Origin: Pedobacter sp. ASV12 | Lineage (GTDB): Bacteria > Bacteroidota > Bacteroidia > Sphingobacteriales > Sphingobacteriaceae | NCBI RefSeq assembly: GCF_016429155.1 | Contig: NZ_JAELUC010000003.1 | Span: 62,001 to 126,000, forward strand | Direction: 5' to 3' | Length of the DNA stretch: 64,000 bases | Part shown: positions 1 to 64,000 of the stretch, in pieces | Numbering within the stretch: position 1 is the stretch's first letter | Layout: every line of letters starts with the position of its first letter | Translations under genes and position numbers: made by a program | The notes under the pieces: model-generated | What the model saw: only the letters and a program-made list of their open reading frames with translations | What the model was told of the DNA's origin: nothing | Databases searched by the model: none

Positions 1-231
1 CGAAGTAATGGTTTTCAGCGTAGAGGCTGTGGCCAATCCTATGTTTTCGTTCTTGGCAAAAATTACCTTGCCCGTTTGGGCATCCAGCACACAAAGCGAA
101 GCGATGGCATATTTGGCTTGGTCGTCATTCATCAAATTGCTGTAAGCCTGCTCCAGTTTGGCCACAGTATTTTGGGCGAAACCGTTTAACGAGAAGAGTA
201 AGAATAATAAAGCGGCCTTGTATGTTTTCAT
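1..231 (-). CDS. dacB: D-alanyl-D-alanine carboxypeptidase/endopeptidase (PBP4, S13 family), N-terminal part
   Basis: Reading leftward from ATG at 231 gives 77 codons that run off the window. Residues 1-20 are a signal peptide (MKTYKAALLFLLFSLNGFAQ), so the product is periplasmic. The segment then reads IASLCVLDAQTGKVIFAKN followed by STLKTITS, which is the SxxK active-site box placed as in S13 penicillin-binding proteins (serine acylation, lysine base). The family trims or cleaves peptidoglycan peptides. Only the start is present, so the SxN and KTG motifs cannot be checked and a class A beta-lactamase-like relative is not fully excluded. Confidence 0.75.
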   Translation of the reverse strand, partial: MKTYKAALLFLLFSLNGFAQNTVAKLEQAYSNLMNDDQAKYAIASLCVLDAQTGKVIFAKNENIGLATASTLKTITS

Positions 232-235
232 GGCA

Positions 236-1363
236 TTAAATTAAAAAGTAAGTATAGTTTTTTCTGTTGATAACAATGGTTTGGTTAACCTGATAGTTCG
301 CTGTAAAAGTTGTTGGGAATTTAACTTTTTTGTTGTCGTTCCATTTGATTTCGATGGCATTTGTTTCTCCGTCTATTGCTTCGATCAGGTCTATTTCCTG
401 TTGCTGAAAACTCCTCCAGAAATAATATTTGGCAAATTTCCTATGGTTGTTGGTGGCTTTGATGTATTCGGCGATGACATAGTTTTCGAAAAGCTGGCCG
501 CTGTCTAGTCTTAAACCAAGCGGACTAAAATTCTGTATAATGGCATTTCGAATACCCAAGTCGTAGAAATAGATTTTTTTGCTTTTTTTTATTTCATTTC
601 TCAGGTTGCCGCTGTAGGCGTTTAGTCTAAACACCACAAAACATTTTTCGAGCAAATCGATATACCTCTCCACGGTTTGTTTGTCGGCTTCAATAAGCTG
701 CCCCAGTTCGTGATAGGAAATTTCGTTGCCAATTTGCAATGCCAAGGCCTGTATCAATTTTTCAAGCTGCAGGGGTTTCCTGATATCGGCCAATGAAAGA
801 ATGTCTTTAAAAAGATAGCTATTGGTCAAATTAAAGAGTAGTTCTTTTTCTTCTCCGGGGTAATTGATGGCATCTGGATAGCTACCGTAAATCAATCTTT
901 TTTCTAAAGCCTGTTCTTCGGTGATGAGATTGGTATGGTTAGCTAGTTCTTCAACGGAAAAAGGAAACAAATGGTATTCGAACTTACGCCCCGTTAGGGG
1001 TTCTTGTATTCCCGAGGCCAGATCTAATGTCGATGAACCAGTAACCAGGAGCTGTATATCGCTGAAATTGTCGACAATAAGCTTTAGCGTCAGTCCAATA
1101 TTTCGCACCCTTTGCGCTTCATCAATCAGTATGATTTTGTTTTTTCCGATAATAGATTTAAGACGCTCGGTACTGATGTCCTGCAAGTTGTTGCGGACGC
1201 TTGCTTCATCGCAGTTTAAAAACGTAAATGGCAAGCCTGTGTTCTTGGCCAAACGTTTCAACAAGGTGGTTTTGCCTACCTGTCTTGCTCCAGTCAGGAT
1301 AATGGCCTTTCCTTTGAAAAACTTGGATTCTATAATAGGCTCTAAAAGTCTGCTAACCATCAC
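236..1363 (-). CDS. AAA+ ATPase with C-terminal DUF4143 domain
   Basis: 375 residues. The N-terminal AAA domain has Walker A GARQVGKTT (about residues 25-33) and Walker B IILIDEAQR (about 77-85), followed by the sensor-like stretch LLVTGSSTLDL. The C-terminal DUF4143 part ends in FWRSFQQQEIDLIEA and AIEIKWN, the D...ExK pattern of restriction-like nuclease folds that is common in this family. The biochemical role of these ATPases is unsettled; many sit alone and are patchily distributed, as here. The next minus-strand gene (PBP4) starts 4 bases after the stop. The start is an MM pair at 1363/1360. The upstream DNA carries direct and inverted repeats that look like an operator array. Confidence 0.85.
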   Translation of the reverse strand: MMVSRLLEPIIESKFFKGKAIILTGARQVGKTTLLKRLAKNTGLPFTFLNCDEASVRNNLQDISTERLKSIIGKNKIILIDEAQRVRNIGLTLKLIVDNFSDIQLLVTGSSTLDLASGIQEPLTGRKFEYHLFPFSVEELANHTNLITEEQALEKRLIYGSYPDAINYPGEEKELLFNLTNSYLFKDILSLADIRKPLQLEKLIQALALQIGNEISYHELGQLIEADKQTVERYIDLLEKCFVVFRLNAYSGNLRNEIKKSKKIYFYDLGIRNAIIQNFSPLGLRLDSGQLFENYVIAEYIKATNNHRKFAKYYFWRSFQQQEIDLIEAIDGETNAIEIKWNDNKKVKFPTTFTANYQVNQTIVINRKNYTYFLI

Positions 1364-1368
1364 ATAAA

Positions 1369-1450
1369 TATATAAAATTTCGATTGTAATCTAAAAATTA
1401 TATATAAAATTTAGATTATAATCACCTGATTATATATAATTTTTAGATTA
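1369..1450. promoter_or_regulatory. AT-rich direct and inverted repeats upstream of the AAA ATPase
   Basis: 1369-1391 and 1401-1423 are direct copies 32 bases apart, differing at 2 of 23 positions. 1387-1406 and 1431-1450 form a perfect 20-base inverted repeat with 24 bases between the arms. The shared core is TTTAGATTA, seen at 1410-1418, 1442-1450 and inverted at 1387-1395. The array starts 5 bases before the ATPase start codon, so it overlaps the expected promoter and leader. It is probably a binding array for a regulator, perhaps autoregulatory; a small mobile-element end is an alternative. Confidence 0.55.
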
Positions 1451-1469
1451 GGATTTGGTGCCCTACAAA

Positions 1470-1495
1470 AAAAGTGATGCGTAAGCATCACTTTT
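1470..1495 (-). terminator. Rho-independent terminator of asd
   Basis: Eleven-base stem AAAAGTGATGC (1470-1480), loop GTAA (1481-1484), and the matching arm at 1485-1495. Read on the minus strand the stem ends in a T run, as expected for transcription leaving asd, whose stop codon is about 20 bases away. Confidence 0.85.
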
Positions 1496-1514
1496 CTATT
1501 TGAAACTAAAAAAA

Positions 1515-2507
1515 TTAGATCAATTCTTTTTTGACCAGATACTCGGCAATTTGTACCGCATTGGTAGCGGCTCCTTTGCGCAGGTTGTCGGCAACAATCC
1601 ACATGTTTAAAGTGTTTGGCATTGATTCATCCCTGCGGATGCGGCCTACAAATACCTCATCTTTTTCATGGGCATCTTTAGGCATTGGGTATTTGAGGTT
1701 GGCAATATCGTCAACTACTACAATACCTTCGGTTTTTTCTAGCAAAGCTACCACGTCGGCTAGGTCAAATTCGTTTTCGAATTCGATGTTTACCGATTCA
1801 GAGTGGCCACCCATTACCGGAATACGCACGGTTGTAGCGGTTAAGCGGATGCTATCGTCGCCCATAATTTTACGGGTTTCGTTAATCATCTTCATTTCCT
1901 CTTTGGTATAGCCGTTTTCGGTAAATACGTCGATTTGCGGAATAACGTTCAAGTCGATTGGGTAGGCATAGGCCATTGGGCCATCGTGGATGCCTTTTCT
2001 CTCGTTCATCATCTGGTCAACCGCCTTTACGCCCGTACCTGTAACCGATTGATAGGTTGATACCACCACTCTTTTGATTTTGTACTTGTCGTGCAAGGGC
2101 TTTAGGGCTACTACCATTTGAATGGTAGAACAGTTCGGGTTGGCAATGATTTTATCGTCGATAGAAAGTACGTTGGCATTTACTTCCGGAACTACCAGTC
2201 TGATGGCCGGATCCATGCGCCAGGCCGACGAGTTGTCGATTACCGTAGTGCCGGCTTCCTTAAAACGCGGCGCGTGCTCTAGCGAAGTGCTTCCGCCAGC
2301 CGAAAACAAGGCGATATCCGGGCGCATGCCAATTGCAGTATCCATGCTAACGATTGGATACTGCTTACCCTTAAACGTAATTAACTTGCCAACGCTCTTT
2401 TCTGAGGCAACTGGAATTAATTCGGTTAACGGGAAGTTTCTTTCCTCCAATACTTTTAACATTACAGTGCCCACTAATCCTGTGGCACCTACTACTGCAA
2501 CTTTCAT
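1515..2507 (-). CDS. asd: Aspartate-semialdehyde dehydrogenase
   Basis: 330 residues. It reduces aspartyl phosphate to aspartate semialdehyde with NADPH, the branch point to lysine/diaminopimelate, threonine and methionine, in the cytosol. The N-terminal Rossmann motif is VGATGLVGTVML (residues 5-16). The catalytic cysteine lies in ANPNCSTIQM (about 122-131), and the substrate-binding histidine in MGGHSESVN (about 234-242). Length is normal for the family. The gene stands alone with its own terminator; the 130-base gap upstream is shared with the divergent secreted-protein gene. Confidence 0.97.
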   Translation of the reverse strand: MKVAVVGATGLVGTVMLKVLEERNFPLTELIPVASEKSVGKLITFKGKQYPIVSMDTAIGMRPDIALFSAGGSTSLEHAPRFKEAGTTVIDNSSAWRMDPAIRLVVPEVNANVLSIDDKIIANPNCSTIQMVVALKPLHDKYKIKRVVVSTYQSVTGTGVKAVDQMMNERKGIHDGPMAYAYPIDLNVIPQIDVFTENGYTKEEMKMINETRKIMGDDSIRLTATTVRIPVMGGHSESVNIEFENEFDLADVVALLEKTEGIVVVDDIANLKYPMPKDAHEKDEVFVGRIRRDESMPNTLNMWIVADNLRKGAATNAVQIAEYLVKKELI

Positions 2508-2637
2508 TTTTTTAATTTGTTTTTAATGGTGATGAAGCAATTATGATTTGGTAATCGTTCCTTGTTGGAGCCGATAAAACCATAAGGATTTCATCTTTTT
2601 TTAATTATATTTAATTGATTTCTAATATCTACCAAAT

Positions 2638-4440
2638 ATGAGAAAAACTTTGCTCTTTTTTATGATGCTGAGTGCTAAACTTGCATTCGGCCAGGTTTTC
2701 GACGATTTCTCCGACGGAAACTTCACTTCAAACCCAGCTTGGACTGGCCAGGCCAGTGCCTTTAGGGTAAATAGTTCCAATCAGCTGCAGACGTCGCTAA
2801 GTGCTGCTGCACAAACGGTTATGCTGGCTGTCCCCAATAGGCTGGCTGCAAATGCCAGGTGGGAATTTTTTGTGCAGCTGAATTTTGATCCTTCTGCAGC
2901 CAATCAGGCCAGGATTTATTTGGTGGCCGACCAGCAGGACTTAAATGGCCCATTAAATGGCTATTTTATCCAAATTGGTGAAAATGGCAGTACCGATAGT
3001 TACGATCTGTATCGGCAGGCGGGTACAACGGTAACGAAAATCATCGATGGACCGGCCAAATCGCGGGCCGAAGTAAACAAGCTTTTAGCCAGGGTAAAAG
3101 TAACCCGTACCGACGAAGGCGAATGGGAGGTATATGCCGATATTACCGGGGGCACAAACTATAATTTGGAAGGCAAGGCTATCGATAAGGCCTTCTTGTA
3201 TGGCGATTGGTTTGGGGTTTCATGCCGATACACCGCTACCCGGTCTGAGGGTTTTATTTTTGATGATTTTAAGGTAGACGAACTGGTGCCAGACGTAAGC
3301 CCGCCAACTTTGCTCAGTGCCAAAGCTTTGGACGATAAAACCATTGAAGCCGTTTTTTCGGAGCGTTTAATAGCCGGTACGGCTTTAACTGCCAGTAATT
3401 ACATTATTACTAAGCTGGGTAGTCCGGCTTTGGTTAAGGCTACGGCTTTACCCAATGTTTACCAACTGGTATATGCTTCGGCTTTGCCAACAGGTAACTA
3501 CACCTTGACGGTAAGCGGCGTAAAAGACCTAAAAGGAAATACAATTTCAAAGGATAATCAAGCCAATTTTATTTTTGTACAGCCATACGAATTTCAAAAG
3601 GGCGATATCCTGATCAGCGAGATTTTGGTCAATCCCAAAAAAGACGGTGTCGATTTTATCGAGATATATAATGCGAGTAACCAGCTGCTGGATTTAAAAA
3701 ATCTGCAATTGGCTAATGCCGATGCAAATGGCAATCCGGCAAGTATTAAAAATGTAAGCCCTGTCTCCTTACTGATGCCTGCCAAAACGTATTGGGTGTT
3801 AACGACTAATCCGGATGCTGTTCAAGCGCAATACCAGGTCAGTTTTCCTGCACAGTTAGTGAAAATGACAAGTTTGCCTACGTTTAATAATGATAAGGGT
3901 ACGGTGGTATTGTTAAGTTCATTAAAGCCGATTGACCGGCTGGCATACCGTGAAGACATGCATCTGGCCTTATTGCGTAATGCCGATGGTGTTTCGCTGG
4001 AGCGGGTTTCGTTTGCCAGACCAACCGATGAGCCAGGCAATTTCAAATCGGCAGCGGCTAGTGTGGGTTTTGCAACACCAACTTATCGCAATTCGCAGGA
4101 GGAAGACAGCCAACTGCTTGCTAACCGTGTAACCCTAGGCAGCAAAACATTCTCGCCTGATGGGGATGGTTTTGAAGACCAGTTGCAAATTGATTATCGC
4201 TTTGTGAACAACGGGCAATTGGCTAGCGTCAATATTTATTCAGACAAAGGCATTTTAGTTCGGAAATTGCAAAGAAACACCAGTATTGCCACTTCGGGAA
4301 GCTTTGCCTGGGATGGCACGGACGACAATGGGCAACGCAGCAAGGTGGGTATTTATGTGGTACAATTTGATACCTTTGCACTAAACGGCAAGCGTGAGCA
4401 CTTTAGACAGGCCTGCGTATTGGCTGCCAAGCTCAATTAA
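2638..4440 (+). CDS. Secreted modular protein with lamin-tail and FlgD-like C-terminal domains
   Basis: 600 residues. Signal peptide 1-18 (MRKTLLFFMMLSAKLAFG). The N-terminal half (about 20-215) has the look of a concanavalin-type beta-sandwich. From PPTLLSAKALDDKTIEAVF (about 223-312) comes a bacterial Ig-like (SbsA-type) domain. From GDILISEILVNP (about 322-430) comes a lamin-tail domain. The end (from FSPDGDGFEDQLQIDY, about 505-600) is a gliding-motility/FlgD-like Ig domain with WDGTDDNGQ. Such proteins are surface or extracellular in Bacteroidota. No catalytic motif is visible and the target is unknown. The gene is monocistronic and divergent from asd. Confidence 0.8.
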   Translation: MRKTLLFFMMLSAKLAFGQVFDDFSDGNFTSNPAWTGQASAFRVNSSNQLQTSLSAAAQTVMLAVPNRLAANARWEFFVQLNFDPSAANQARIYLVADQQDLNGPLNGYFIQIGENGSTDSYDLYRQAGTTVTKIIDGPAKSRAEVNKLLARVKVTRTDEGEWEVYADITGGTNYNLEGKAIDKAFLYGDWFGVSCRYTATRSEGFIFDDFKVDELVPDVSPPTLLSAKALDDKTIEAVFSERLIAGTALTASNYIITKLGSPALVKATALPNVYQLVYASALPTGNYTLTVSGVKDLKGNTISKDNQANFIFVQPYEFQKGDILISEILVNPKKDGVDFIEIYNASNQLLDLKNLQLANADANGNPASIKNVSPVSLLMPAKTYWVLTTNPDAVQAQYQVSFPAQLVKMTSLPTFNNDKGTVVLLSSLKPIDRLAYREDMHLALLRNADGVSLERVSFARPTDEPGNFKSAAASVGFATPTYRNSQEEDSQLLANRVTLGSKTFSPDGDGFEDQLQIDYRFVNNGQLASVNIYSDKGILVRKLQRNTSIATSGSFAWDGTDDNGQRSKVGIYVVQFDTFALNGKREHFRQACVLAAKLN

Positions 4441-4536
4441 CGTAAAGCTTTGGTGCCAAAACCATCATGAGTTGGTTAAATTGACGTTATTTTAAACAAT
4501 AGCGCTGATCTGTTGTTGTTTTTTAAAACAGTTGTT

Positions 4537-4890
4537 ATGAAATACGAAAAATTAATTTCAAGGCTTTTTGCCGAAAAATCAAATTATAATGCCCAAGTGG
4601 CGGTTGCCTTAATTGCGGGTTTGGCTGCGGGTGCAGTGCTTGGTATCTTGTTTGCCCCAGCCAGTGGCGAAGAATCGCGTAAGCGTATTGCTGATGGAGC
4701 CAAAAATCTGGGTAACGGTATGCGCGACGGTTATGATAACCTTAAACGTCGCATTGTTGGCGAAGAACATGAGGAACTGGCGGCAGAAACGGCGGTCCCG
4801 CATTTGGTTGGAGAACCATCGCCGAAAAAACGCAGATCGGCTATTAAAGATCTGGTTGCAGAGGCTCAGCAAAACGCAGAACAGGCTTAG
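4537..4890 (+). CDS. YtxH domain protein
   Basis: 117 residues from the ATG at 4537; an upstream TTG at 4513 would add eight residues and is less likely. One transmembrane segment (about residues 20-42, glycine/alanine rich, VALIAGLAAGAVLGILFAP) is followed by the YtxH signature SGEESRKRIADGAKN and a charged amphipathic tail. Proteins of this family are small membrane-anchored factors often linked to stress; the molecular role is unknown. Gene is alone, ending at a strong hairpin terminator. Confidence 0.8.
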   Translation: MKYEKLISRLFAEKSNYNAQVAVALIAGLAAGAVLGILFAPASGEESRKRIADGAKNLGNGMRDGYDNLKRRIVGEEHEELAAETAVPHLVGEPSPKKRRSAIKDLVAEAQQNAEQA

Positions 4891-4905
4891 GTTTTGCCCA
4901 AATCG

Positions 4906-4948
4906 AAAGCCCGGCTTATGCTTAAAATAATTAAGTAGGCCGGGCTTT
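4906..4948. terminator. Bidirectional hairpin terminator between convergent genes
   Basis: Stem AAAGCCCGGC (4906-4915) pairs with GCCGGGCTTT (4939-4948), and an inner CTTAA/TTAAG stem (4921-4925/4931-4935) lengthens it. It is followed by TTATAT on the plus strand. It lies between the YtxH gene and the end of the minus-strand sugar-oxidation operon, so it can serve both. Confidence 0.8.
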
Positions 4949-4969
4949 TATATGGTTAAGCGAATGCTT

Positions 4970-5851
4970 CTACAATAGATTGGCTTTTAGGTATTCGCAA
5001 CTGGTTTTTATGGAAGCCAGTTCGTTAGGCTGATAATTGGTTTCATGCTCTACAAAGAAATGTTTGGCACCCGATTGTTTAGCCTGGGCAAAAATAGCCT
5101 TAAAATCGATGGCGCCTTTGCCTACCTCCGTATTGAGGCCATGATTGGTTTTATCCATGTCTTTAACATGCCACATGGTAAAGCGTTTTGGGTGGGCGGC
5201 AAATAGCTTCAGCGGATCGTTGCCCGATCTCACTACCCAATACAGATCCATTTCAAAATCGACCAATTTTTTGTCGGTTTCATTTAACATCACTTCATAG
5301 CCGGTGGTTTCGCCAAATTTCTTGAATTCGAAATCGTGGTTATGGTAGGCTAATTTTAATCCAGCAGCTTTGCACAAGGATCCTGCTTCGTTTAGTCTAG
5401 CTGCTACTTTCTTAAATCCGTCTAAATCTTTTCGCAGGTGGTCGCCCAGGTAAGGAATGGTGATGTATTCAGACCCCAATATGTTGGCGGCTTCAATGTA
5501 GGTTTTAAGCACGTCACTGTTTCCGGTACCGATAAAGCCATCCATGTCGTAATGGCCACTTGGTGCCCTCAGGCCATGCTGTTTCAGCAAATCGCCAAAA
5601 GCTTTGGGGTCGAGCCCCCAAAATTTGTCTCTTTTCGAGTAGCCATAGGTTTCCACCTCGCCATAGCCTGCTTCGGCCACGGCTTTGATAACGCCTTTAA
5701 CATCTTTGGGCAATAAGTCTCTGAGTGAGTAAAGTTGTAGTCCAGCCACTTTTTTCGGCTTGGCAAAAGCCAAGGCGGGCAAGGAAGGCAATAAGGCAGC
5801 GCCTGCTACGAACAGGCCGGTTTGTTTAATAAAGGATCTTCTAGAATTCAT
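4970..5851 (-). CDS. Tat-exported sugar phosphate isomerase/epimerase-like TIM-barrel protein
   Basis: 293 residues. The N-terminus has a twin-arginine signal, SRRSFIKQTG followed by a hydrophobic stretch to about residue 30, so the protein is periplasmic. The rest is an AP-endonuclease-2-type TIM barrel: LQLYSLRDLL (first strand), NHDFEFKKFG, FEMDLYWVVRSG, WHVKDMD and FVEHETNY carry the usual E/D/H/E metal ligands. Family members isomerise or epimerise sugars; relatives in such clusters act as 3-keto-glycoside eliminases or hydratases. It is the last gene of the operon. I infer it acts on a 3-keto sugar released in the periplasm; the exact reaction is not visible. Confidence 0.85.
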   Translation of the reverse strand: MNSRRSFIKQTGLFVAGAALLPSLPALAFAKPKKVAGLQLYSLRDLLPKDVKGVIKAVAEAGYGEVETYGYSKRDKFWGLDPKAFGDLLKQHGLRAPSGHYDMDGFIGTGNSDVLKTYIEAANILGSEYITIPYLGDHLRKDLDGFKKVAARLNEAGSLCKAAGLKLAYHNHDFEFKKFGETTGYEVMLNETDKKLVDFEMDLYWVVRSGNDPLKLFAAHPKRFTMWHVKDMDKTNHGLNTEVGKGAIDFKAIFAQAKQSGAKHFFVEHETNYQPNELASIKTSCEYLKANLL

Positions 5852-5869
5852 ATCAGGATGGTATCGATT

Positions 5870-7108
5870 TTAACTTTGGGCTTCGGTTATGTCTTTGGTC
5901 TTGTCGTTAAAAAGAATGGTAAATAACAAGAACACTACAAAAGCTATTCCAGCAGGGATAATCCAGATCATTTTCCAGTCAAAGCTTCCATCGGCCATAG
6001 CATAGTTGTCTTTAATTAAGCCCGCTATTTCAAATCCAATCAACATTCCTATGCCATAAGTGGCCAAGGTAATTAATCCTTGAGCTGAGCTTTTGAATTT
6101 TTCACCTGCTTTAGAGTTAGTATAAATCTGTCCTGAAACGAAGAAAAAATCGTAACAGATACCATGAAGTGCAATACCTAAAATCAGCATGAAACTTAAC
6201 TCACCTGCATTGCCATAAGCAAATAAAGCATACCGGATGGCCCAAGCTATCATACCCACTAAAATGGTTTTCTTAAAGCCAAAACGTTTAAAGAAAATAG
6301 GGATAAATAATAAAAATATCACTTCAGAGGCCTGGCCAATGGTCATTTTTCCTGTCGGATTATCTACACCAATCGTAGAAAGAAAGAGATTGGCATTTTG
6401 ATAATAGAAAGCCAATGGAATACAGATCAGGATAGATGAAATGAAAAAAATCAGAAAGTTCTTATCTCTTAGCAGTTTCAAAGCATCAAAACCTAATAGT
6501 TCTGAAATCTTTACTTTTTCTGATTTAGCTATTTTAGGTGGTGTTTTTGGTAATAGAAAGCTGAATAGTCCCAAAACGAGGGAAGCTATGCCTGCCATTA
6601 AAAAAGTGTTTTTCAAAAAGCCTGATGCAGTACCCTCTTTTGAATCCCAATGGAAGTAATAACTGATCAATAAGCCGGCTGCTATCCATCCTAGCGTTCC
6701 CCAAATACGAATGGTAGAGAACTCTTTTTCAGGGTCTTTCATTTGGTTAAACGAAACTGAGTTTACTAAGGCTAAGGTAGGCATATAGAGCACCATATAT
6801 ACAAACACATAAGGATAGAATACACTGATGTCTGTAGCTTTGTACATTTGGTACATTAAAATAGCTCCAATAATGTGCAACACTCCTAGAATCTTTTCTG
6901 CATTAAAATAACGGTCAGCAATTAAGCCTATAATAAAAGGTGCAATAATGGCTCCCCATGATTGAGTTGAGAAAACCGATGCTGTTTGCGAGCCTGTAGC
7001 AGTTAAATTAGCTGCTAAAAAGGTTCCTAAGGATACAAACCATGCGCCCCAGATAAAAAATTCCAGGAACATCATGAAAGATAGTTTAAATCTCGTTGTC
7101 GTATTCAT
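5870..7108 (-). CDS. MFS transporter of the nucleoside:H+ symporter-like family
   Basis: 412 residues with about twelve hydrophobic segments. The start (FKLSFMMFLEFFIWGAWFVS) and GLIADRYFNAEKILG match the NupG/XapB-like family, which in Bacteroidota is often found in sugar gene clusters. Within this operon it probably takes a sugar or keto-sugar across the inner membrane. It lies 18 bases before the exported TIM-barrel gene. Base composition is visibly more AT-rich than the flanking genes, suggesting a different history. Substrate is inferred from context only. Confidence 0.8.
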   Translation of the reverse strand: MNTTTRFKLSFMMFLEFFIWGAWFVSLGTFLAANLTATGSQTASVFSTQSWGAIIAPFIIGLIADRYFNAEKILGVLHIIGAILMYQMYKATDISVFYPYVFVYMVLYMPTLALVNSVSFNQMKDPEKEFSTIRIWGTLGWIAAGLLISYYFHWDSKEGTASGFLKNTFLMAGIASLVLGLFSFLLPKTPPKIAKSEKVKISELLGFDALKLLRDKNFLIFFISSILICIPLAFYYQNANLFLSTIGVDNPTGKMTIGQASEVIFLLFIPIFFKRFGFKKTILVGMIAWAIRYALFAYGNAGELSFMLILGIALHGICYDFFFVSGQIYTNSKAGEKFKSSAQGLITLATYGIGMLIGFEIAGLIKDNYAMADGSFDWKMIWIIPAGIAFVVFLLFTILFNDKTKDITEAQS

Positions 7109-7154
7109 TTGGTTTAGTTTGGTTAGTTTAGGGTAGTGGGGGAAGGCAAGTGCT

Positions 7155-7183
7155 GGGAGGTTTGATTTGTCCTCAAACCTCCC
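7155..7183 (-). other. Perfect hairpin inside the sugar-oxidation operon
   Basis: Stem GGGAGGTTTGA (7155-7165), loop of seven (7166-7172), matching arm 7173-7183. It sits in the 90-base gap between the DUF1080 gene and the transporter gene. No T run follows on either strand, so it is more likely an mRNA processing or stabilising hairpin than a full terminator. Confidence 0.6.
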
Positions 7184-7198
7184 AATTTAAGCCTGTTT

Positions 7199-7894
7199 TT
7201 AAAGTTCTTTAATCATGATATTTCTGTACCATACTTCGTCGCCATGGTCTTGCAAAGCGATTTTACCGGTTTTGAAAGTGCCGAAGCCCTCCCATTTGGC
7301 AAATTTGCTACCCGCAATCAGCGATTTCCAGTTGTCGTCCCAAAGCGTGGTGTTCACTACGGTTACGCCGTTCAGCTTGAAGGTTAATTTGCCCTTATTG
7401 CTGATGATTTCGGCTTTGTTCCATTCGCCAACCGGTTTTACAGGTTCCGACGAACTTTTGACTAGGTCGTACAAATCGCCGGCACGGTGCTTGGTGATTT
7501 TTCCATCTGGATGCCCGTCGTTATCCAATACCTGCATTTCTGGGCCTGTGCTGTAAGTTTGGCCATATTTTGGCAATTCTTCATGCACATAAAAAATAAT
7601 GCCGCTGTTTGATTTCGGGGCTACCTTCCACTCGAGGCTCAAATGGAAATTGGAATATTCCTTATCGGTTACAATATCGCCGCCATCGTTGTTCTTGGCC
7701 TTCGGATTAAAGTGGAGCACGCCGTCTTCGGCTTTCCAGCCTTGGCCAACCGTAGTTTTGCCATAAGTATGCCAACCGGTAGTAGTTTTGCCATCGAATA
7801 ACCATTTAAAGCCTTTAGGCAATTTGGCGGTTTGCGCAGCGGCGCCGTAGCCCATGGCCAGTAGCAATGCCGCTGATAATAGGTATTTGTTCAT
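7199..7894 (-). CDS. DUF1080 / 3-keto-disaccharide hydrolase family protein
   Basis: 231 residues. Signal peptide 1-20 (MNKYLLSAALLLAMGYGAAA), so periplasmic. The body is the concanavalin-like DUF1080 fold (PF06439): FKWLFDGKTTTGWHTYG at the start, LSLEWKVAPKSNSGIIF and GPEMQVLDNDGH in the middle, LQDHGDEVWYRNIMIKEL at the end. Characterised relatives hydrolyse 3-keto-disaccharides such as 3-keto-trehalose. With the GMC dehydrogenase genes in the same operon, cleavage of the oxidised glycoside is the natural role. Gap of 39 bases from the gene before it. Confidence 0.88.
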   Translation of the reverse strand: MNKYLLSAALLLAMGYGAAAQTAKLPKGFKWLFDGKTTTGWHTYGKTTVGQGWKAEDGVLHFNPKAKNNDGGDIVTDKEYSNFHLSLEWKVAPKSNSGIIFYVHEELPKYGQTYSTGPEMQVLDNDGHPDGKITKHRAGDLYDLVKSSSEPVKPVGEWNKAEIISNKGKLTFKLNGVTVVNTTLWDDNWKSLIAGSKFAKWEGFGTFKTGKIALQDHGDEVWYRNIMIKEL

Positions 7895-7933
7895 CTGTTA
7901 GGATATTTTTAGTGTTAACGTTTTAGAAATTAA

Positions 7934-9391
7934 TTAAGCGCCCAAAGTCCAGCCTTTGCGATATTCTCTTTTTACGAATTGGTTCACATCGTCAAAATTG
8001 GTCACCTTCATTTGGTCGTTATCCCAAAGCAATTTGGTATACCTGCCTGGGTAAATGATTTTTCCGTCGGCATTTTTCTTTTGGATATCGGCGCCACGGA
8101 TGGCCAGGTTGGCCATGAGCAAGGCTTCAGTTAGCGGGCCGGCAATTTCGAACGGCGAGCTCAGTTCGTTTTTGCCGTAGCCGGCGATAGCCGCTTCTAC
8201 CCACTGGGCATAGTGGCCGTTGGCCTGGTTAGGTACGCGGGCAAATTTTGGACGCACTTTGATATCGGCGTTTTTTGATAGAGGCAACAAGCGGGGGTTG
8301 GCACTGTAGGTGCTGGCCATCATTTTGCCTTTGGTGCCGATAAACAAGGTGCCGTTGCCACCATCGCCAAAGGTTTCGTTGGCCTGCAGTTCTTCCGGCC
8401 TTTCCGGCTGAATACCGCCATCCATCCAATGTACGGTTACATCGCCTTTGGTTTTGTTGGTTTTTGGAAATTTAAGGGTAACATGGCTCGATGGCGGGCA
8501 GCTTTCGGGGAAATAGCCTCGCTGAAACTCATCTACGTAAACAGAACCTACGCTGGCTTGTACTTCGGTAGCGTATTTCAGGTTCAATACGCTAAATGGT
8601 GCTTCTAACAGGTGGCAGCCCATATCGCCTAAGGCACCGGTGCCATAATCCCACCAGCCACGCCAGTTAAAAGGCACCAATTTGTTTACATAATCCTTAT
8701 AGGGAGCGGTGCCTAGCCATAAATCCCAGTCGAGCTCTTTCGGGACCTCGGCTTTATTGGCAGACCAGGCAATACCCTGTGGCCAAACCGGTCTGTCGGT
8801 CCAGGCGTAAACGGTATGTACGTCGCCAATGAGGCCGGCATCGTACCATTCCTTCATTTGACGCGGTCCATCGTTTGAGGCACCTTGGTTACCCATTTGG
8901 GTTACTACTTTATACTTTTTGGCGGCTTCGGTTAAGGCGCGTGCTTCGTAAATATCGTGAGTAAGGGGTTTTTGCACATAAACGTGCTTGCCCAACTGCA
9001 TGGCGGCCAAGGTTTGTATGGCGTGGTTGTGGTCGGGGGTTGATACCGAAACCGCATCGAAGTTTTTATGTTCTTTTTCATACATTTCGCGCCAATCGCG
9101 GTAGTACTTTGCTTTTGGAAAGTCTTTAACGCTTTTGGCTGCCCGGCGATCATCCACATCGCAAAGGAAGGCGATATCGGCCTTGCCACTGGCGGCGAAT
9201 GCCGCAATGTCGCTTTGTCCCTTGCCACCTACACCCACACCGGCAACCAACAGCCTATCGCTTGGTGCCAAAAAGCCCTTGCCGCCCAAAACGTGGCGTG
9301 GCACAATCATAAAAGCGGCCGTAGCAATGGCTCCAGCCTTAATAAAATTACGTCTACTCTGTGATTCCGCTTCTTGTTTTCCCTTTTCCAT
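7934..9391 (-). CDS. Tat-exported Gfo/Idh/MocA family oxidoreductase
   Basis: 485 residues. Twin-arginine signal SRRNFIKAGAIATAAFMIV at about 12-30, so it is exported folded with its cofactor. The nucleotide-binding motif is AGVGVGGKGQSD (about 50-61). VSVSTPDHNHAIQT and KHVYVQKPLTHDIYEA (the usual EKP is QKP here) define the family. Exported members carry a bound nicotinamide cofactor; some are GH109-like glycosidases that work by transient oxidation at C3. That chemistry fits the cluster but the activity is inferred. It follows the cytochrome gene by 23 bases. Confidence 0.85.
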   Translation of the reverse strand: MEKGKQEAESQSRRNFIKAGAIATAAFMIVPRHVLGGKGFLAPSDRLLVAGVGVGGKGQSDIAAFAASGKADIAFLCDVDDRRAAKSVKDFPKAKYYRDWREMYEKEHKNFDAVSVSTPDHNHAIQTLAAMQLGKHVYVQKPLTHDIYEARALTEAAKKYKVVTQMGNQGASNDGPRQMKEWYDAGLIGDVHTVYAWTDRPVWPQGIAWSANKAEVPKELDWDLWLGTAPYKDYVNKLVPFNWRGWWDYGTGALGDMGCHLLEAPFSVLNLKYATEVQASVGSVYVDEFQRGYFPESCPPSSHVTLKFPKTNKTKGDVTVHWMDGGIQPERPEELQANETFGDGGNGTLFIGTKGKMMASTYSANPRLLPLSKNADIKVRPKFARVPNQANGHYAQWVEAAIAGYGKNELSSPFEIAGPLTEALLMANLAIRGADIQKKNADGKIIYPGRYTKLLWDNDQMKVTNFDDVNQFVKREYRKGWTLGA

Positions 9392-9414
9392 TAGTTTAGT
9401 TTTTTAAGGTTTGA

Positions 9415-9798
9415 TTATTTCTTGAGCGATAAGATGTATTTTACCATCAGCTGTGCATCGTCGTTGCTGATTTTAGGATGCGGTGTCATCGGAACAGCGC
9501 CCCAAGTACCTTTGCTTCCCTTGATGATTTTTCCGGCCAATGCGGTTACTGTTTCTGGTGTATTTGGGTATTTGGCTGCGATTTCCTGGTAAGCCGGCCC
9601 GATCAGTTTATCTTCTTTGTGATGGCAACCGATACAATCTGATTTAACGATCAATAATTCGCCTGGATCCATAGCCGGCTTGGCTGCTGCAGGCGCTGGG
9701 GTTTCGGTATTGGCCGTTGATGATTCGTCCGAACTTGAACCGCCGCAAGCTGTGAGAAATAGGGCGATTCCGCTTAAAAATAGGAGTGTTTTTTTCAT
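9415..9798 (-). CDS. Lipoprotein c-type cytochrome (class I)
   Basis: 127 residues. Lipobox LTAC at 15-18 (lipid anchor), then a Ser/Thr/Ala/Pro-rich linker to about residue 42. One haem site CIGCH at about 55-59 and a candidate methionine ligand in GAVPMTPHP. Monohaem c cytochromes of this type take electrons from GMC flavoproteins in the glucoside 3-dehydrogenase system. In this operon it is likely the electron acceptor of the dehydrogenase encoded upstream, passing electrons to the respiratory chain. Confidence 0.9.
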   Translation of the reverse strand: MKKTLLFLSGIALFLTACGGSSSDESSTANTETPAPAAAKPAMDPGELLIVKSDCIGCHHKEDKLIGPAYQEIAAKYPNTPETVTALAGKIIKGSKGTWGAVPMTPHPKISNDDAQLMVKYILSLKK

Positions 9799-9817
9799 TT
9801 GTGTAGGGTATTGTTGT

Positions 9818-10870
9818 TTAAATGCCTAATATTTTTTGGTTAAAGCCGGTATCGCCACCCGAGGCCGCAAAATCGTCGAATGCCTTGGTGGTTACCGGAA
9901 TGATCTGTTTTTTAATGAATTCGGCTCCTTCACGGGCACCGGTTTCAGAATCCTTGATGCAGCATTCCCATTCCATAACGGCCCAGCCTTTAAAGTCGTA
10001 TTGTGCCAATTTGCTAAAAATACGTCTAAAATCGACCTGGCCATCGCCTGGCGAACGGTAGCGGCCTGCCCGGTTGGCCCAGCTTTGATAGCCTCCAAAA
10101 GTGCCTTGTTTGCCTGTAGGATTAAATTCGGCATCTTTAACGTGGAATGCCTTAATGCGTTCGTGGTAAAAATCGATGTATTGGATATAGTCTAACTGCT
10201 GCAATACAAAATGCGAGGGATCGTACAGCAAGCAGGCCCTTGGGTGCTGGTTTACCTTGTCTAAAAACATTTCATAGGTTTCGCCATCAAAAAGGTCTTC
10301 GCCTGGATGTATTTCGTAGCAAACGTCTACGCCACACTGGTCAAATTCGTTGAGGATAGGCAACCAGCGCTTGGCCAATTCCTTAAAGCCATCTTCTACC
10401 AAGCCTTCGGGGCGTTGCGGCCAAGGGTGGAAAGTATGCCAAAGCAGGGAGCCGCTAAAGGTAGCGTGCGCATTTAAGCCCAGGTTTTGCGAAGCCTTAG
10501 CGGCATATTTCATTTGTTGTACAGCCCATTCGGTTCTGGCTTTCGGATTGTTTCTTACTTCTGGTGCGGCGAAGGCATCAAACAACTGGTCGTAGGCTGG
10601 ATTTACAGCCACCAATTGGCCCTGCAAATGCGTAGACAGCTCGGTAATGGCCAAGCCGTAAGAAGCCACTTTGGCCTTCAATTCGTCGGCATAGGTTTTG
10701 CTTTCGGCTGCTAGTTTTAAATCGATGAAGCGTGGGTCGAGTGTAGGAATTTGGATGCCTTTAAAGCCCAAGCTGGCCGCCCATTGGCAAATGCCATCGA
10801 GCGAGTTGAAAGGTGCTTCGTCTCCAATAAACTGGGCTAAAAATATGGCTGGTCCTTGTATCGTTGTCAT
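9818..10870 (-). CDS. Cytosolic sugar phosphate isomerase/epimerase-like TIM-barrel protein
   Basis: 350 residues, no signal peptide. AP-endonuclease-2-type barrel with metal ligand segments VCYEIHPGE, LLYDPSHF, FHVKDAEF and VMEWECCI, in the order E-D-H-E. The GRYRSPGDGQVDFRRIF stretch is typical of the family in keto-sugar clusters. Relatives in gut Bacteroides and Agrobacterium split 3-keto-glycosides by elimination or isomerise the resulting keto sugar. The stop of the preceding gene is 6 bases upstream, so the two cytosolic enzymes are tightly linked. Reaction inferred. Confidence 0.85.
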   Translation of the reverse strand: MTTIQGPAIFLAQFIGDEAPFNSLDGICQWAASLGFKGIQIPTLDPRFIDLKLAAESKTYADELKAKVASYGLAITELSTHLQGQLVAVNPAYDQLFDAFAAPEVRNNPKARTEWAVQQMKYAAKASQNLGLNAHATFSGSLLWHTFHPWPQRPEGLVEDGFKELAKRWLPILNEFDQCGVDVCYEIHPGEDLFDGETYEMFLDKVNQHPRACLLYDPSHFVLQQLDYIQYIDFYHERIKAFHVKDAEFNPTGKQGTFGGYQSWANRAGRYRSPGDGQVDFRRIFSKLAQYDFKGWAVMEWECCIKDSETGAREGAEFIKKQIIPVTTKAFDDFAASGGDTGFNQKILGI

Positions 10871-10876
10871 TTTGTT

Positions 10877-12031
10877 CTAAATTTTAAAATCGTACCATTT
10901 TTGGTCTGATTTACTCGAGGCTACTACATTTTCTATGAAGGCCATTCCCCTTACGCCATCGTTGACGTCTGGGAAATCAAGCATAAAAGGGCTTGGGGTT
11001 TTGCCATCCAGCCTGGCTGCTAAAGTCAGCGCAAAATTCTTATAGATATTGGCAAAAGCCTCAAGGTAGCCTTCAGGGTGTCCGGATGGGGTTCTGGTGT
11101 TGAATTTGGCAATTTCGCTTACATAGGCATTGCCAGTGCGGTAAACCTGCATGGGCTGATCGAGCCATTTCACGATTAAGTTATTAGGCTCCATTTGGTG
11201 CCATTCCATGCCGCCTTTTTCGCCATAGATTTTAATTTTTAAGGCGTTTTCTTCGCCGGCAGCAATTTGCGAAGCCATTAAAGTGCCATTGGCGCCATTG
11301 TTAAACCTGAGGAGCACGTTGCCATCGTCGTCGAGCGCGCGACCATTTACAACAATGTGGAGGTCGGCACAGATCTTGGTGATTTGCAGGCCTGAAATAT
11401 ACTCGGCCAAGTGCGCGGCGTGTGTGCCCACATCGGCCATGCAGCCACTGATACCGCTTTTAGCAGGATCGGCGCGCCAGGCTGCTTGCTTGTTGTCGCT
11501 GGTGGCAGGTTGGCTTAGCCAGCCTTGTGGATATTCTACGCATACTTTTCTGATGGTGCCCAACGCGCCATTTTTGATCATCTCTTTGGCTTGTTTTACC
11601 ATTGGATAACCTGAGTAGGTATGCGTTAGGCAAACAAAAAGTCCGGTTTCATCGGCTTTCTGCTTCAGTGCTTTGGCTTCGGCCAGGGTTAAGGTAATAG
11701 GTTTGTCTATCACCACATGAAATCCATTTTCGAGCGCCAGCATAGCGGGTTCAAAATGCAGGTTGTTTGGGGTAACGATGCTTACAAAATGCATGCGCTC
11801 GTTTTCGGGCAGCTGCTTTTCTTGGGCAATCATCTGCTGATAGCTTTCGTAAATCCTACTGGCAGGCAACATTAAATCTCTGCCAGATTCTAAAGCTACC
11901 TTGGGATCGGAGCTTAATGCTGCACAACTGAGTTCTATCAATCCATCTAATTGGGCCGACATGCGGTGAACTGCGCCAATAAAGGCTTTGCGTCCGCCAC
12001 CAATCATGCCCATTCGTATCTTGCTTTGCAT
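10877..12031 (-). CDS. Cytosolic Gfo/Idh/MocA family oxidoreductase
   Basis: 384 residues from ATG at 12031; extending the frame to 12061 would need a TTG start. No signal peptide. NAD(P)-binding MGMIGGGRKAFIGAVHR at the start, SIVTPNNLHFEPA, and VVIDKPITLTLAEA (DKP in place of EKP). GCMADVGTHAAHLAEYI carries the conserved GxH catalytic area. Enzymes of this branch reduce 3-keto sugars or oxidise sugars at C3. It likely pairs with the isomerase-like gene 6 bases downstream. Direction and substrate are inferred. Confidence 0.87.
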   Translation of the reverse strand: MQSKIRMGMIGGGRKAFIGAVHRMSAQLDGLIELSCAALSSDPKVALESGRDLMLPASRIYESYQQMIAQEKQLPENERMHFVSIVTPNNLHFEPAMLALENGFHVVIDKPITLTLAEAKALKQKADETGLFVCLTHTYSGYPMVKQAKEMIKNGALGTIRKVCVEYPQGWLSQPATSDNKQAAWRADPAKSGISGCMADVGTHAAHLAEYISGLQITKICADLHIVVNGRALDDDGNVLLRFNNGANGTLMASQIAAGEENALKIKIYGEKGGMEWHQMEPNNLIVKWLDQPMQVYRTGNAYVSEIAKFNTRTPSGHPEGYLEAFANIYKNFALTLAARLDGKTPSPFMLDFPDVNDGVRGMAFIENVVASSKSDQKWYDFKI

Positions 12032-12040
12032 AGTATTTTG

Positions 12041-12116
12041 GGGTGTAGGGTTTAAGGCCAAAGGCGTAGGGCTGGTTTAGCCTTACACCTTTAACCTTTT
12101 TGCCTTCTACCTTTAT
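12041..12116. repeat. Degenerate heptamer tract with strand switch (A)
   Basis: 12081-12116 reads as units of about seven bases beginning CCTT (CCTTACA, CCTTTAA, CCTTTTTG, CCTTCTA). 12041-12075 is the same kind of tract on the other strand. The junction (12061-12093) can fold as a 13-pair imperfect hairpin with a GGTTT loop. It fills the 88-base gap between the GMC and Gfo/Idh genes. Confidence 0.6.
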
Positions 12117-12119
12117 TGA

Positions 12120-13820
12120 TTAAATGTTTCCTTTCTTTAATTCGCTTACTGCGTAATCGGCCGCTCTGGCGGTTAAGGCCATAAAAGTTAGCGATGGATT
12201 TTGGCAGGCAATAGAAGGCATGCATGAACCATCGGTGACAAATACATTTTTTACCTCGTGCATTTGGTTCCATTTGTTCAGAACCGAGGTTTTAGGGTCT
12301 TTGCCCATGCGCGCGGTTCCCATTTCGTGGATGGCCATGCCCGGTACAGAGCCATTATCGTAGGTTTTTACGTCCTTAATGCCTGCATCTTCCAGCATTT
12401 CGGCGGCATCGTTCATCATGTCTTGACGCATTTTGTATTCGTTGTCGCCAAACTCGCAATCGATAGCTAATACGTGCTGGCCCCATTTGTCTTTTTTGGT
12501 TTTGTCGATATACACCCGGTTTTCGTGGCGCGGTAGCGATTCGCCGAAACCGCCCAAGCCCATGCTCCAAATGCCTGGTGTAGAAATCAAGTCTTTGAAA
12601 TCGCCACCAAAAGCCAATTCGGCAATGTCTTTGTGCCAGCCCGAACGGCCTGCACCGCCTTGGTAGCCGAAGCCACGGAGGTAATCGCGTTTATCGTTGC
12701 CGATGTTTCTGTAGCGAGGAATATAGATGCCGTTTGCTCTCTTGCCGTAAGTATATTTATCGTCGAAACCTTCGGCGGTACCCGAGGCGCCGCAACGGAA
12801 ATGGTGATCCATTAAATTATGGCCCAATTCGCCACTGGCGTTGCCCAAACCATTTGGGTGTTCGGCAGAAGTAGAATTGAGCAGCAAGAAAGTGGTGCCC
12901 AAAGTAGAACCATTTACGAAAACGATCTTGGCGAAATACTCATGATGTTCCATGGTTTCCGAATCGATTACACGCACGCCTTTCGCTTTTTGGGTCTCTT
13001 TATCGTAAATGATTTCGTTTACCAAAGAAAAAGGGCGTAGGGTTAGGTTTCCGGTTGCTACAGCTGCTGGCAGGGTAGAAGATTGGGTACTGAAATAAGC
13101 ACCAAACGGACAGCCACGGCTACACAAGTTGCGGTATTGGCAACTGCCACGGCCCCCATGCTCTACGGTGAGGTTTGCCGTACGACCAATAGTCATGATA
13201 CGGGCTTTGTTGTATTTTTTTTCGATGCGCTCTTTTACAGATTTTTCTACGCAGTTCATCTGCATCGGAGGCAGAAAATGTCCGTCGGGAAAGTGGGGAT
13301 AGTTTTCGACCTGGCCACTGATGCCTGCAAATTTCTCTACATAATCGTACCAAGGGGCGATATCCTTGTAGCGGATCGGCCAATCAACGCCATGTCCGTC
13401 TTTGGCATTTTCTTCAAAGTTCAGGTCGCTTAAACGGTAGCTTTGGCGTCCCCACATCAGCGATTTGCCCCCTACATGGAAACCACGGTACCAATCGAAG
13501 CGTTTGACCTCGGTGTAAGGGCACTCCAAATCGTTTACCCAAAAGCTTTCGTTATACTCTTGATAAGGATAGTCGCGTTTTTGTACCGGATGCGTCTTTT
13601 TCTGCTCTTCGGTTAGTCGACCGCGGTGTTCAAATTCCCATGGCTTTTTCATGGCCGTGGTATAATCCTTAATATGTTCAATGTTTCTGCCCCTTTCGAG
13701 CATCAATACTTTTAAACCTTTTTCGGTTAGCTCTTTTGCTGCCCAACCTCCGCTAATACCCGAGCCTACTACAATGGCATCGTAAGTGTTTTGTGCGGTA
13801 GCTTTTGTATTTAAGTTCAT
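12120..13820 (-). CDS. GMC-family FAD dehydrogenase large subunit (glucoside 3-dehydrogenase type)
   Basis: 566 residues. FAD-binding motif AIVVGSGISGGWAAKEL (about 15-31). The cysteine cluster CQYRNLCSRGC (C-x5-C-x3-C, about 228-238) resembles the [3Fe-4S] ligand set of FAD-dependent glucose and glucoside dehydrogenases. The catalytic His/Asn pair lies in GMAIHEMGTARMG and ACQNPSLT near the C-terminus. There is no signal peptide, as usual for this subunit, which is carried out by its Tat-signal partner. Expected reaction: oxidation of the C3 hydroxyl of a glucoside or disaccharide in the periplasm, with electrons going to cytochrome c. Confidence 0.9.
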   Translation of the reverse strand: MNLNTKATAQNTYDAIVVGSGISGGWAAKELTEKGLKVLMLERGRNIEHIKDYTTAMKKPWEFEHRGRLTEEQKKTHPVQKRDYPYQEYNESFWVNDLECPYTEVKRFDWYRGFHVGGKSLMWGRQSYRLSDLNFEENAKDGHGVDWPIRYKDIAPWYDYVEKFAGISGQVENYPHFPDGHFLPPMQMNCVEKSVKERIEKKYNKARIMTIGRTANLTVEHGGRGSCQYRNLCSRGCPFGAYFSTQSSTLPAAVATGNLTLRPFSLVNEIIYDKETQKAKGVRVIDSETMEHHEYFAKIVFVNGSTLGTTFLLLNSTSAEHPNGLGNASGELGHNLMDHHFRCGASGTAEGFDDKYTYGKRANGIYIPRYRNIGNDKRDYLRGFGYQGGAGRSGWHKDIAELAFGGDFKDLISTPGIWSMGLGGFGESLPRHENRVYIDKTKKDKWGQHVLAIDCEFGDNEYKMRQDMMNDAAEMLEDAGIKDVKTYDNGSVPGMAIHEMGTARMGKDPKTSVLNKWNQMHEVKNVFVTDGSCMPSIACQNPSLTFMALTARAADYAVSELKKGNI

Positions 13821-13921
13821 TTGTCTGTTGTTTTGTTTTCAGTGGTTTTTCAGTTCTTTCGGCTTGCCTGTTATGCAATGGGCAATGCCTCAATTGGTTC
13901 AGAACTTTTGGTAGATTAAGT

Positions 13922-14569
13922 TTATGCCCAAACCCTTTGGCCCGGTTTAAGGTCTACGCAACCATCATAGCGGCCTGGGATTTGTACGTATTCATAGGCT
14001 TGTGTTGCGCCAACCTCTGATGTAAAGAAGCCCAGCATGGTCAGGTCTCTGGCAATGGCAAAGAAGTAAGATTTGCCAGGAGGCTTTTCTTTAACCGTCA
14101 TTGGATTGCCTTGTTTGTCTGTAGCCTTTGATTGCTCATCCAGTTTTTTCTGTTTTTCGCCATCTTCTTTCTGCTCAGCTACTGTTTCGTCGCGAAGCTT
14201 GGTTACCAATTGTTCGCGCTCTTTGACCGATATGGCAAGGAAAGATTTGCCGAACTCTTTTTTCGAACGGTCTTCTAAACCTTCGAGGCCCTTTACAAAA
14301 GTTTTTTGCGCTTCGTCGGGATAACATTCTTTCACCATCATGATAATGAAAGGTCCTACATTGGCGGCTTTGGCGCCCGGTGATTTTGGGGTGGTTGGAA
14401 TAATGATGTCGGCCAGCTCTGTAACAAGTTTTTCTTGGTCGGCAGTGAACAAGTGCGCACTGTCTTTACCCGGCTCATTGCAGCTGTCGAACAAGGTTGC
14501 CAAGGTAGTTGCCGATAGGGCTCCACCAATTAAGAAGGCAACACTTTTTACGGCTTCTCTTCTGTCCAT
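13922..14569 (-). CDS. Gluconate 2-dehydrogenase subunit 3 family protein (small subunit of the GMC dehydrogenase)
   Basis: 215 residues. Starts MDRREAVKSVAFLIGGALS, a twin-arginine-like signal, and reaches a lipobox-like LFDSC at about 27-31, so it is exported and perhaps lipid-anchored. The core (TELADIIIPTTPKSPGAKAANVGPF) is the PF13618 signature. A Lys/Glu-rich insert at about 130-165 is longer than I would expect. It ends with YEYVQIPGRYDGC. In known enzymes this subunit escorts the FAD subunit through Tat. It is the first gene of the operon, 101 bases before the GMC gene. Confidence 0.9.
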   Translation of the reverse strand: MDRREAVKSVAFLIGGALSATTLATLFDSCNEPGKDSAHLFTADQEKLVTELADIIIPTTPKSPGAKAANVGPFIIMMVKECYPDEAQKTFVKGLEGLEDRSKKEFGKSFLAISVKEREQLVTKLRDETVAEQKEDGEKQKKLDEQSKATDKQGNPMTVKEKPPGKSYFFAIARDLTMLGFFTSEVGATQAYEYVQIPGRYDGCVDLKPGQRVWA

Positions 14570-14888
14570 AAGTATTTGGTTAAAGGTTTCTGTGATTTAA
14601 ATTACTGATTATATGTTAACTCAACGAACGTCAGACTTTATTTAGAATGATTATAGATTATATATTGTATTAAATACACTTAGACCCAGCGCTAGAACCC
14701 ATATGGGCATTGTAAAAATTAATTTACAAGCAAATAAAATACCTTAAAAAATCAGGACATTGCCCATGTGGCAAAAATGGTTTTGCTTTGTGCTAAAAGC
14801 CGATAAACATTTTTATGGCACATAACTTTAAACAATTGCCAAGGTTTGCGGCAATTTTTTACCTTTGCTACCCATACCTATTTTAAAA
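14570..14888. promoter_or_regulatory. Divergent control region between the sugar-oxidation operon and tdh
   Basis: 319 bases without a gene. It holds the palindrome CCCATATGGG (14698-14707), an inverted repeat TTGTAAA-N6-TTTACAA (14710-14729) and a wider ATGGGCA/TGCCCAT pair (14703-14709/14761-14767). These are plausible operators for the leftward operon. No clear TAnnTTTG was found for that direction. The tdh promoter lies at the right end. Confidence 0.45.
14834..14867 (+). promoter_or_regulatory. tdh promoter with overlapping inverted repeat
   Basis: The -7 element TACCTTTG is at 14860-14867 and a -33 TTG at 14836-14838 (21-base spacing), matching the Bacteroidota consensus. The spacer holds the inverted repeat AATTGCC (14834-14840) / GGCAATT (14850-14856), placed where a bound repressor would block the polymerase. 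The start codon is 22 bases after the -7 element. Confidence 0.6.
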
Positions 14889-15833
14889 ATGAACGAAAAA
14901 ATATTAGTCCTAGGTTCTAACGGACAGATCGGAACCGAATTGGTTACTGCCTTGCGCAAGGCGTATGGAAACGACAATGTGGTAGCCTGCGATATCAGAA
15001 GGCCGGATTATGAATTGAAAAATGCCGGGCCGTTTGAATTTGTAAACGTTTTGGACAAGGAAATCCTGAAAGAGATTTTCGAAAAATATAAACCGAAACA
15101 GGTTTATTTGCTGGCAGCTTTGTTGTCGGCCACAGGCGAGCAAAACCCAAAATTGGCATGGGACCTGAATATGAATGGTTTACTCAATGTGCTTGATTTG
15201 GCTTTGGTGTATAAGACCGCCAAAGTTTATTGGCCAAGCTCTATTGCTGTTTTCGGGCCGAATTCGCCAAAAGACCAAACCCCTCAATATTGTACCATGG
15301 ATCCGAACACGGTTTATGGAATCAGCAAATTGGCGGGCGAGCGCTGGTGCGAGTATTATTATCAAAAATATAACCTGGATGTAAGAAGCATCCGCTATCC
15401 GGGATTGATCAGTTGGAAAGCTGCACCTGGTGGTGGTACTACCGATTATGCGGTTCATATTTTCCACGAAGCCCTGAAAAAAGGAAGCTATTCGTCGTTT
15501 TTATCGGCCACTACCGAATTGCCGATGATGTACATGGACGATGCCATTCGTGGCACCATCGAATTGATGGATGCACCAGCCGAAAATATCGGCATCAGGT
15601 CTAGTTACAATTTCGCGGGTATCAGCTTTACCCCAGAGGTATTGGCCGCAGAAATCCGTAAGCATATCCCTGATTTTAAGCTGTCTTACACCGAAAACGA
15701 TCCGCGCCAGGCCATTGCCGATAGCTGGCCAAGATCGATAGACGACAGTTATGCACAAAAAGAATGGTTGTGGAAGCCGGAATTTGACCTGGCCAAAATG
15801 ACCAGCGAAATGTTAATCAATTTAAAAAAATAA
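14889..15833 (+). CDS. tdh: L-threonine 3-dehydrogenase, SDR type
   Basis: 314 residues. The ATG at 14889 is chosen because a longer frame needs a TTG lying inside the promoter. Rossmann motif VLGSNGQIGTELV (about 6-18), active-site YGISKLAGERW (YxxxK, about 141-151). The sequence AYGNDNVVACDIRRPDYE is typical of the short-chain threonine dehydrogenases of Bacteroidota, unrelated to the zinc-dependent E. coli Tdh. It oxidises threonine to 2-amino-3-oxobutyrate, which Kbl (gene at 37732) cleaves to glycine and acetyl-CoA. The partner gene is about 22 kb away rather than in an operon. Confidence 0.85.
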   Translation: MNEKILVLGSNGQIGTELVTALRKAYGNDNVVACDIRRPDYELKNAGPFEFVNVLDKEILKEIFEKYKPKQVYLLAALLSATGEQNPKLAWDLNMNGLLNVLDLALVYKTAKVYWPSSIAVFGPNSPKDQTPQYCTMDPNTVYGISKLAGERWCEYYYQKYNLDVRSIRYPGLISWKAAPGGGTTDYAVHIFHEALKKGSYSSFLSATTELPMMYMDDAIRGTIELMDAPAENIGIRSSYNFAGISFTPEVLAAEIRKHIPDFKLSYTENDPRQAIADSWPRSIDDSYAQKEWLWKPEFDLAKMTSEMLINLKK

Positions 15834-15842
15834 TCAAGATAT

Positions 15843-15896
15843 AGGTGGAGGGGCTAAAGGCTGAAGTTTTCCTTTCTTACCTCTCTTATCTCCGTA
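15843..15896. repeat. Degenerate heptamer tract with strand switch (B)
   Basis: The left half (GGTGGAGGGGCTAAAGGCTG) is purine-rich; its complement reads as CCTTTAG/CCCTCCA-type heptamers. The right half is pyrimidine-rich (CCTTTCTTACCTCTCTTATC). It fills the gap between tdh and the YebC gene. Confidence 0.55.
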
Positions 15897-15911
15897 CTCA
15901 ATACTAAAAAA

Positions 15912-16640
15912 ATGGGAAGAGCATTCGAATTTAGAAAAGAAAGAAAATTTAAGCGTTGGGCCAAAATGGCGGTTCAGTTTACGCGTATTGGCAAAGATAT
16001 CGTCATTGCGGTAAAAGAAGGTGGTCCGCACCCAGAAACCAACTCGCGCCTGCGTACGGCCATTCAAAATGCCAAGGCGGTAAATATGCCCAAAGACAGG
16101 GTAGATGCGGCCATTAAGCGTGCTTCTGATAAATCGATGGCCAACTATGAGGAGATTGTTTACGAAGGCTATGCGCCGCATGGCGTTGCCGTACTGATCG
16201 AAACGGCTACCGATAACACGAACAGAACCGTGGCCAATGTGCGCAGCTATTTCAATAAAACCGATGGCTCTCTGGGCAAAACTGGATCTTTGGATTTTGT
16301 GTTCAGCCGTAAATCGATCTTCAGGTTTGTGCCTACCGACGGCCTGGATTTGGAAGAACTGGAATTCGAATTGATCGACGCTGGTTTGGAAGAATTGTAT
16401 GTGGAGGCCGATGAAGAAGGAAACGATATTGTAGTGGCGCAAGGCGCTTTTGAAAGCTTTGGTTCTTTGCAGAAAGCTTTGGAAGAAAAAGGCATCGAAC
16501 TGAAAAGCTCTAAATTGGAGCGTATCGCGCTTTCGCACCATCCTGTTTCTGAAGAGCAGGCTGCCGATGTGATGAAGCTGATCGATAAGCTGGAGGAAGA
16601 CGACGACGTACAGGCCGTTTACCACAACATGGCCGAGTAG
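15912..16640 (+). CDS. yebC: YebC/PmpR family protein
   Basis: 242 residues, close to the family norm. The N-terminus is MGRAFEFRKERKFKRWAKM, differing from the usual MAGHSKWANIKHRK but with the same lysine-rich pattern. VKEGGPHPETNSRLRTAI, MPKDRVDAAIKRA and YEGYAPHGVAVLIE are family signatures. Members were called transcription regulators; more recent work ties them to ribosome function at stalling sequences. Cytosolic. It stands alone between tract B and a strong terminator. Confidence 0.93.
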   Translation: MGRAFEFRKERKFKRWAKMAVQFTRIGKDIVIAVKEGGPHPETNSRLRTAIQNAKAVNMPKDRVDAAIKRASDKSMANYEEIVYEGYAPHGVAVLIETATDNTNRTVANVRSYFNKTDGSLGKTGSLDFVFSRKSIFRFVPTDGLDLEELEFELIDAGLEELYVEADEEGNDIVVAQGAFESFGSLQKALEEKGIELKSSKLERIALSHHPVSEEQAADVMKLIDKLEEDDDVQAVYHNMAE

Positions 16641-16658
16641 TTGCAAACTCATGAATAA

Positions 16659-16687
16659 AAAAGCCCCGATTTATTGTCGGGGCTTTT
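16659..16687. terminator. Bidirectional terminator
   Basis: Stem AAAAGCCCCGA (16659-16669) pairs perfectly with 16677-16687. T-rich DNA follows on the plus strand, and the complement gives a T run on the minus strand. It separates the convergent YebC and esterase genes and ends the polysaccharide locus. Confidence 0.92.
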
Positions 16688-16731
16688 GTTTTTAATTGTA
16701 CCTTATCTGGCACTGAACCGATTTGGTGATG

Positions 16732-17508
16732 CTATTTATGCTGGCTTAAAAGCCATGGCAACAATTCGGGTTCGGCAAAAGCACTATCCCAGCTGTTATG
16801 GTTGGCCTTGAGGTAAATGGTAAATTTGGGTTCGTGCCCCAGCTTTTTAAGCTCTCGGTAAATGCCGTAAGAAAACTGTGGCGAAACTACATCGTCCAAG
16901 CCACCATGAAAAATCCAAAGCGGTACATGTTGGTATTTCTTTGCGTTGGCCACGTTATCGCCACCACAAATGGCAAAGGCCGCTGCAAAGGTTGAAGGCC
17001 TGCGCCTCAAGACCTCAAAAGTACCCATGCCTCCCATCGATAGGCCACCTACATAGATTTTGTTTTTGTCGGCAAAGGGTTGTTTAACCATTTTATCGGT
17101 TAGCTGCAGCAAAAGCGACATCGATTGGGTAGGCTCCCCGCCTTTCACAAAAGTGAAAAAACGTTTGGTGTTAACGGCTTCGATCTCTACATTGGCCCAA
17201 TAGCTTTGCTCGGCGCACTGCGGAAAAATAACCACCGCTTCAAATTTTTTCCTGAAATCATCAGCTAAAAACATCTGGGCACCATGGGTTAGTTGTTTTT
17301 CATTGTCATTGCCGCTTTCGCCACGTCCGTGCAAAAAGAATACGATTGGGTATTTCTTTGCAGGGTCAAAATGCTCGGGATATAAAATCCTGTATTTTAA
17401 AGTATCTGCCCCCTGAACCAGGATTTCCTTCTTGAATTGAGAAAAATCTTGCGCTTTTGCTTGAACAAGTGCTAGAGCAAAACACCATAAGGCGATTAGT
17501 TTTTTCAT
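16732..17508 (-). CDS. Secreted alpha/beta hydrolase (predicted esterase/peptidase, COG4099-like)
   Basis: 258 residues. Signal peptide 1-19. PIVFFLHGRGESGNDNEKQ carries the oxyanion region, VGGLSMGGMGTFEV the serine nucleophile (GLSMGG), and LKANHNSWDSAF the histidine; GLDDVVSP is the likely acid. Similar proteins in polysaccharide loci are carbohydrate esterases. Last gene of the locus, 5 bases after the GH3 stop, so co-transcribed. A role in removing acyl groups (for example succinyl groups on periplasmic glucans) is inference. Confidence 0.8.
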   Translation of the reverse strand: MKKLIALWCFALALVQAKAQDFSQFKKEILVQGADTLKYRILYPEHFDPAKKYPIVFFLHGRGESGNDNEKQLTHGAQMFLADDFRKKFEAVVIFPQCAEQSYWANVEIEAVNTKRFFTFVKGGEPTQSMSLLLQLTDKMVKQPFADKNKIYVGGLSMGGMGTFEVLRRRPSTFAAAFAICGGDNVANAKKYQHVPLWIFHGGLDDVVSPQFSYGIYRELKKLGHEPKFTIYLKANHNSWDSAFAEPELLPWLLSQHK

Positions 17509-17513
17509 CGGAT

Positions 17514-19826
17514 TTATTTTACCAGTTTGAAATCTGCTGTTTTCACGTCTCTTACATTTGGTCCAATAAATGCCTTGAAATCGCCGGCTTCGGCAACATA
17601 CTTCAGCTCACTATTGTAAAACTTCAAGGCTTCTTCGTCGATGTTAAAGCTTACGGTTTTGCTTTCGCCGGGTTGCAGGCTTATTTTTTGGAAACCTTTC
17701 AATAGTTTTACGGGTCTGGTGCTGCTGCCTACCATATCGCGGATGTAAAGTTGTACTACTTCTTCACCTGCATATTTGCCAGTATTGCTCACGGTAATGC
17801 TGGCGGTTATTTTTTGGCCAGGTTTGAGGGTGTTGGTGTTCAATTTCAAATCGCCATAGGCAAAAGTGGTGTAGCTTAAGCCAAAACCGAAAGGATAGAG
17901 TGGGTCGTTGCTGACGTCTAAATAGTTAGAACGGAATTTTTGGAACCACTTGCCATCTTCTAACGGACGTCCAGTATTTTTGTGGGCATAGTACAATGGC
18001 AGCTGACCTACGTTTTGCGGAAAGGTTACCGGGAGCTTGCCCGATGGGTTTACATTGCCAAACAATACATCGGCAATGCCATTTCCTGCCTGAATACCTC
18101 CAAACCAAACGTTTAAGATGGCCGGTACGTTCTCATTTTCCCATACCAGGGTCATTGGCCTACCGGCAAAGAGCACCAAAACTACCGGTTTTCCGGTTTT
18201 AACCAAAGCTTTCAATAATCTTTGTTGTACAGCTGGAATGCCCAAATCGGTGCGACTAGAGCTTTCGCCACTCATTTCCGATGATTCGCCTAAAGCCGCT
18301 ACGACAACATCGGCTTTTTTTGCGTTTTCAACAGCTTCCTTAATCAGTTCTTCTTCGCTGCGGTTGTCTCTAGGAATTTCTCTGCCAAACATGGTCGAAT
18401 GGGCCTGCAAAGTCGCATCGGCGGTGAGGTTAGCGCCTAGGCTATGCAAAATCTTTACCTCGCTGCCGGCCACGTTTTTAATGCCTTCCAGCAGGGAAGG
18501 AACGATGGCCATATCGGCATTTACACTCCAGGTACCGGGCATGTTGGCTTTGCTATTGGCCAAAGGCCCCACCAAGGCAATGGTGCCCGATTTCTTAAGT
18601 GGCAATACCTGGTTCTGGTTTTTGAGCAAGACAAAGGTCTTGGCAGCGGTTTCTCTGGCAAACTGGATGTTGGCCGGAGTAAGGATTTCGTTTTTGGCTC
18701 TTTCTTCGCTGCAGTATTTAAACGGATCGTCGAATAAGCCCAGTTTGTATTTGGCTTCTAAAATCAAGCGGCAAGCCCTGTCGATTTCGGCTTGTGTTAC
18801 TTTGCCGTCCTGGAGCGATTTTTTAAGCGTGGTTAAGAAGCCTTCGCTCACCATGTCCATATCGTTGCCTGCTTTTAGGGATAATGCCGAAACGGTCTTC
18901 AAGTCGCCCAAGCCATGGTCGATGAGTTCGCTTACGCCGGTATAGTCTGATACTACAAAGCCTTTAAAGGCCCATTGCTTGCGTAAAAGATCGGTAAGCA
19001 GCCATTTGTTGGCAGTGGCTGGTACGCCATTGATATCGTTGAATGACACCATGATGCTGCCCGCGCCGGCATCTAAAGCGGCTTTGTAGGGCGGCAGGTA
19101 ATCGTTGTACATGCGGTCTAGGCTCATGTCGGTGGTATTGTAGTCTCTGCCACCCTCTGCGGCGCCGTACAAGGCAAAATGTTTAACGCAGGCCATGATG
19201 GTGTTTACCTTGGTTAGGTCGTCGCCTTGGTAACCCTTAACCATTACCTTGGCAATTTCGGAACCTAAAAAGGTATCTTCTCCGCTGCCTTCGGCAATCC
19301 TGCCCCAGCGTGCATCACGAGCGATATCAACCATCGGCGAGAAGGTCCAGTTCAGGCCGTCGGCACTTGCTTCGGTAGCCGCTATGCGGGCTGTTTTCTG
19401 GATCAGTGGCATATCCCAGCTGGCCGCCAAGGCCAAAGGGATAGGGAAGGTGGTTTTATAACCGTGTATGACGTCCTGTCCGAAAATCAAAGGGATTTTC
19501 AAACGGCTCTTCATCGCTATTTCTTGGGCTTTTCTGATTTTTTGTGGGGTAGTTAAGCTAAAAATCCCTCCTACGTTTCCCTTGGCTATCTTCGATTCTA
19601 CATCGGTGCTTACGGCCGAGCCAGTAGTGGCCTCGCCACCGGTAACGAGGTTAAGCTGACCAATCTTTTCGTCGATCGTCATTTTGGTCATCAGGTTTTT
19701 GATGAAGGAATCCATTTTTGCTTGCTGCGGATTGGTTGTTTTTTTGACCTGTGCCGAGCTGGCCAATGCAAAAAGGGCCAATAAAGTAAATAGGAAAGGT
19801 GTTTTTTTCATTATGTGTGTATTCAT
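17514..19826 (-). CDS. Glycoside hydrolase family 3 beta-glucosidase
   Basis: 770 residues from ATG at 19826 (ATG at 19811, MKKTPFLFTLLALFALASSAQ, is equally possible and gives a clean signal peptide). Periplasmic. GH3 N-terminal barrel with GQDVIHGYKTTFPIPLA, the KHFALYGAAEGG loop and nucleophile aspartate in FKGFVVSDYTGVSEL; C-terminal alpha/beta domain with AALGESSEMSGES; fibronectin-III-like tail. Of the GH3 enzymes, those next to GH144-like genes act on sophorose and short beta-1,2-gluco-oligosaccharides. Starts 1 base after the GH43 stop. Confidence 0.92.
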   Translation of the reverse strand: MNTHIMKKTPFLFTLLALFALASSAQVKKTTNPQQAKMDSFIKNLMTKMTIDEKIGQLNLVTGGEATTGSAVSTDVESKIAKGNVGGIFSLTTPQKIRKAQEIAMKSRLKIPLIFGQDVIHGYKTTFPIPLALAASWDMPLIQKTARIAATEASADGLNWTFSPMVDIARDARWGRIAEGSGEDTFLGSEIAKVMVKGYQGDDLTKVNTIMACVKHFALYGAAEGGRDYNTTDMSLDRMYNDYLPPYKAALDAGAGSIMVSFNDINGVPATANKWLLTDLLRKQWAFKGFVVSDYTGVSELIDHGLGDLKTVSALSLKAGNDMDMVSEGFLTTLKKSLQDGKVTQAEIDRACRLILEAKYKLGLFDDPFKYCSEERAKNEILTPANIQFARETAAKTFVLLKNQNQVLPLKKSGTIALVGPLANSKANMPGTWSVNADMAIVPSLLEGIKNVAGSEVKILHSLGANLTADATLQAHSTMFGREIPRDNRSEEELIKEAVENAKKADVVVAALGESSEMSGESSSRTDLGIPAVQQRLLKALVKTGKPVVLVLFAGRPMTLVWENENVPAILNVWFGGIQAGNGIADVLFGNVNPSGKLPVTFPQNVGQLPLYYAHKNTGRPLEDGKWFQKFRSNYLDVSNDPLYPFGFGLSYTTFAYGDLKLNTNTLKPGQKITASITVSNTGKYAGEEVVQLYIRDMVGSSTRPVKLLKGFQKISLQPGESKTVSFNIDEEALKFYNSELKYVAEAGDFKAFIGPNVRDVKTADFKLVK

Positions 19827-19827
19827 G

Positions 19828-21570
19828 TTATTCAACTTTTTTAATGGGTGTTTTGGCTGAAACACCGTTTTCGTTTATGGCTTCTATCGTGAAATAGTAG
19901 GTTTTCTGGCTGTCCATAGCCTTGAACCAGTATTCGTTAAAATCGTGGATCATGATGCAATTGTACAGCTTGTCGGGCGCGGTGCCGTAGTAAAGGTTGT
20001 AAGCAAATGCATTATCTACCGGTTGCCATTTGATGTAGGCGCTGCGTTTGTCTTTTTCGGTACGCAAAACAATCAGGTTTTTAACCGCTTCGGGTTTTTC
20101 GCCATTGCCGTTGCCAAATACCCTCAATCCGCTAATGGCAAATTTGCCGGTTGGCATATGGATGTTCACCATTTTGATGAAACGGGCTTGTACGGGTTTG
20201 CTGAGTTCGATGTAATCATGGGGTACATCGGTTTTGTTCTGGCTCTTGTCGGACAAAGTGCTCCATTTTTTGCCATCGAGCGAATACAGCAATTTGTACT
20301 GGTGGTAAATATTGGTCTGCTTGCCCATAAACTCGGCGTCTTGATCGGCATAATTGATTTGGATGGCATTAACGGTTGAAACGTTGCCCAAATCTGTCTG
20401 GATCCATTCGCCGTTGTTGGCCGTTTTGGCGCTCCAATAGGTTTTGATGTTTTCGTCAACGGCGTTGTTGGCATTAAAGCCTGCCAAGGTAGACGAAACG
20501 GTTACTGGTTTTTTATAGTTGACGAGCATCCAACCCGGACCAGCGGGGCCATCAGGTTTTCTGGCGGCAGGCAGGTAAAGCGGATAATCGCCAAAGGCGG
20601 TATTGCACCACATCACATCGTCTTTGTCAAAACCACTTGGCCAAATACCAATGCGCCTTTCCCAAGTATTTTTTACGCAGATGATCGAAGTAGAAACATG
20701 CCAATAGTTTTGTTGGTTATCCTGAAAAGTGGCGCCATGGCCAGCACCTCTCGAAAAGCCACCTGGCTTAAAGCTCAGGGGGTCGGATTGCGGCGTGGTT
20801 TGGGCGCCATCAAAAAGTGGTTTGTTGCCTACTACCACGCCGTCGGCATAACCGCTAAACTCGGTTCCCGGCGCGCCGTATTGGAAATAGTATTTGCCGT
20901 TGTGCTTGGTCATCCAGGCACCCTCAATAAAAGGGTCGAGAAAAGTATTGTCCATGTGCTCGCCAAAGCGCTGCCAGCCAAAGCGCCAATCTTGCAACAA
21001 GTACATGGGCGTACGTGTGCCTATGGGTTTGAAGGTTTTGCGGTCGAGCTCTACACCATATACCGGAAAGGTATTGCTGCTGCCGTTGTACATGTAAAAA
21101 CGGCCATCGTCGTCGGTGAAAAAGGCCGGGTCCCAGCCCCCAATTTCCAGCGAATCGACTAGTGGAAACCATTTGTTGTTTTTGGGGTCGGTGCTTCCCC
21201 AAAGGGTAAAGTTTTTGGTATAGGTACTGCCAAAAACCACCATGGTATCGCCAACCACGCCCACGCCTGGTGCGCAAAGCTCATCAAGGGTCTTGTTCCA
21301 GGGGCGTAAAAATTTTCTTTCGTTAAACTTCCAGTTGAGCATATCGCTGCTGTGCCAATAACCCCATTGGTTAGTGCTGAACAGGTAGTAGTCGCCTTTG
21401 TAGTTTACAATAACAGGATCGGCGGTGGCGCGATGCTTGCCCCATTCTACAAAGCTCGGAAAAGGCGTATAGCCATAATCGAGGTTAATAGGGTTACAGT
21501 AGGTCTGTTGCTGTGCAAAGCCCGTCGATACACTGAAAAGAACAAACAATAGGCCTAAGACTTTCTTCAT
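19828..21570 (-). CDS. Glycoside hydrolase family 43 protein with F5/8-type C and FN3 domains
   Basis: 580 residues. ATG at 21570 is chosen because the longer frame (to 21597) overlaps the preceding gene and would mask the signal peptide MKKVLGLLFVLFSVSTGFAQ. The five-bladed propeller has the expected acids in ATADPVIV, GGWDPAFF and DPFIEGAWM. A discoidin (F5/8C) domain (about 345-475, SSTLAGFNANNAVDENIKTY) and an FN3 domain (about 480-580) follow. GH43 enzymes remove arabinose, xylose or galactose; a GH43 is not part of the known beta-1,2-glucan set, so its substrate here is open. Confidence 0.88.
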   Translation of the reverse strand: MKKVLGLLFVLFSVSTGFAQQQTYCNPINLDYGYTPFPSFVEWGKHRATADPVIVNYKGDYYLFSTNQWGYWHSSDMLNWKFNERKFLRPWNKTLDELCAPGVGVVGDTMVVFGSTYTKNFTLWGSTDPKNNKWFPLVDSLEIGGWDPAFFTDDDGRFYMYNGSSNTFPVYGVELDRKTFKPIGTRTPMYLLQDWRFGWQRFGEHMDNTFLDPFIEGAWMTKHNGKYYFQYGAPGTEFSGYADGVVVGNKPLFDGAQTTPQSDPLSFKPGGFSRGAGHGATFQDNQQNYWHVSTSIICVKNTWERRIGIWPSGFDKDDVMWCNTAFGDYPLYLPAARKPDGPAGPGWMLVNYKKPVTVSSTLAGFNANNAVDENIKTYWSAKTANNGEWIQTDLGNVSTVNAIQINYADQDAEFMGKQTNIYHQYKLLYSLDGKKWSTLSDKSQNKTDVPHDYIELSKPVQARFIKMVNIHMPTGKFAISGLRVFGNGNGEKPEAVKNLIVLRTEKDKRSAYIKWQPVDNAFAYNLYYGTAPDKLYNCIMIHDFNEYWFKAMDSQKTYYFTIEAINENGVSAKTPIKKVE

Positions 21571-21571
21571 T

Positions 21572-22936
21572 CTATTTTTTGATTGCAGGGCTTTCAAAGC
21601 CTAGTTTGATTAATCCTTTTTGTACATCTTCGTTTTGCATGAACAATTTCCAAAGCAGACCCGAACGGTGGTTTTCGATCATCACCACCATTGGCCCCTG
21701 GTCTATGCCCAAATATCTTTTCGGATACCAGTTGTCGGTTTCTGAAAAGGCATCGTAAAAGCCGTATTTGCCCCAAACCTTGTCACCCAGGTTTTCGTAC
21801 AGATGCCTGATGACCTTCATCGATTCTTTTGGGGTGTAAGGCAGGGATGAAATGGCTGCCGTAGGGGAGATGACGCCAAAATCCTCTTGGATGCTGTGTG
21901 CGGCATAACCTTTAACCGAATAGCTGGCGGTTAAGCCCCAGTTGTTGGGGCCATAGCCTTTAAAGCCTTTTGGATTGGCCACGCAATAATCGTGGATGGC
22001 CAAAGTTTGGTTTACGTTATTCTCCCAATAGTTGGCGTAACGGTCTTTTAAGCCTTTCGGATTTAAGCCCAAGTAAGAATAATGTGCCCAAAACAAAGGC
22101 CCAACAGTATTTTTTGGGGTTTGGTAGGATAAGGTAAAAGGATGTCCGTATACTTCGAAGCTGGTTTTCAGTTCACCGTTTCTAGCCCAGCCTTCGTGGT
22201 AAACCGCTGCCGGTACACCGTGTGTTGGCGATGAAGCCGCCAATACATACATGATCAAACATTCATTATAGCCTTTAACAGGAAAATTCATCTGCCATTT
22301 GTACTCGGGCGACCAGTGCCAATACAATACGTTTTGGCCATTGCGGTACCAATCGAAATCAATGCCTTTCCAAAGCTCATCAGCTTTTTCCGAGACTTCT
22401 TTTTCGGCAGGGGTTCCGTTTTTGTAATATTCTTTGATGCAGATCAGGGCCTGTGCTACAAACGAACTTTCTACCAAGTCGCCGCCATTGTCTTTCCTGC
22501 CAAAGGGACGTACCTTGCCAGTTTCCCCATGAAACCAGTGTGGCCAGGCGCCATGAAAACGATCCGACTTGCCCAAAAAATCTAGGATTTGGTTCAACCT
22601 TTTCAAACCTTCCTCACGGGTTACGTATTTTCTGTCGATGCCGCTTAAAATGGCCATCAGGCCAAAGCCTGTCGCTCCGGTGGCTACGGTGCTTTTATCG
22701 TTTTCGGGGTAGATGTTGTCGGCATGGTAGCGTTCCCTGGCCGCGCCAGAGGTAGGTTCGGCGCCATCCCAAAAATATTCGAAGGTCTGTTTTTGAACAA
22801 CGTCTAATAATTTGTCGTCGGAGAGGTTTTTTTTGATCTTAGGCGCCTTTGTAATTTGTTCAAAAGTCTGTGCGCCTGCATGATTGATGCCTAAGGTCGC
22901 AAATGCAATAGGTATGATTAAGTATTTCAGTTTCAT
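21572..22936 (-). CDS. GH144-like (glucoamylase-like PF10091) hydrolase, periplasmic
   Basis: 454 residues. Signal peptide 1-22 (cleaved after HAGA). (alpha/alpha)6-barrel family with DVVQKQTFEYFWDGAEPTSG, RFHGAWPHWFHGETGK, DNGGDLVESSFVAQALIC, YWHWSPEYKWQMNFPVKGYN and LGIDQGPMVVMIENHRSG. The automatic name 'glucoamylase' is misleading: characterised relatives are GH144 endo-beta-1,2-glucanases and exo-acting sophorohydrolases. Being soluble and periplasmic, it probably trims imported oligosaccharides to sophorose for the GH3. Only 8 bases from its paralogue upstream. Confidence 0.85.
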   Translation of the reverse strand: MKLKYLIIPIAFATLGINHAGAQTFEQITKAPKIKKNLSDDKLLDVVQKQTFEYFWDGAEPTSGAARERYHADNIYPENDKSTVATGATGFGLMAILSGIDRKYVTREEGLKRLNQILDFLGKSDRFHGAWPHWFHGETGKVRPFGRKDNGGDLVESSFVAQALICIKEYYKNGTPAEKEVSEKADELWKGIDFDWYRNGQNVLYWHWSPEYKWQMNFPVKGYNECLIMYVLAASSPTHGVPAAVYHEGWARNGELKTSFEVYGHPFTLSYQTPKNTVGPLFWAHYSYLGLNPKGLKDRYANYWENNVNQTLAIHDYCVANPKGFKGYGPNNWGLTASYSVKGYAAHSIQEDFGVISPTAAISSLPYTPKESMKVIRHLYENLGDKVWGKYGFYDAFSETDNWYPKRYLGIDQGPMVVMIENHRSGLLWKLFMQNEDVQKGLIKLGFESPAIKK

Positions 22937-22944
22937 GGATGTGT

Positions 22945-24609
22945 TTATAGATTAGGACCTGTAAAGCCCAGGTTCCTCATTCCGGTTTTAACTTCGGGAG
23001 CGCTCATAAAAAGGTTCCATATCAGCTTGGTCCTGTAATTTTCGATCATCACGATGATTGGGCCCTGATCAATAGCCAACGTAGAGTTAGCGAACCATTG
23101 TTGATGTAGCGAAAAGGAATCATAAAAGCCGTAATCGCCCCATAGCTTGTTGCCCAATTTGTAGTAGAAATACTTTAATGCCTGCATGGATTCTGTTGGC
23201 GTGTAAGGGAACGATGCCAATGCGGCGGTAGGCGCAATCACTCCAACGTCGTTGCTTGGCGAACTCGCGGTATAGCCGTTCGGAATGTCGCTGGCGGTAA
23301 GTCCCCAGCAGTTTTCGCTATAGCCGTAATAGGCCAACGGATTGGCTTTACAATAGTTGTAGTTGATGAGGGTATGTGCCTTGGTCTGTGTTTCGTAATT
23401 GGCATAAGCATCGCTCAGGCCCATCGGATTGATACCCAAAAAGGAATAATGCTCAAAGAAAAGCGGACCGCCATTGGCCGAACCTAAAGGCAACTGCACG
23501 CCGTAATAGGTGTTGCCATTTTTCATGGCTCCGTTTTGAGCCCAGCCTTGGTCGTAAACTGATTTGGGAATGCTGAAGGTAGGAGAGGAAGCGGCCATGA
23601 CATAAGTGATGAGCGATTCGTTCCAGCCTTTGATCGGCAGGTTCATGTCCCAGTTATAATTTGGACTCCAATGCCAGTAGAGTACGTTGCCGTTGTCTTT
23701 TCTGTACCAGTTCCATTCAACGCCGTTGTAAATGCTATTGATGTCGGCCCTTAGTGCGGTTTCGGCCGCGTCTGCACCATTAAAGTATTGACGGGCGGTA
23801 ATGAGGCCGGCCATTAGGAATGATGTTTCTACCAAGTCTCCACCGTTGTCTTTGGTGCTGAACGGGATAACCTTACCCGTATTGCCGTCGAGCCAGTGCG
23901 GGTAAGCCCCATGAAAGCGGTCGGCAGTTTTAAGAAAGGCCACGATTTTTTGCATCCTAGCCAAGCCCTCGGCGCGGCTCACAAAGTTTCTGCTTACGCC
24001 CGTTACCAAGGCCATGATGCCGAAACCCGAGCCTCCGGATGTTACTGTGTTCCCAGCGGTGTTTCTCTCGCGTGCCAGTCCACTGGTAGGATGCCCAAAA
24101 TCCCAAAAATACTTGAAGGTTTGCTTTTGAACCAGGGTAAGGAGCTCGTCATCTGTAATTCTTGGAAATTTATCGGTATTGTCAACGGCAGTAACCAGTG
24201 TTACGCTGATGCCGCTTTGCAGTTTGTTGCCGGTTTTTGACAGCAATCCAGTGTTAACTGTTAGGGTATATTTTGTAATGGGTTGAAGCGCAGCGGGCGT
24301 AATCACAACCGTATTATCGTTGTTTTCTAAAGAAGATACAAAACTGGCACCATTGCCGGCACCGTCTGTAAGTGTAACATTGCCAGCAACAGAGCTTCCG
24401 TTGATTGGGCTTGAGAAAGTAATTTTAACTATAGGGGCATTGTTTAAGCCATAGTAGGTAAAGCCATTGAAGGTGTCATTTACCTTTAAATCGGAAAAGG
24501 AATAGGTAGCGGGAGCAACAGGTGGATCAACTGGGGCCGGGGTGCTTCCCTTTTTGCAGGAAACAAAGAGAACGGAAAGGATCAGAAAGTAAAAATAAAG
24601 CTTATTCAT
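22945..24609 (-). CDS. GH144-like (PF10091) lipoprotein hydrolase with Ig-like domain
   Basis: 554 residues. Lipobox VSC at about residue 18 followed by KKG, and a Pro/Ala linker; probably surface-exposed. An SbsA-type Ig-like domain spans about 40-140 (PIVKITFSSPINGSSVAGNV to KTGNKLQSGIS). The barrel starts at LVQKQTFKYFWDFGHPTSG and parallels the neighbouring gene: RFHGAYPHWLDGNTGK, DNGGDLVETSFLMAGL, YWHWSPNYNWDMNLPIKGWN, LAIDQGPIIVMIENYRT. It is probably the outer endo-beta-1,2-glucanase that cuts the polymer before import. Confidence 0.85.
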   Translation of the reverse strand: MNKLYFYFLILSVLFVSCKKGSTPAPVDPPVAPATYSFSDLKVNDTFNGFTYYGLNNAPIVKITFSSPINGSSVAGNVTLTDGAGNGASFVSSLENNDNTVVITPAALQPITKYTLTVNTGLLSKTGNKLQSGISVTLVTAVDNTDKFPRITDDELLTLVQKQTFKYFWDFGHPTSGLARERNTAGNTVTSGGSGFGIMALVTGVSRNFVSRAEGLARMQKIVAFLKTADRFHGAYPHWLDGNTGKVIPFSTKDNGGDLVETSFLMAGLITARQYFNGADAAETALRADINSIYNGVEWNWYRKDNGNVLYWHWSPNYNWDMNLPIKGWNESLITYVMAASSPTFSIPKSVYDQGWAQNGAMKNGNTYYGVQLPLGSANGGPLFFEHYSFLGINPMGLSDAYANYETQTKAHTLINYNYCKANPLAYYGYSENCWGLTASDIPNGYTASSPSNDVGVIAPTAALASFPYTPTESMQALKYFYYKLGNKLWGDYGFYDSFSLHQQWFANSTLAIDQGPIIVMIENYRTKLIWNLFMSAPEVKTGMRNLGFTGPNL

Positions 24610-24623
24610 GGATATGGATTTAA

Positions 24624-24651
24624 AAAGGGGATTGCTGAGACAATCCCCTTT
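24624..24651 (-). terminator. Internal terminator/attenuator of the polysaccharide locus
   Basis: Stem AAAGGGGATTG (24624-24634), loop CTGAGA, arm 24641-24651; on the minus strand a T run follows. It lies in the 66-base gap after the SusC-SusD-LamG genes and before the enzyme genes. Partial termination here would give more of the binding and transport proteins than of the enzymes. Confidence 0.8.
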
Positions 24652-24675
24652 AATAATTGTCTAAAATGAGGAGTA

Positions 24676-25500
24676 TTATTTACCTCTTCCTTCTAGTTTG
24701 GCCAAAGAGCCGATTTCGGCATCAGAAAGGGCTTTGTTATAAAGCCTGATTTCATCAACATTGCCAGTTAGGAAGCTGGCCCAATCTTGTTTGCCGGTAG
24801 CACTGGTTTGACTAGGCGTAGTTTGGAATTGAACCGTGCCAAATACTACTTTGCCACTGTTGGTCCAAGCCAAAGGTCCAGTAAGACCATTTACGGTGCC
24901 AGCACTTACTCTTGATCCATTTACATATACCTTAACCATGTTAGTGGTTGCGTCGTAAGAAATAGCTAATCCAACCCATTTGCCGAATAAATTAAGCACA
25001 TTATCAGCCGCATATGTCCTGTCGCCGCCCTGATTAATATGGATTCTCAATTTTCCATTGTCGTTAGTACTACCATTTTCGATGAACACTTCTAGGTTGC
25101 CCCAGAATTGGGTAGTGTTTGACAAACTGAATAGACCGATGATGCCATTTGATGGAGGAGGAGTGTTGATCCATTCTGTCAAGGTAAAACTTTGTAAGCC
25201 GGTAACTTTTGCAGAAGGTGTTGTTAATACATAACTATTGGCCGCACCTTGTAGCGATTGTTTTTTTACGCCCCCAGCAAATGATGTTCCTGTATTGGCA
25301 CCTGCAGTATTGGAAACACTGTCGACCAAACTTCCATCAAAAGCCCAATAGGCAGCTAAATTGCTCGGTGCAATTTGACTGGCACTGGTATAGCCTCCAA
25401 TATTCAAAGGCGGAGCATAGCTGGCCGGATCAAAGTCTTTTTGGCAAGAAGATAACCCTAGGGTTGCTGCTGCCATCAATAAAAAATATCTTGTTTTCAT
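24676..25500 (-). CDS. LamG (concanavalin A-like) surface lipoprotein
   Basis: 274 residues. Lipobox LSSC at 16-19 followed by QKD, typical of exported surface lipoproteins. From YWAFDGSLVDSV (about 51) to the end runs one LamG/laminin-G3 domain: SFTLTEWINTPPPSNGIIGLF, KWVGLAISYDATTNMVKVYV, GNVDEIRLYNKALSDAEIG. No catalytic motif. It is in the position of a surface glycan-binding protein (SusE/F-like role) after SusD, 20 bases from the SusD stop. Confidence 0.85.
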   Translation of the reverse strand: MKTRYFLLMAAATLGLSSCQKDFDPASYAPPLNIGGYTSASQIAPSNLAAYWAFDGSLVDSVSNTAGANTGTSFAGGVKKQSLQGAANSYVLTTPSAKVTGLQSFTLTEWINTPPPSNGIIGLFSLSNTTQFWGNLEVFIENGSTNDNGKLRIHINQGGDRTYAADNVLNLFGKWVGLAISYDATTNMVKVYVNGSRVSAGTVNGLTGPLAWTNSGKVVFGTVQFQTTPSQTSATGKQDWASFLTGNVDEIRLYNKALSDAEIGSLAKLEGRGK

Positions 25501-25520
25501 TCTTATTTAAATTTAAGCGA

Positions 25521-27002
25521 TTAATAACCTGGGTTTTGGGTTAAAGTACCCGCACTTTTGTCGATTTCAACCGAAGGAATTGGCCAAACTTCGTTTTTGC
25601 CAGCTGCCCAACCTTTAGGACCAAATACAGCGGTACCACGGCCCTGGCGGATCACATCGAAATAACGGTCTGATTCCATGGCCAGCTCTACTTGCCTTTC
25701 TTTCCAGATGGCTTGGCGCAAAGCATCTTTGTCGCTGGTGGTTACATCAGGCAATACGCCAGCTACACCGCCCCTGGCACGTGCTCTTACCCTATTTAGC
25801 GATGATTTGGCTAAGGTAGGGTTATTCAGCTCGTTAGCCGCTTCGGCATTCATGAGCAATACATCGGCGAAACGCAATACCCTTACGTTTTGTTGGCTGC
25901 CTTCGGTATAGCCGGTTACGATTAAGCTAAATGGAACATATGATTTTTGATTGTACATCGGATTATCGCCGGTTGCAGGAATTGCATCGCCTTGCGGGGT
26001 AGTCTCGCCCCTGAAAATGATGGTGGCATCTCTTCTCACGTCGCCCGCCTCGTAAGCAGCGGCCAAAGTAGCTGTTGGTACGTTAAAGCCCCAGCCTGCA
26101 ACTGTACCCCTTACGCCTTGTACTTGGCTATATTGAGAGTTGGAAGCGTCTTTATTGTTCAAAATAAGGTCGCATTGGATTTCGAAAACCGATTCTACAC
26201 TGTTTTCGTTGGCCAAACGGAAGCCCGCTTCATAACTAGGGAAAAGATCATAGCCCATTGTCATTACGGTGTTGGTAAAAGAAAGTACCTGATCCCATTT
26301 GCCTAAATACATGGCAACTTTTGCATGCAATGCCAAGGCTGCGCCTTTGGTCGCTCTACCGCGATCTGCTGCTGGATAAGTTTGTGGCAATACGGCTGCC
26401 GCATCATCCAGGTCTTTTTCAATGGCGGCCCAAACCTGAGCCTTTGGCGTTCTTGGGATGTTAAATTCAGAAGGATCTTTTGGTACGTTCAAACGCAATG
26501 GTACATCGCCAAAGGCACGAACCAGTCTGAAATAAGAATAAGCCCTGATGAATTTGGCCTCTGCCAAGTATCTCGCCTTTAAATTGGCGTCCATATTGAT
26601 GCCCGGTACATTGTCCAATACCTGGTTGCAAAGATTGATATTTTGGTACTGGCCTTCCCAGAAACCCTGCAACTGCCCTTCGGTTGAAGTTACCGTGTAA
26701 TTGTCGAATGCATTCAAATAGCTAGCATCGTTAGGAGAACTGCCTTTTTCGGCATCATCGCCACCAATACTCTCTACCGCCAACGCCGGAAAAGCCGTAT
26801 TGGCCCAGTTTCTGATGTTGCCATAGATGGAGTTGACAGCTTTGGTAGCGTCATCTTGCGTTTTCCAGAAAGTAACCGCAGGCTGCTTGGCCTGAGGCGG
26901 TACATCCAAGAAACTTTTTTGACAGGCAGTTATCAAAAGGCTTGAGCCCAAGGCAAGCAAACCGATTTTTTGTATGTATGATTTTTTATAATTTGTTTTC
27001 AT
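25521..27002 (-). CDS. SusD/RagB family glycan-binding lipoprotein
   Basis: 493 residues. Lipobox ITAC at about 24-27 followed by QKS. The N-terminal SusD-like domain starts FLDVPPQAKQPAVTFWKTQDD; TPR-like helices (AEAKFIRAYSYFRLVRAFGDVPL, about 151-173) and the C-terminal RagB domain (VRVLRFADVLLMNAEAANEL; WKERQVELAMESDRYFD) are all present. It sits on the outer surface as the lid of the SusC transporter. Ends 20 bases before the LamG gene; starts 11 bases after SusC. Confidence 0.96.
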   Translation of the reverse strand: MKTNYKKSYIQKIGLLALGSSLLITACQKSFLDVPPQAKQPAVTFWKTQDDATKAVNSIYGNIRNWANTAFPALAVESIGGDDAEKGSSPNDASYLNAFDNYTVTSTEGQLQGFWEGQYQNINLCNQVLDNVPGINMDANLKARYLAEAKFIRAYSYFRLVRAFGDVPLRLNVPKDPSEFNIPRTPKAQVWAAIEKDLDDAAAVLPQTYPAADRGRATKGAALALHAKVAMYLGKWDQVLSFTNTVMTMGYDLFPSYEAGFRLANENSVESVFEIQCDLILNNKDASNSQYSQVQGVRGTVAGWGFNVPTATLAAAYEAGDVRRDATIIFRGETTPQGDAIPATGDNPMYNQKSYVPFSLIVTGYTEGSQQNVRVLRFADVLLMNAEAANELNNPTLAKSSLNRVRARARGGVAGVLPDVTTSDKDALRQAIWKERQVELAMESDRYFDVIRQGRGTAVFGPKGWAAGKNEVWPIPSVEIDKSAGTLTQNPGY

Positions 27003-27013
27003 TGCTGTTGATA

Positions 27014-30000
27014 TTAGAAAGTAACTTGAAGACCTAACCTGTAAGCGGCCGATAAAGGATATACACTTGCATCGATGCCTCTAGAAGTAGGAGAGCCTAC
27101 GTAGCCAATTTCTGGTGTAAAGCCTTTATAGCCAAAGATGTTGATAGCGTTTTGGGCATCTAGGAAGAACCTTACTTTTTTGGTCATCCATTTGCTGGTT
27201 AGGGTAGACGGCAAGGTATAACCCAATTGAACGGTTCTTAAGCGGATATAAGAGCCATCTTCAACATAAAACGAGTTTGGTGCCGAATTAGCCGTAGAAC
27301 CCACATTGGCCGAAGGATAGGTAGTTGAAGTACCCGGACCATGCCATCTGTTGTCGTAAAAGTCTTTGCTGAAATTCTCGTTACCAAAACGATAAGCGAT
27401 ATTGGCATTGTAAACATCTACGCCGGCTACACCTTGGATGTCAAGCGCCAAATCGAAGTTTTTGTATTCGAAAGTGGTGTTTAAACCAAAGCTGTATTTA
27501 GGGTTTGGATTGCCCAATACAACGCGGTCTTTACCGTCGATGATTCCATTTCCGTCTTGGTCAACATATCTAAAATCGCCTGGCTTGGCACTTTTCTGAG
27601 CTGATGCGGCAACTTCTGCGGCGGTTTGGAAAATACCATCAACCTTGTAGCCGAAAAACTGGCCGATAGCGCCACCTTGTACGGTTCTGGTCGCTAAAGC
27701 ACCATTTGCAATGCCTTGTCCGCCACTATAGATAGGGTTCGAACCCGTGATTACAGAAAGTACTTTGTTGTTGTTGATGCCAATATTGCCGCTAACCGAG
27801 TACTTGAAGCCGCTTTCTGTTTTATCGGTCCAAGTAGCCAAGAATTCAAAGCCACGGTTACGGAAATCGGCTTGGTTGCCCAGCATCTCGCTGCCAACTG
27901 TACCCACAGAGCTTAAGATGGGGATGTTGAAGATAGCTTGCTCTGTTTTTTTGTTGTAATAGCCGGCTTCAACGCTTAAACGATTGTTTAAGAAAGAGGC
28001 TTCAAAACCAATATCGGTTCCAGCAGTGCGCTCCCAATTCAAGAACGAAGGAACCAAAGAGTTGACGTTGGCACCCGTATAAACCACGCCGCCTAGAACC
28101 ACTACATAGCCAGCTCGTTGGTCAACGGTTAGGGTTGTTGGGTTAACCGGTACGCCAGCATTACCTACTTTACCCCAAGATGCTTTAATCTTTAAGTTGT
28201 TAAATACATTTTGGTTTTTCATGAACTCTTCGTTGGTTACAACCCAGCCTGCACCTACAGAAGGGAAGTAGCCCCAAAGATCGCCGCCATTAAAGAACTG
28301 CGAAGCCGCATCGGCACGTAAGGTAGCATTCAATAGGTAACGGTCTTTAAATGCATAGTTAACTCTGCCAAAATATGAAACGTAGGTGGTTAGATTACCT
28401 CCATCAATTACCGAGCGATCAGCGGCGCTGCCTAACGACAGGTACAAATCGCCATCGCTAGAATAAGGAACATTAAGTGCGGTAGAATTGATGAAATAGT
28501 TCTTCCTTCTTTGCGCGGTTTGACCAGCAAGCACGGTTAAGTTGTGGTCGCCGAAGGTATTTTTATAGGTCAGTGTGTTTTCAATGATCCAGTTTCTGTC
28601 TTCGCTGCGGTTAACCGCAAGCTTACTTACATTGTTTTGCTGGCCTTGAGTTGCTTTGTACACTGGTGTGTAGCCTCTCATCTCGTTTTGACCAAAATCG
28701 CCACCAAGACTGGTTTTGAACGTAAAGTTTTTAGCAAAGGTCAACTCGGCAAATACATTTCCGTTGAGGCGGTAGTTTTTAGATTTCTGGTTAAAGAAAT
28801 CCAAGGTAACCTGAGGGTTGAAGTTATTGCCTCCACCCAAACTGAAATCGTTGGCATCGCCATAAGTTCCGTCTGCATAATATACCGGAACAACAGGGCC
28901 AGCAGCATAAAGCTGACGGAAAATACCTCCATTGATATCATTGGTGTTGATCGATGTTCCAGATACGTTATAGCCTAGTTTTAAGAATTTCGCAACTTGG
29001 AAATCATTAGCCAAACGTGCGGTATAACGTTTATAGCCTTGGGTTTTAACAATACCGTCTTCATTGGTATAGCCTAAAGAGAAGTTATAGCTCGATTTTT
29101 CTGAACCACCGTTTACCGAAATTTGGTGATTGGTTTGAAAAGCATTCCTAAAAGCCTGATTATACCAATTGGTTCCGGTGCCGAAGCTGGCTGGGTTGGC
29201 AAAAAGTGGCGTAGCCCCATTTGATGCAGACAGTTCGTTGATAATGGTAGCATATTCTGTGGCGTTGGCCATTTCAACCTGGTTGGTTACGGCCCTATAG
29301 CCCACAGAACCATTGTAGGAAATGGTCGGGCTGCCGTTTTTGCCTTTGTTGGTAGTTACTAAAACTACGCCGTTGGCTGCACGGATACCGTAGATGGATT
29401 GTGAAGATGCATCTTTTAAGATACTCATGCTTTCAATATCGGCAGGGTTGAGGAAACTGATATCGTCAAACCAAACGCCATCAACTACATAAAGCACGCC
29501 CAAGTTACCATAAATGGTTCCGGTACCACGGATAGAAATTTGTGGCGAAGCACCTGGCGTACCAGAGTTGGTGATGTTTACACCCGCAACTTTACCCTGA
29601 AGCGAACTTACCGCGTTTGGAGAAGCCTGCTTTGAGATGTCGGTGCCTTTTACTGTGCCAACCGATCCGGTCACATCTATTTTTCTTTGTGTGCCGTAAC
29701 CTACCACCACTACCTGTTGCAAATCGTTGGTAGCCGTAGTCAAGGTAACGTTAATTCTAGTTCTATTGCTAATGGCTACTTCTTGGGTATTAAAACCTAT
29801 ATAGGAAAATACCAAAGTAGCATTGCTCGGCGCACTAATAAAATAGGCTCCGTTAGCATCTGTTTGAACCCCGTTTGTTGTGCCTTTTACTACAACGCTC
29901 GCCGCCGGTATAGGTAACCCTTGGTCATCTCTAACTTCGCCCTTAACTGTAACGTTTTGGGCATAAGCTACGTCTAATAAAAAAAGCAAACAGAGAAAAG

Positions 30001-30046
30001 TTAAAACAGAAAATTTTGTAAAGATTTTTTTCATACTGTTATACAT
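27014..30046 (-). CDS. SusC/RagA family TonB-dependent outer-membrane transporter
   Basis: 1010 residues from ATG at 30046 (ATG at 30034 gives MKKIFTKFSV and is also possible). Signal peptide to AYAQ at about residue 30; carboxypeptidase-regulatory-like domain about 32-110; TonB-box-like VVVVGYGTQRKIDVTGSV; plug with the family motif GIRAANGVVLVTTNKGK; C-terminal beta-barrel ending in an aromatic residue (LGLQVTF). It imports glycan fragments across the outer membrane with the SusD protein as lid. Confidence 0.96.
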   Translation of the reverse strand: MYNSMKKIFTKFSVLTFLCLLFLLDVAYAQNVTVKGEVRDDQGLPIPAASVVVKGTTNGVQTDANGAYFISAPSNATLVFSYIGFNTQEVAISNRTRINVTLTTATNDLQQVVVVGYGTQRKIDVTGSVGTVKGTDISKQASPNAVSSLQGKVAGVNITNSGTPGASPQISIRGTGTIYGNLGVLYVVDGVWFDDISFLNPADIESMSILKDASSQSIYGIRAANGVVLVTTNKGKNGSPTISYNGSVGYRAVTNQVEMANATEYATIINELSASNGATPLFANPASFGTGTNWYNQAFRNAFQTNHQISVNGGSEKSSYNFSLGYTNEDGIVKTQGYKRYTARLANDFQVAKFLKLGYNVSGTSINTNDINGGIFRQLYAAGPVVPVYYADGTYGDANDFSLGGGNNFNPQVTLDFFNQKSKNYRLNGNVFAELTFAKNFTFKTSLGGDFGQNEMRGYTPVYKATQGQQNNVSKLAVNRSEDRNWIIENTLTYKNTFGDHNLTVLAGQTAQRRKNYFINSTALNVPYSSDGDLYLSLGSAADRSVIDGGNLTTYVSYFGRVNYAFKDRYLLNATLRADAASQFFNGGDLWGYFPSVGAGWVVTNEEFMKNQNVFNNLKIKASWGKVGNAGVPVNPTTLTVDQRAGYVVVLGGVVYTGANVNSLVPSFLNWERTAGTDIGFEASFLNNRLSVEAGYYNKKTEQAIFNIPILSSVGTVGSEMLGNQADFRNRGFEFLATWTDKTESGFKYSVSGNIGINNNKVLSVITGSNPIYSGGQGIANGALATRTVQGGAIGQFFGYKVDGIFQTAAEVAASAQKSAKPGDFRYVDQDGNGIIDGKDRVVLGNPNPKYSFGLNTTFEYKNFDLALDIQGVAGVDVYNANIAYRFGNENFSKDFYDNRWHGPGTSTTYPSANVGSTANSAPNSFYVEDGSYIRLRTVQLGYTLPSTLTSKWMTKKVRFFLDAQNAINIFGYKGFTPEIGYVGSPTSRGIDASVYPLSAAYRLGLQVTF

Positions 30047-30289
30047 GTTTGTGTTAATTGATTGTTCTAATTTTCTGTTTTTGTTTGGTTAGTGCAAACG
30101 ATTGTGCCTATACATTAATACATCAAGGGGGTGTGATGTACTTTCTCAATAGGCTTAACAAAATTGATTTTTGGTTCAAAAACAGCGTTTTTGAAATGAT
30201 AACAGGAAAATTACAGCTACTACAAATGAAAAATCTGGAGCTTTGATTTGCGCGCTCAAAATTGTTTGATGAGAGGTAATGATGTAGTG
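30047..30289. promoter_or_regulatory. Presumed promoter region of the polysaccharide locus
   Basis: 243 bases between the regulator gene and SusC, both leftward. No credible gene; a 62-codon rightward frame here has no coding features. On the minus strand GCACAATCGTTTGC (complement of 30091-30104) resembles half of a LacI-type operator, but the match is weak. The locus promoter and regulator site are expected here. Confidence 0.35.
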
Positions 30290-33196
30290 CTAGAGCTCCA
30301 TTAAAAACTCAACAAGGTTCTTGTCGTGGGGAACGTCAAGTTTTTTACGCAAACGATAGCGTCGTATTTCTACGCCCCTGAGCGAGATGTTAAGGAGCGA
30401 AGCCATCTCTTTGCTGCTCATGTTCATGTGCAGGTAGGCACATAGTTTGAGGTCGTTCGGAACGAGGTCTGGATGGTTGGCTTTTAGCTTTTTGAAGAAG
30501 CTTTCGTGGGCCTCGTTAAAGCTGCTTTCGAAGAGGTTCCAATCGCGCTCGTCGTTCATGCCATCGTCTATTACCTTTTGGATTTTGCGCAACTGGTCTT
30601 CCGACAGTTTTTTGCCGTTTTCGTCTTTCAGTTTGGTAATTTCCTGACTCAGTTTTTGCAACAGTTCGTTCTTGTAAACCAAACTCATGGCCGAGTTGGC
30701 CAATTCCCTGTTTTTGCCGGCCAGTTCGGCTTGCAGTTTTTCGGTACGCAGCTTAATGATCTGCTTCTCGGTGGCCTCGGCTTCTTTCTTTAAGAACTCT
30801 TCTTTTTCAACCTGAAGTTTTTGGGTAATCAGCTGCTGGTCTTTCTTGAGCTTGGCTTCGTAAATGCGTTTGCCGGCAATTAGCGCCACGATGCCTACCA
30901 GCAAATAAAATGCGATGGCCCAATTGCTACCATACCAAGGTGGCAAGATGGTAAATTCGACTTCGGTAACCTGGCTAATAAGCTCGTCGTTTATTTTGGC
31001 ACGTACCTTAAATTTGTAAGTGCCCCTGCCCAGGTTCGTAAAGTCTTTTTGGGTTGCAGGGTTCCAATCAGACCATTGCTTAGAGTAGCCTTCCAAATAA
31101 TACTGAAACTTGATTTTTGATTGGCGATAATAAGGAATGGCAAAAGAAATGCGAATGTTGTTTCGGCTGAAGGGGATTTCTATGGCTTGGTTGTTATCGC
31201 CATTCTCTGCCAGCGTAACATACTTGTCGGTAATGTCTTCGATCTTTCTAATGAGCACCGAAGGCAGTGGAGGCTGACGCTTGGTTTCGATATCGGTGGT
31301 GTTGTAAATGACAAAGCCATCATCAACGCTAATCAGGTATATTTTATCGCCAATTTGGCTAATGTTTTCGTAGTACTGTACCATACGGCCGTCCAATACG
31401 CTAAATCTTGTCGAATCAACGGTGATTTTTCCAGGTTCGGCCAAATCAACCAAACTCATCCGGCCATGACTGATGAACCAGTATTTTTTGAGTCCGGCAT
31501 CGATAATCTTGTTTGATGCGGCGAAGCTCCCCAAATTTTTGTTTAGTGCATCGTACTTGCTAAAATGGTTGCTGATGTCGTCGTATACAAAAAATCCCGA
31601 ATCGCTCGAAAAAAGGATTTTGTTTTCGATGTTGAAGATGTTGATGTTATAATTGCTGGGCAGCCCATTTCTCTCATCGTAATATTTGATGTTGGTTGCT
31701 GTTTTCAGGTCGGGGCTCAGCGTAAGCTTGTAAAGCCCCTTGTAGGCATGTCCTACCCAAATATCGCCTTTGGCATCTTCTTTTACATAGCGTGAAGGTT
31801 CGTTAAATCCACTTACCTTATGGCTAAATTTCCATTTGCCGCTCGCGTCCTTTTCGAAAATGACCAATCCGGTATAAGTGCCTTGGATCAAAAAATTAGG
31901 TTTGGAAAGCATCCTTTTGATAGTCCAGCCCCCATTAATGCTCGATATTTTTTGAATTTGATTGCCATTTACCTCAAAAGTGCCATCGTTGTGCCCGCAG
32001 AGGATTTGATCGCCAATTACCCTGAGGTCCCAAACCTGGCCTTGGGTATTGGGCACCAGCTTGAAATCAAAAGAATTGAACAGGTTGCTGCTTTCGGGCA
32101 ACCAAGGACTTGAAAATAAACCTTGATTGGTGCCGAGATAAATCCTGTTGCCCCAAATCAGGCTCGAATAAACCGTACCAAATTGGCCAGCCTTATCGAA
32201 ATAAAAGTAAAGTGGAGAGTTAAGTTCGATGCGGTCGATGCCATTGTCAAGCCCCGCCCAAAGGTTTTGCTCGTTGTCGGCATAAAGGCACAGGATGGTA
32301 TTGTTCTGCAAACCACTCGATTTGTTGATGCGTTGCACGATGTTGCCGTCTTCGTCGATAATGATCAGGCCGTTTAAAATGGTGCCGTAAGCGTAGTACT
32401 TGCCAAGCACCTTGGCGCCATTGTTCAGCTGAAAGGTTTGGAGAAAGGAATTGGCCGCATTGGCGAATGGCTTAAAGGTCTGGCCATCATAAATAAAAAG
32501 TCCGTTTTTGCTGGTGCCGATAATGAAGCTGCCGTTCTTGTAAGGCAGTATGGAAAGTATTCCGGTATAGCCCAGTATTTCGCTGCCCGCCAAGGGACTT
32601 AGCGTTTTCCCCTGAAGCTCGTAAAGTCCCTTGCCCAATACCTCTACAAAGAAACGTTTGTTGGCCTGGTACAAGAACAGCATGGCACCTGACGATTTGA
32701 CCACACTTACTTTATTGTTTTCGTAAATGTATATGGTAGAAAAAGACTGAAAGATTACTCTTTTGTCGTCAATATAAATTTTCCAGATCTCGTCTGTTAG
32801 CTGATTTGACTTTGGAATGAGCTTGGTTAGCGAAGTGTAGGCCAGCTTTCTGTTTTGGTAAGACCAATAGCCGAATTCGCCGAAGCTGCCGGTATAAATA
32901 CGTCCGTCATTGCTGGTAGCTACCGAACGCACAATTTGCCGGTTGGGCATTTTGTACTGTTGCCAATATTTGCCATCGTAAACCAACAAGCCTTCGGCAT
33001 TGCCAAAATAAACCAGCCCCGCTTTGTCTTTGGCGATAGACCAGTTCTGGTTGCCAGATAGGTAAGCAGATTTGGGGTAGTTCTGTACATAAGGCACCCC
33101 GATACTTTGAATGCCATTGGCCCTGAGCAATGTAGGGGTAAGGCAACACAGCATCAGGGAAAGAAGGAATTTGCAGGTATTGGATTTGTTCAGCAT
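30290..33196 (-). CDS. Transmembrane one-component regulator: propeller sensor, Y_Y_Y domain, coiled coil, LuxR-like HTH
   Basis: 968 residues from ATG at 33196; the 19 extra codons upstream lack signal-peptide character. Signal peptide to about 26, then two-component-regulator-type propeller repeats (about 30-640: NWSIAKDKAGLVYFGNAEGL, GDIWVGHAYKGLYKL) and a Y_Y_Y domain (FQYYLEGYSKQWSDW). One membrane span (WAIAFYLLVGIVALIAG, about 752-768) and a Glu/Lys coiled coil follow. The end (MSSKEMASLLNISLRGVEIRRYR) is a LuxR-like helix-turn-helix. No histidine kinase or receiver domain is present. Directly upstream of SusC on the same strand, so the likely sensor of the locus. Confidence 0.85.
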   Translation of the reverse strand: MLNKSNTCKFLLSLMLCCLTPTLLRANGIQSIGVPYVQNYPKSAYLSGNQNWSIAKDKAGLVYFGNAEGLLVYDGKYWQQYKMPNRQIVRSVATSNDGRIYTGSFGEFGYWSYQNRKLAYTSLTKLIPKSNQLTDEIWKIYIDDKRVIFQSFSTIYIYENNKVSVVKSSGAMLFLYQANKRFFVEVLGKGLYELQGKTLSPLAGSEILGYTGILSILPYKNGSFIIGTSKNGLFIYDGQTFKPFANAANSFLQTFQLNNGAKVLGKYYAYGTILNGLIIIDEDGNIVQRINKSSGLQNNTILCLYADNEQNLWAGLDNGIDRIELNSPLYFYFDKAGQFGTVYSSLIWGNRIYLGTNQGLFSSPWLPESSNLFNSFDFKLVPNTQGQVWDLRVIGDQILCGHNDGTFEVNGNQIQKISSINGGWTIKRMLSKPNFLIQGTYTGLVIFEKDASGKWKFSHKVSGFNEPSRYVKEDAKGDIWVGHAYKGLYKLTLSPDLKTATNIKYYDERNGLPSNYNINIFNIENKILFSSDSGFFVYDDISNHFSKYDALNKNLGSFAASNKIIDAGLKKYWFISHGRMSLVDLAEPGKITVDSTRFSVLDGRMVQYYENISQIGDKIYLISVDDGFVIYNTTDIETKRQPPLPSVLIRKIEDITDKYVTLAENGDNNQAIEIPFSRNNIRISFAIPYYRQSKIKFQYYLEGYSKQWSDWNPATQKDFTNLGRGTYKFKVRAKINDELISQVTEVEFTILPPWYGSNWAIAFYLLVGIVALIAGKRIYEAKLKKDQQLITQKLQVEKEEFLKKEAEATEKQIIKLRTEKLQAELAGKNRELANSAMSLVYKNELLQKLSQEITKLKDENGKKLSEDQLRKIQKVIDDGMNDERDWNLFESSFNEAHESFFKKLKANHPDLVPNDLKLCAYLHMNMSSKEMASLLNISLRGVEIRRYRLRKKLDVPHDKNLVEFLMEL

Positions 33197-33273
33197 AAAA
33201 AAAGGCAACCTGAAATAGCTAACGGACAGCCATTTTCGGCAAAATAAATACAAGTATAAAAATAATGCCTTAT

Positions 33274-33645
33274 TTATTTCTTGATAAAGGCAAAGAATAC
33301 CGCAAGGATTATAAGTGCAAAAGCCACAATGTGGTTCCAGGCAATTTTCTCGGTCTTGAAAAACAAAATTGAGAAAATAAGAAACACGGTAATGGAAATG
33401 GCTTCTTGGGTTACTTTGAGCTGCATGAGGTTAAACGGCCCGCCGTTTTCCTTAAAGCCATATTTATTGGCTGGAACCTGAAAAATATACTCGAACAAGG
33501 CAATGCCCCAGCTGATCAGGATGATGGTGATCAGTCCCAGGCTTTTGCTCCATTCCATTTCCTTGAACTTTAAATGCCCGTACCAGGCCAAAGTCATGAA
33601 GGTATTAGAAACGAATAAGAAGAAAACGGTAAGTAAAGCTCGCAT
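33274..33645 (-). CDS. DUF486 (DMT-superfamily) small membrane protein
   Basis: 123 residues with four hydrophobic helices. FLFVSNTFMTLAWYGHLKF and ISWGIALFEYIFQVPANKYG are the DUF486 (PF04342) hallmarks. Inner-membrane protein of the drug/metabolite transporter superfamily, half the size of a full transporter, so presumably a dimer. Substrate unknown. 31 bases downstream of the ORF6N remnant on the same strand. Confidence 0.88.
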   Translation of the reverse strand: MRALLTVFFLFVSNTFMTLAWYGHLKFKEMEWSKSLGLITIILISWGIALFEYIFQVPANKYGFKENGGPFNLMQLKVTQEAISITVFLIFSILFFKTEKIAWNHIVAFALIILAVFFAFIKK

Positions 33646-33676
33646 GCAATAGTTGAATTAGGTTTAAGAAGTGATT

Positions 33677-34000
33677 TTATAGCCGATTTTTCGCGTTGTT
33701 TTTGGTTGGTTTCTTGGTCGCTTTTATCAAGGCGTATTGCCTAATGGGTACGAAGGCATAAGGCCGCGACGGGCTAAATTTAGCGGTTGGAGACAGGCTG
33801 TCACAATTTGTGAGAACCGCTGGCCATTCTGTTTGGGTTAACTGAAACAGAAATTCTTCGGGAAAACGACCAATGTTCCTGTTTACGGCCTGCTTCAAGG
33901 CCCTTGTTTCGGTTTCGTACAAAGCCGACAGATCAAAATCCAAGATTACCTTTTGGTTTCGGATCTGATAAATCTTGTTTTTTATCGTTTGCAGTTCCAT
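33677..34000 (-). pseudogene. ORF6N (KilA-N-like) domain protein, truncated
   Basis: 107 residues. The first 70 or so fit an ORF6N DNA-binding domain: [52 protein letters not shown], then SRPYAF. Intact proteins continue from PYAFTEQGVAML into a longer helical region. Here PYAF is followed by unrelated basic sequence ([19 protein letters not shown]) and a stop, with only 31 bases before the next gene. Either a decayed gene or a shortened regulator. ORF6N genes come from phages and plasmids and are often scattered in Bacteroidota. Confidence 0.6.
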
Positions 34001-34003
34001 AGG

Positions 34004-34055
34004 TAGATGGTTTTGTTGCTATAAATATAATCATCTATTGGCATCTAACCATCTA
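34004..34055 (-). promoter_or_regulatory. Repeated CATCTA/TAGATG sites upstream of the ORF6N remnant
   Basis: CATCTA occurs at 34032-34037, 34042-34047 and 34050-34055, and in opposite orientation at 34004-34009. The outer pair extends to TAGATGGTT/AACCATCTA (34004-34012/34047-34055). The copies flank TATATTTA on the minus strand, a near-consensus -7 element. Looks like an operator array. Confidence 0.45.
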
Positions 34056-34075
34056 TCTTGTTGGTTAATGGTTAA

Positions 34076-35005
34076 CTAGGCTTTCGCTACGGGCTGGGGC
34101 ACTTTTACATAATAACCGGTCCCGTCGTAAGGTCGCTTGCGTGGGTGGGTAGCACAGGCGGCCGAGCAGCAGCCCTGCAGTTCTTCGCCACATTCGTCGC
34201 ATTGCGTAAAATGCTCATTGCACTCCGGATTGGCGCAATTGATCATTTTTGAAGTGGTTTTGCCACAGTTGAAGCATTTTGAAACTACGGTAGGATTTAC
34301 CGAATTGACGTCAACGGCAATGCGGTTGTCGAAAACATAGCATTTGCCTTCAAAATCCTTTCCGCCGGCTTCTTTGCCATATTTGATAATGCCGCCGTGC
34401 AACTGGTAAACATCATTAAAGCCATGGTGCAGGAGCAGGGCAGATGCTTTTTCGCACTTGATGCCGCCTGTACAATAGGTCATTATCTTTTTGTCTTTGT
34501 ATTGCGCCAAGGCATTGATCTGGTCTGGAAAATCGCGGAAATTGTCGATGTCTAATGTAATGGCATTCTTGAATTTGCCCAAGTTGTGTTCGTAGTTGGA
34601 ACGCACGTCCAGTACAATCACATCTTCTTCTTCCATCATCTTGCTGAACTCCAAAGGCTCGAGATGTTTTCCGGTTTGTTTATTCGGATCGATAATGCTC
34701 GTATCCCTCAGGCCAGAATGCACGATTTCGGCCTTGTAGCGGCAGTGCATCTTGATGAAAGAAGGTTCGGCCACATCGTCTATCTTGAATTCGGTTTTGG
34801 CAAAGCGCTCATCGGCATGTATGTGTGCCATATAGGCTGCGCAAGCTTCAACAGTTCCAGAAACGGTTCCGTTCAATCCTTCGTCGGCTACAATGATACG
34901 GCCTACAAGGCCCAAAGATTTGCAAAAAGCAAGGTGGTCGGCTGCAAATTGTTCAGCCTCAGCTATTGGAGAATAGCAGTAGTAAAGTAAAGTCTGATAA
35001 TTCAT
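34076..35005 (-). CDS. trhO: tRNA uridine(34) hydroxylase, rhodanese family (TrhO/YceA)
   Basis: 309 residues. N-terminal acylphosphatase-like part (LNGTVSGTVEACAAYMAHI), then a rhodanese domain (VIVLDVRSNYEHNLGKFKNA, about 130-149) with active cysteine in MTYCTGGIKCEKASALL. The C-terminal tail has many cysteines (CFNCGK, CANPEC, CDECGEELQGCCSAAC) that look zinc-binding. The family makes 5-hydroxyuridine at tRNA position 34 using prephenate-derived chemistry in E. coli. Length is typical. Stand-alone gene in the cytosol. Confidence 0.92.
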   Translation of the reverse strand: MNYQTLLYYCYSPIAEAEQFAADHLAFCKSLGLVGRIIVADEGLNGTVSGTVEACAAYMAHIHADERFAKTEFKIDDVAEPSFIKMHCRYKAEIVHSGLRDTSIIDPNKQTGKHLEPLEFSKMMEEEDVIVLDVRSNYEHNLGKFKNAITLDIDNFRDFPDQINALAQYKDKKIMTYCTGGIKCEKASALLLHHGFNDVYQLHGGIIKYGKEAGGKDFEGKCYVFDNRIAVDVNSVNPTVVSKCFNCGKTTSKMINCANPECNEHFTQCDECGEELQGCCSAACATHPRKRPYDGTGYYVKVPQPVAKA

Positions 35006-35054
35006 AATTCATTGATACCGTTGCAAACGGCGTTTAATGCGTTGCAAAGATAGC

Positions 35055-35132
35055 AAAAAAGGCGGAAGGTAAAAAAGTAAAAGGCAAAGGTTTAGTCCTT
35101 AATTATTCTTTAGCCCGCTGCCTTTTGCCTTG
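35055..35132. repeat. Degenerate heptamer tract with strand switch (C)
   Basis: 35057-35094 is purine-rich (AAAGGCGGAAGGTAAAAAAG); its complement reads CCTTTTA/CCTTCCG-type heptamers. 35109-35132 is pyrimidine-rich on the plus strand (CTTTAGCCCGCTGCCTTTTG). It lies between the DUF5686 gene and trhO. Confidence 0.55.
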
Positions 35133-35142
35133 TTGTGACGCT

Positions 35143-37596
35143 TTAGAAGCCGTACGAAATCCTGAAGCCTTCTTCTACTTTTTTGTTGCCATCGTAGGCA
35201 TAGCCGTAACTTACCCCAAAACCAAGGCGCTGCAGGCCGAAATAATATTCGGTGTAGTTTCTTTTTTGCGGTTGGGTTAAATAATTGATGCCTACCAGTT
35301 CTTCAAGCTTCAATTTGCGCAACAAAGGGATTTTATTGGTCATGAAACCTGCAAAATTGTGTTCGAAATGCGCTTCGAAGTATTGTTTGTCGGTGCTGTA
35401 GATGTAAAAATCAAGGTACCTGAACTTGCGCAGGTTAGGAGGGAAAATGGTCGAATTGTTGCCCCTGAAATGTTTGCTGTCTGGATAAAAAACAGCTGTG
35501 TTGTTCAGAAACTTACCGGCACCCAAAACAAACGACGAAAAACCCAATAAGCCAGCGCTGATGCGTTCTTGGTAGACTTCCAGACTAACCAGGTCGTAGT
35601 CTACATCGCTGCCCAAAACGTTCTTGATGCCCTTTCTGTAGCCCAACTGAAAGCGGGGGTATTTCGAATCCTCGTAAAATTTGCCATCAGGACGGGTAAT
35701 GTATTTTTGGCCGATAGTGTAACTCAATGTGGCACTTACATTAAACGAGTTGTAGGTAGGGAAAAGCGGGGTTTCCGAATCCGGTGTAAACGGATTGTTC
35801 GAAGTAAACTCCCGGTTCTTGACGTCCCTGATTTTAAAACTGTTGGTGTTTTCCAACGTGTGGTTTCTGGTGTATTCTACGGCAACCGAAGCCTGCAGTC
35901 CGTCGGCCAGCTCCCTGGTGGTCGCCACGTTGGCAAACTCCTTTTTGTAGAATTTAGACAGGTTTCGTTCAAAAAGCAGGGTATTGATCGAGTTGGTTAA
36001 TAAGCTCATCGAGCCATAGCGGTTCAGGTCGGCAATCTCGCTGCCAAAAGAGGCGCTCACGCTGGCTCTTTTCAAAGGATCGTAATAGTAGTTTCCACTG
36101 AGGTTAGCTGTAAATATACGATTCGAAAAACCGTATCGCACCTCTGGCCTGATGCTGTAAAACTTGCGGTCTTCGAGCTGCTTCCTGTAGGTAATGCCAT
36201 ATTTTAGCGCAACGCCTTCAGCCGTGTTGTAAAGCACAGAACGCATCAGCGGATCGAAATAGAAATAACGCTTGTTGTACCTGTCGTTTATGCTGTAGCC
36301 GGTAAGCGCGAGCTTGACAAGGCCGAATTTGTTGTTTTCGCGTTCCAAAGAATCCAGGTATGGCTTCGATTCTTTGCGCAGGGCGATGCTGTCTTTCCGC
36401 TTGTAATCGTACCTTTCTTCGTCGGTTAGTGGAATAGGCCTGTTGTTGGCCCAATACAGCGAGTCTTTTTTGTTGACGGCCCTGGTTACTTTCAGGATTT
36501 CGGCCGTAAAATAGTTTTTAGGAAAATTGGGATGGATGTTAAAGTTGCTGTAAACCCCTACAAAATAGCCTTCGAACTTGAATTTGAACACGCTGCCGTT
36601 AAACTGGAACTTAATGCTCGATGGCATGTAAACATTTTCTACTTTGATAAACTGTTGGCTGATGTTCAGGGTATCGATCAGGTTGATGCCCGCATCTTGG
36701 GTGAGGTATAAATTGGTGCCCATCAATCTCCAGCTGTCGTCGGCAATGTAAATAATGCCCCTAAACACCGGGTCGTTGGTGCGACGCGGCATTACCTCTA
36801 TTTTGTTGATGGTTACTCCGTTCTCTTCGGAAGTTCCCAACAATTTGTATTTGTAATAAAAAAGCGCATTGTCGGCAATAGGCGAAACAAAACTCCTCGA
36901 ACTCAGTCCCGAGCCTTCCAGCAAAAGGTTTTCGTAGAAGTTGATGATCAGGTCTGAGGCTTTGTTGAAACTGAAGGAATTGCTTCGTCCGGATACTTTA
37001 GATGATACCATTTCTTCTTTAACCTTGCCCGGACGCTTAAAGCTGAACTTTGATTGCGATTCGGATAAATAGAGAATGCCCTTGCGGTTGGTATCGAGGT
37101 CTAAGGTTTTCTGAATGTCGCGACCCAGGAATTTTTTCGGTGCGCCCACCAGTTTCTGCAGACCTTTGATGTATACATCGCTGCTGTACTCGTCTACCTC
37201 GTTCAGGTGTTTTTTCCGGTTGGCAATGGCCTGCCTGATGATGGCATAGGCGGGGTCTTCGGCATTAGCCCTGATCACTACATTGTTCAAAGTATAGCTT
37301 TCTTCGGCCAATGTTGTGTTTAGCGTCAGGTTATCGCTTACCGCAATCGTTTTTTCCGTTGCCTTGTAGCCAATGGCCTTGTAAACCAAGGTGTAGTTTC
37401 CCTTGTCGAGCGCAAGTTTGTAAAGGCCATCTACGTTCGCCGATACGCCATGCGTAGTGTTTTTGATGTATACCGAAGCAAAGGGGATAATCTCGCCCTT
37501 GTTGTCGGTTATTTTTCCGCTCACTTGATATTGTTGCGCAAATAAAGAATTCAGGGCTGTAATCACAAAAAACAGGGAGAGGAAAATTTTCTTCAT
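35143..37596 (-). CDS. DUF5686 outer-membrane protein with carboxypeptidase-regulatory-like domain
   Basis: 817 residues. Signal peptide 1-20. CarboxypepD_reg-like domain about 22-105 (VSGKITDNKGEIIPFASVYI). The rest is the DUF5686 region: AYAIIRQAIANRKKHLNEV, GIIYIADDSWRLMGTNLYL and a C-terminal beta-barrel that ends FRISYGF, an outer-membrane-type terminus. Widespread in Bacteroidota; function unknown. It is not a TonB receptor because no plug domain is visible. Divergent from kbl across a 135-base control region. Confidence 0.85.
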   Translation of the reverse strand: MKKIFLSLFFVITALNSLFAQQYQVSGKITDNKGEIIPFASVYIKNTTHGVSANVDGLYKLALDKGNYTLVYKAIGYKATEKTIAVSDNLTLNTTLAEESYTLNNVVIRANAEDPAYAIIRQAIANRKKHLNEVDEYSSDVYIKGLQKLVGAPKKFLGRDIQKTLDLDTNRKGILYLSESQSKFSFKRPGKVKEEMVSSKVSGRSNSFSFNKASDLIINFYENLLLEGSGLSSRSFVSPIADNALFYYKYKLLGTSEENGVTINKIEVMPRRTNDPVFRGIIYIADDSWRLMGTNLYLTQDAGINLIDTLNISQQFIKVENVYMPSSIKFQFNGSVFKFKFEGYFVGVYSNFNIHPNFPKNYFTAEILKVTRAVNKKDSLYWANNRPIPLTDEERYDYKRKDSIALRKESKPYLDSLERENNKFGLVKLALTGYSINDRYNKRYFYFDPLMRSVLYNTAEGVALKYGITYRKQLEDRKFYSIRPEVRYGFSNRIFTANLSGNYYYDPLKRASVSASFGSEIADLNRYGSMSLLTNSINTLLFERNLSKFYKKEFANVATTRELADGLQASVAVEYTRNHTLENTNSFKIRDVKNREFTSNNPFTPDSETPLFPTYNSFNVSATLSYTIGQKYITRPDGKFYEDSKYPRFQLGYRKGIKNVLGSDVDYDLVSLEVYQERISAGLLGFSSFVLGAGKFLNNTAVFYPDSKHFRGNNSTIFPPNLRKFRYLDFYIYSTDKQYFEAHFEHNFAGFMTNKIPLLRKLKLEELVGINYLTQPQKRNYTEYYFGLQRLGFGVSYGYAYDGNKKVEEGFRISYGF

Positions 37597-37623
37597 AAAG
37601 TGTATTTAAATTATAAATATCGA

Positions 37624-37683
37624 TTAAGTTCTGGAACTTAACACATTTAAACTGTTAAAGTTTGTTAACGTGTCTTATATTTG
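37624..37683 (+). promoter_or_regulatory. kbl promoter and upstream palindrome
   Basis: The -7 element TATATTTG is at 37676-37683; no clean -33 TTG is at the ideal spacing. An inverted repeat TTAAGTTC-TG-GAACTTAA (37624-37641) lies about 35 bases upstream of it. In the shared gap with the DUF5686 gene it could control either direction. Confidence 0.5.
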
Positions 37684-37731
37684 TAGAGCAATCTGCCAGC
37701 AAAATGGTTGCATCTTAAATGAAAAATAAAT

Positions 37732-38922
37732 ATGTATAAAACTTTACAGCCCGTTCTGCAGCAAGAACTAGAAGAAATAGAAAACGCCGGACTATACAAA
37801 CGCGAGCGTATCATTACCACGCCTCAGGGTGCTGCCATTAAGGTAAGCACCGGAGCAGAAGTGCTTAACTTCTGTGCCAACAACTATCTCGGATTGTCTT
37901 CGCATCCTAAAGTGATCGAAGCGGCCAAAAAAGCGATAGACGAGCATGGCTACGGAATGTCTTCTGTACGTTTTATCTGCGGTACGCAAGATATCCACAA
38001 AGAGCTAGAGGCCAAGATTTCCCAGTTTTTGGGCACCGAAGATACCATTTTATATGCGGCTGCTTTCGATGCCAACGGTGGGGTTTTCGAACCTTTGTTC
38101 GGCCCGGAAGATGCCATTATCTCAGACGAACTGAACCATGCCTCGATTATTGACGGGGTAAGGCTTTGCAAGGCGCAACGCTTTCGCTACAAAAATATCG
38201 ATATGGCCGACTTAGAGCAGCAGTTGATTGCGGCCAAAGATTGTCGTCACCGCATTATCGTTACCGATGGTGCCTTTTCTATGGACGGTTCGGTAGCTCC
38301 TTTGGATAAAATCTGCGATTTGGCCGATAAATACGAAGCTTTGGTCATGATAGACGAATCGCATTGCTCAGGCTTTATTGGCAAAACCGGTCGTGGTACA
38401 CACGAGTACTTTAATGTTATGGACAGGATCGATATCATTACCGGTACCTTGGGCAAAGCCCTTGGCGGTGCTTCAGGTGGTTTTACCTCGGGCAAGAAAG
38501 AAATTATCGACATGTTGCGCCAACGTTCGCGCCCTTACCTGTTCTCTAATACCCTGGCGCCTTCTATTGCCGGTGCCTCGATTACGGTATTGGATATGTT
38601 GAGCGAAACGACCGAGCTGCGTGATAAATTAGAAAACAACACCAAATATTTCCGCGAAAAAATGACCGAAGCTGGTTTCGATATCAAGCCTGGTTTCCAC
38701 CCGATTGTTCCGGTAATGCTGTACGATGCCAAAATTGCGCAGCAGTTTGCCAGCAAAATGCTCGAGGAAGGCATTTACGTAATCGGATTTTTCTATCCGG
38801 TAGTGCCACAAGGCAAAGCCAGGATCAGGGTGCAGCTTTCTGCCGGCCACGAACAGCATCATTTAGACAAGGCCATTGCCGCCTTTACTAAAGTGGGCAA
38901 AGAATTAGGCGTAATTAAATAG
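37732..38922 (+). CDS. kbl: Glycine C-acetyltransferase (2-amino-3-ketobutyrate CoA ligase)
   Basis: 396 residues, normal length. PLP enzyme of the alpha-oxoamine synthase family. [19 protein letters not shown] at the start, [30 protein letters not shown], and the PLP lysine in [15 protein letters not shown]. It cleaves 2-amino-3-oxobutyrate with CoA to glycine and acetyl-CoA, the second step after the threonine dehydrogenase at 14889. Serine palmitoyltransferase is a near relative, but the N-terminal sequence and length favour Kbl. Cytosolic. Confidence 0.93.
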
Positions 38923-38938
38923 GCTTTGCTTTAGCTCA

Positions 38939-39871
38939 ATGAAAAGAAGTTTAATGATGATAGGCATGGGGCTGATTGGCCTCATGCTTTTTTCCCAATG
39001 CGAGAAGAGCGATCCGCCTTCTTTTCAGGTAGCTGCCCAAGCTGAAACGATGCTCAATGTAAGCTATGGCAGCGATGCCTGGCAAACGCTGGATGTTTAC
39101 CTGCCGGCCAACCGAACCACCAATACCGGTATTATTATTTTGTTGCATGGAGGCAGTTTTATCGGTGGAGATAAGAACGAATTTACTGCCCAAGCCAAAT
39201 ATCTGGCCAGCAGCGGCTTTGCAGTGCTCAATGTCAATTATCGTTTGGTAGATGGCACCGGCTTGTTCAGTCAGCCCTTACCCGTACACCGCGAAAGTGC
39301 CATTAAAATAAAAGACCAAGTGGCCGATGTAGGGGCCGTAGTCGATTATGCATTGGCGCATGCCAAAGAATGGGTGGTTAGTGGCAATAGGCTCGCCTTG
39401 GTTGGACACAGTGCGGGAGCCACGCTAGGGTTGCTCTATGGCTACGATGCGAAAAATAACGGCAAGGTAAAAGCCATCGCCAATTTGGCCGGTGCATTAG
39501 ATATTTTGTTTACCAATTTTCCCAACTGGGAGCAATTGCCCCCTTATGTGCTGGAAGCAGGCTATCGCTACACGGGTTACGAGGTGAATGTGGCCAACGA
39601 AGCCTATTACAAAGCCATCAGCCCACTTTATACTGCCAATGCCAATCGAAAAATTCCTACACTGAATGTTTTTCCAGAAAACAACGACATTGAAGGTTTG
39701 CCCAAACAGGATTTTAACACCTACAGCGCATTTGGTGCCCAGCTCAATTTGCTAAAGGTGCCCAACGAATTGCTGTTTGTTGCCGGAGCCAACCATACCT
39801 TTAACCAAGCCGGAAAATGGGTGCTGGTGCTAGACAAAACCTGCAGCTTCCTCCATAAAAACATGGACTAG
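38939..39871 (+). CDS. Alpha/beta hydrolase lipoprotein (carboxylesterase-like)
   Basis: 310 residues. Lipobox FSQC at about 18-21. TNTGIIILLHGGSFIGGDKN carries the HGG oxyanion motif of the hormone-sensitive-lipase/carboxylesterase group, LALVGHSAGATLGLLYG the nucleophile serine, and AGANHTFNQAG the histidine. Periplasmic or outer-membrane, substrate unknown. 16 bases after kbl on the same strand, so possibly co-transcribed, though no functional link is evident. Confidence 0.82.
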   Translation: MKRSLMMIGMGLIGLMLFSQCEKSDPPSFQVAAQAETMLNVSYGSDAWQTLDVYLPANRTTNTGIIILLHGGSFIGGDKNEFTAQAKYLASSGFAVLNVNYRLVDGTGLFSQPLPVHRESAIKIKDQVADVGAVVDYALAHAKEWVVSGNRLALVGHSAGATLGLLYGYDAKNNGKVKAIANLAGALDILFTNFPNWEQLPPYVLEAGYRYTGYEVNVANEAYYKAISPLYTANANRKIPTLNVFPENNDIEGLPKQDFNTYSAFGAQLNLLKVPNELLFVAGANHTFNQAGKWVLVLDKTCSFLHKNMD

Positions 39872-39978
39872 CATTTTTTGAGGCTGCGTTTTGGTGCCGC
39901 TTAGTTCATTTTCTTGTAATAAATGCATTCAAGATGATTTTTGAACCGGGCAACACCAAATATTTCTATTAAATGCCG

Positions 39979-39986
39979 TATATTTG
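39979..39986 (+). promoter_or_regulatory. -7 element of pheS that decides its start
   Basis: TATATTTG at 39979-39986 lies 4 bases before ATG 39991 and inside the frame that would begin at ATG 39973. If it is the promoter, transcription starts at about the ATG, so the mRNA is leaderless or nearly so and the upstream ATG is not used. A -33 element is not obvious. Confidence 0.5.
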
Positions 39987-39990
39987 GCAG

Positions 39991-41031
39991 ATGTTACAAG
40001 ACCAAATTACACAGTACACCGCAGAGGTCAATGCATTTGATACCCATAATGCCGACGAACTCGAGCAGTTCCGCATTAAATTCTTGGGAACCAAAGGTAT
40101 AATCAAAGATATCTTCGACCAGTTCAAAGCCGTTTCTCCAGAAGAAAAGCGGGTTTTGGGCAAAGTACTGAACGAATTTAAGCAATTAACAGAAGCCAAA
40201 TACCAAGCGCTAAACGAAACCGTCGAAAGTGAGCAGGGCTTGGCCGGTCATGTGCAACTAGACTTAACGCTGCCTGGCGAAGGCTTCGAAGTGGGTGCCC
40301 GTCATCCCTTGGCCTTGGTTAGGAGAGAAATCATCGAAATTTTCAATAAACTGGGCTTTAGTGTTGCCGAAGGACCGGAAATTGAAGACGATTGGCATAA
40401 CTTTTCGGCCTTGAACTTTCCTGAAGAACACCCGGCAAGAGATATGCAGGATACCTTCTTCATTAAAAAGGGCGGCGAAAAAGGCGATATCGCTTTGCGT
40501 ACCCATACCTCATCGGTACAGGTAAGGATGATGGAAGCCGGACAGCCACCTTTCAGGGCGTTGATGCCTGGCCGCGTATACCGCAACGAAGCCATTTCGG
40601 CAAGAGCGCACTGCTTCTTTCATCAGGTAGAAGGTTTGTACGTAGACGAGAAGGTGTCGTTTGCCGATCTGAAACAAACCCTTTTCTACTTTGTACAGGA
40701 GCTTTATGGCGAGGGTACCAAAGTACGTTTCAGGCCATCTTATTTCCCTTTTACCGAGCCATCGGCCGAGATGGATATTTCTTGTACCATTTGCAAGGGC
40801 GAAGGTTGCCAAATGTGCAAATACAGTGGCTGGGTTGAGATTTTAGGCTGTGGCATGGTTGATCCGAATGTTTTGGAGAACTGTGGCATCGACAGCAAAA
40901 AATACAGCGGTTTTGCCTTCGGAATGGGTATTGAGCGTATCGCCAACCTGAAATTCGAAATCAAGGACCTGCGTCTGTTCTCCGAGAATGACGTGCGTTT
41001 CCTTAAACAATATAAAAGCGCATTGATCTAA
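39991..41031 (+). CDS. pheS: Phenylalanine--tRNA ligase alpha subunit
   Basis: 346 residues from ATG 39991. N-terminal coiled-coil tRNA-binding arm (1-90), then the class II core: motif 1 around HPLALVRREIIEIFNKLGF, motif 2 in RALMPGRVYRNEAISARAH, motif 3 in GFAFGMGIERIANLKF. FRPSYFPFTEPSAEMDISC and a Cys cluster CTICKGEGCQMC follow. It charges tRNA-Phe together with PheT, which is not in this window. Three short downstream genes follow closely. Confidence 0.97.
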   Translation: MLQDQITQYTAEVNAFDTHNADELEQFRIKFLGTKGIIKDIFDQFKAVSPEEKRVLGKVLNEFKQLTEAKYQALNETVESEQGLAGHVQLDLTLPGEGFEVGARHPLALVRREIIEIFNKLGFSVAEGPEIEDDWHNFSALNFPEEHPARDMQDTFFIKKGGEKGDIALRTHTSSVQVRMMEAGQPPFRALMPGRVYRNEAISARAHCFFHQVEGLYVDEKVSFADLKQTLFYFVQELYGEGTKVRFRPSYFPFTEPSAEMDISCTICKGEGCQMCKYSGWVEILGCGMVDPNVLENCGIDSKKYSGFAFGMGIERIANLKFEIKDLRLFSENDVRFLKQYKSALI

Positions 41032-41032
41032 G

Positions 41033-41446
41033 ATGAAAAGACTGATCGGGATATTGTTTGTGGTGCTGATGGCTTCGTCTTGTGCCAAAGAAAATAACTT
41101 CATACCCGATTATCCCGTAAATTTTAGCGCACCGTTAACCGATCCGAGGCTTAGCAGGTTGAGCAGTCCCGGTGGGGCAGTAACCTTAAATGGCTACGGC
41201 GTTGCGGGGATTGTTATTTACCGTAGGCCAGATAATGCCTACGTGGCCTACGACCGTTGCAGTACGGTAAATCCAGAAAAGAAAAACGCTGTGGTTTTAG
41301 ACGATCCTGTGATTACGGTAACCGACCCTGTTTCTGGAGCAAAGTACTCTTTGTACGATGGAAGTCCGGTAAAGGCGCCAGCTCAAACATCTTTAAAACG
41401 ATATAATGTTGCCATTGCAGGCAATAACTTACAGGTGACTAATTAA
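41033..41446 (+). CDS. Rieske-like lipoprotein with degenerate cluster ligands
   Basis: 137 residues. Lipobox SSC at 15-17. The rest follows a Rieske ferredoxin pattern: VAYDRCSTVNP where C-x-H is expected (Cys76 kept, the histidine replaced by Thr78), then VTDPVSGAKYSLYDGSPV (about 96-113) where CPCHGSxFxxxxG is expected, and SLKRYNVAIAGNNLQV as the closing strands. The second Cys/His pair is absent, so a [2Fe-2S] cluster is unlikely. It starts 1 base after pheS and overlaps the TetR gene by one base. Role unknown; the fold call is moderately sure. Confidence 0.6.
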   Translation: MKRLIGILFVVLMASSCAKENNFIPDYPVNFSAPLTDPRLSRLSSPGGAVTLNGYGVAGIVIYRRPDNAYVAYDRCSTVNPEKKNAVVLDDPVITVTDPVSGAKYSLYDGSPVKAPAQTSLKRYNVAIAGNNLQVTN

Positions 41447-42021
41447 TGGAACCAGAAAAAATAAAAGAAAGCATTGTCAAAGCAGCCAAAGAGCTGTTTA
41501 GGAAATATGGTTACCATAAAACCAGCGTAAACGAGATCGCCAAAAAAGCACGTATCGCCAAGGCTACCATCTATAAGTATTTTGATAGCAAAGAACAGGT
41601 TTTAGATGCCATTTTGATGGATTACCTGGATGTAAACCTTCACGAAATTTTAAGCAACAAGGTGCAGTTTGCCAGCGAAGAAGAGCACCTGAAAGCCTTG
41701 GTCATGAAAACCTGCCGCCTGTCTTTTACGGTTTGCAACGAGTTTATCGGCTGGGATTTTGTGCGCGAAAACGCCAACTCGCAAGAGTTTTTGAAGCACC
41801 TGTCAGATCAATTGGAGGCTTTGTTGCTATCGGCCTACCTCGAGCTTGATAGTTTCAAGAAAAACCCGGCGCGTAGGGGAGGTTTGGCCTTTTTGCTCAA
41901 AGCGAGCAAAAGCATTGTTTTCTCGTTTGCCTTTACCTCGGTTAGCGATGCCGATGTGCGCAAAAACTTTGTCACCTTTCAAAAAGAAATCCTGCCTTAT
42001 CTGGTTAAGGCGGCGTTGTAA
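41446..42021 (+). CDS. TetR/AcrR family transcription regulator
   Basis: 191 residues. N-terminal helix-turn-helix AKELFRKYGYHKTSVNEIAK and ARIAKATIYKYFDSKEQVLD (about 13-55) is classic TetR. The C-terminal ligand domain (56-191) is not assignable. The ATG overlaps the stop of the lipoprotein gene (TAATG), so translation is probably coupled. The next gene is on the other strand, so regulated targets are not evident. Confidence 0.92.
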   Translation: MEPEKIKESIVKAAKELFRKYGYHKTSVNEIAKKARIAKATIYKYFDSKEQVLDAILMDYLDVNLHEILSNKVQFASEEEHLKALVMKTCRLSFTVCNEFIGWDFVRENANSQEFLKHLSDQLEALLLSAYLELDSFKKNPARRGGLAFLLKASKSIVFSFAFTSVSDADVRKNFVTFQKEILPYLVKAAL

Positions 42022-42049
42022 TTCGTAATAGGTTTCTTAAAATTAGAGT

Positions 42050-42568
42050 CTAATCGTTGGCTTGGCTTTGTTTAATGATAAACTGGCCCACAACTTGGTG
42101 CTTCAAAACCAGGAATGCACCTATAATTGTTTTGGCCAGTTGTATGAGCATGCTGCCAGACCCTGTGTTGTTAGGTAGATCGGTTCCATTTTGTAAATAA
42201 GTAAAGGTCTGTTGCAAAAATACCGGCGCCGAGTCGATAAAAACATAACCGCCTAAAACAATTAATGCGATATTGATGGCCGCGCCTCCGTTAATATTGG
42301 CATCTACTCTTTCTTGTTCAAATCCTTGCGTTAGTTTTAGCTTTTCGATCAGCCAGGCGCTTTTAAAAATCAGAACCAATGGAATGAAAAGGTAAATGGT
42401 GAACATGATCAATGGCATTAAGACGTAGGCCATAGTCGATGCATCAACAGGCATACTTGCAAGAGATAATAAGCCCGCTACAAGTTGGCTGGCTGCCGCA
42501 ATCAAGTGGAGCAGGAAATAGACACCCAATGTTTTAAGAATGATGGTCCAGAGCGTTTTGAGATTCAT
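42050..42568 (-). CDS. Hypothetical membrane protein
   Basis: 172 residues, not recognised. Four hydrophobic segments: about 8-35, 46-70, 95-118 and 140-165. The cytosolic loop between the second and third (EKLKLTQGFEQERVDANING) is charged. No motif, signal or cysteine pattern. Convergent with the TetR gene (28 bases between stops). Probably an inner-membrane protein of unknown role. Confidence 0.65.
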   Translation of the reverse strand: MNLKTLWTIILKTLGVYFLLHLIAAASQLVAGLLSLASMPVDASTMAYVLMPLIMFTIYLFIPLVLIFKSAWLIEKLKLTQGFEQERVDANINGGAAINIALIVLGGYVFIDSAPVFLQQTFTYLQNGTDLPNNTGSGSMLIQLAKTIIGAFLVLKHQVVGQFIIKQSQAND

Positions 42569-42647
42569 AAGTGGGTTAGTGTATAAACAAATATAAGAAC
42601 AGCTTCATGATATCGAAATCCTTTACATAAATTTAACATATACCGTT

Positions 42648-42678
42648 TTGGTTTTTGGTTCAAAATATTGTATTTTTG
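42648..42678 (+). promoter_or_regulatory. Promoter of the 36-codon small ORF
   Basis: -33 TTG at 42648-42650, 20-base spacer, -7 element TATTTTTG at 42671-42678. This fits the Bacteroidota consensus and sits 23 bases upstream of the ATG at 42702. Confidence 0.6.
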
Positions 42679-42701
42679 TTCAAATAGCAATAAAATAGGC
42701 G

Positions 42702-42812
42702 ATGAGTAAAGAAGTTTTAGAAATTTCTGTAATGGTTGACGAGCAATTCGACATGAACTTTAACCTGGTTGAAGGCTTTTTTGGATTAATCCTTAAAGTT
42801 TTTGGACAGTAA
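42702..42812 (+). CDS. Putative 36-residue small protein
   Basis: ATG at 42702 to TAA at 42812. Reads MSKEVLEISVMVDEQFDMNF then NLVEGFFGLILKVFGQ: an acidic first half and a hydrophobic, glycine-containing end that could lie on or in a membrane. Supported by a consensus-type promoter just upstream and by the lack of any other gene in this 495-base gap. No homology can be claimed. It could be a small membrane or regulatory protein, or a chance frame; comparison with related genomes would decide. Confidence 0.4.
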   Translation: MSKEVLEISVMVDEQFDMNFNLVEGFFGLILKVFGQ

Positions 42813-42951
42813 TAAGTTCAGCTGAATTATCCTGGTGCGGATTTGTCAATCCGAATGGAACTTTATGCTTTGTATTTTCTGTTTCAACAGCAAAAAGAAA
42901 ACCTTCCCAAGGTTCGCCAATGATGGAAAGCTCTTAACTTGACTGTCTTAT

Positions 42952-43023
42952 TTGACCTTTTGCCTCATACCTTCTATCTTCCGCCTTCTTTGGTCTTTCA
43001 GCTTTAGTCTTTAGCCTCTAGCC
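42952..43023 (+). repeat. Degenerate heptamer tract (D)
   Basis: About ten units of seven to ten bases on the plus strand: ACCTTTTG, CCTCATA, CCTTCTA, TCTTCCG, CCTTCTTTGG, TCTTTCA, GCTTTAG, TCTTTAG, CCTCTAG. Unlike tracts A, B, C and E it is on one strand only. Ends 27 bases before the rlmD -7 element. Confidence 0.6.
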
Positions 43024-43050
43024 CAGCAAAACTATCAACGCGACTTTTCG

Positions 43051-43058
43051 TATATTTG
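43051..43058 (+). promoter_or_regulatory. -7 element of rlmD
   Basis: TATATTTG, 5 bases before the ATG at 43064. The transcript leader would be only a few bases, so translation is nearly leaderless. Confidence 0.55.
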
Positions 43059-43063
43059 CATCA

Positions 43064-44500
43064 ATGAGTAGAAACAGAAGAAATAGCGCTCCGATTGTAA
43101 TTCCCGAGTTGCAGATTATTGATATTGCCGAAGAAGGCAAGGGGGTGGGCAAAGCCGATGATTTGGTGATCTTTGTAGACAAAGCCGTTCCTGGAGACGT
43201 GGTAGATGTTCGCTTGGTGAAGAAAAAGAAAAACTTTGCCGAAGCGGTAATCGAAAAGCTCCAAAAACCTTCCGACCTGCGTACCGACCCTTTCTGTAGC
43301 CATTTTGGTACTTGTGGAGGTTGTAAATGGCAACACATGGACTACGAAGCCCAGCTGCGTTTCAAACATAAGAACGTAGAAGCTGCGCTGCAACGCCTGG
43401 CCAAGGTAGATACCAGCGCCATGGAACCTATCCTGGGGTCGGCCGTAAACAGGTACTACCGCAACAAACTCGAATATACTTTTTCTAATAAACGTTGGCT
43501 CAATGCCGGCGATATGCAGATAGAGCGCGATGATAAGGAAATGAATGCCTTGGGCTTTCACGTGCCTTTGCGTTTCGATAAAATTCTGGATATCGAACAT
43601 TGCTACCTGCAAAAAGAGCCGAGCAACAGTCTTCGCTTGCGCATTCGCGAATATGCGCTGCAAAACGACCTGAGTTTTTACGACCTGCGCAACCACGAGG
43701 GCGCGCTCCGCAACCTGATTATCCGTACCTCTTCAACGGGCGAGCTGATGGTGGTGGTGGTTTTTGCCTATGCCAGCCAAGAGCAGATCGACGGGTTGAT
43801 GGCGCACGTAAAGACGGCTTTTCCCGAAATTACCTCGCTCCTCTATATCGTTAACCAAAAAAGAAACGATACCATTTTTGATCAGGAAGTTATTGTTTAT
43901 TCGGGCAGGGATCATATTTTCGAGGCGATGTCGCTCGATGGGTCGGAAGCCAACAAGGTGAAATTCAAGATCGGGGCCAAGTCTTTTTATCAGACCAATT
44001 CAGAGCAAGCCTACGAATTGTATAAAATCACCAAAGAATTTGCAGGTTTTAAGGGCGATGAACTGGTATACGATTTATATACTGGCGCCGGAACCATTGC
44101 CAATTTTGTGGCTGGTAGCGTAAAACAGGTAGTAGGCATCGAGTACGTGCCAACGGCCATTGAAGACGCCAAATTTAATGCCGAGTTGAACGGTATCAAC
44201 AATACGCTTTTCTATGCCGGCGATATGAAGGATATCCTAACGGCCGATTTTATTGCCGGTCATGGCAAGCCCGATGTAGTGATTACCGATCCGCCGCGCG
44301 CCGGTATGCATGCCGATGTGGTAGATCGCCTGTTGGAAATGGAAGCCGAAAAGATCGTTTACGTAAGCTGCAATGCCGCTACGCAAGCACGGGATTTGGC
44401 GCTACTGAAAGAAAAGTACGAAGTGGTACGGATAAAACCCGTTGATATGTTTCCGCATACACAACACGTAGAAAACGTGGTTTTGCTCAAACTGAAGTAA
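43064..44500 (+). CDS. rlmD: 23S rRNA (uracil-5-)-methyltransferase, RlmD/TrmA family
   Basis: 478 residues. N-terminal TRAM domain (about 10-70), an Fe-S cysteine set in FCSHFGTCGGCKWQHMDY (about 81-98), and an SAM-binding core with YDLYTGAGTIANFVAG and TDPPRAGMH. The catalytic cysteine is in KIVYVSCNAATQARDL. It methylates a uridine of 23S rRNA (U1939 in E. coli). Which uridine (RlmD, RlmC or TrmA-like) cannot be read from sequence alone; the Fe-S motif favours the RlmD/RlmC side. Confidence 0.9.
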   Translation: MSRNRRNSAPIVIPELQIIDIAEEGKGVGKADDLVIFVDKAVPGDVVDVRLVKKKKNFAEAVIEKLQKPSDLRTDPFCSHFGTCGGCKWQHMDYEAQLRFKHKNVEAALQRLAKVDTSAMEPILGSAVNRYYRNKLEYTFSNKRWLNAGDMQIERDDKEMNALGFHVPLRFDKILDIEHCYLQKEPSNSLRLRIREYALQNDLSFYDLRNHEGALRNLIIRTSSTGELMVVVVFAYASQEQIDGLMAHVKTAFPEITSLLYIVNQKRNDTIFDQEVIVYSGRDHIFEAMSLDGSEANKVKFKIGAKSFYQTNSEQAYELYKITKEFAGFKGDELVYDLYTGAGTIANFVAGSVKQVVGIEYVPTAIEDAKFNAELNGINNTLFYAGDMKDILTADFIAGHGKPDVVITDPPRAGMHADVVDRLLEMEAEKIVYVSCNAATQARDLALLKEKYEVVRIKPVDMFPHTQHVENVVLLKLK

Positions 44501-44542
44501 AATAACATCACGGCTGGTTAAGGCCGTCGCAATGGTAAACAG

Positions 44543-45112
44543 ATGAAAAATATTTGGATTTGTTTGTTGACTTTGATGGTTTTGGTTGCCTGTAGGGGCA
44601 AGGTCAAAACTGATGGCGCAGTAACAAAGCCAAGCGTGGCCGAAGTACCTGCCAGACCCAAAGTCGATTGGAAGAAGCAAAGCGTTGATACCATTTTGCT
44701 AACGCCTGCCGATACGGCTTTTGTGGTCAGAAACAAGCTGGTTGACGATGATATGGGCGACAAGCAAAAAAGCTACCTCATCAATGTATTTTTTGCGCCT
44801 AAAAATTGGCCAATGCTGTCATTCGACAAGGCAGTCGGCGCGCATCTTGTTTGGTTAGGCGATTTGGATGGCGACGGACAGCCCGAATTGCTGCTCAGGC
44901 CAGAATGGTTCAGCAGTTGTTGGTCAACCGTCAACCTGTTTTCGTTAAAGCATAACAGCTGGAAACTGGTTAAAACAGGCAGCATGTATTTTTGTTCAGA
45001 CCAATATCCGTTAGCAAAGAGAGTAATCAAAACCGGTCAAGGCTATGCGCTTTTAACCGATAGCCTAACCGATGATAAATTTATCGTCCTGAAAAAAGAA
45101 ATCAAGTTTTAA
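44543..45112 (+). CDS. Hypothetical lipoprotein with FG-GAP-like segment
   Basis: 189 residues, family not recognised. Lipobox VAC at 15-17. LVWLGDLDGDGQPELLLRPEW (about 106-126) resembles a calcium-binding FG-GAP/VCBS repeat loop, D-x-D-G-D-G-x-x-E. The two later cysteines (SSCWST and YFCSD) might form a disulfide. 42 bases after rlmD and 3 bases before the next gene, with which it probably shares a transcript. Confidence 0.65.
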   Translation: MKNIWICLLTLMVLVACRGKVKTDGAVTKPSVAEVPARPKVDWKKQSVDTILLTPADTAFVVRNKLVDDDMGDKQKSYLINVFFAPKNWPMLSFDKAVGAHLVWLGDLDGDGQPELLLRPEWFSSCWSTVNLFSLKHNSWKLVKTGSMYFCSDQYPLAKRVIKTGQGYALLTDSLTDDKFIVLKKEIKF

Positions 45113-45115
45113 GAA

Positions 45116-45532
45116 ATGGAATCAGAAGAATTATTAGGCAATTTAGGCCAAAATGGCAATAAGGAACAGGCGCCAGAACGCAAAAGCCCTTTGGTAAGCC
45201 TGGAAAAAGATCTGGCTTTTTATGCCGATTCGATCAAGGAGGTTGCCGTTGAAATTATGGTAGAAGGTATTTCTTCCCATCCTATTTTTATTGCCCACCA
45301 ACATGAAGTAAGCATTGGCGAGCTGATTTTGAACCGCGAGGAGCTCAATACGGCATGGACTATCCAGGCCTCAACTTTGGAAGAATTTGTTCAAAAAGGA
45401 ATTATCCATCCCGATAAAAAAGAGCATTTCCTCAAAAGCTACAAAAAGCCGGAAAACTACATGTGCATTTTCGTCATTGTACCCGAAGGCGCCAATTTTG
45501 TGTACTATCCATATCCGAAAGCAGCAAACTAG
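45116..45532 (+). CDS. Conserved-type hypothetical protein, cytosolic
   Basis: 138 residues, not recognised. No signal or membrane segment. An acidic, low-complexity start (1-30) precedes a compact alpha/beta region: VAVEIMVEGISSHPIFIAHQ, IGELILNREELNTAWTIQAS and NYMCIFVIVPEGANFVYYPY. The pattern suggests a small globular domain of a Bacteroidota family. Follows the lipoprotein gene by 3 bases and ends before a strong hairpin. Confidence 0.6.
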   Translation: MESEELLGNLGQNGNKEQAPERKSPLVSLEKDLAFYADSIKEVAVEIMVEGISSHPIFIAHQHEVSIGELILNREELNTAWTIQASTLEEFVQKGIIHPDKKEHFLKSYKKPENYMCIFVIVPEGANFVYYPYPKAAN

Positions 45533-45551
45533 CCTTTGGCCTACAAAAAAG

Positions 45552-45583
45552 AAAGCCCATATTGCATGTGCGATATGGGCTTT
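45552..45583. terminator. Bidirectional terminator
   Basis: Stem AAAGCCCATAT (45552-45562) pairs with 45573-45583. The minus-strand exit is followed by TTTCTTTTTTG, the plus-strand exit by a weaker T-rich stretch. Lies between the convergent genes ending at 45532 and 45608. Confidence 0.88.
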
Positions 45584-45607
45584 GCTATTTAAACAAAAAA
45601 ACTAAAA

Positions 45608-46324
45608 CTAATTCACGTGGTTGATGTCGCCGCTTTTTGACGAAGTGGTTTTTTTGAGCGAGGCATTGCCTTTGTAGTGGATATCGCTGCCGCCGCTTGC
45701 ACCAGCTTCCAACGCTTTGTTTACGTAGATGTTGGCATCAGAACCGCCGCTTACGTTTACTTTGGCATTGTTTACCACAAATCCAAAAGCGTCTATGTCA
45801 GAACCGCCAGAAGCACTTGCCTGCATGTTTTCGGCAGTTCCTTTTAAGTCGGCATCGCTGCCGCCACTAATGCTCAGGGTAAGGTCTCTGCAGTTTAGGG
45901 TCAGTTTTACATCAGAACCGCCACTGGCTCTTACGTTCAGCTGGTCGGCCTTCATGGTATTTTGGGTGTATACATCAGAACCCCCGCTCGAGGTAAGGCT
46001 TTTGATGTTTTTGTAGTTCACATAGACCTTTATCGATTGGTTTTTGAACAGCCTGCTCCAGTTGATGCCCTCTTTGTATTTGATTACTACGCTGCTGCCG
46101 TTTTGTTCTACCACCACATCCTTAATTACATCGTCGTTGCCTTTGATGGTAAGGCTTTCGGTGCCACCTTGGGTCAGGTACATGTCAATGCCGCTGCTTA
46201 CGGTAAGTTGGTCAAAGCTTTTTACGCTTACGCTTCTGTTGCCTTGGGCATAGGCCAAGCTAAGGCCAAAGCCAAAAGTTGCTATTAAAAGGAGGCTGAT
46301 TTTTCTGATACTGGTCAATTTCAT
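45608..46324 (-). CDS. DUF2807 (head GIN domain) secreted protein
   Basis: 238 residues. Signal peptide 1-26 (cut after YAQ). SFDQLTVSSGIDMYLTQGG (about 35-53) is the DUF2807 opening. The second half holds six SGGSD turns spaced about 17-25 residues apart (SSGGSDVYT to ASGGSDIHY), consistent with a right-handed beta-helix. Such proteins are common in Bacteroidota and lie in the envelope; function unknown, possibly adhesion. Single gene, convergent with the preceding one. Confidence 0.85.
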   Translation of the reverse strand: MKLTSIRKISLLLIATFGFGLSLAYAQGNRSVSVKSFDQLTVSSGIDMYLTQGGTESLTIKGNDDVIKDVVVEQNGSSVVIKYKEGINWSRLFKNQSIKVYVNYKNIKSLTSSGGSDVYTQNTMKADQLNVRASGGSDVKLTLNCRDLTLSISGGSDADLKGTAENMQASASGGSDIDAFGFVVNNAKVNVSGGSDANIYVNKALEAGASGGSDIHYKGNASLKKTTSSKSGDINHVN

Positions 46325-46463
46325 GATTCTTTTTGCTTTAGGGTTTGTAATGATTAGACGCCGATGCCTGCCAAAACGTTGCAGGATTTGCTAAAAATAA
46401 TTTTTTGTATTTGATTTTGAGGTTTAATTTGTTCTTTTGTAGGCAAGATCAAACAATTTCATT

Positions 46464-46973
46464 ATGCCCGAAAACCAGGTACTTATTCTAGATAAACAGC
46501 AGATTGCGCAGAAGATCAATCGCATTGCCTATCAGATTTTGGAAGACAATTTAGGAGAGAAGGAGCTGGTGCTGGCTGGAATTTGGGACCGTGGCTACAA
46601 ACTGGCCCTGCGCCTGCAAAAAGTACTGCAGGAAATCTCAAGCTTCAACCTGATCTTGTTGCGGGTAGACCTCGAAAAACAAAGCAGCAAACTGGTGGCC
46701 AAAACCGACTTGCCCGAAAGCGTATGGAAAAACAAAGTGGTGATCTTGGTTGATGATGTGCTCAATAGCGGCAAAACATTGGCCTATGGCTTGGGTGTGT
46801 TTTTGAATACCCCACACAAAAAAATCCGCACGGTGGTATTGGTAGATAGAAGCCATAAAATATTCCCGATTGCTACAGATTTCGTTGGATTGGAACTTTC
46901 TACCATTTTAAAGGAGCATGTTGACGTGGTAATGGATGTAGAAGGCGAAGAAGACCGTGTTTACCTCAGCTAA
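46464..46973 (+). CDS. Phosphoribosyltransferase family protein (PyrR-like)
   Basis: 169 residues. Type I PRTase fold with PRPP motif VVILVDDVLNSGKTL (about 92-106), preceded by AGIWDRGYKLALRLQ (PP loop region) and LLRVDLEKQSS. The short length and lack of a hood suggest a PyrR-like or purine/pyrimidine PRTase-like regulator or salvage enzyme rather than PyrE or Hpt. Which base it uses is not clear. Single gene in its own transcript; a weak TAATTTG element lies upstream. Confidence 0.8.
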   Translation: MPENQVLILDKQQIAQKINRIAYQILEDNLGEKELVLAGIWDRGYKLALRLQKVLQEISSFNLILLRVDLEKQSSKLVAKTDLPESVWKNKVVILVDDVLNSGKTLAYGLGVFLNTPHKKIRTVVLVDRSHKIFPIATDFVGLELSTILKEHVDVVMDVEGEEDRVYLS

Positions 46974-47065
46974 GATGGTTTGTTGCCAACTAAGCCTTTA
47001 GATAAAGTTGAATTTGGGATGACGCGAAGGCCAAAGAGGCTGTACTCAACCTCACCTTTTTTATG

Positions 47066-47073
47066 TATTTTTG
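47066..47073 (+). promoter_or_regulatory. -7 element of ispH
   Basis: TATTTTTG, 21 bases before the ATG at 47095. A TTG at the right distance is not clear. Confidence 0.45.
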
Positions 47074-47094
47074 TGAAAAATAACAGAGCGCAGG

Positions 47095-47943
47095 ATGGAG
47101 TACAATTTAAACGTTACGATTGACAAGTCGTCGGGTTTCTGCTTTGGGGTAGTATACGCCATTGATATGGCCGAAGATATCCTCGACCATGAGGATTACC
47201 TCTATTGCCTGGGCGATATTGTACACAACGACGAAGAAGTAGAACGCTTAAAAGCTAAGGGGCTACGCATTATCGACCACGAGCAGCTGCGTCAGCTTTC
47301 TAACGAAAAAGTACTCATCAGGGCGCACGGCGAAGCCCCCTCAACTTATGAGTTGGCCCTCAATAACAACCTCACGCTGATCGATGCTTCTTGTCCGGTG
47401 GTACTCAAACTGCAGAACCGGATTAAAAACTCGCACGACGATAAAGAACAGATCCTGATTTTTGGCAAGCATGGCCATGCCGAAGTGATTGGCCTGCAGG
47501 GGCAGACTGATGGCAAAGCCATTGTTTTTCAAGACCTGGCCGAACTCGACTCGCTGCAGCTGCCCAATAAGTTTACCTTGTACAGCCAAACCACCAAGAG
47601 TACCGATAAATTCTACCAGATTAAGGAAGAGTTGCTCCATAGGGGCTATGAAGTAAAAGCCAACGATACCATTTGCCGCCAAGTTTCTAATCGTTACGAA
47701 GAACTGGAAGATTTTGTGGCCGGTTATGACAAGATCGTTTTTGTATCAGGTAAAAAATCGTCGAACGGCAAAGTGCTCTACGATGTATGCAAAAAGCACA
47801 ATGACAATTCTTACTTTATCTCCAATGTAGAAGAATTGGACAAAAACTGGTTCTCTCCAAGCGATAAAGTAGGCATCTGCGGTGCTACCTCAACCCCGAT
47901 GTGGCTTATGGAAAACGTAAAAACCACACTAGAGGCTTACTAG
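47095..47943 (+). CDS. ispH: 4-hydroxy-3-methylbut-2-enyl diphosphate reductase
   Basis: 282 residues. [4Fe-4S] enzyme of the last step of the MEP isoprenoid pathway, making IPP and DMAPP. The three cluster cysteines are in SSGFCFGVVYAID, IDASCPVVLKLQ and VGICGATSTPMW; the substrate histidines are in DIVHNDEEV and IRAHGEAP. Length is at the short end of the family. Cytosolic, single gene. Confidence 0.96.
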   Translation: MEYNLNVTIDKSSGFCFGVVYAIDMAEDILDHEDYLYCLGDIVHNDEEVERLKAKGLRIIDHEQLRQLSNEKVLIRAHGEAPSTYELALNNNLTLIDASCPVVLKLQNRIKNSHDDKEQILIFGKHGHAEVIGLQGQTDGKAIVFQDLAELDSLQLPNKFTLYSQTTKSTDKFYQIKEELLHRGYEVKANDTICRQVSNRYEELEDFVAGYDKIVFVSGKKSSNGKVLYDVCKKHNDNSYFISNVEELDKNWFSPSDKVGICGATSTPMWLMENVKTTLEAY

Positions 47944-48019
47944 GCAAATCAAGAAATTTGTTTATGTCAATCCGTTCGACCATTTTCTTCGTAGTACAAT
48001 TAATTAAGATTAAATTAAG

Positions 48020-50395
48020 ATGATGTTGAAGAAACGCTTTCTACTTTTTGTTTTTCTGATTTCCTCTGTTCATGTTTTTGCCCAAAATGCTATGGTAAAG
48101 GGTAAAATAACCGATGTTTTTAGCAATCAGCCCTTAATGGGGGTAAATGTGGCCATACAGGGCAAACAGCAGGTTGCTATCTCGGATAGTTTAGGTAATT
48201 ATACGCTCAATGGCCTGTTGCCCGGTGTTTATAATCTTCAGTTCAGTCTTGTAGGTTACCAATCGAAGGCGGTATTTGATGTTTTGGTAAGCAATGCCAG
48301 GCCAATGACCATGGATGTTGCCTTGGAGGCCGAGGTTAGCAAGCTGAATGAGGTGCTTATCCAAAGGCCAAAATTTATCAAGCCTATAGAAAGCCCCTTG
48401 TCGCTCAGGACTATTGGAGCTACCGAAATTAAGCGAAATCCTGGAGGTAACCGTGATATTTCTAAAGTAATCCAGTCGTTGCCTGGGGTTTCGGCGCCGG
48501 TCAGTTTTCGCAATGACATCATTATTCGTGGAGGTGCACCAAACGAGAATCGCTTTTATTTAGATGGGGTCGAAATTCCGAACATCAATCATTTTACTAC
48601 CCAAGGTTCCTCAGGCGGTCCTGTTGGGCTGATCAATGTCGATTTTATCAAAGAGGTCGATTTCTATTCAGGAGCATTTCCGGCCGCAAGAGGCAATGCG
48701 TTAAGTTCCGTATTCGAATTCAAGCAAAAAGATGGCAGTCAGGTAAGGCCAGAGGCATCGTTAACTTTGGGCTCTAGTGATTTTGCCCTGATGGGAGAGG
48801 GGCCAATCGGCGAAAAGACAAGCTATATGGCTTCATACCGCCTGTCTTATTTGCAAGGCCTTTTTAAGGTACTGGGCCTTCCTTTTTTACCCTCTTACCA
48901 AGATTTCCAGTTCAAGCTCAAAAGCCGTTTCAATACCAAGAACGAATTAACGCTATTGGGTTTGGGTGCATTAGACAAATCAGTGCTCAATTTTAATACG
49001 AAGCAAACGGAAAACAATCAGTATATCTTGGCCAATCTGCCCGAAAATAAGCAAGAAAACTACACCATTGGCGCGGTTTATAAAAATTACCGTTCAAAGG
49101 GCTTTTCAACTTTTGTGCTAAGCAGGAATTACCTGAGCAATAGGGCCGATAAGTTTCAAGATAATGACGAAAACAAACTGCAGACCTTGAATTATCGTTC
49201 TACCGAGACCGAAAACAAGCTACGGTTCGAAAATTCGTCGCTAGAAGGCAGCTACAAAATCAATTTTGGAGCAGGGATCGAAACAGCCAATTATACCACC
49301 AATAGCCTGCAGGTTTTGCCGGGAGGCACCGAAAACTATGCTTCAGAAATCGACTTGATCAAATATGGCGCTTTTGCACAAGTGAGCGCACCTTATCTGG
49401 ACAATAAGTTAAACCTTTCGTTTGGATTAAGACTAGATGGAAATAGTTTTAATAGTGAAATGGGGAATCCGCTAAAAACGCTTTCTCCACGTTTTTCGGC
49501 ATCGTATAACTTTAGCGAAAAAATAAGCTTCAACTTCAATACGGGCATCTACTATCAACTGCCTGCTTATACCGTGCTGGGCTTTAGGGAACAGACTGGT
49601 GGCGTATTGGCCAATGCCAATATCGACTATATCAGGTCGTCGCAACTGGTGGCAGGATTTGAATACAACACCCTCAAAAACACCAAGTTTACGGTTGAGG
49701 GGTTTTACAAGCACTACGGCAATTATCCAATGGTTAAGGTATTTAATGATGTTGTTCCCCTGGCTAATTTGGGTGCAGATTTTGGCGTAGTGGGCAATAA
49801 GCCTGTAATGGGGACCACCGAAGGCAGAAGCTATGGCTTGGAGTTTTTTGCCCAACAGCGCTTAAACCGGGGATTTTATGGTATTTTGGCGCTTACTCTT
49901 TTCAGGAGCGAATTCGAAGATAAGAATGGAGAATATGTGCAGTCGAGCTGGAACAACCGCTACATTTTGAGCATGACGGCCGGAAAGCTTTTGCCTCGGA
50001 ACTGGGAAATCGGTGCTAAGCTGCGGTTAAGTGGCGGGGCGCCTTATACGCCTTATGATATAGCCTATTCATCATTAAAAAGTAATTATTCGGTTTTCCC
50101 GCAGGGAATTCCCGATTACGATAGGTTGAATGACAGTCGTTTAAAAGGTTTTTATCAGCTCGATGTAAGGGTGGATAAAAAGTACCCTTTTAAGAAATTT
50201 AACCTTAACGTATATTTGGACATTCAGAATTTAACTTATAACAAATACGAAACCCAGGCGCAGCTGGTGCTAGACCGAGATGCCAATGGTAATCCGCAAG
50301 ATGCCTTGGGAGATCCAACACGTTTCAGAACAAAATTATTAACCAACACCAGTGGTAATATATTGCCAACAATAGGGGTAATCTTTGAACTATAA
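48020..50395 (+). CDS. TonB-dependent receptor with carboxypeptidase-regulatory-like domain
   Basis: 791 residues from ATG 48020 (ATG 48023 is equivalent). Signal peptide to about 22. CarboxypepD_reg-like domain 23-105 (VKGKITDVFSNQPLMGVNVA). Plug domain with GNRDISKVIQSLPGVSAPVS and IIIRGGAPNENRFYLDGVEI. Beta-barrel with C-terminal FRTKLLTNTSGNILPTIGVI. No SusD partner, so it is not a SusC-type glycan importer; substrate probably iron, siderophore or another small ligand. 3 bases before hemH, so haem-related use is conceivable but unproven. Confidence 0.9.
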   Translation: MMLKKRFLLFVFLISSVHVFAQNAMVKGKITDVFSNQPLMGVNVAIQGKQQVAISDSLGNYTLNGLLPGVYNLQFSLVGYQSKAVFDVLVSNARPMTMDVALEAEVSKLNEVLIQRPKFIKPIESPLSLRTIGATEIKRNPGGNRDISKVIQSLPGVSAPVSFRNDIIIRGGAPNENRFYLDGVEIPNINHFTTQGSSGGPVGLINVDFIKEVDFYSGAFPAARGNALSSVFEFKQKDGSQVRPEASLTLGSSDFALMGEGPIGEKTSYMASYRLSYLQGLFKVLGLPFLPSYQDFQFKLKSRFNTKNELTLLGLGALDKSVLNFNTKQTENNQYILANLPENKQENYTIGAVYKNYRSKGFSTFVLSRNYLSNRADKFQDNDENKLQTLNYRSTETENKLRFENSSLEGSYKINFGAGIETANYTTNSLQVLPGGTENYASEIDLIKYGAFAQVSAPYLDNKLNLSFGLRLDGNSFNSEMGNPLKTLSPRFSASYNFSEKISFNFNTGIYYQLPAYTVLGFREQTGGVLANANIDYIRSSQLVAGFEYNTLKNTKFTVEGFYKHYGNYPMVKVFNDVVPLANLGADFGVVGNKPVMGTTEGRSYGLEFFAQQRLNRGFYGILALTLFRSEFEDKNGEYVQSSWNNRYILSMTAGKLLPRNWEIGAKLRLSGGAPYTPYDIAYSSLKSNYSVFPQGIPDYDRLNDSRLKGFYQLDVRVDKKYPFKKFNLNVYLDIQNLTYNKYETQAQLVLDRDANGNPQDALGDPTRFRTKLLTNTSGNILPTIGVIFEL

Positions 50396-50397
50396 TT

Positions 50398-51411
50398 ATG
50401 GGAAAAAAGGGAGTTTTATTAGTCAATTTGGGTACGCCAGATAGTCCGGAAGTAAAAGACGTAAAGAAATATCTAGATCAGTTTTTAATGGATGGCAGGG
50501 TAATCGACATTCCCAAATTTAACCGTACCCTATTGGTTAAAGGCATTATCGTGCCATTCCGTAGCCCTAAAACCTCCAAGCTTTATAAGGAAATCTGGAA
50601 CGAGAAAGGCTCGCCTTTGTTGTACTACAGCAGGATACAGGCCGCCATGCTGCAAGAGCAATTGGGCGATGGCTACCAGGTAGAGCTGGCCATGCGCTAT
50701 CAAAACCCATCTATCGAAGCTGCCTTAGCCAAATTAAAGGCAGGCTTGGTCGAAAGCATCAAGGTAATTCCCTTGTTTCCGCAGTATGCCTCTGCAAGTA
50801 CCGGCTCGGTTATGCAGCTGGTCATGGAACTGGTAGGCAAATGGGCTACTATACCGAACATCAGCTTTGTCAATTCTTTTCACGATAACCAGTTGATGAT
50901 AGAGGTTTTTGCCGAAAATGCCAGGAAACATCGTCCCGAAACCTATGATCATGTTTTGTTCAGTTTTCATGGCCTGCCAGAGCGTCAACTGCTTAAATGC
51001 GACCATACTGGAAGCTATTGCCTAAAACATGAAGCTTGTTGCCAAACTTTAAACGATACCAATAAATTTTGCTATTCGGCCCAGAGCCATGATACGGCAA
51101 GGTTGTTGGCCCAAGAGTTGGGCATAGCCAAAGCAAATTATACCGTTTGTTTCCAATCTCGCTTGGGCAAAGAGCCTTGGGTACAGCCTTATACCACCGA
51201 TGTATTGAAAAGGTTGGCTCAGGAGGGCAAAAAGCGTTTGTTGGTGTTTAGCCCCGCTTTTGTGGCTGATTGCCTGGAAACCCTTTACGAAATCACGGTG
51301 GAGTACCATGAGGAATTTAGGGAACTGGGAGGCGAACATGTACAGTTGGTTGAAAGCCTGAACGACCATCCTAAATTTGTAGAAGCCCTGGTTGCCCTGG
51401 CCAAAAGCTAA
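50398..51411 (+). CDS. hemH: Ferrochelatase
   Basis: 337 residues. Inserts Fe(II) into protoporphyrin IX, the final haem step; cytosolic face of the inner membrane. Signatures: VLLVNLGTPDSPEVKDVKKY at the start, YASASTGSVMQLVMEL, the iron histidine in LFSFHGLPERQLLKCD, and the second conserved region VFSPAFVADCLETLYEI with its glutamate. Cysteines CCQTL and surroundings could hold a cluster but are not clearly ligand-like. Starts 2 bases after the receptor stop. Confidence 0.96.
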   Translation: MGKKGVLLVNLGTPDSPEVKDVKKYLDQFLMDGRVIDIPKFNRTLLVKGIIVPFRSPKTSKLYKEIWNEKGSPLLYYSRIQAAMLQEQLGDGYQVELAMRYQNPSIEAALAKLKAGLVESIKVIPLFPQYASASTGSVMQLVMELVGKWATIPNISFVNSFHDNQLMIEVFAENARKHRPETYDHVLFSFHGLPERQLLKCDHTGSYCLKHEACCQTLNDTNKFCYSAQSHDTARLLAQELGIAKANYTVCFQSRLGKEPWVQPYTTDVLKRLAQEGKKRLLVFSPAFVADCLETLYEITVEYHEEFRELGGEHVQLVESLNDHPKFVEALVALAKS

Positions 51412-51414
51412 AAA

Positions 51415-52650
51415 TTACAACTTCATTTCTTCTTTGATGTAACCGATAATCATGTCGGTAGCCCCCTTTTTGTTTTCGATGTAGGTTTTGGCTCTGTGTT
51501 TAAGTTCCTCCTCGCTTTTTAAGCTGTTAAAAGCATGGAGCAATTCGTTTTCATTGCCAATGCTTTGGGCTACGCCGATGGCTATTAGATCTTTGGCCTC
51601 CTGAAACTTGTCGTATTTGGGGCCAAAAATAACAGGTAAACCAAAAGCAACGGCTTCCAAAGTATTGTGAATGCCTGCACCAAAGCCACCACCGATGTAG
51701 GCTAATTTGCCATATTGGTAAAGCGAAGAAAGCATGCCGATGTTGTCAATAATTAAGATTTTAGATTTTAGATTGGAGCTTTGGGCCAACGGAGAACCGA
51801 GGACTGAAAACTTAACCGCGTTTGGGAACAACAATTCGATTTCGGAAATATGCGAAGCACCGATTTCATGCGGTGCAATGATGAATTTCCAGTCTGGGTT
51901 TTGATTGGCCAGTGCCACCAATAGCTTCTCGTCGGCTGGCCATGTACTGCCTGCCACCAAAACAGGTTCTTGGCCACAAAAAGCCTCTATTTCAGGAAGC
52001 TGCTTTGGCCTTAGCGCATTTTCAAAAACTCGGTCGAAACGCGTATCCCCACTCAGGCTTACCCTGTTAATGCCGATTCCATGCAGGAGTTGAACGCTTT
52101 CCTCATTTTGGACAAAGAAATGTTTGACAAAGCCAAGCATTTTTCGGTAAAAGCCACCATAGGGCTTGAAAAAGAGCTGATTTGGCCTAAAAATTCCCGA
52201 AATGAGGTAAATTGGAATTTGTTGCTGATGCAGGGTTTTGAAATAGTGGTACCAGAACTCGTACTTGGTAAAAATAGCCAATCGTGGATTAACCAATGCC
52301 ACAAATTTTTGGGCGTGGCTTGGCGTGTCTAAAGGCAGGTAGAAAATACCGTCGGCCAAAAGATAGTTTTTTCTGATCTCATAGCCCGAAGGCGAAAAAA
52401 AAGTAACCACAACTTTAACGTTCGGATATTGCGATTTCAGCTTTTCAAGTACCGGCCGTCCCTGTTCAAATTCGCCCAACGAAGCAAAATGATACCATAT
52501 CGGTCTGTCGGCTGGATTTATTTTTTGTGCCATTTTTTCGAAGCTGTTTTTTCTTCCCGCAACAAAGAGTGCGGCTTTCGCATTGAACAGCGATGCCAAT
52601 CTTACCAAAAGCCCATAAATGACAATCCCAATATTATAAATCCAAAGCAT
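51415..52650 (-). CDS. waaA: 3-deoxy-D-manno-octulosonic acid transferase (Kdo transferase)
   Basis: 411 residues from ATG at 52650. An open frame continues 315 codons further upstream, but that stretch is antisense to ugd and carries no family sequence. MLWIYNIGIVIYGLLVRLAS is an N-terminal membrane anchor. FASLGEFEQGRPVLEKLK holds the catalytic glutamate of the GT30 N-terminal domain. AGSTWPADEKLL and FGAGIHNTLEAVAFGLPVIF form the C-terminal nucleotide-sugar domain. It adds Kdo from CMP-Kdo to lipid IVA. Convergent with hemH (3 bases between stops). Confidence 0.93.
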   Translation of the reverse strand: MLWIYNIGIVIYGLLVRLASLFNAKAALFVAGRKNSFEKMAQKINPADRPIWYHFASLGEFEQGRPVLEKLKSQYPNVKVVVTFFSPSGYEIRKNYLLADGIFYLPLDTPSHAQKFVALVNPRLAIFTKYEFWYHYFKTLHQQQIPIYLISGIFRPNQLFFKPYGGFYRKMLGFVKHFFVQNEESVQLLHGIGINRVSLSGDTRFDRVFENALRPKQLPEIEAFCGQEPVLVAGSTWPADEKLLVALANQNPDWKFIIAPHEIGASHISEIELLFPNAVKFSVLGSPLAQSSNLKSKILIIDNIGMLSSLYQYGKLAYIGGGFGAGIHNTLEAVAFGLPVIFGPKYDKFQEAKDLIAIGVAQSIGNENELLHAFNSLKSEEELKHRAKTYIENKKGATDMIIGYIKEEMKL

Positions 52651-52716
52651 TTTGCATCTTAAATTCTTATCTTCGTCCGAAGATAAACGATTAAATTTAA
52701 AACCTTCAATTAATAT

Positions 52717-54027
52717 ATGAAGATCGCAGTAATTGGAACAGGATACGTAGGCTTGGTTACCGGAACCTGCCTGGCAGAAACGGGCAATAATGTCATCTGT
52801 GTAGATATTGACAAGGCTAAGGTAGAGCAGATGAAGAATGGCAAAGTGCCGATCTACGAACCCGGCCTCGACGTGCTGTTCCACCGCAACATCGAGCAGG
52901 GACGCTTGTCGTTCACTACCGATCTTGCCCACGCGGTCAAGGAATCGCAACTCATCTTCATGGCCCTGCCAACCCCTCCGGGCGGAGACGGCGCGGCCGA
53001 CCTTTCGTACATCTTGGGGGCTGCTAAGGATATTTCGAAGCTGGTAACCGAGTACAAGGTGATCATCAACAAGTCTACTGTGCCAGTGGGTACGGCCGAC
53101 AAGGTACAGGCCGTTTTTAACGAGAACACCCAGGTGGAAATCGATGTAGTTTCCAATCCGGAGTTTCTCCGCGAAGGCGTTGCGGTCGACGATTTCATGA
53201 AACCAGACCGTGTAGTGATTGGCACACGCAGCGAAAAGGCACAGAAACTGATGGCTGAGCTCTACGCACCCTATGTGCGCCAGGGCAACCCGATCTTCTT
53301 TATGGACGAACGTTCTTCGGAACTGACCAAATATGCCGCCAACTCGTTCCTGGCCACTAAGATTACCTTCATGAACGAAATCGCCAACCTGTGCGAAATT
53401 GTGGGTGCTGATGTTGACGCGGTGCGCAGGGGCATCGGCTCCGACGACCGTATAGGCAAGCGTTTCCTTTTTCCGGGCATCGGCTACGGAGGCAGCTGCT
53501 TTCCTAAAGACGTGCAGGCGCTGGCGATAGCCGCCGAAAGCAACAGCTATAATTTCCAGTTGCTGAAAGCGGTAATGCAGGTAAACGAGAAGCAAAAAAC
53601 GATATTGGTAGACAAACTACTCAAATACTATAACGGCGACATCAAAGGCAAATCCTTTGCTTTGTGGGGATTGGCCTTCAAGCCAGAAACCGACGACATC
53701 AGGGAGGCGCCTGCTTTGTACATTATCGACGAGCTGTTGATCCGTGGTGCCAAGGTTACCGCATTCGATCCGGAAGCGATGGATAATGTAAAAGCCTTGC
53801 TAGGCAATAAAATCGACTATGCCAACAACCAGTACGAGGCTTTGCAAGGGGCAGACGCCTTGCTGATCGCTACCGAATGGTCGGTGTTCCGCAACCCGGA
53901 TTTCGAAAAAATGGAAGGCCTCCTAGCCAATAAAACCATCTTCGACGGCAGGAACCTGTTCGACCTGCAGAAAATGGTAGACCTCGGTTATTATTACAAC
54001 AGCGTTGGACGCAAACTGATCGTATAA
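52717..54027 (+). CDS. ugd: UDP-glucose 6-dehydrogenase
   Basis: 436 residues. It oxidises UDP-glucose to UDP-glucuronate in two NAD+ steps. Rossmann start [19 protein letters not shown]; catalytic cysteine in [16 protein letters not shown] (about 252-267); central helix [20 protein letters not shown]-terminal NAD domain [17 protein letters not shown]. Head of a six-gene envelope-sugar operon and overlapping the next gene by one base. The coding sequence is richer in C and G at third positions than the flanking genes. Confidence 0.96.
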
Positions 54028-55019
54028 TGGAACGGAAAAGAGTATTGATTACCGGGGCAGCCGGATTTTTAGGCTCACACTTGTGCGACCGCTTCATCAG
54101 GGAAGATTTCCATGTCATTGCCATGGATAACCTCATTACCGGCGACTTGCGTAACATCGAGCACCTGTTTAAGCTGGAGAATTTCGAATTCTACCACCAC
54201 GACGTGTCTAAGTTTGTGCACGTACCGGGCAACCTCGACTATATCCTGCACTTTGCTTCGCCGGCCAGTCCGATAGACTACCTGAAAATTCCGATCCAGA
54301 CCCTCAAAGTGGGCTCGCTGGGCATCCATAACCTGTTGGGTTTAGCCAAGTCAAAACAGGCCAGGTTACTCATTGCCTCTACTTCGGAGGTATACGGCGA
54401 TCCAACGGTCAACCCACAGCCCGAAGAATACTGGGGCAATGTAAATCCGGTAGGCCCGCGTGGCGTTTACGACGAGGCCAAGCGCTTTCAGGAAGCCATG
54501 ACCATGGCCTACCATACCTTCCACGGGCTGGAAACCCGCATTGTGCGCATCTTCAACACCTACGGGCCACGCATGCGACTGAACGACGGGCGCGTATTGC
54601 CTGCTTTCATTGGGCAGGCGCTGAGGGGCGAAGACCTGACCGTATTTGGCGATGGCAGCCAGACGCGTTCGTTCTGTTATGTAGACGATCTAATCGAAGG
54701 CATCTATCGCCTGCTGTTCAGCGATTATGCGCTGCCGGTAAACATCGGCAACCCCGACGAGATTACCATGATGGATTTTGCCGAAGAGATCATCAAGCTC
54801 ACAGGAACCGACCAGAAAATAGTCTGCAAAGACCTTCCGGTTGACGATCCCAAACAACGCCGTCCGGATATTACAAAAGCCAAGGAACTGTTGGGCTGGG
54901 AACCGAAGGTATCAAGAGCCGAAGGCCTGAAGATTACCTACGAGTACTTCAAATCGTTGCCCAAAGAAGCTTTGGTGAACAAAGAGCATAAAGACTTTAA
55001 TACCTATAACAAACAATAA
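54027..55019 (+). CDS. UDP-glucuronate decarboxylase (UDP-xylose synthase type SDR)
   Basis: 330 residues. Extended [21 protein letters not shown] (NAD motif), [40 protein letters not shown], and active-site [11 protein letters not shown] (YxxxK). These sequences match UXS enzymes rather than dTDP-glucose dehydratases or GalE. It turns UDP-glucuronate, the product of the preceding gene, into UDP-xylose. The TAATG overlap with ugd supports translational coupling. Shares the GC-rich codon use of ugd. Confidence 0.9.
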
Positions 55020-55043
55020 ATCATATACCCTACCCGAAAAACA

Positions 55044-56063
55044 ATGAAAAAGATTTTAGTAACAGGAGGAGCAGGCTACATTGGCTCGCATACCGTAGTT
55101 GAACTTTTTAATGCAGGCTACGATGTTGTCATAGTAGACGACCTGTCTAATTCGAACCCGAAAATTTTAGACCAGATCGAAAAAATCTCGGGCAAGAAGC
55201 CAGAGTTTGTCAAATTGGACCTCACCGACGAGCAGGGTGTACATGCCTTTGCGCAGGCGCACCAAGACATTAATGGCGTTATCCATTTTGCAGCTTTCAA
55301 GGCAGTTGGCGAATCGGTGCAGCAGCCCCTTAAATACTACAGAAACAATTTTTATTCGCTCATTAATATCCTAACGGCTTACCAAAACAACATTAAATTG
55401 GTGTTTTCGTCGTCGTGTACCGTTTACGGACAACCGGATGTATTGCCGGTAACCGAAAGCGCACCGGTAAAGAAAGCCGAGTCGCCTTATGGCAACACCA
55501 AGCAGATTGCCGAAGAAATTTTGGCCGAAACCTGTGCCGTAACGCCGTCGTTGAAAGTAATCGCCCTGCGTTACTTTAATCCGGTAGGTGCACATGCATC
55601 GGCGCTGATTGGCGAATTGCCTATTGGCGTGCCACAAAACCTAGTGCCGTTTATTACCCAATCAGCCATTGGCAAACGTGGTCCGATTACCGTTTTCGGC
55701 AACGATTATCATACGCCAGATGGTTCGGCCATCAGAGATTACATCCATGTGGTTGATTTGGCCAAAGCACACGTGGCGGCCATCAAAAGACTGGAAGACG
55801 GCGATGGCGCCAACTACGAAGTTTTTAACGTAGGCACAGGCAAAGGCTCATCGGTATTGGAAGTCATCCATGCCTTCGAAAAATCGACTGGTGTAAAACT
55901 GAATTATGTAATTGGTGCGCGCAGGGAAGGCGATATTGAAAAAACCTTTGGCGATGTGAGCTTGTCTAATAAGGTACTGGGCTGGAAAGCCGAACTTGGT
56001 GTAGAAGAAATGATGAGCTCGGCCTGGGCTTGGGAGGAATATTTGAAAGCAAATCCCTTTTAA
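55044..56063 (+). CDS. galE: UDP-glucose 4-epimerase
   Basis: 339 residues. NAD motif GGAGYIGSHTVVELF, substrate region VIHFAAFKAVGESVQQPLKY, catalytic SSSCTVYGQP with SPYGNTKQIAEEI (YxxxK), and ALRYFNPVGAHASALIGE plus DGSAIRDYIHVVDLAKAHV, all characteristic of GalE. It interconverts UDP-glucose and UDP-galactose. 24 bases after the UXS gene, directly abutting the next. Confidence 0.95.
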   Translation: MKKILVTGGAGYIGSHTVVELFNAGYDVVIVDDLSNSNPKILDQIEKISGKKPEFVKLDLTDEQGVHAFAQAHQDINGVIHFAAFKAVGESVQQPLKYYRNNFYSLINILTAYQNNIKLVFSSSCTVYGQPDVLPVTESAPVKKAESPYGNTKQIAEEILAETCAVTPSLKVIALRYFNPVGAHASALIGELPIGVPQNLVPFITQSAIGKRGPITVFGNDYHTPDGSAIRDYIHVVDLAKAHVAAIKRLEDGDGANYEVFNVGTGKGSSVLEVIHAFEKSTGVKLNYVIGARREGDIEKTFGDVSLSNKVLGWKAELGVEEMMSSAWAWEEYLKANPF

Positions 56064-56630
56064 ATGAAATTAAGCGAGCATAAGGAACTTAAACAAGAAA
56101 TTTTGGCATTGCCGCCAAAAGAAAAAGATAAGCTTTTGCTTCGCTTGGTGGGAAAAGACAAGGTGCTTACCGAGCGTCTTCATTTCGTGCTTTTAGAAAA
56201 CGAAGAAGACCTAAAGCAACGTGTATCAGCCTTAAAGGAGAATATTGTTACAGTAATGCAGGGCCTTAAAACGTTAAAAAACCTAAATGCGAAAGAGGTA
56301 CTGACCCAATTGCGTAAATTGGCCAAGCAGTTGAACCATAATTACAAGGTAACCAAGGCCAATTATGAAGAAGTAGAACTCAGGCTGTTTTTGGTTAACC
56401 ATACGGAACTAGGTTTTAAAACCGGCCTTTTTTCGTCGTACAGGAACCACGAGCAGGTCTTAGCCAATTACTTTGTAAAGTATGTGCTGATGACGATCCG
56501 GAAGTTTAAAGGCTTGCACGAAGACCTCCAGTACGACTTGAGGGATGAAATGAACAAGATATTAACCAAGATATACCAAGGAAACATGGCAACAGTTGCC
56601 AAGCAACTGGACCTGCCCGAACAAGTATAA
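56064..56630 (+). CDS. Unknown helical protein in the nucleotide-sugar operon
   Basis: 188 residues, not recognised. No signal, membrane segment or cysteine cluster. Mostly helical and Lys/Glu/Leu rich: LKQEILALPPKEKDKLLLRL, LHFVLLENEEDLKQRVSAL, LNHNYKVTKANYEEVELRLF, VLMTIRKFKGLHEDLQYDLR. Its start codon follows the galE stop with no gap, and it ends 3 bases before rfbB, so co-expression is certain in practice. Could be a structural or regulatory partner of the sugar enzymes; no function is claimed. Confidence 0.7.
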   Translation: MKLSEHKELKQEILALPPKEKDKLLLRLVGKDKVLTERLHFVLLENEEDLKQRVSALKENIVTVMQGLKTLKNLNAKEVLTQLRKLAKQLNHNYKVTKANYEEVELRLFLVNHTELGFKTGLFSSYRNHEQVLANYFVKYVLMTIRKFKGLHEDLQYDLRDEMNKILTKIYQGNMATVAKQLDLPEQV

Positions 56631-56633
56631 GTT

Positions 56634-57686
56634 ATGAAGAAGATATTAATTACAGGTGGTGCGGGTTTTATTGGCTCGCATGTGGTACGCAGGATGGTAA
56701 ACAACTATCCGCAGTACGAAATTGTAAACCTCGATGCTTTGACTTATGCCGGTAACTTGGCCAACCTGGCCGATCTGGAAGATAAAAGCAATTACCGCTT
56801 TGTCAAGATGGACATTACCAACGCGGTTGATATTAACCAGTTGTTCAAAACCGAAGACTTTGATGCGGTAATCCATTTGGCGGCCGAATCTCATGTAGAT
56901 CGTTCCATTACCAATCCCTTGGCTTTTGTAATGACCAATGTAATCGGTACGGTTAACCTGTTGAACGCGGCCAGAGAATATTGGAAAGATAATTATGTAG
57001 CCAAACGCTTTTATCATGTAAGTACCGACGAGGTTTACGGTGCGCTGGGCGAAACGGGAATGTTTACCGAAAGTACGGCTTACGATCCGCATAGCCCATA
57101 CTCGGCTTCGAAGGCAAGTTCAGATCACTTTGTTAGGGCCTATCACGATACCTATGGTCTTGATGTGGTGATTTCCAATTGCTCTAATAATTACGGCTCG
57201 CACCACTTTCCGGAGAAATTAATTCCCTTGGCTATTAATAACATCAAAAACAACCGGGCTGTGCCTGTTTACGGCAAAGGTGAGAATGTGCGCGACTGGC
57301 TTTGGGTAGAAGACCATGCCCGTGCCATCGATGTTATTTTTCACCAAGCCAAAAGCGGAGAAACCTACAATATCGGTGGGCACAACGAATGGAAAAACAT
57401 AGACCTGATCCACTTGCTGTGCCGGATTATGGACCGCAAACTGGGGCGTGAGGCAGGCGAATCGGCCAAGCTCATTACTTTTGTAACCGATAGGGCGGGG
57501 CACGACCTTCGCTACGCCATCGATTCGACCAAGCTGCAAAAGGAGCTGGGTTGGGTGCCCAGCCTGCAGTTTGAAGAAGGCCTGGAAAAAACCGTAGACT
57601 GGTACTTGGATAACGAAGAATGGCTCAATAACGTAACTTCGGGCCATTATCAGGCCTATTATGCTAACCAATACAAAGGGAGGTAA
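56634..57686 (+). CDS. rfbB: dTDP-glucose 4,6-dehydratase
   Basis: 350 residues. SDR with GGAGFIGSHVVRRMVNNYP, HLAAESHVDRSITNPLAFV, VSTDEVYGALGETGMFTEST (catalytic Asp-Glu), YSASKASSDHFVRAYHDTYG (YxxxK), NCSNNYGSHHFPEKLIPL. These are diagnostic for RfbB. It makes dTDP-4-keto-6-deoxyglucose. The rfbA, rfbC and rfbD partners are not in this window, so rhamnose synthesis cannot be claimed from here alone. Confidence 0.95.
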   Translation: MKKILITGGAGFIGSHVVRRMVNNYPQYEIVNLDALTYAGNLANLADLEDKSNYRFVKMDITNAVDINQLFKTEDFDAVIHLAAESHVDRSITNPLAFVMTNVIGTVNLLNAAREYWKDNYVAKRFYHVSTDEVYGALGETGMFTESTAYDPHSPYSASKASSDHFVRAYHDTYGLDVVISNCSNNYGSHHFPEKLIPLAINNIKNNRAVPVYGKGENVRDWLWVEDHARAIDVIFHQAKSGETYNIGGHNEWKNIDLIHLLCRIMDRKLGREAGESAKLITFVTDRAGHDLRYAIDSTKLQKELGWVPSLQFEEGLEKTVDWYLDNEEWLNNVTSGHYQAYYANQYKGR

Positions 57687-57691
57687 GCTTG
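57678..57691 (+). promoter_or_regulatory. Strong Shine-Dalgarno before a TTG start
   Basis: GGGAGGT at 57678-57684 lies 4 bases before the TTG at 57689. Good Shine-Dalgarno sequences are rare in this genome, so this one is informative for choosing a TTG start. Confidence 0.6.
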
Positions 57692-58423
57692 TTCGGGTTG
57701 TTTAAAAAGAAAAAGGAGCCTGAGTTTAACTTTTCCGCTATCGGAACGGATATGCACTCGCATATTATTCCGGGTATTGATGATGGCGCAAAAAACATCA
57801 ACGATTCTTTGGCGCTGGCCAAACGCTTCAAGGCCCTGGGCTTTAAAAAGTTGGTAGCCACACCTCACATCATGGCCGATTATTACCGCAATACTCCCGA
57901 AACCATCCAAAAAGGATTGGATATCCTGAGAGAAGGCCTGCAGCAAAACGAAATCGATTTAGCAGTAGAGGCGGCTGCCGAGTATTATTTGGACGAAACA
58001 TTCGAAAACAAGATCGCCAAGAAAAACGTACTGACCTTTGGCCAAAACTTCCTGCTTTTTGAGCTCTCGTTTGTTAATCCGCCACATAATTTGTTCGAAG
58101 CCATAGCCAAAATGCAGGATGCAGGCTATCAGCCTGTTTTGGCGCATCCAGAGCGTTACCCTTATTATCAGAATTCTTTAGAAAGCTACGAGCAGATCAG
58201 GGATACGGGCTGTATGCTGCAGTTGAATACCATTTCGCTTACGGGTTATTACGGCAAAGGCTGCAAACAGGCCGCCGATGAGCTGGTGGATAATTACTGT
58301 ATTGATTTTTTGGGTAGCGATATGCACCATTTGCGCCATGCAGATGCCTTGAAAGAAAGCTTATACGTAGAGCGCCTACAAAATATCCTCTCGCAACCAC
58401 AACTCAACAACCTTTTGCTTTAA
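57689..58423 (+). CDS. CpsB/CapC-type PHP phosphatase (protein-tyrosine-phosphatase-like)
   Basis: 244 residues from TTG 57689. A later ATG at residue 22 would cut into the first metal motif and is rejected. PHP metal motifs: DMHSHIIPGIDDGAKN (about 21-36), ATPHIMADYY, LLFELSF, HPERYPYYQ and FLGSDMHHLRHADAL. Relatives (CpsB, YwqE) dephosphorylate the tyrosine kinase that controls capsule or exopolysaccharide export. Last gene of the sugar-nucleotide operon, which suggests surface polysaccharide control. No matching tyrosine kinase is in the window. Confidence 0.88.
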   Translation: MFGLFKKKKEPEFNFSAIGTDMHSHIIPGIDDGAKNINDSLALAKRFKALGFKKLVATPHIMADYYRNTPETIQKGLDILREGLQQNEIDLAVEAAAEYYLDETFENKIAKKNVLTFGQNFLLFELSFVNPPHNLFEAIAKMQDAGYQPVLAHPERYPYYQNSLESYEQIRDTGCMLQLNTISLTGYYGKGCKQAADELVDNYCIDFLGSDMHHLRHADALKESLYVERLQNILSQPQLNNLLL

Positions 58424-58435
58424 TAAGGTTTATGA

Positions 58436-58535
58436 GTTCATTGGTCATTAGATTGTTAAGGGCACGCTGCTATGACAATAGACCATTGGCCATCAGCCAT
58501 TGACTATCAACTTCGGACCTCGGATTTCAGACTTT
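58436..58535. repeat. Degenerate heptamer tract with strand switch (E)
   Basis: Right part (58474-58508) reads AGACCATT, GGCCATC, AGCCATT, GACTATC, AACTTC, a different alphabet from tracts A-D. The left part (58439-58457, ATTGGTCATTAGATTGT) is its approximate complement. It lies between two convergent genes. Confidence 0.55.
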
Positions 58536-58543
58536 TCACAAGC

Positions 58544-59776
58544 CTACTCGTACCTCAAAGCCTCAACCGGATCCAGTTTCGAAGCTTTTTTGGCAGGGTA
58601 GTAACCTGAAACGATTCCCACGAATACGCAGATTACAAAGCCTCCACCGATAGACGACCACGGTACGATAAACGAACCGCCCATCATGCTCGAAATAATA
58701 TTGCCGATGCCGATACCCAGCAAAATACCAAATGCACCACCGATCAGGCAAATTACGACGGCTTCAATCAAAAACTGCTTGCGAATTACGGCAGGGTTGG
58801 CACCGATGGCTTTTCTTACCCCGATTTCGCGGGTTCTTTCGGTAACCGAAACCAGCATAATATTCATCAGGGCGATAGAGGCGCCCAATAAGGTAATGGC
58901 GCCGATGGCCACGCCACCAATAACCACATACTTGAGGTTTTCGAACAGCGTTTGGGCAACAGCATCGCTTTTGGTGATTTCAAAATTGTTGGGTTCGCTT
59001 ATTTTTACCTTTCTGATATTCCTGAATTCTGCGGTAGCCTCGCCAATAATGTTGTCCATCAAATCATTGTTGGGCACCATTACGGTGATGGTATAAGAAG
59101 GATTACTGTTGGCATTGATGAGCTTGGCCTTGAACAAGGGAATGTATACGGCCCGGTCGCTGCTGGGTCCCATGCTCGAACCCTTTGGTGCCAATACCCC
59201 AATTACCCTTAAGCGGTTGTTGCCCGCCATGATAATCTTGTCGATAGCAGGCTGGCCTTTGAACAAAATCTTTGCGATTTCGTTGCCGATAATGCAAATG
59301 TTGTTGTTGCTCAGTGCTTCGGCCGCATTAAAATTCCGCCCTTGCGAAAGTTCTAGGCCTAAAGAGCCCAATCCGTTTTCGTCAATCCCCTGGATGTTGG
59401 TGTTGGGGTTGGTTTTTTCCTGTTCGTATTTTACGGTAGAACCGAAAGTAGCATATACGCTAATGGCTACTTTGGCAGGCGTGTTCAATCGCTCCTTAAA
59501 CGCAATGGCATCTTCGTAGCGGATAGACTTGAATGGTTTCGGACGTTTGCCCGAACCGCCAATACGGATGCCGGTGCCCCGGTTCCTGATGTTAAAAGAA
59601 TTGGCGCCCATACTCGAAAATGCTTCGGTCATGCTTTTTTTGATCGCATCGATAGTGGTTAAGATGCCAACCAGGGCCGACAAGCCAATAGCAATAATCA
59701 ATGCGGTAAGCAGGGTGCGCAGCCTATTGCTTTTAATGGATTGTAGTGCAAGCCTTACGTTTTCAGTATAAGTCAT
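58544..59776 (-). CDS. ABC transporter permease (MacB/FtsX type)
   Basis: 410 residues. One N-terminal membrane span (about 20-42), a MacB-type periplasmic core (about 45-265), and a C-terminal FtsX permease domain with three spans (about 280-300, 335-360, 375-400); TERTREIGVRKAIGANPAVI is the usual signature. Permeases of this class work with an ATPase to move lipoproteins, peptides or drugs, or for signalling. No ATPase gene is adjacent. Possibly a MacB-like efflux part encoded apart from its partners. Confidence 0.9.
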   Translation of the reverse strand: MTYTENVRLALQSIKSNRLRTLLTALIIAIGLSALVGILTTIDAIKKSMTEAFSSMGANSFNIRNRGTGIRIGGSGKRPKPFKSIRYEDAIAFKERLNTPAKVAISVYATFGSTVKYEQEKTNPNTNIQGIDENGLGSLGLELSQGRNFNAAEALSNNNICIIGNEIAKILFKGQPAIDKIIMAGNNRLRVIGVLAPKGSSMGPSSDRAVYIPLFKAKLINANSNPSYTITVMVPNNDLMDNIIGEATAEFRNIRKVKISEPNNFEITKSDAVAQTLFENLKYVVIGGVAIGAITLLGASIALMNIMLVSVTERTREIGVRKAIGANPAVIRKQFLIEAVVICLIGGAFGILLGIGIGNIISSMMGGSFIVPWSSIGGGFVICVFVGIVSGYYPAKKASKLDPVEALRYE

Positions 59777-59867
59777 CAGATGGAGATAAAATTCGGTTGA
59801 GGATAAAAATAAAAAGTCCCGCTGTTAAGACAACGAGACCTGTTAAAATGTTACAAACAATCATGTG

Positions 59868-60218
59868 TTAAACCGAGAAACTCGTGCCGCAACCGCATGA
59901 GCTGGTGGCATTCGGGTTATTAAAGGTAAAGCCCCTTGCATTTAATCCGTCTTGCCAGTCTATTTGCATGCCCAAAAGGTACATTTGGTGTGCCTTATGC
60001 ATGAATATTTTGATGCCGTCGATCTCAAATTCCTGATCGCCTTCTTTCTTTTGGTCAAAGCCCAAAACATAGCTCATTCCAGAGCAACCGCCGCCTTCCA
60101 CACCAACGCGCAAACCAAAATCTTCGGTAATCTCTTGTTGGTCTTTCAGCTTTTTGATTTCCTTTGTTGCGGTTTCAGTAAAAGATACAGGCGCAAAAGC
60201 AGTTTCTACGTTACTCAT
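59868..60218 (-). CDS. A-type iron-sulfur carrier protein (IscA/SufA/ErpA family)
   Basis: 116 residues from ATG 60218; the longer frame needs a TTG at 60251. HesB-like fold with the three cluster cysteines in VEGGGCSGMSYVLGF (about 47-61) and SSCGCGTSFSV at the C-terminus. Accepts and donates Fe-S clusters to apo-proteins. Cytosolic, single gene, divergent from the next. Which paralogue (IscA, SufA or ErpA) cannot be told. Confidence 0.94.
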   Translation of the reverse strand: MSNVETAFAPVSFTETATKEIKKLKDQQEITEDFGLRVGVEGGGCSGMSYVLGFDQKKEGDQEFEIDGIKIFMHKAHQMYLLGMQIDWQDGLNARGFTFNNPNATSSCGCGTSFSV

Positions 60219-60382
60219 AAAATTTAAAATTAGCAGCCCAGTTTGGCCCAATTGTTTTGGATGGCAATTAGGTTAGCAACTGTTCCAACCATTGAAAAAA
60301 ATAAATTACTCAACAAATATAAATATAAATGCACATTTTTGTCCGTCGCACTTATTAATATTACGGTTTATAAACAAATAAA

Positions 60383-60913
60383 ATGAACATTGCGCATTTT
60401 TTAACCCAAGCGGCCATCATGGGTCTGGGAGGCATTATTGCCGTAACAGTAGCTTATCTTTTGGTCAAGGGAGATATCCAGCATTACTTCAGGTTCAAAT
60501 CGCTGGAGCGCCAAAAAGAGGAGCGCGCCACGTTATTGCCCTTGCGCTTGCAGGCCTATGAGCGGGTAATTATTTTTATCGAGCGCATTAACCCTGCAAA
60601 CCTGCTGGTTCGTTTACACCAGTCGGGCATAGCGCTTTCGGCCTTGCAGGCCCTGATCATTAACGAGGTAAATGCCGAATACCAGCACAACATTACCCAG
60701 CAACTGTATATCAGTGCAGCAAGCTGGGACGTGGTGCGAAAGCTCAAGGACGATACCATTGCCATGATCAACAACACCGTAGAAGGATTACCACCAGAGG
60801 CCAGCGGTATAGATTTGAGTCGCAAAATACTGCTACACATGAGCAGCATCGAACAAAACCCCTACCAGCTAACCATAGATTTGCTCAAACAAGATATCCA
60901 TATCCTGTTTTAG
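60383..60913 (+). CDS. Membrane-anchored hypothetical protein
   Basis: 176 residues, not recognised. One N-terminal span (about 10-30, IMGLGGIIAVTVAYLLV), then a soluble helical part: RLQAYERVIIFIERINPANL, LQALIINEVNAEYQHNITQQ and ASWDVVRKLKDDTIAMINN. Probably a cytosolic domain tethered to the inner membrane. Found 52 bases before the mutase gene on the same strand, so possibly in one transcript, with no evident functional tie. Confidence 0.65.
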   Translation: MNIAHFLTQAAIMGLGGIIAVTVAYLLVKGDIQHYFRFKSLERQKEERATLLPLRLQAYERVIIFIERINPANLLVRLHQSGIALSALQALIINEVNAEYQHNITQQLYISAASWDVVRKLKDDTIAMINNTVEGLPPEASGIDLSRKILLHMSSIEQNPYQLTIDLLKQDIHILF

Positions 60914-60965
60914 TGGCATGGCCATAGGCCACCTATATATTATAGTATAACCAAATAGATTAATT

Positions 60966-62513
60966 ATGACGGAGAAAAAGTTCACCACCACTTCTGGTAT
61001 TGAAATCAAAGATATATATACTGTTGCCAAGCCTTCGGATGAAATGCCTGGAAAGTTCCCTTTTACCAGGGGCATCCAAAAAGACATGTACCGGGGGCGT
61101 TTATGGACCATGAGGCAATATGCGGGTTTCTCTACCGCCGAAGAATCGAACAAAAGATACCACTACCTGTTGGCGCAAGGCACCATGGGGTTGTCGGTAG
61201 CTTTCGATTTGCCTACGCAGATCGGTTATGATTCGGATCATGAAATGGCCGAAGGCGAAGTAGGAAAGGTAGGCGTGGCCATCGATTCGCTGAAGGATAT
61301 GGAAATCCTTTTTGATGGCATCGAGTTGCAGCAAATTACCACTTCCATGACCATCAATGCTACGGCTTCGATTTTATTGGCCATGTACATTGCCTTGGCC
61401 AAAAAGCAGGGAGCGAACTTGAAGGAAATTTCGGGAACCATCCAAAACGATATTTTAAAGGAATATGCCGCTAGGGGAACTTATATCTATCCGCCTAAGC
61501 CTTCCATGCGCATCATTACCGATATTTTTGAATACTGCAGCAAGGAAGTGCCCAAATGGAATACCATTTCTATTTCAGGCTACCACATCCGCGAAGCCGG
61601 TTCTACGGCAGTGCAGGAGCTTGCCTTTACCTTGGCCAATGGTAAAGCCTATTTAAATGCCGCTTTAGAAAAAGGCTTGGATATTAATGTATTTGCCAAG
61701 CGTTTGTCGTTCTTCTTTAATTGCCATAACAATTTCTTTGAAGAAATTGCCAAGTTCCGTGCGGCACGCCGCATGTGGGCGCACATCACCAAGGCCTTGG
61801 GCGCAACAGACGAGAAGGCCATGATGCTGCGTTTCCATACGCAAACCGGGGGATCTACCTTAACGGCACAACAACCGCTAAACAATGTGGTGCGGGTAGC
61901 CAACCAGGCTATGGCCGCCGTGTTGGGCGGTACACAATCGCTACACACCAATGGCTACGACGAGGCGCTTTCGCTTCCTACCGAAGCCGCGGCCAAAATC
62001 GCCTTGCGCACTCAGCAGGTTATTGCTTTCGAGAGTGGCATTACCGATACGGTTGATCCTTTGGCGGGCTCTTATTTTGTAGAAAGCCTGACCGATGAAA
62101 TCGAGGCGGCAGCTTTGGCCTATATCGATAAGATCGATGCCATGGGCGGTTCGGTCAATGCCATCGAAAATGGCTACATCCAACAAGAGATTGCCAACTC
62201 GGCCTACCAGTACCAAAAGGAGATTGAAAGTGCCGAGCGGATCATTGTGGGGGTGAACAAATTTACCCAGGAAACCGAGGCCTTAACCGAGGTGCTCAAC
62301 ATCGACGAATCGATCAGGACCATACAAACCGAGAAGCTCAACAAGCTCAAGGCCGAGCGTAATAACGATGCGGTGAAAATTAGTTTGGAAAATTTGAAGG
62401 AAGCGGCAAAAACGGAACGGAATTTGATGCCTTATATCTTGGCTGCAGTAGAGGAATACGCCACTTTGGGCGAAATTGCCGATAGCCTCAGAAGTGTGTT
62501 CGGAGAGTATTAA
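60966..62513 (+). CDS. Methylmalonyl-CoA mutase large-subunit family protein
   Basis: 515 residues: the substrate-binding barrel only, with no C-terminal B12-binding domain. [51 protein letters not shown] and [20 protein letters not shown] are family landmarks. Two residues that separate methylmalonyl-CoA mutase from isobutyryl- and hydroxyisobutyryl-CoA mutases, Tyr in RQYAGFST (about 52) and Arg in PSMR (about 182), are the methylmalonyl type, to my knowledge. The B12-binding subunit must come from another gene, outside this window. Role: conversion between succinyl-CoA and methylmalonyl-CoA. Confidence 0.85.
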
Positions 62514-62531
62514 ATTGGGGTTAAAAAATAG

Positions 62532-62671
62532 TTATCCACATAAAAAATTTAGGTTAACTAGTTTATGCTACTGCTGATGAAGTACTTACAAATTAATTCA
62601 AAATTTTGTTTTTTTTGTTGATAATTTTTTGAATATTCGATGTCTCGAAAGGGCACATCCGTAATGCCCTT
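62532..62671. promoter_or_regulatory. AT-rich dnaA upstream region with a DnaA box
   Basis: The region 62514-62706 has no gene. It contains one consensus DnaA box TTATCCACA at 62532-62540, a very AT-rich run (about 62580-62640, with TTGTTGATAATTTTTTGAAT), and a hairpin AAGGGCA/TGCCCTT (62649-62655/62665-62671). It may be part of oriC or the autoregulated promoter of dnaA. No second clear box was found, so an origin is only a possibility. Confidence 0.4.
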
Positions 62672-62706
62672 CTTAGAACTGAAAACCAACAAATTACAGA
62701 ATTACA

Positions 62707-64000
62707 ATGGAAAAAACTTGTACAGAAGTATGGAAGAACTGTCTTCAAATTATTAAGGATAACATTCCGAACCAAAGTTTCAAAACCTGGTTCGAACCGA
62801 TATCAGCACTTAAATTGGAAGGCAAAGTTTTAACCATACAAGTGCCTAGTTTATTCTTTTACGAGTGGTTGGAAGAACACTATGTTGGCTTGCTTCGCAA
62901 AACGGTAAAGAAGCAATTGGGAGATGAGGGCCGACTGGAATATAACATCGTAGTAGACAAGTCGTCTAACTCGGGTTCTCCCTACACCACCAACATGCCT
63001 TCTAACGGAAATGGCGCTGAAGCAAAGATCCAATCGATGCCCATCCCGGTAGCTATTAATAAAGACATTAAAAACCCTTTTATTATACCAGGCCTTAAAA
63101 AGCTGAACGTAGATCCGCAGTTAAATCCGAACTATACTTTCGATAATTACATTGAGGGCGATTGCAACCGCTTGGCTCGCTCTGCCGGTTATGCCGTAGC
63201 CGCAAAACCTGGAGGTACCTCGTTCAATCCACTGATGATTTATGGTGGCGTAGGTTTGGGCAAAACCCACCTGGCGCAAGCCATTGGCAACGAGATCAAG
63301 CGCAACATGCCCGATAAACTGGTGATTTATGTGTCGTGCGAAAAGTTCTGCCAACAGTTTGTCGACTCGTTAAAGAATAATACAATCAACGATTTTGTGA
63401 ACTTCTACCAAGCCATGGATGTTATCATCATGGACGATGTACACAATTTCGCAGGCAAAGAAAAAACCCAGGATATCTTCTTCCACATTTTTAACCATTT
63501 GCACCAATCGGGCAAACAGGTAATCCTAACCTCTGATAAGGCACCTAAAGATCTGGCCGGTTTGGAAGAGCGCCTGTTGAGCCGTTTCAAATGGGGGCTT
63601 TCGGCCGACTTGCAGATCCCTGATTTGGAAACCCGCATTGCCATCCTGAAGAAAAAGATGTATGCCGATGGCATCGAACTGCCGGGAGAGGTGATCGAAT
63701 ATGTAGCGCACAACATCGATAACAATGTGCGTGAGCTGGAAGGTGCCATGGTTTCGCTATTGGCGCAATCGACCCTGAACAAAAAAGACATCGATTTGGC
63801 CTTGGCCAAGCAGATGCTGAAGAACTTCATCAAAAACACTTCGAAAGAAATTTCGATGGAGTATATCCAGAAACTGGTATGCGAATATTTCGAGGTGCCG
63901 GTTGACATGGTGAAATCGCAAACCCGTAAGCGCGAAATTGTACAGGCTCGTCAAATTTCTATGTATTTGTCGAAAAGCCATACCAAATCTTCGCTTAAAA
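62707..64000 (+). CDS. dnaA: Chromosomal replication initiator DnaA, 3' end missing
   Basis: 431 codons from ATG 62707 and open at the window end. Domain I at 1-90 (VWKNCLQIIKDNIPNQSFKT), linker domain II, AAA+ domain III with FDNYIEGDCNRLARSAGYAV, Walker A YGGVGLGKTHLAQAIGN, Walker B VIIMDDVHNFAGK, sensor and arginine finger in ERLLSRFKWGLSADL. Domain IV begins near the end (IQKLVCEYFEVPVDMVKSQT, RKREIVQARQISMYL), so only the DNA-binding helices are partly lost. Binds DnaA boxes to open the origin. Confidence 0.97.
   Translation, partial: MEKTCTEVWKNCLQIIKDNIPNQSFKTWFEPISALKLEGKVLTIQVPSLFFYEWLEEHYVGLLRKTVKKQLGDEGRLEYNIVVDKSSNSGSPYTTNMPSNGNGAEAKIQSMPIPVAINKDIKNPFIIPGLKKLNVDPQLNPNYTFDNYIEGDCNRLARSAGYAVAAKPGGTSFNPLMIYGGVGLGKTHLAQAIGNEIKRNMPDKLVIYVSCEKFCQQFVDSLKNNTINDFVNFYQAMDVIIMDDVHNFAGKEKTQDIFFHIFNHLHQSGKQVILTSDKAPKDLAGLEERLLSRFKWGLSADLQIPDLETRIAILKKKMYADGIELPGEVIEYVAHNIDNNVRELEGAMVSLLAQSTLNKKDIDLALAKQMLKNFIKNTSKEISMEYIQKLVCEYFEVPVDMVKSQTRKREIVQARQISMYLSKSHTKSSLK

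Follow-up and report, generated by a model that had tools for sequence, protein, structure and literature searches.

Related gene clusters

Three published clusters are among the closest points of comparison for the locus described here, which lies in a 64,000-nucleotide stretch of Pedobacter sp. ASV12 (the window). In the accessible parts of these reports, each encodes two dissimilar proteins of the isomerase/epimerase type along with one or two Gfo/Idh proteins or reductases (PMC7676230, PMC10628242, PMC9007349). The lac cluster of Caulobacter and its Bacteroidetes counterparts are described as including LacABC, a DUF1080 protein, a transporter, two epimerases and a reductase, and in Indibacter, Algoriphagus and Halomonas the LacA and DUF1080 genes are reported to lie close together, accompanied by further similar genes (PMC9007349, excerpts). 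The window holds the same parts list, a likeness based on the description of the genes rather than on sequence, and carries in addition a Tat-signalled BT_2158-like Gfo/Idh protein. The same excerpts report that in another Pedobacter a putative lactose dehydrogenase matters for lactose, salicin and other glycosides, and that none of 10 DUF1080 genes had a lactose phenotype, for which the authors suggest possible redundancy.

In Agrobacterium, AtOGE frees the aglycone from 3-keto-phlorizin, and AtHYD together with a Gfo oxidoreductase completes the route to glucose, on preliminary evidence (PMC10628242, in part). As far as these parts describe it, the A. tumefaciens GlycDH operon shares with the window a GMC-type dehydrogenase, a lyase that keeps the AtOGE active site in the window, a hydratase and a reductase, the last three being putative in the window. 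It differs in that the window lyase is Tat-signalled and that DUF1080, cytochrome and MFS genes lie inside the window cluster. The lgdA-lgdB1-lgdB2-lgdC genes of Bacillus smithii encode two oxidoreductases and two unlike "isomerases" for oxidation, elimination, hydration and reduction; unlike in the window, the genes listed in the accessible part of that report include an ABC transporter and no GMC enzyme, cytochrome or DUF1080 protein (PMC7676230). In view of these clusters, the initial annotation went too far in suggesting that the duplicated layout was less described.

The BT2156-BT2160 genes of Bacteroides thetaiotaomicron encode relatives of the exported Gfo/Idh, lyase and DUF1080 proteins of the window. 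The structures 8tcd, 8tct, 8tdf and 8tda presumably stem from work on this pathway. To our knowledge, the Bacteroides cluster has neither a GMC/cytochrome enzyme nor a hydratase of the 8ro4 type.

Gene content and order

Nine open reading frames, all on the minus strand, occupy positions 4970-14569 of the window as initially annotated, with intergenic distances of 6-101 bp:

13922..14569, minus strand: Gluconate_2-dh3 small subunit of GMC dehydrogenase (PF13618, 120 bits; twin-arginine N-terminus)
12120..13820, minus strand: GMC FAD catalytic subunit, probable glycoside 3-dehydrogenase (GMC_oxred_N/C; C-x5-C-x3-C; no signal peptide seen)
10877..12031, minus strand: cytosolic Gfo/Idh, probable 3-keto-glucose reductase (PF01408/PF22725; 3v5n, 371 bits)
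9818..10870, minus strand: cytosolic TIM barrel, probable 2-hydroxy-3-keto-glucal hydratase (8ro4, 539 bits, residues 1-350)
9415..9798, minus strand: lipoprotein-like mono-haem cytochrome c, probable GMC electron acceptor (PF00034; CIGCH; lipobox by eye)
7934..9391, minus strand: Tat-signalled BT_2158-like Gfo/Idh, probable periplasmic glycoside 3-dehydrogenase or reductase (8tdf, 324 bits)
7199..7894, minus strand: DUF1080 (3-keto-disaccharide hydrolase) protein, probably exported (PF06439, 178 bits; Sec-type signal by eye)
5870..7108, minus strand: MFS transporter of the Nuc_H_symport family, possible keto-sugar importer (PF03825, 383 bits)
4970..5851, minus strand: Tat-signalled TIM barrel, probable 3-keto-glycoside lyase (beta-eliminase) (8tct, 118 bits; AtOGE 8bvk, 94 bits)

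The Pfam profile search, gene by gene from 4970 upwards, gave AP_endonuc_2 TIM barrel, Nuc_H_symport/MFS, PF06439 (DUF1080), Gfo/Idh, cytochrome c, AP_endonuc_2, Gfo/Idh, GMC and Gluconate_2-dh3, in agreement with the domains first assigned. Spacing and conservation suggest an operon. In a scan of the cluster, neither promoter-like matches (15 against a mean of 18.0) nor terminator-like matches (12 against 15.8) exceeded shuffled sequences.

Two sets of loci were compared. The first comprised 40 stretches picked by strong GMC matches or from the same genome, and is therefore not a random sample; the second comprised the loci of the best 80 of at least 594 hydratase matches. All nine gene kinds occur in the same order in 14 of the 20 family loci in the first batch retrieved, themselves picked by strong GMC matches; some of the 14 have additional copies of the lyase gene or one gene inserted. 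The complete nine-gene set was found in 12 of the 80 hydratase loci (best 80 of at least 594 matches), and in 9 of the 51 where the stretch reached 20 kb or more. The cluster is mostly ordinary, since its enzymes belong to known kinds and it recurs in close relatives. Identity thresholds (%) for locus counts were: lyase 30, MFS 40, DUF1080 40, exported Gfo/Idh 55, cytochrome 30, hydratase 60, cytosolic Gfo/Idh 40, GMC 45 and small subunit 25; counts exclude matches below these values and loci L077-L079. Only matches covering at least 40% of the query were kept, and ORF calling started at 90 aa.

Dehydrogenase, DUF1080 protein and transporter

The C-x5-C-x3-C motif of the GMC protein begins at residue 227. 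The protein aligns with glucose dehydrogenase 6a2u, the three cysteines included, and its nearest solved structures are glucose and fructose dehydrogenases. All 102 relatives with at least 45% identity retain the three cysteines; these rows, like the 88 lyase relatives below, merge both locus sets and are not independent because some genomes occur twice (e.g. L040 and L080). The gene is single-copy in its own genome (93.8% complete) at E 1e-40. As in LacABC-type enzymes, a small subunit with a twin-arginine N-terminus (by eye) and a cytochrome c with CxxCH at residue 55 are encoded in the same cluster, so that all the dehydrogenase parts first listed are present. The motif is of the iron-sulphur type and the enzyme a probable glycoside 3-dehydrogenase, which would oxidize C3.

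The DUF1080 hydrolase is likewise borne out: its product scores 178.2 bits against PF06439, above the gathering score of 26.8, matches structures 8tda, 8rr2 and others, and has six matches in its own genome. A transporter does lie within the cluster. MFS proteins at 40% identity or more occur in 34 of the 80 hydratase loci (best 80 of at least 594 matches), and the protein is a possible keto-sugar importer. That the Nuc_H_symport family is named for nucleosides counts against this role.

Two TIM barrels and two Gfo/Idh proteins

The isomerase-like and Gfo/Idh enzymes had each been described as present twice, once with and once without a Tat signal. By eye, twin-arginine N-termini are indeed found on 4970-5851 and 7934-9391 and not on 9818-10870 or 10877-12031. 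The duplication itself holds at the level of the fold and not as copies: identity is 23% between the TIM barrels (279 aligned positions, BLAST E 1e-4) and 25% between the Gfo/Idh proteins (359 positions, E 8e-11), and in both pairs the best characterised relative differs between the members. Searched against characterised keto-sugar enzymes, as had been proposed, the TIM barrels match eliminases (8tct, 8bvk) and a hydratase (8ro4) respectively, that is, different clades.

In a tree of 65 rows, where the lyase rows are a limited subset taken in name order, 4970-5851 falls in the clade of 3-keto-glycoside beta-eliminases (AtOGE, 8tct, 8tcd; support 97/93). The Mn site and catalytic His of AtOGE (H132, H134, D163, H189, E233) are all matched; H170, H172, D202, H228 and E268 of the window protein are kept in 88, 88, 88, 87 and 86 of 88 relatives, the remainder being gaps. 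The protein is probably a 3-keto-glycoside lyase releasing 2-hydroxy-3-keto-glucal. Its gene is single-copy in its own genome (93.8% complete) at E 1e-4 and is duplicated in several Pedobacter relatives.

The cytosolic TIM barrel matches 2-hydroxy-3-keto-glucal hydratase 8ro4 over its full length and forms one clade with it (support 98/96, same tree), which makes it a probable hydratase of this type. The structure record names the molecule and not the organism; 8ro4 is presumably AtHYD of Agrobacterium. The gene is single-copy at E 1e-60 in the same 93.8% complete genome. At 36 of the 80 hydratase loci (best 80 of at least 594 matches), 21 of them on stretches of 20 kb or more, no lyase homologue was found in the fetched stretch; the hydratase thus often occurs without a lyase partner nearby.

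The exported Gfo/Idh protein scores 483.9 bits against NCBIfam BT_2158_fam, under the curated cut-off of 750; it is related to this family and was not filed as a member. At 1e-8 it has six matches in its own genome (93.8% complete), of which five share 27-33% identity with it. Its homology and signal point to a probable periplasmic glycoside 3-dehydrogenase or reductase. The cytosolic Gfo/Idh protein is a probable 3-keto-glucose reductase. It was rejected as a levoglucosan dehydrogenase (NCBIfam), scoring 115.6 bits against a curated cut-off of 650, a further difference from the B. smithii lgd genes. It is encoded in the hydratase stretch at 69 of the 80 loci (best 80 of at least 594 matches), and in Devosia and Pelagibacterium, too, homologues with 47-49% identity stand next to the hydratase.

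Conservation of the export signals

Among the 75 Bacteroidota loci within the best 80 of at least 594 hydratase matches, all 52 lyase rows carry a Tat-like signal, as do all 27 exported Gfo/Idh rows at 55% identity or more and 51 of 52 small-subunit rows. The small subunit scored negative (L097, 26% identity) in fact opens with twin Arg, and one lyase counted as Tat-like (L082) has Arg-Lys in place of Arg-Arg, which the pattern permits. The signal is present in 1 of 75 hydratase rows, due to an upstream start, and in none of the 66 cytosolic Gfo/Idh or 61 GMC rows. Control parts in these loci gave 1/66 (cytochrome), 1/42 (DUF1080) and 0/34 (MFS). Candidates raised by a looser pattern were rejected by eye: hydratase L091 was an ORF extended upstream, and L117, L118, L120 and L144 have an ordinary N-terminus running into the barrel. 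The lyase homologues of Devosia and Pelagibacterium have no Tat signal.

A sequential pathway and its alternatives

Gene content, homology, active-site residues and export signals, with their conservation, are read directly from these data; activities, substrates, the transport step and co-transcription are what we infer. Homologies and export signals agree with a 3-keto-glycoside pathway whose parts lie in two compartments, as first proposed. The placement of the TIM barrels in eliminase and hydratase clades, together with the different relatives matched by the two Gfo/Idh proteins, makes the parts look like successive steps. We consider it likely that they form one sequential pathway (oxidation, elimination, import, hydration, reduction) rather than parallel routes. 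In the periplasm, the LacABC-type enzyme (GMC FAD/Fe-S subunit, Tat small subunit and lipoprotein cytochrome c) would oxidize the glycoside at C3, the small subunit carrying the GMC subunit out, and the Tat-signalled BT_2158-like Gfo/Idh might share in this oxidation. The Tat-signalled lyase would then remove the aglycone by beta-elimination to yield 2-hydroxy-3-keto-glucal, while the DUF1080 protein may convert other 3-keto-glycosides to 3-keto-glucose. The MFS protein would bring keto-sugars in, the cytosolic hydratase would convert the glucal to 3-keto-glucose, which the second Gfo/Idh would reduce to glucose with NAD(P)H. The Agrobacterium findings and the role of the other Pedobacter's putative lactose dehydrogenase favour this pathway. 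Counting against it are the BT_2158_fam score below the cut-off, the lack of a lactose phenotype for the 10 DUF1080 genes of that Pedobacter, and the many hydratase loci that hold no lyase homologue or fewer than all nine genes.

Periplasmic 3-keto-glucose formed by DUF1080 could leave the cytosolic hydratase without an obvious need. DUF1080 might then provide the main periplasmic cleavage, its 3-keto-glucose being imported by the MFS protein and reduced by the cytosolic Gfo/Idh. The lyase would play an auxiliary part with other aglycones, and the role of the hydratase would be limited to salvaging glucal that is formed or leaks in. Periplasmic DUF1080 hydrolysis with possible keto-hexose reduction has been proposed, and BT2157 is cited as a 3-ketotrehalose hydrolase (PMC9007349, excerpts). 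A Phyllobacterium plasmid also fits: its hydratase gene and a Gfo/Idh gene lie next to an ABC importer, and neither a GMC nor a lyase homologue was found in that stretch. We nevertheless regard this as unlikely: in each of the 23 loci of the first set that show both proteins, the hydratase is better conserved than the cytosolic Gfo/Idh, which suggests a main role for the hydratase, and the Tat lyase is kept, even multiplied in those Pedobacter relatives.

The initial annotation favoured parallel periplasmic and cytosolic routes for keto-sugars. On this reading, each compartment would have a separate oxidoreductase and isomerase-like enzyme, and both sets would act on one class of 3-keto-glycosides. 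The two pairs with opposite export signals are compatible with this, and a hydratase can have some lyase activity, since LgdB2 of B. smithii partly substitutes for the lyase LgdB1 (PMC7676230, in the part available). Yet the TIM barrels are split between lyase and hydratase clades, identity within the pairs is as low as given above, and AtHYD is inactive on 3-keto-phlorizin (PMC10628242, excerpts). As the pairs belong to different functional clades, parallel routes are rejected as the main reading and appear quite improbable. A polyol pathway such as that for inositol, in which the TIM barrels would be inosose dehydratases, deserves hardly any weight: the matches to the IolE (49 and 69 bits, cut-off 290) and IolG models (57 and 59 bits, cut-off 355) are far under the cut-offs, and keto-sugar enzymes match far better.

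The sequential pathway can be extended tentatively, at somewhat under even chances, to the Bacteroidota at large. Elimination and hydration would be separated by the inner membrane, with a Tat lyase making the reactive 2-hydroxy-3-keto-glucal outside and a dedicated MFS permease importing it for hydration and reduction inside. The titles and abstract openings searched, a scope that leaves most subscription journals aside, hold no statement of a lyase/hydratase split across the membrane. A single good experiment would be informative for many genomes, given that the Bacteroidota loci examined conserve the split. The apparent duplication is recast as a stepwise pathway, and what is new is the question of which keto-sugar would be carried across the inner membrane. 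The fate of periplasmic 3-keto-galactose is named as an open point in the accessible part of PMC9007349; the transporter, hydratase and reductase of the cluster would take such keto-sugars inside and convert them to a common hexose. If this is true, the glycoside would in effect be hydrolysed across the membrane and the keto-sugar retained for its producer.

Organisation of the cluster

Nine genes follow one another on the minus strand from 14569 down to 4970, separated by intergenic gaps of 6-101 bp and carrying the domains attributed to them by the initial annotation. Domains were assigned by Pfam search and export signals were read by eye from the sequence.

Genes of the cluster in transcription order, with basis of assignment
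13922-14569, minus: Tat small subunit (domain search, signal reading)
12120-13820, minus: GMC dehydrogenase (domain search)
10877-12031, minus: cytosolic Gfo/Idh (domain search, signal reading)
9818-10870, minus: cytosolic TIM barrel, "hydratase" (domain search, signal reading)
9415-9798, minus: cytochrome c (domain search)
7934-9391, minus: Tat Gfo/Idh (domain search, signal reading)
7199-7894, minus: DUF1080 (domain search)
5870-7108, minus: MFS transporter (domain search)
4970-5851, minus: Tat TIM barrel, "lyase" (domain search, signal reading)

Clusters of this type are already known. Nearby on the same strand (16732-21597) are encoded an esterase-like protein, a GH3 family glycosidase and a GH43-like protein bearing an F5/8 type C domain; these may be conventional glycosidases acting on the same glycans or on others.

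Two pairs of different enzymes

The isomerase-like enzyme and the Gfo/Idh oxidoreductase had each been described as present twice, but both pairs consist of different enzymes. The two TIM barrels share 23% identity in pairwise comparison. Structure-database matches of the lyase are 8tct, 8tcd, 8tcs and 8bvk (AtOGE, the Agrobacterium tumefaciens 3-keto-glycoside beta-eliminase), while the hydratase aligns over the entire length with 8ro4, a solved 2-hydroxy-3-keto-glucal hydratase (539 bits). They fall in separate clades of a 65-row tree, the lyase with AtOGE, 8tct and 8tcd (support 97/93) and the hydratase with 8ro4 (98/96), and the tree software cautions that joins this deep bring long branches together; the grouping of AtOGE with two alphaproteobacterial homologues is weaker (95/68). 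Residues H132, H134, D163, H189 and E233, named for AtOGE (PMC10628242), align with H170, H172, D202, H228 and E268 of the lyase, which are conserved in 88, 88, 88, 87 and 86 of 88 relatives respectively, the remainder being gaps.

The Gfo/Idh proteins are 25% identical (pairwise comparison); the Tat-signalled one matches 8tdf (324 bits) and the cytosolic one 3v5n (371 bits). Against the BT_2158 family model the former scores 483.9 bits, under the cut-off of 750. Homologues of the latter adjoin the hydratase in Devosia and Pelagibacterium as well.

Compartment split across relatives

Tat-like signals were counted with a pattern of our own (an R-R/K motif, then an uncharged stretch) rather than a trained predictor, on rows above identity thresholds from 75 Bacteroidota loci located via the hydratase. 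They occur in 52/52 lyases, 27/27 exported Gfo/Idh and 51/52 small subunits, and in 1/75 hydratases (an ORF with an upstream extension), 0/66 cytosolic Gfo/Idh, 0/61 GMC, 1/66 cytochromes, 1/42 DUF1080 and 0/34 MFS proteins. In related enzymes a Tat partner can carry a GMC subunit out. The compartment split is conserved among the Bacteroidota loci examined. The same pattern detected no signal on the lyase homologues of alphaproteobacterial loci (0/2). The portions of the pathway literature available to us contain no statement placing lyase and hydratase on opposite membrane sides, although one may be published.

Distribution and lineage variants

GMC matches at E 1e-40 or better occur in 115 of 151 Sphingobacteriaceae genomes, and hydratase matches at 1e-60 in 57 of 296 Bacteroidota genomes. 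Among 20 family loci chosen from strong GMC matches, 14 retain all nine gene kinds in order, in some cases alongside an inserted gene or additional copies of the lyase. In one further locus only a cytochrome went undetected. The 80 best-matching hydratase loci in named genomes (of at least 594 matches; 29 stretches are below 20 kb) contain all nine kinds in 12 cases, cytosolic Gfo/Idh in 69, cytochrome in 57, GMC and small subunit in 46 each, lyase homologue in 44, DUF1080 in 42, MFS in 34 and exported Gfo/Idh in 27. No lyase homologue accompanies the hydratase in 36 of these 80 stretches, including 21 that span 20 kb or more, which counts against a simple story. On a plasmid of Hymenobacter volaticus eight of the nine kinds are present; the exported Gfo/Idh is missing, and the DUF1080 protein reaches just 26% identity.

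The MFS-to-lyase interval is only 18 bp in the window. In three of four relatives inspected it holds a third TIM barrel, itself Tat-signalled (L039:5769-6650, L080:14571-15452, L084:14929-15813; L046 has no row), which branches away from both lyase and hydratase in the tree. Several Pedobacter relatives (loci L044, L045, L046, L047, L052, L081 and L083) carry two adjacent Tat lyase genes past the MFS gene; the window has one. Elsewhere in the same genome (L071, C218:94645-97975), a 481-aa open frame contains two tandem DUF1080 domains and is flanked on either side by a Tat-signalled Gfo/Idh homologue with 24-28% identity to the window protein.

On a Phyllobacterium plasmid (L078:8928-16008) a LacI regulator, hydratase, Gfo/Idh and ABC sugar importer lie side by side; the stretch, whose gene table is incomplete, yielded neither a GMC nor a lyase homologue. 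This locus looks like one for scavenging, and fits import of keto-sugars produced elsewhere.

Proposed pathway

The four-step chemistry has been demonstrated in Bacillus smithii (PMC7676230), and elimination in Agrobacterium, where the authors call the evidence for later steps "preliminary" (PMC10628242). Two reports argue against a simple story: none of ten DUF1080 genes of another Pedobacter strain gave a lactose phenotype (PMC9007349), and B. thetaiotaomicron deleted for BT2157 or BT2158 showed unimpaired growth on raffinose family oligosaccharides (PMC11501099).

We infer all enzyme activities in this organism. Glycosides would be oxidised at C3 in the periplasm and cleaved there, by beta-elimination through the Tat lyase or by DUF1080; the keto-sugar would be imported by the MFS protein, then hydrated and reduced to glucose in the cytosol. 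Periplasmic oxidation and cleavage, import, and cytosolic hydration and reduction are the most likely working mode of the cluster.
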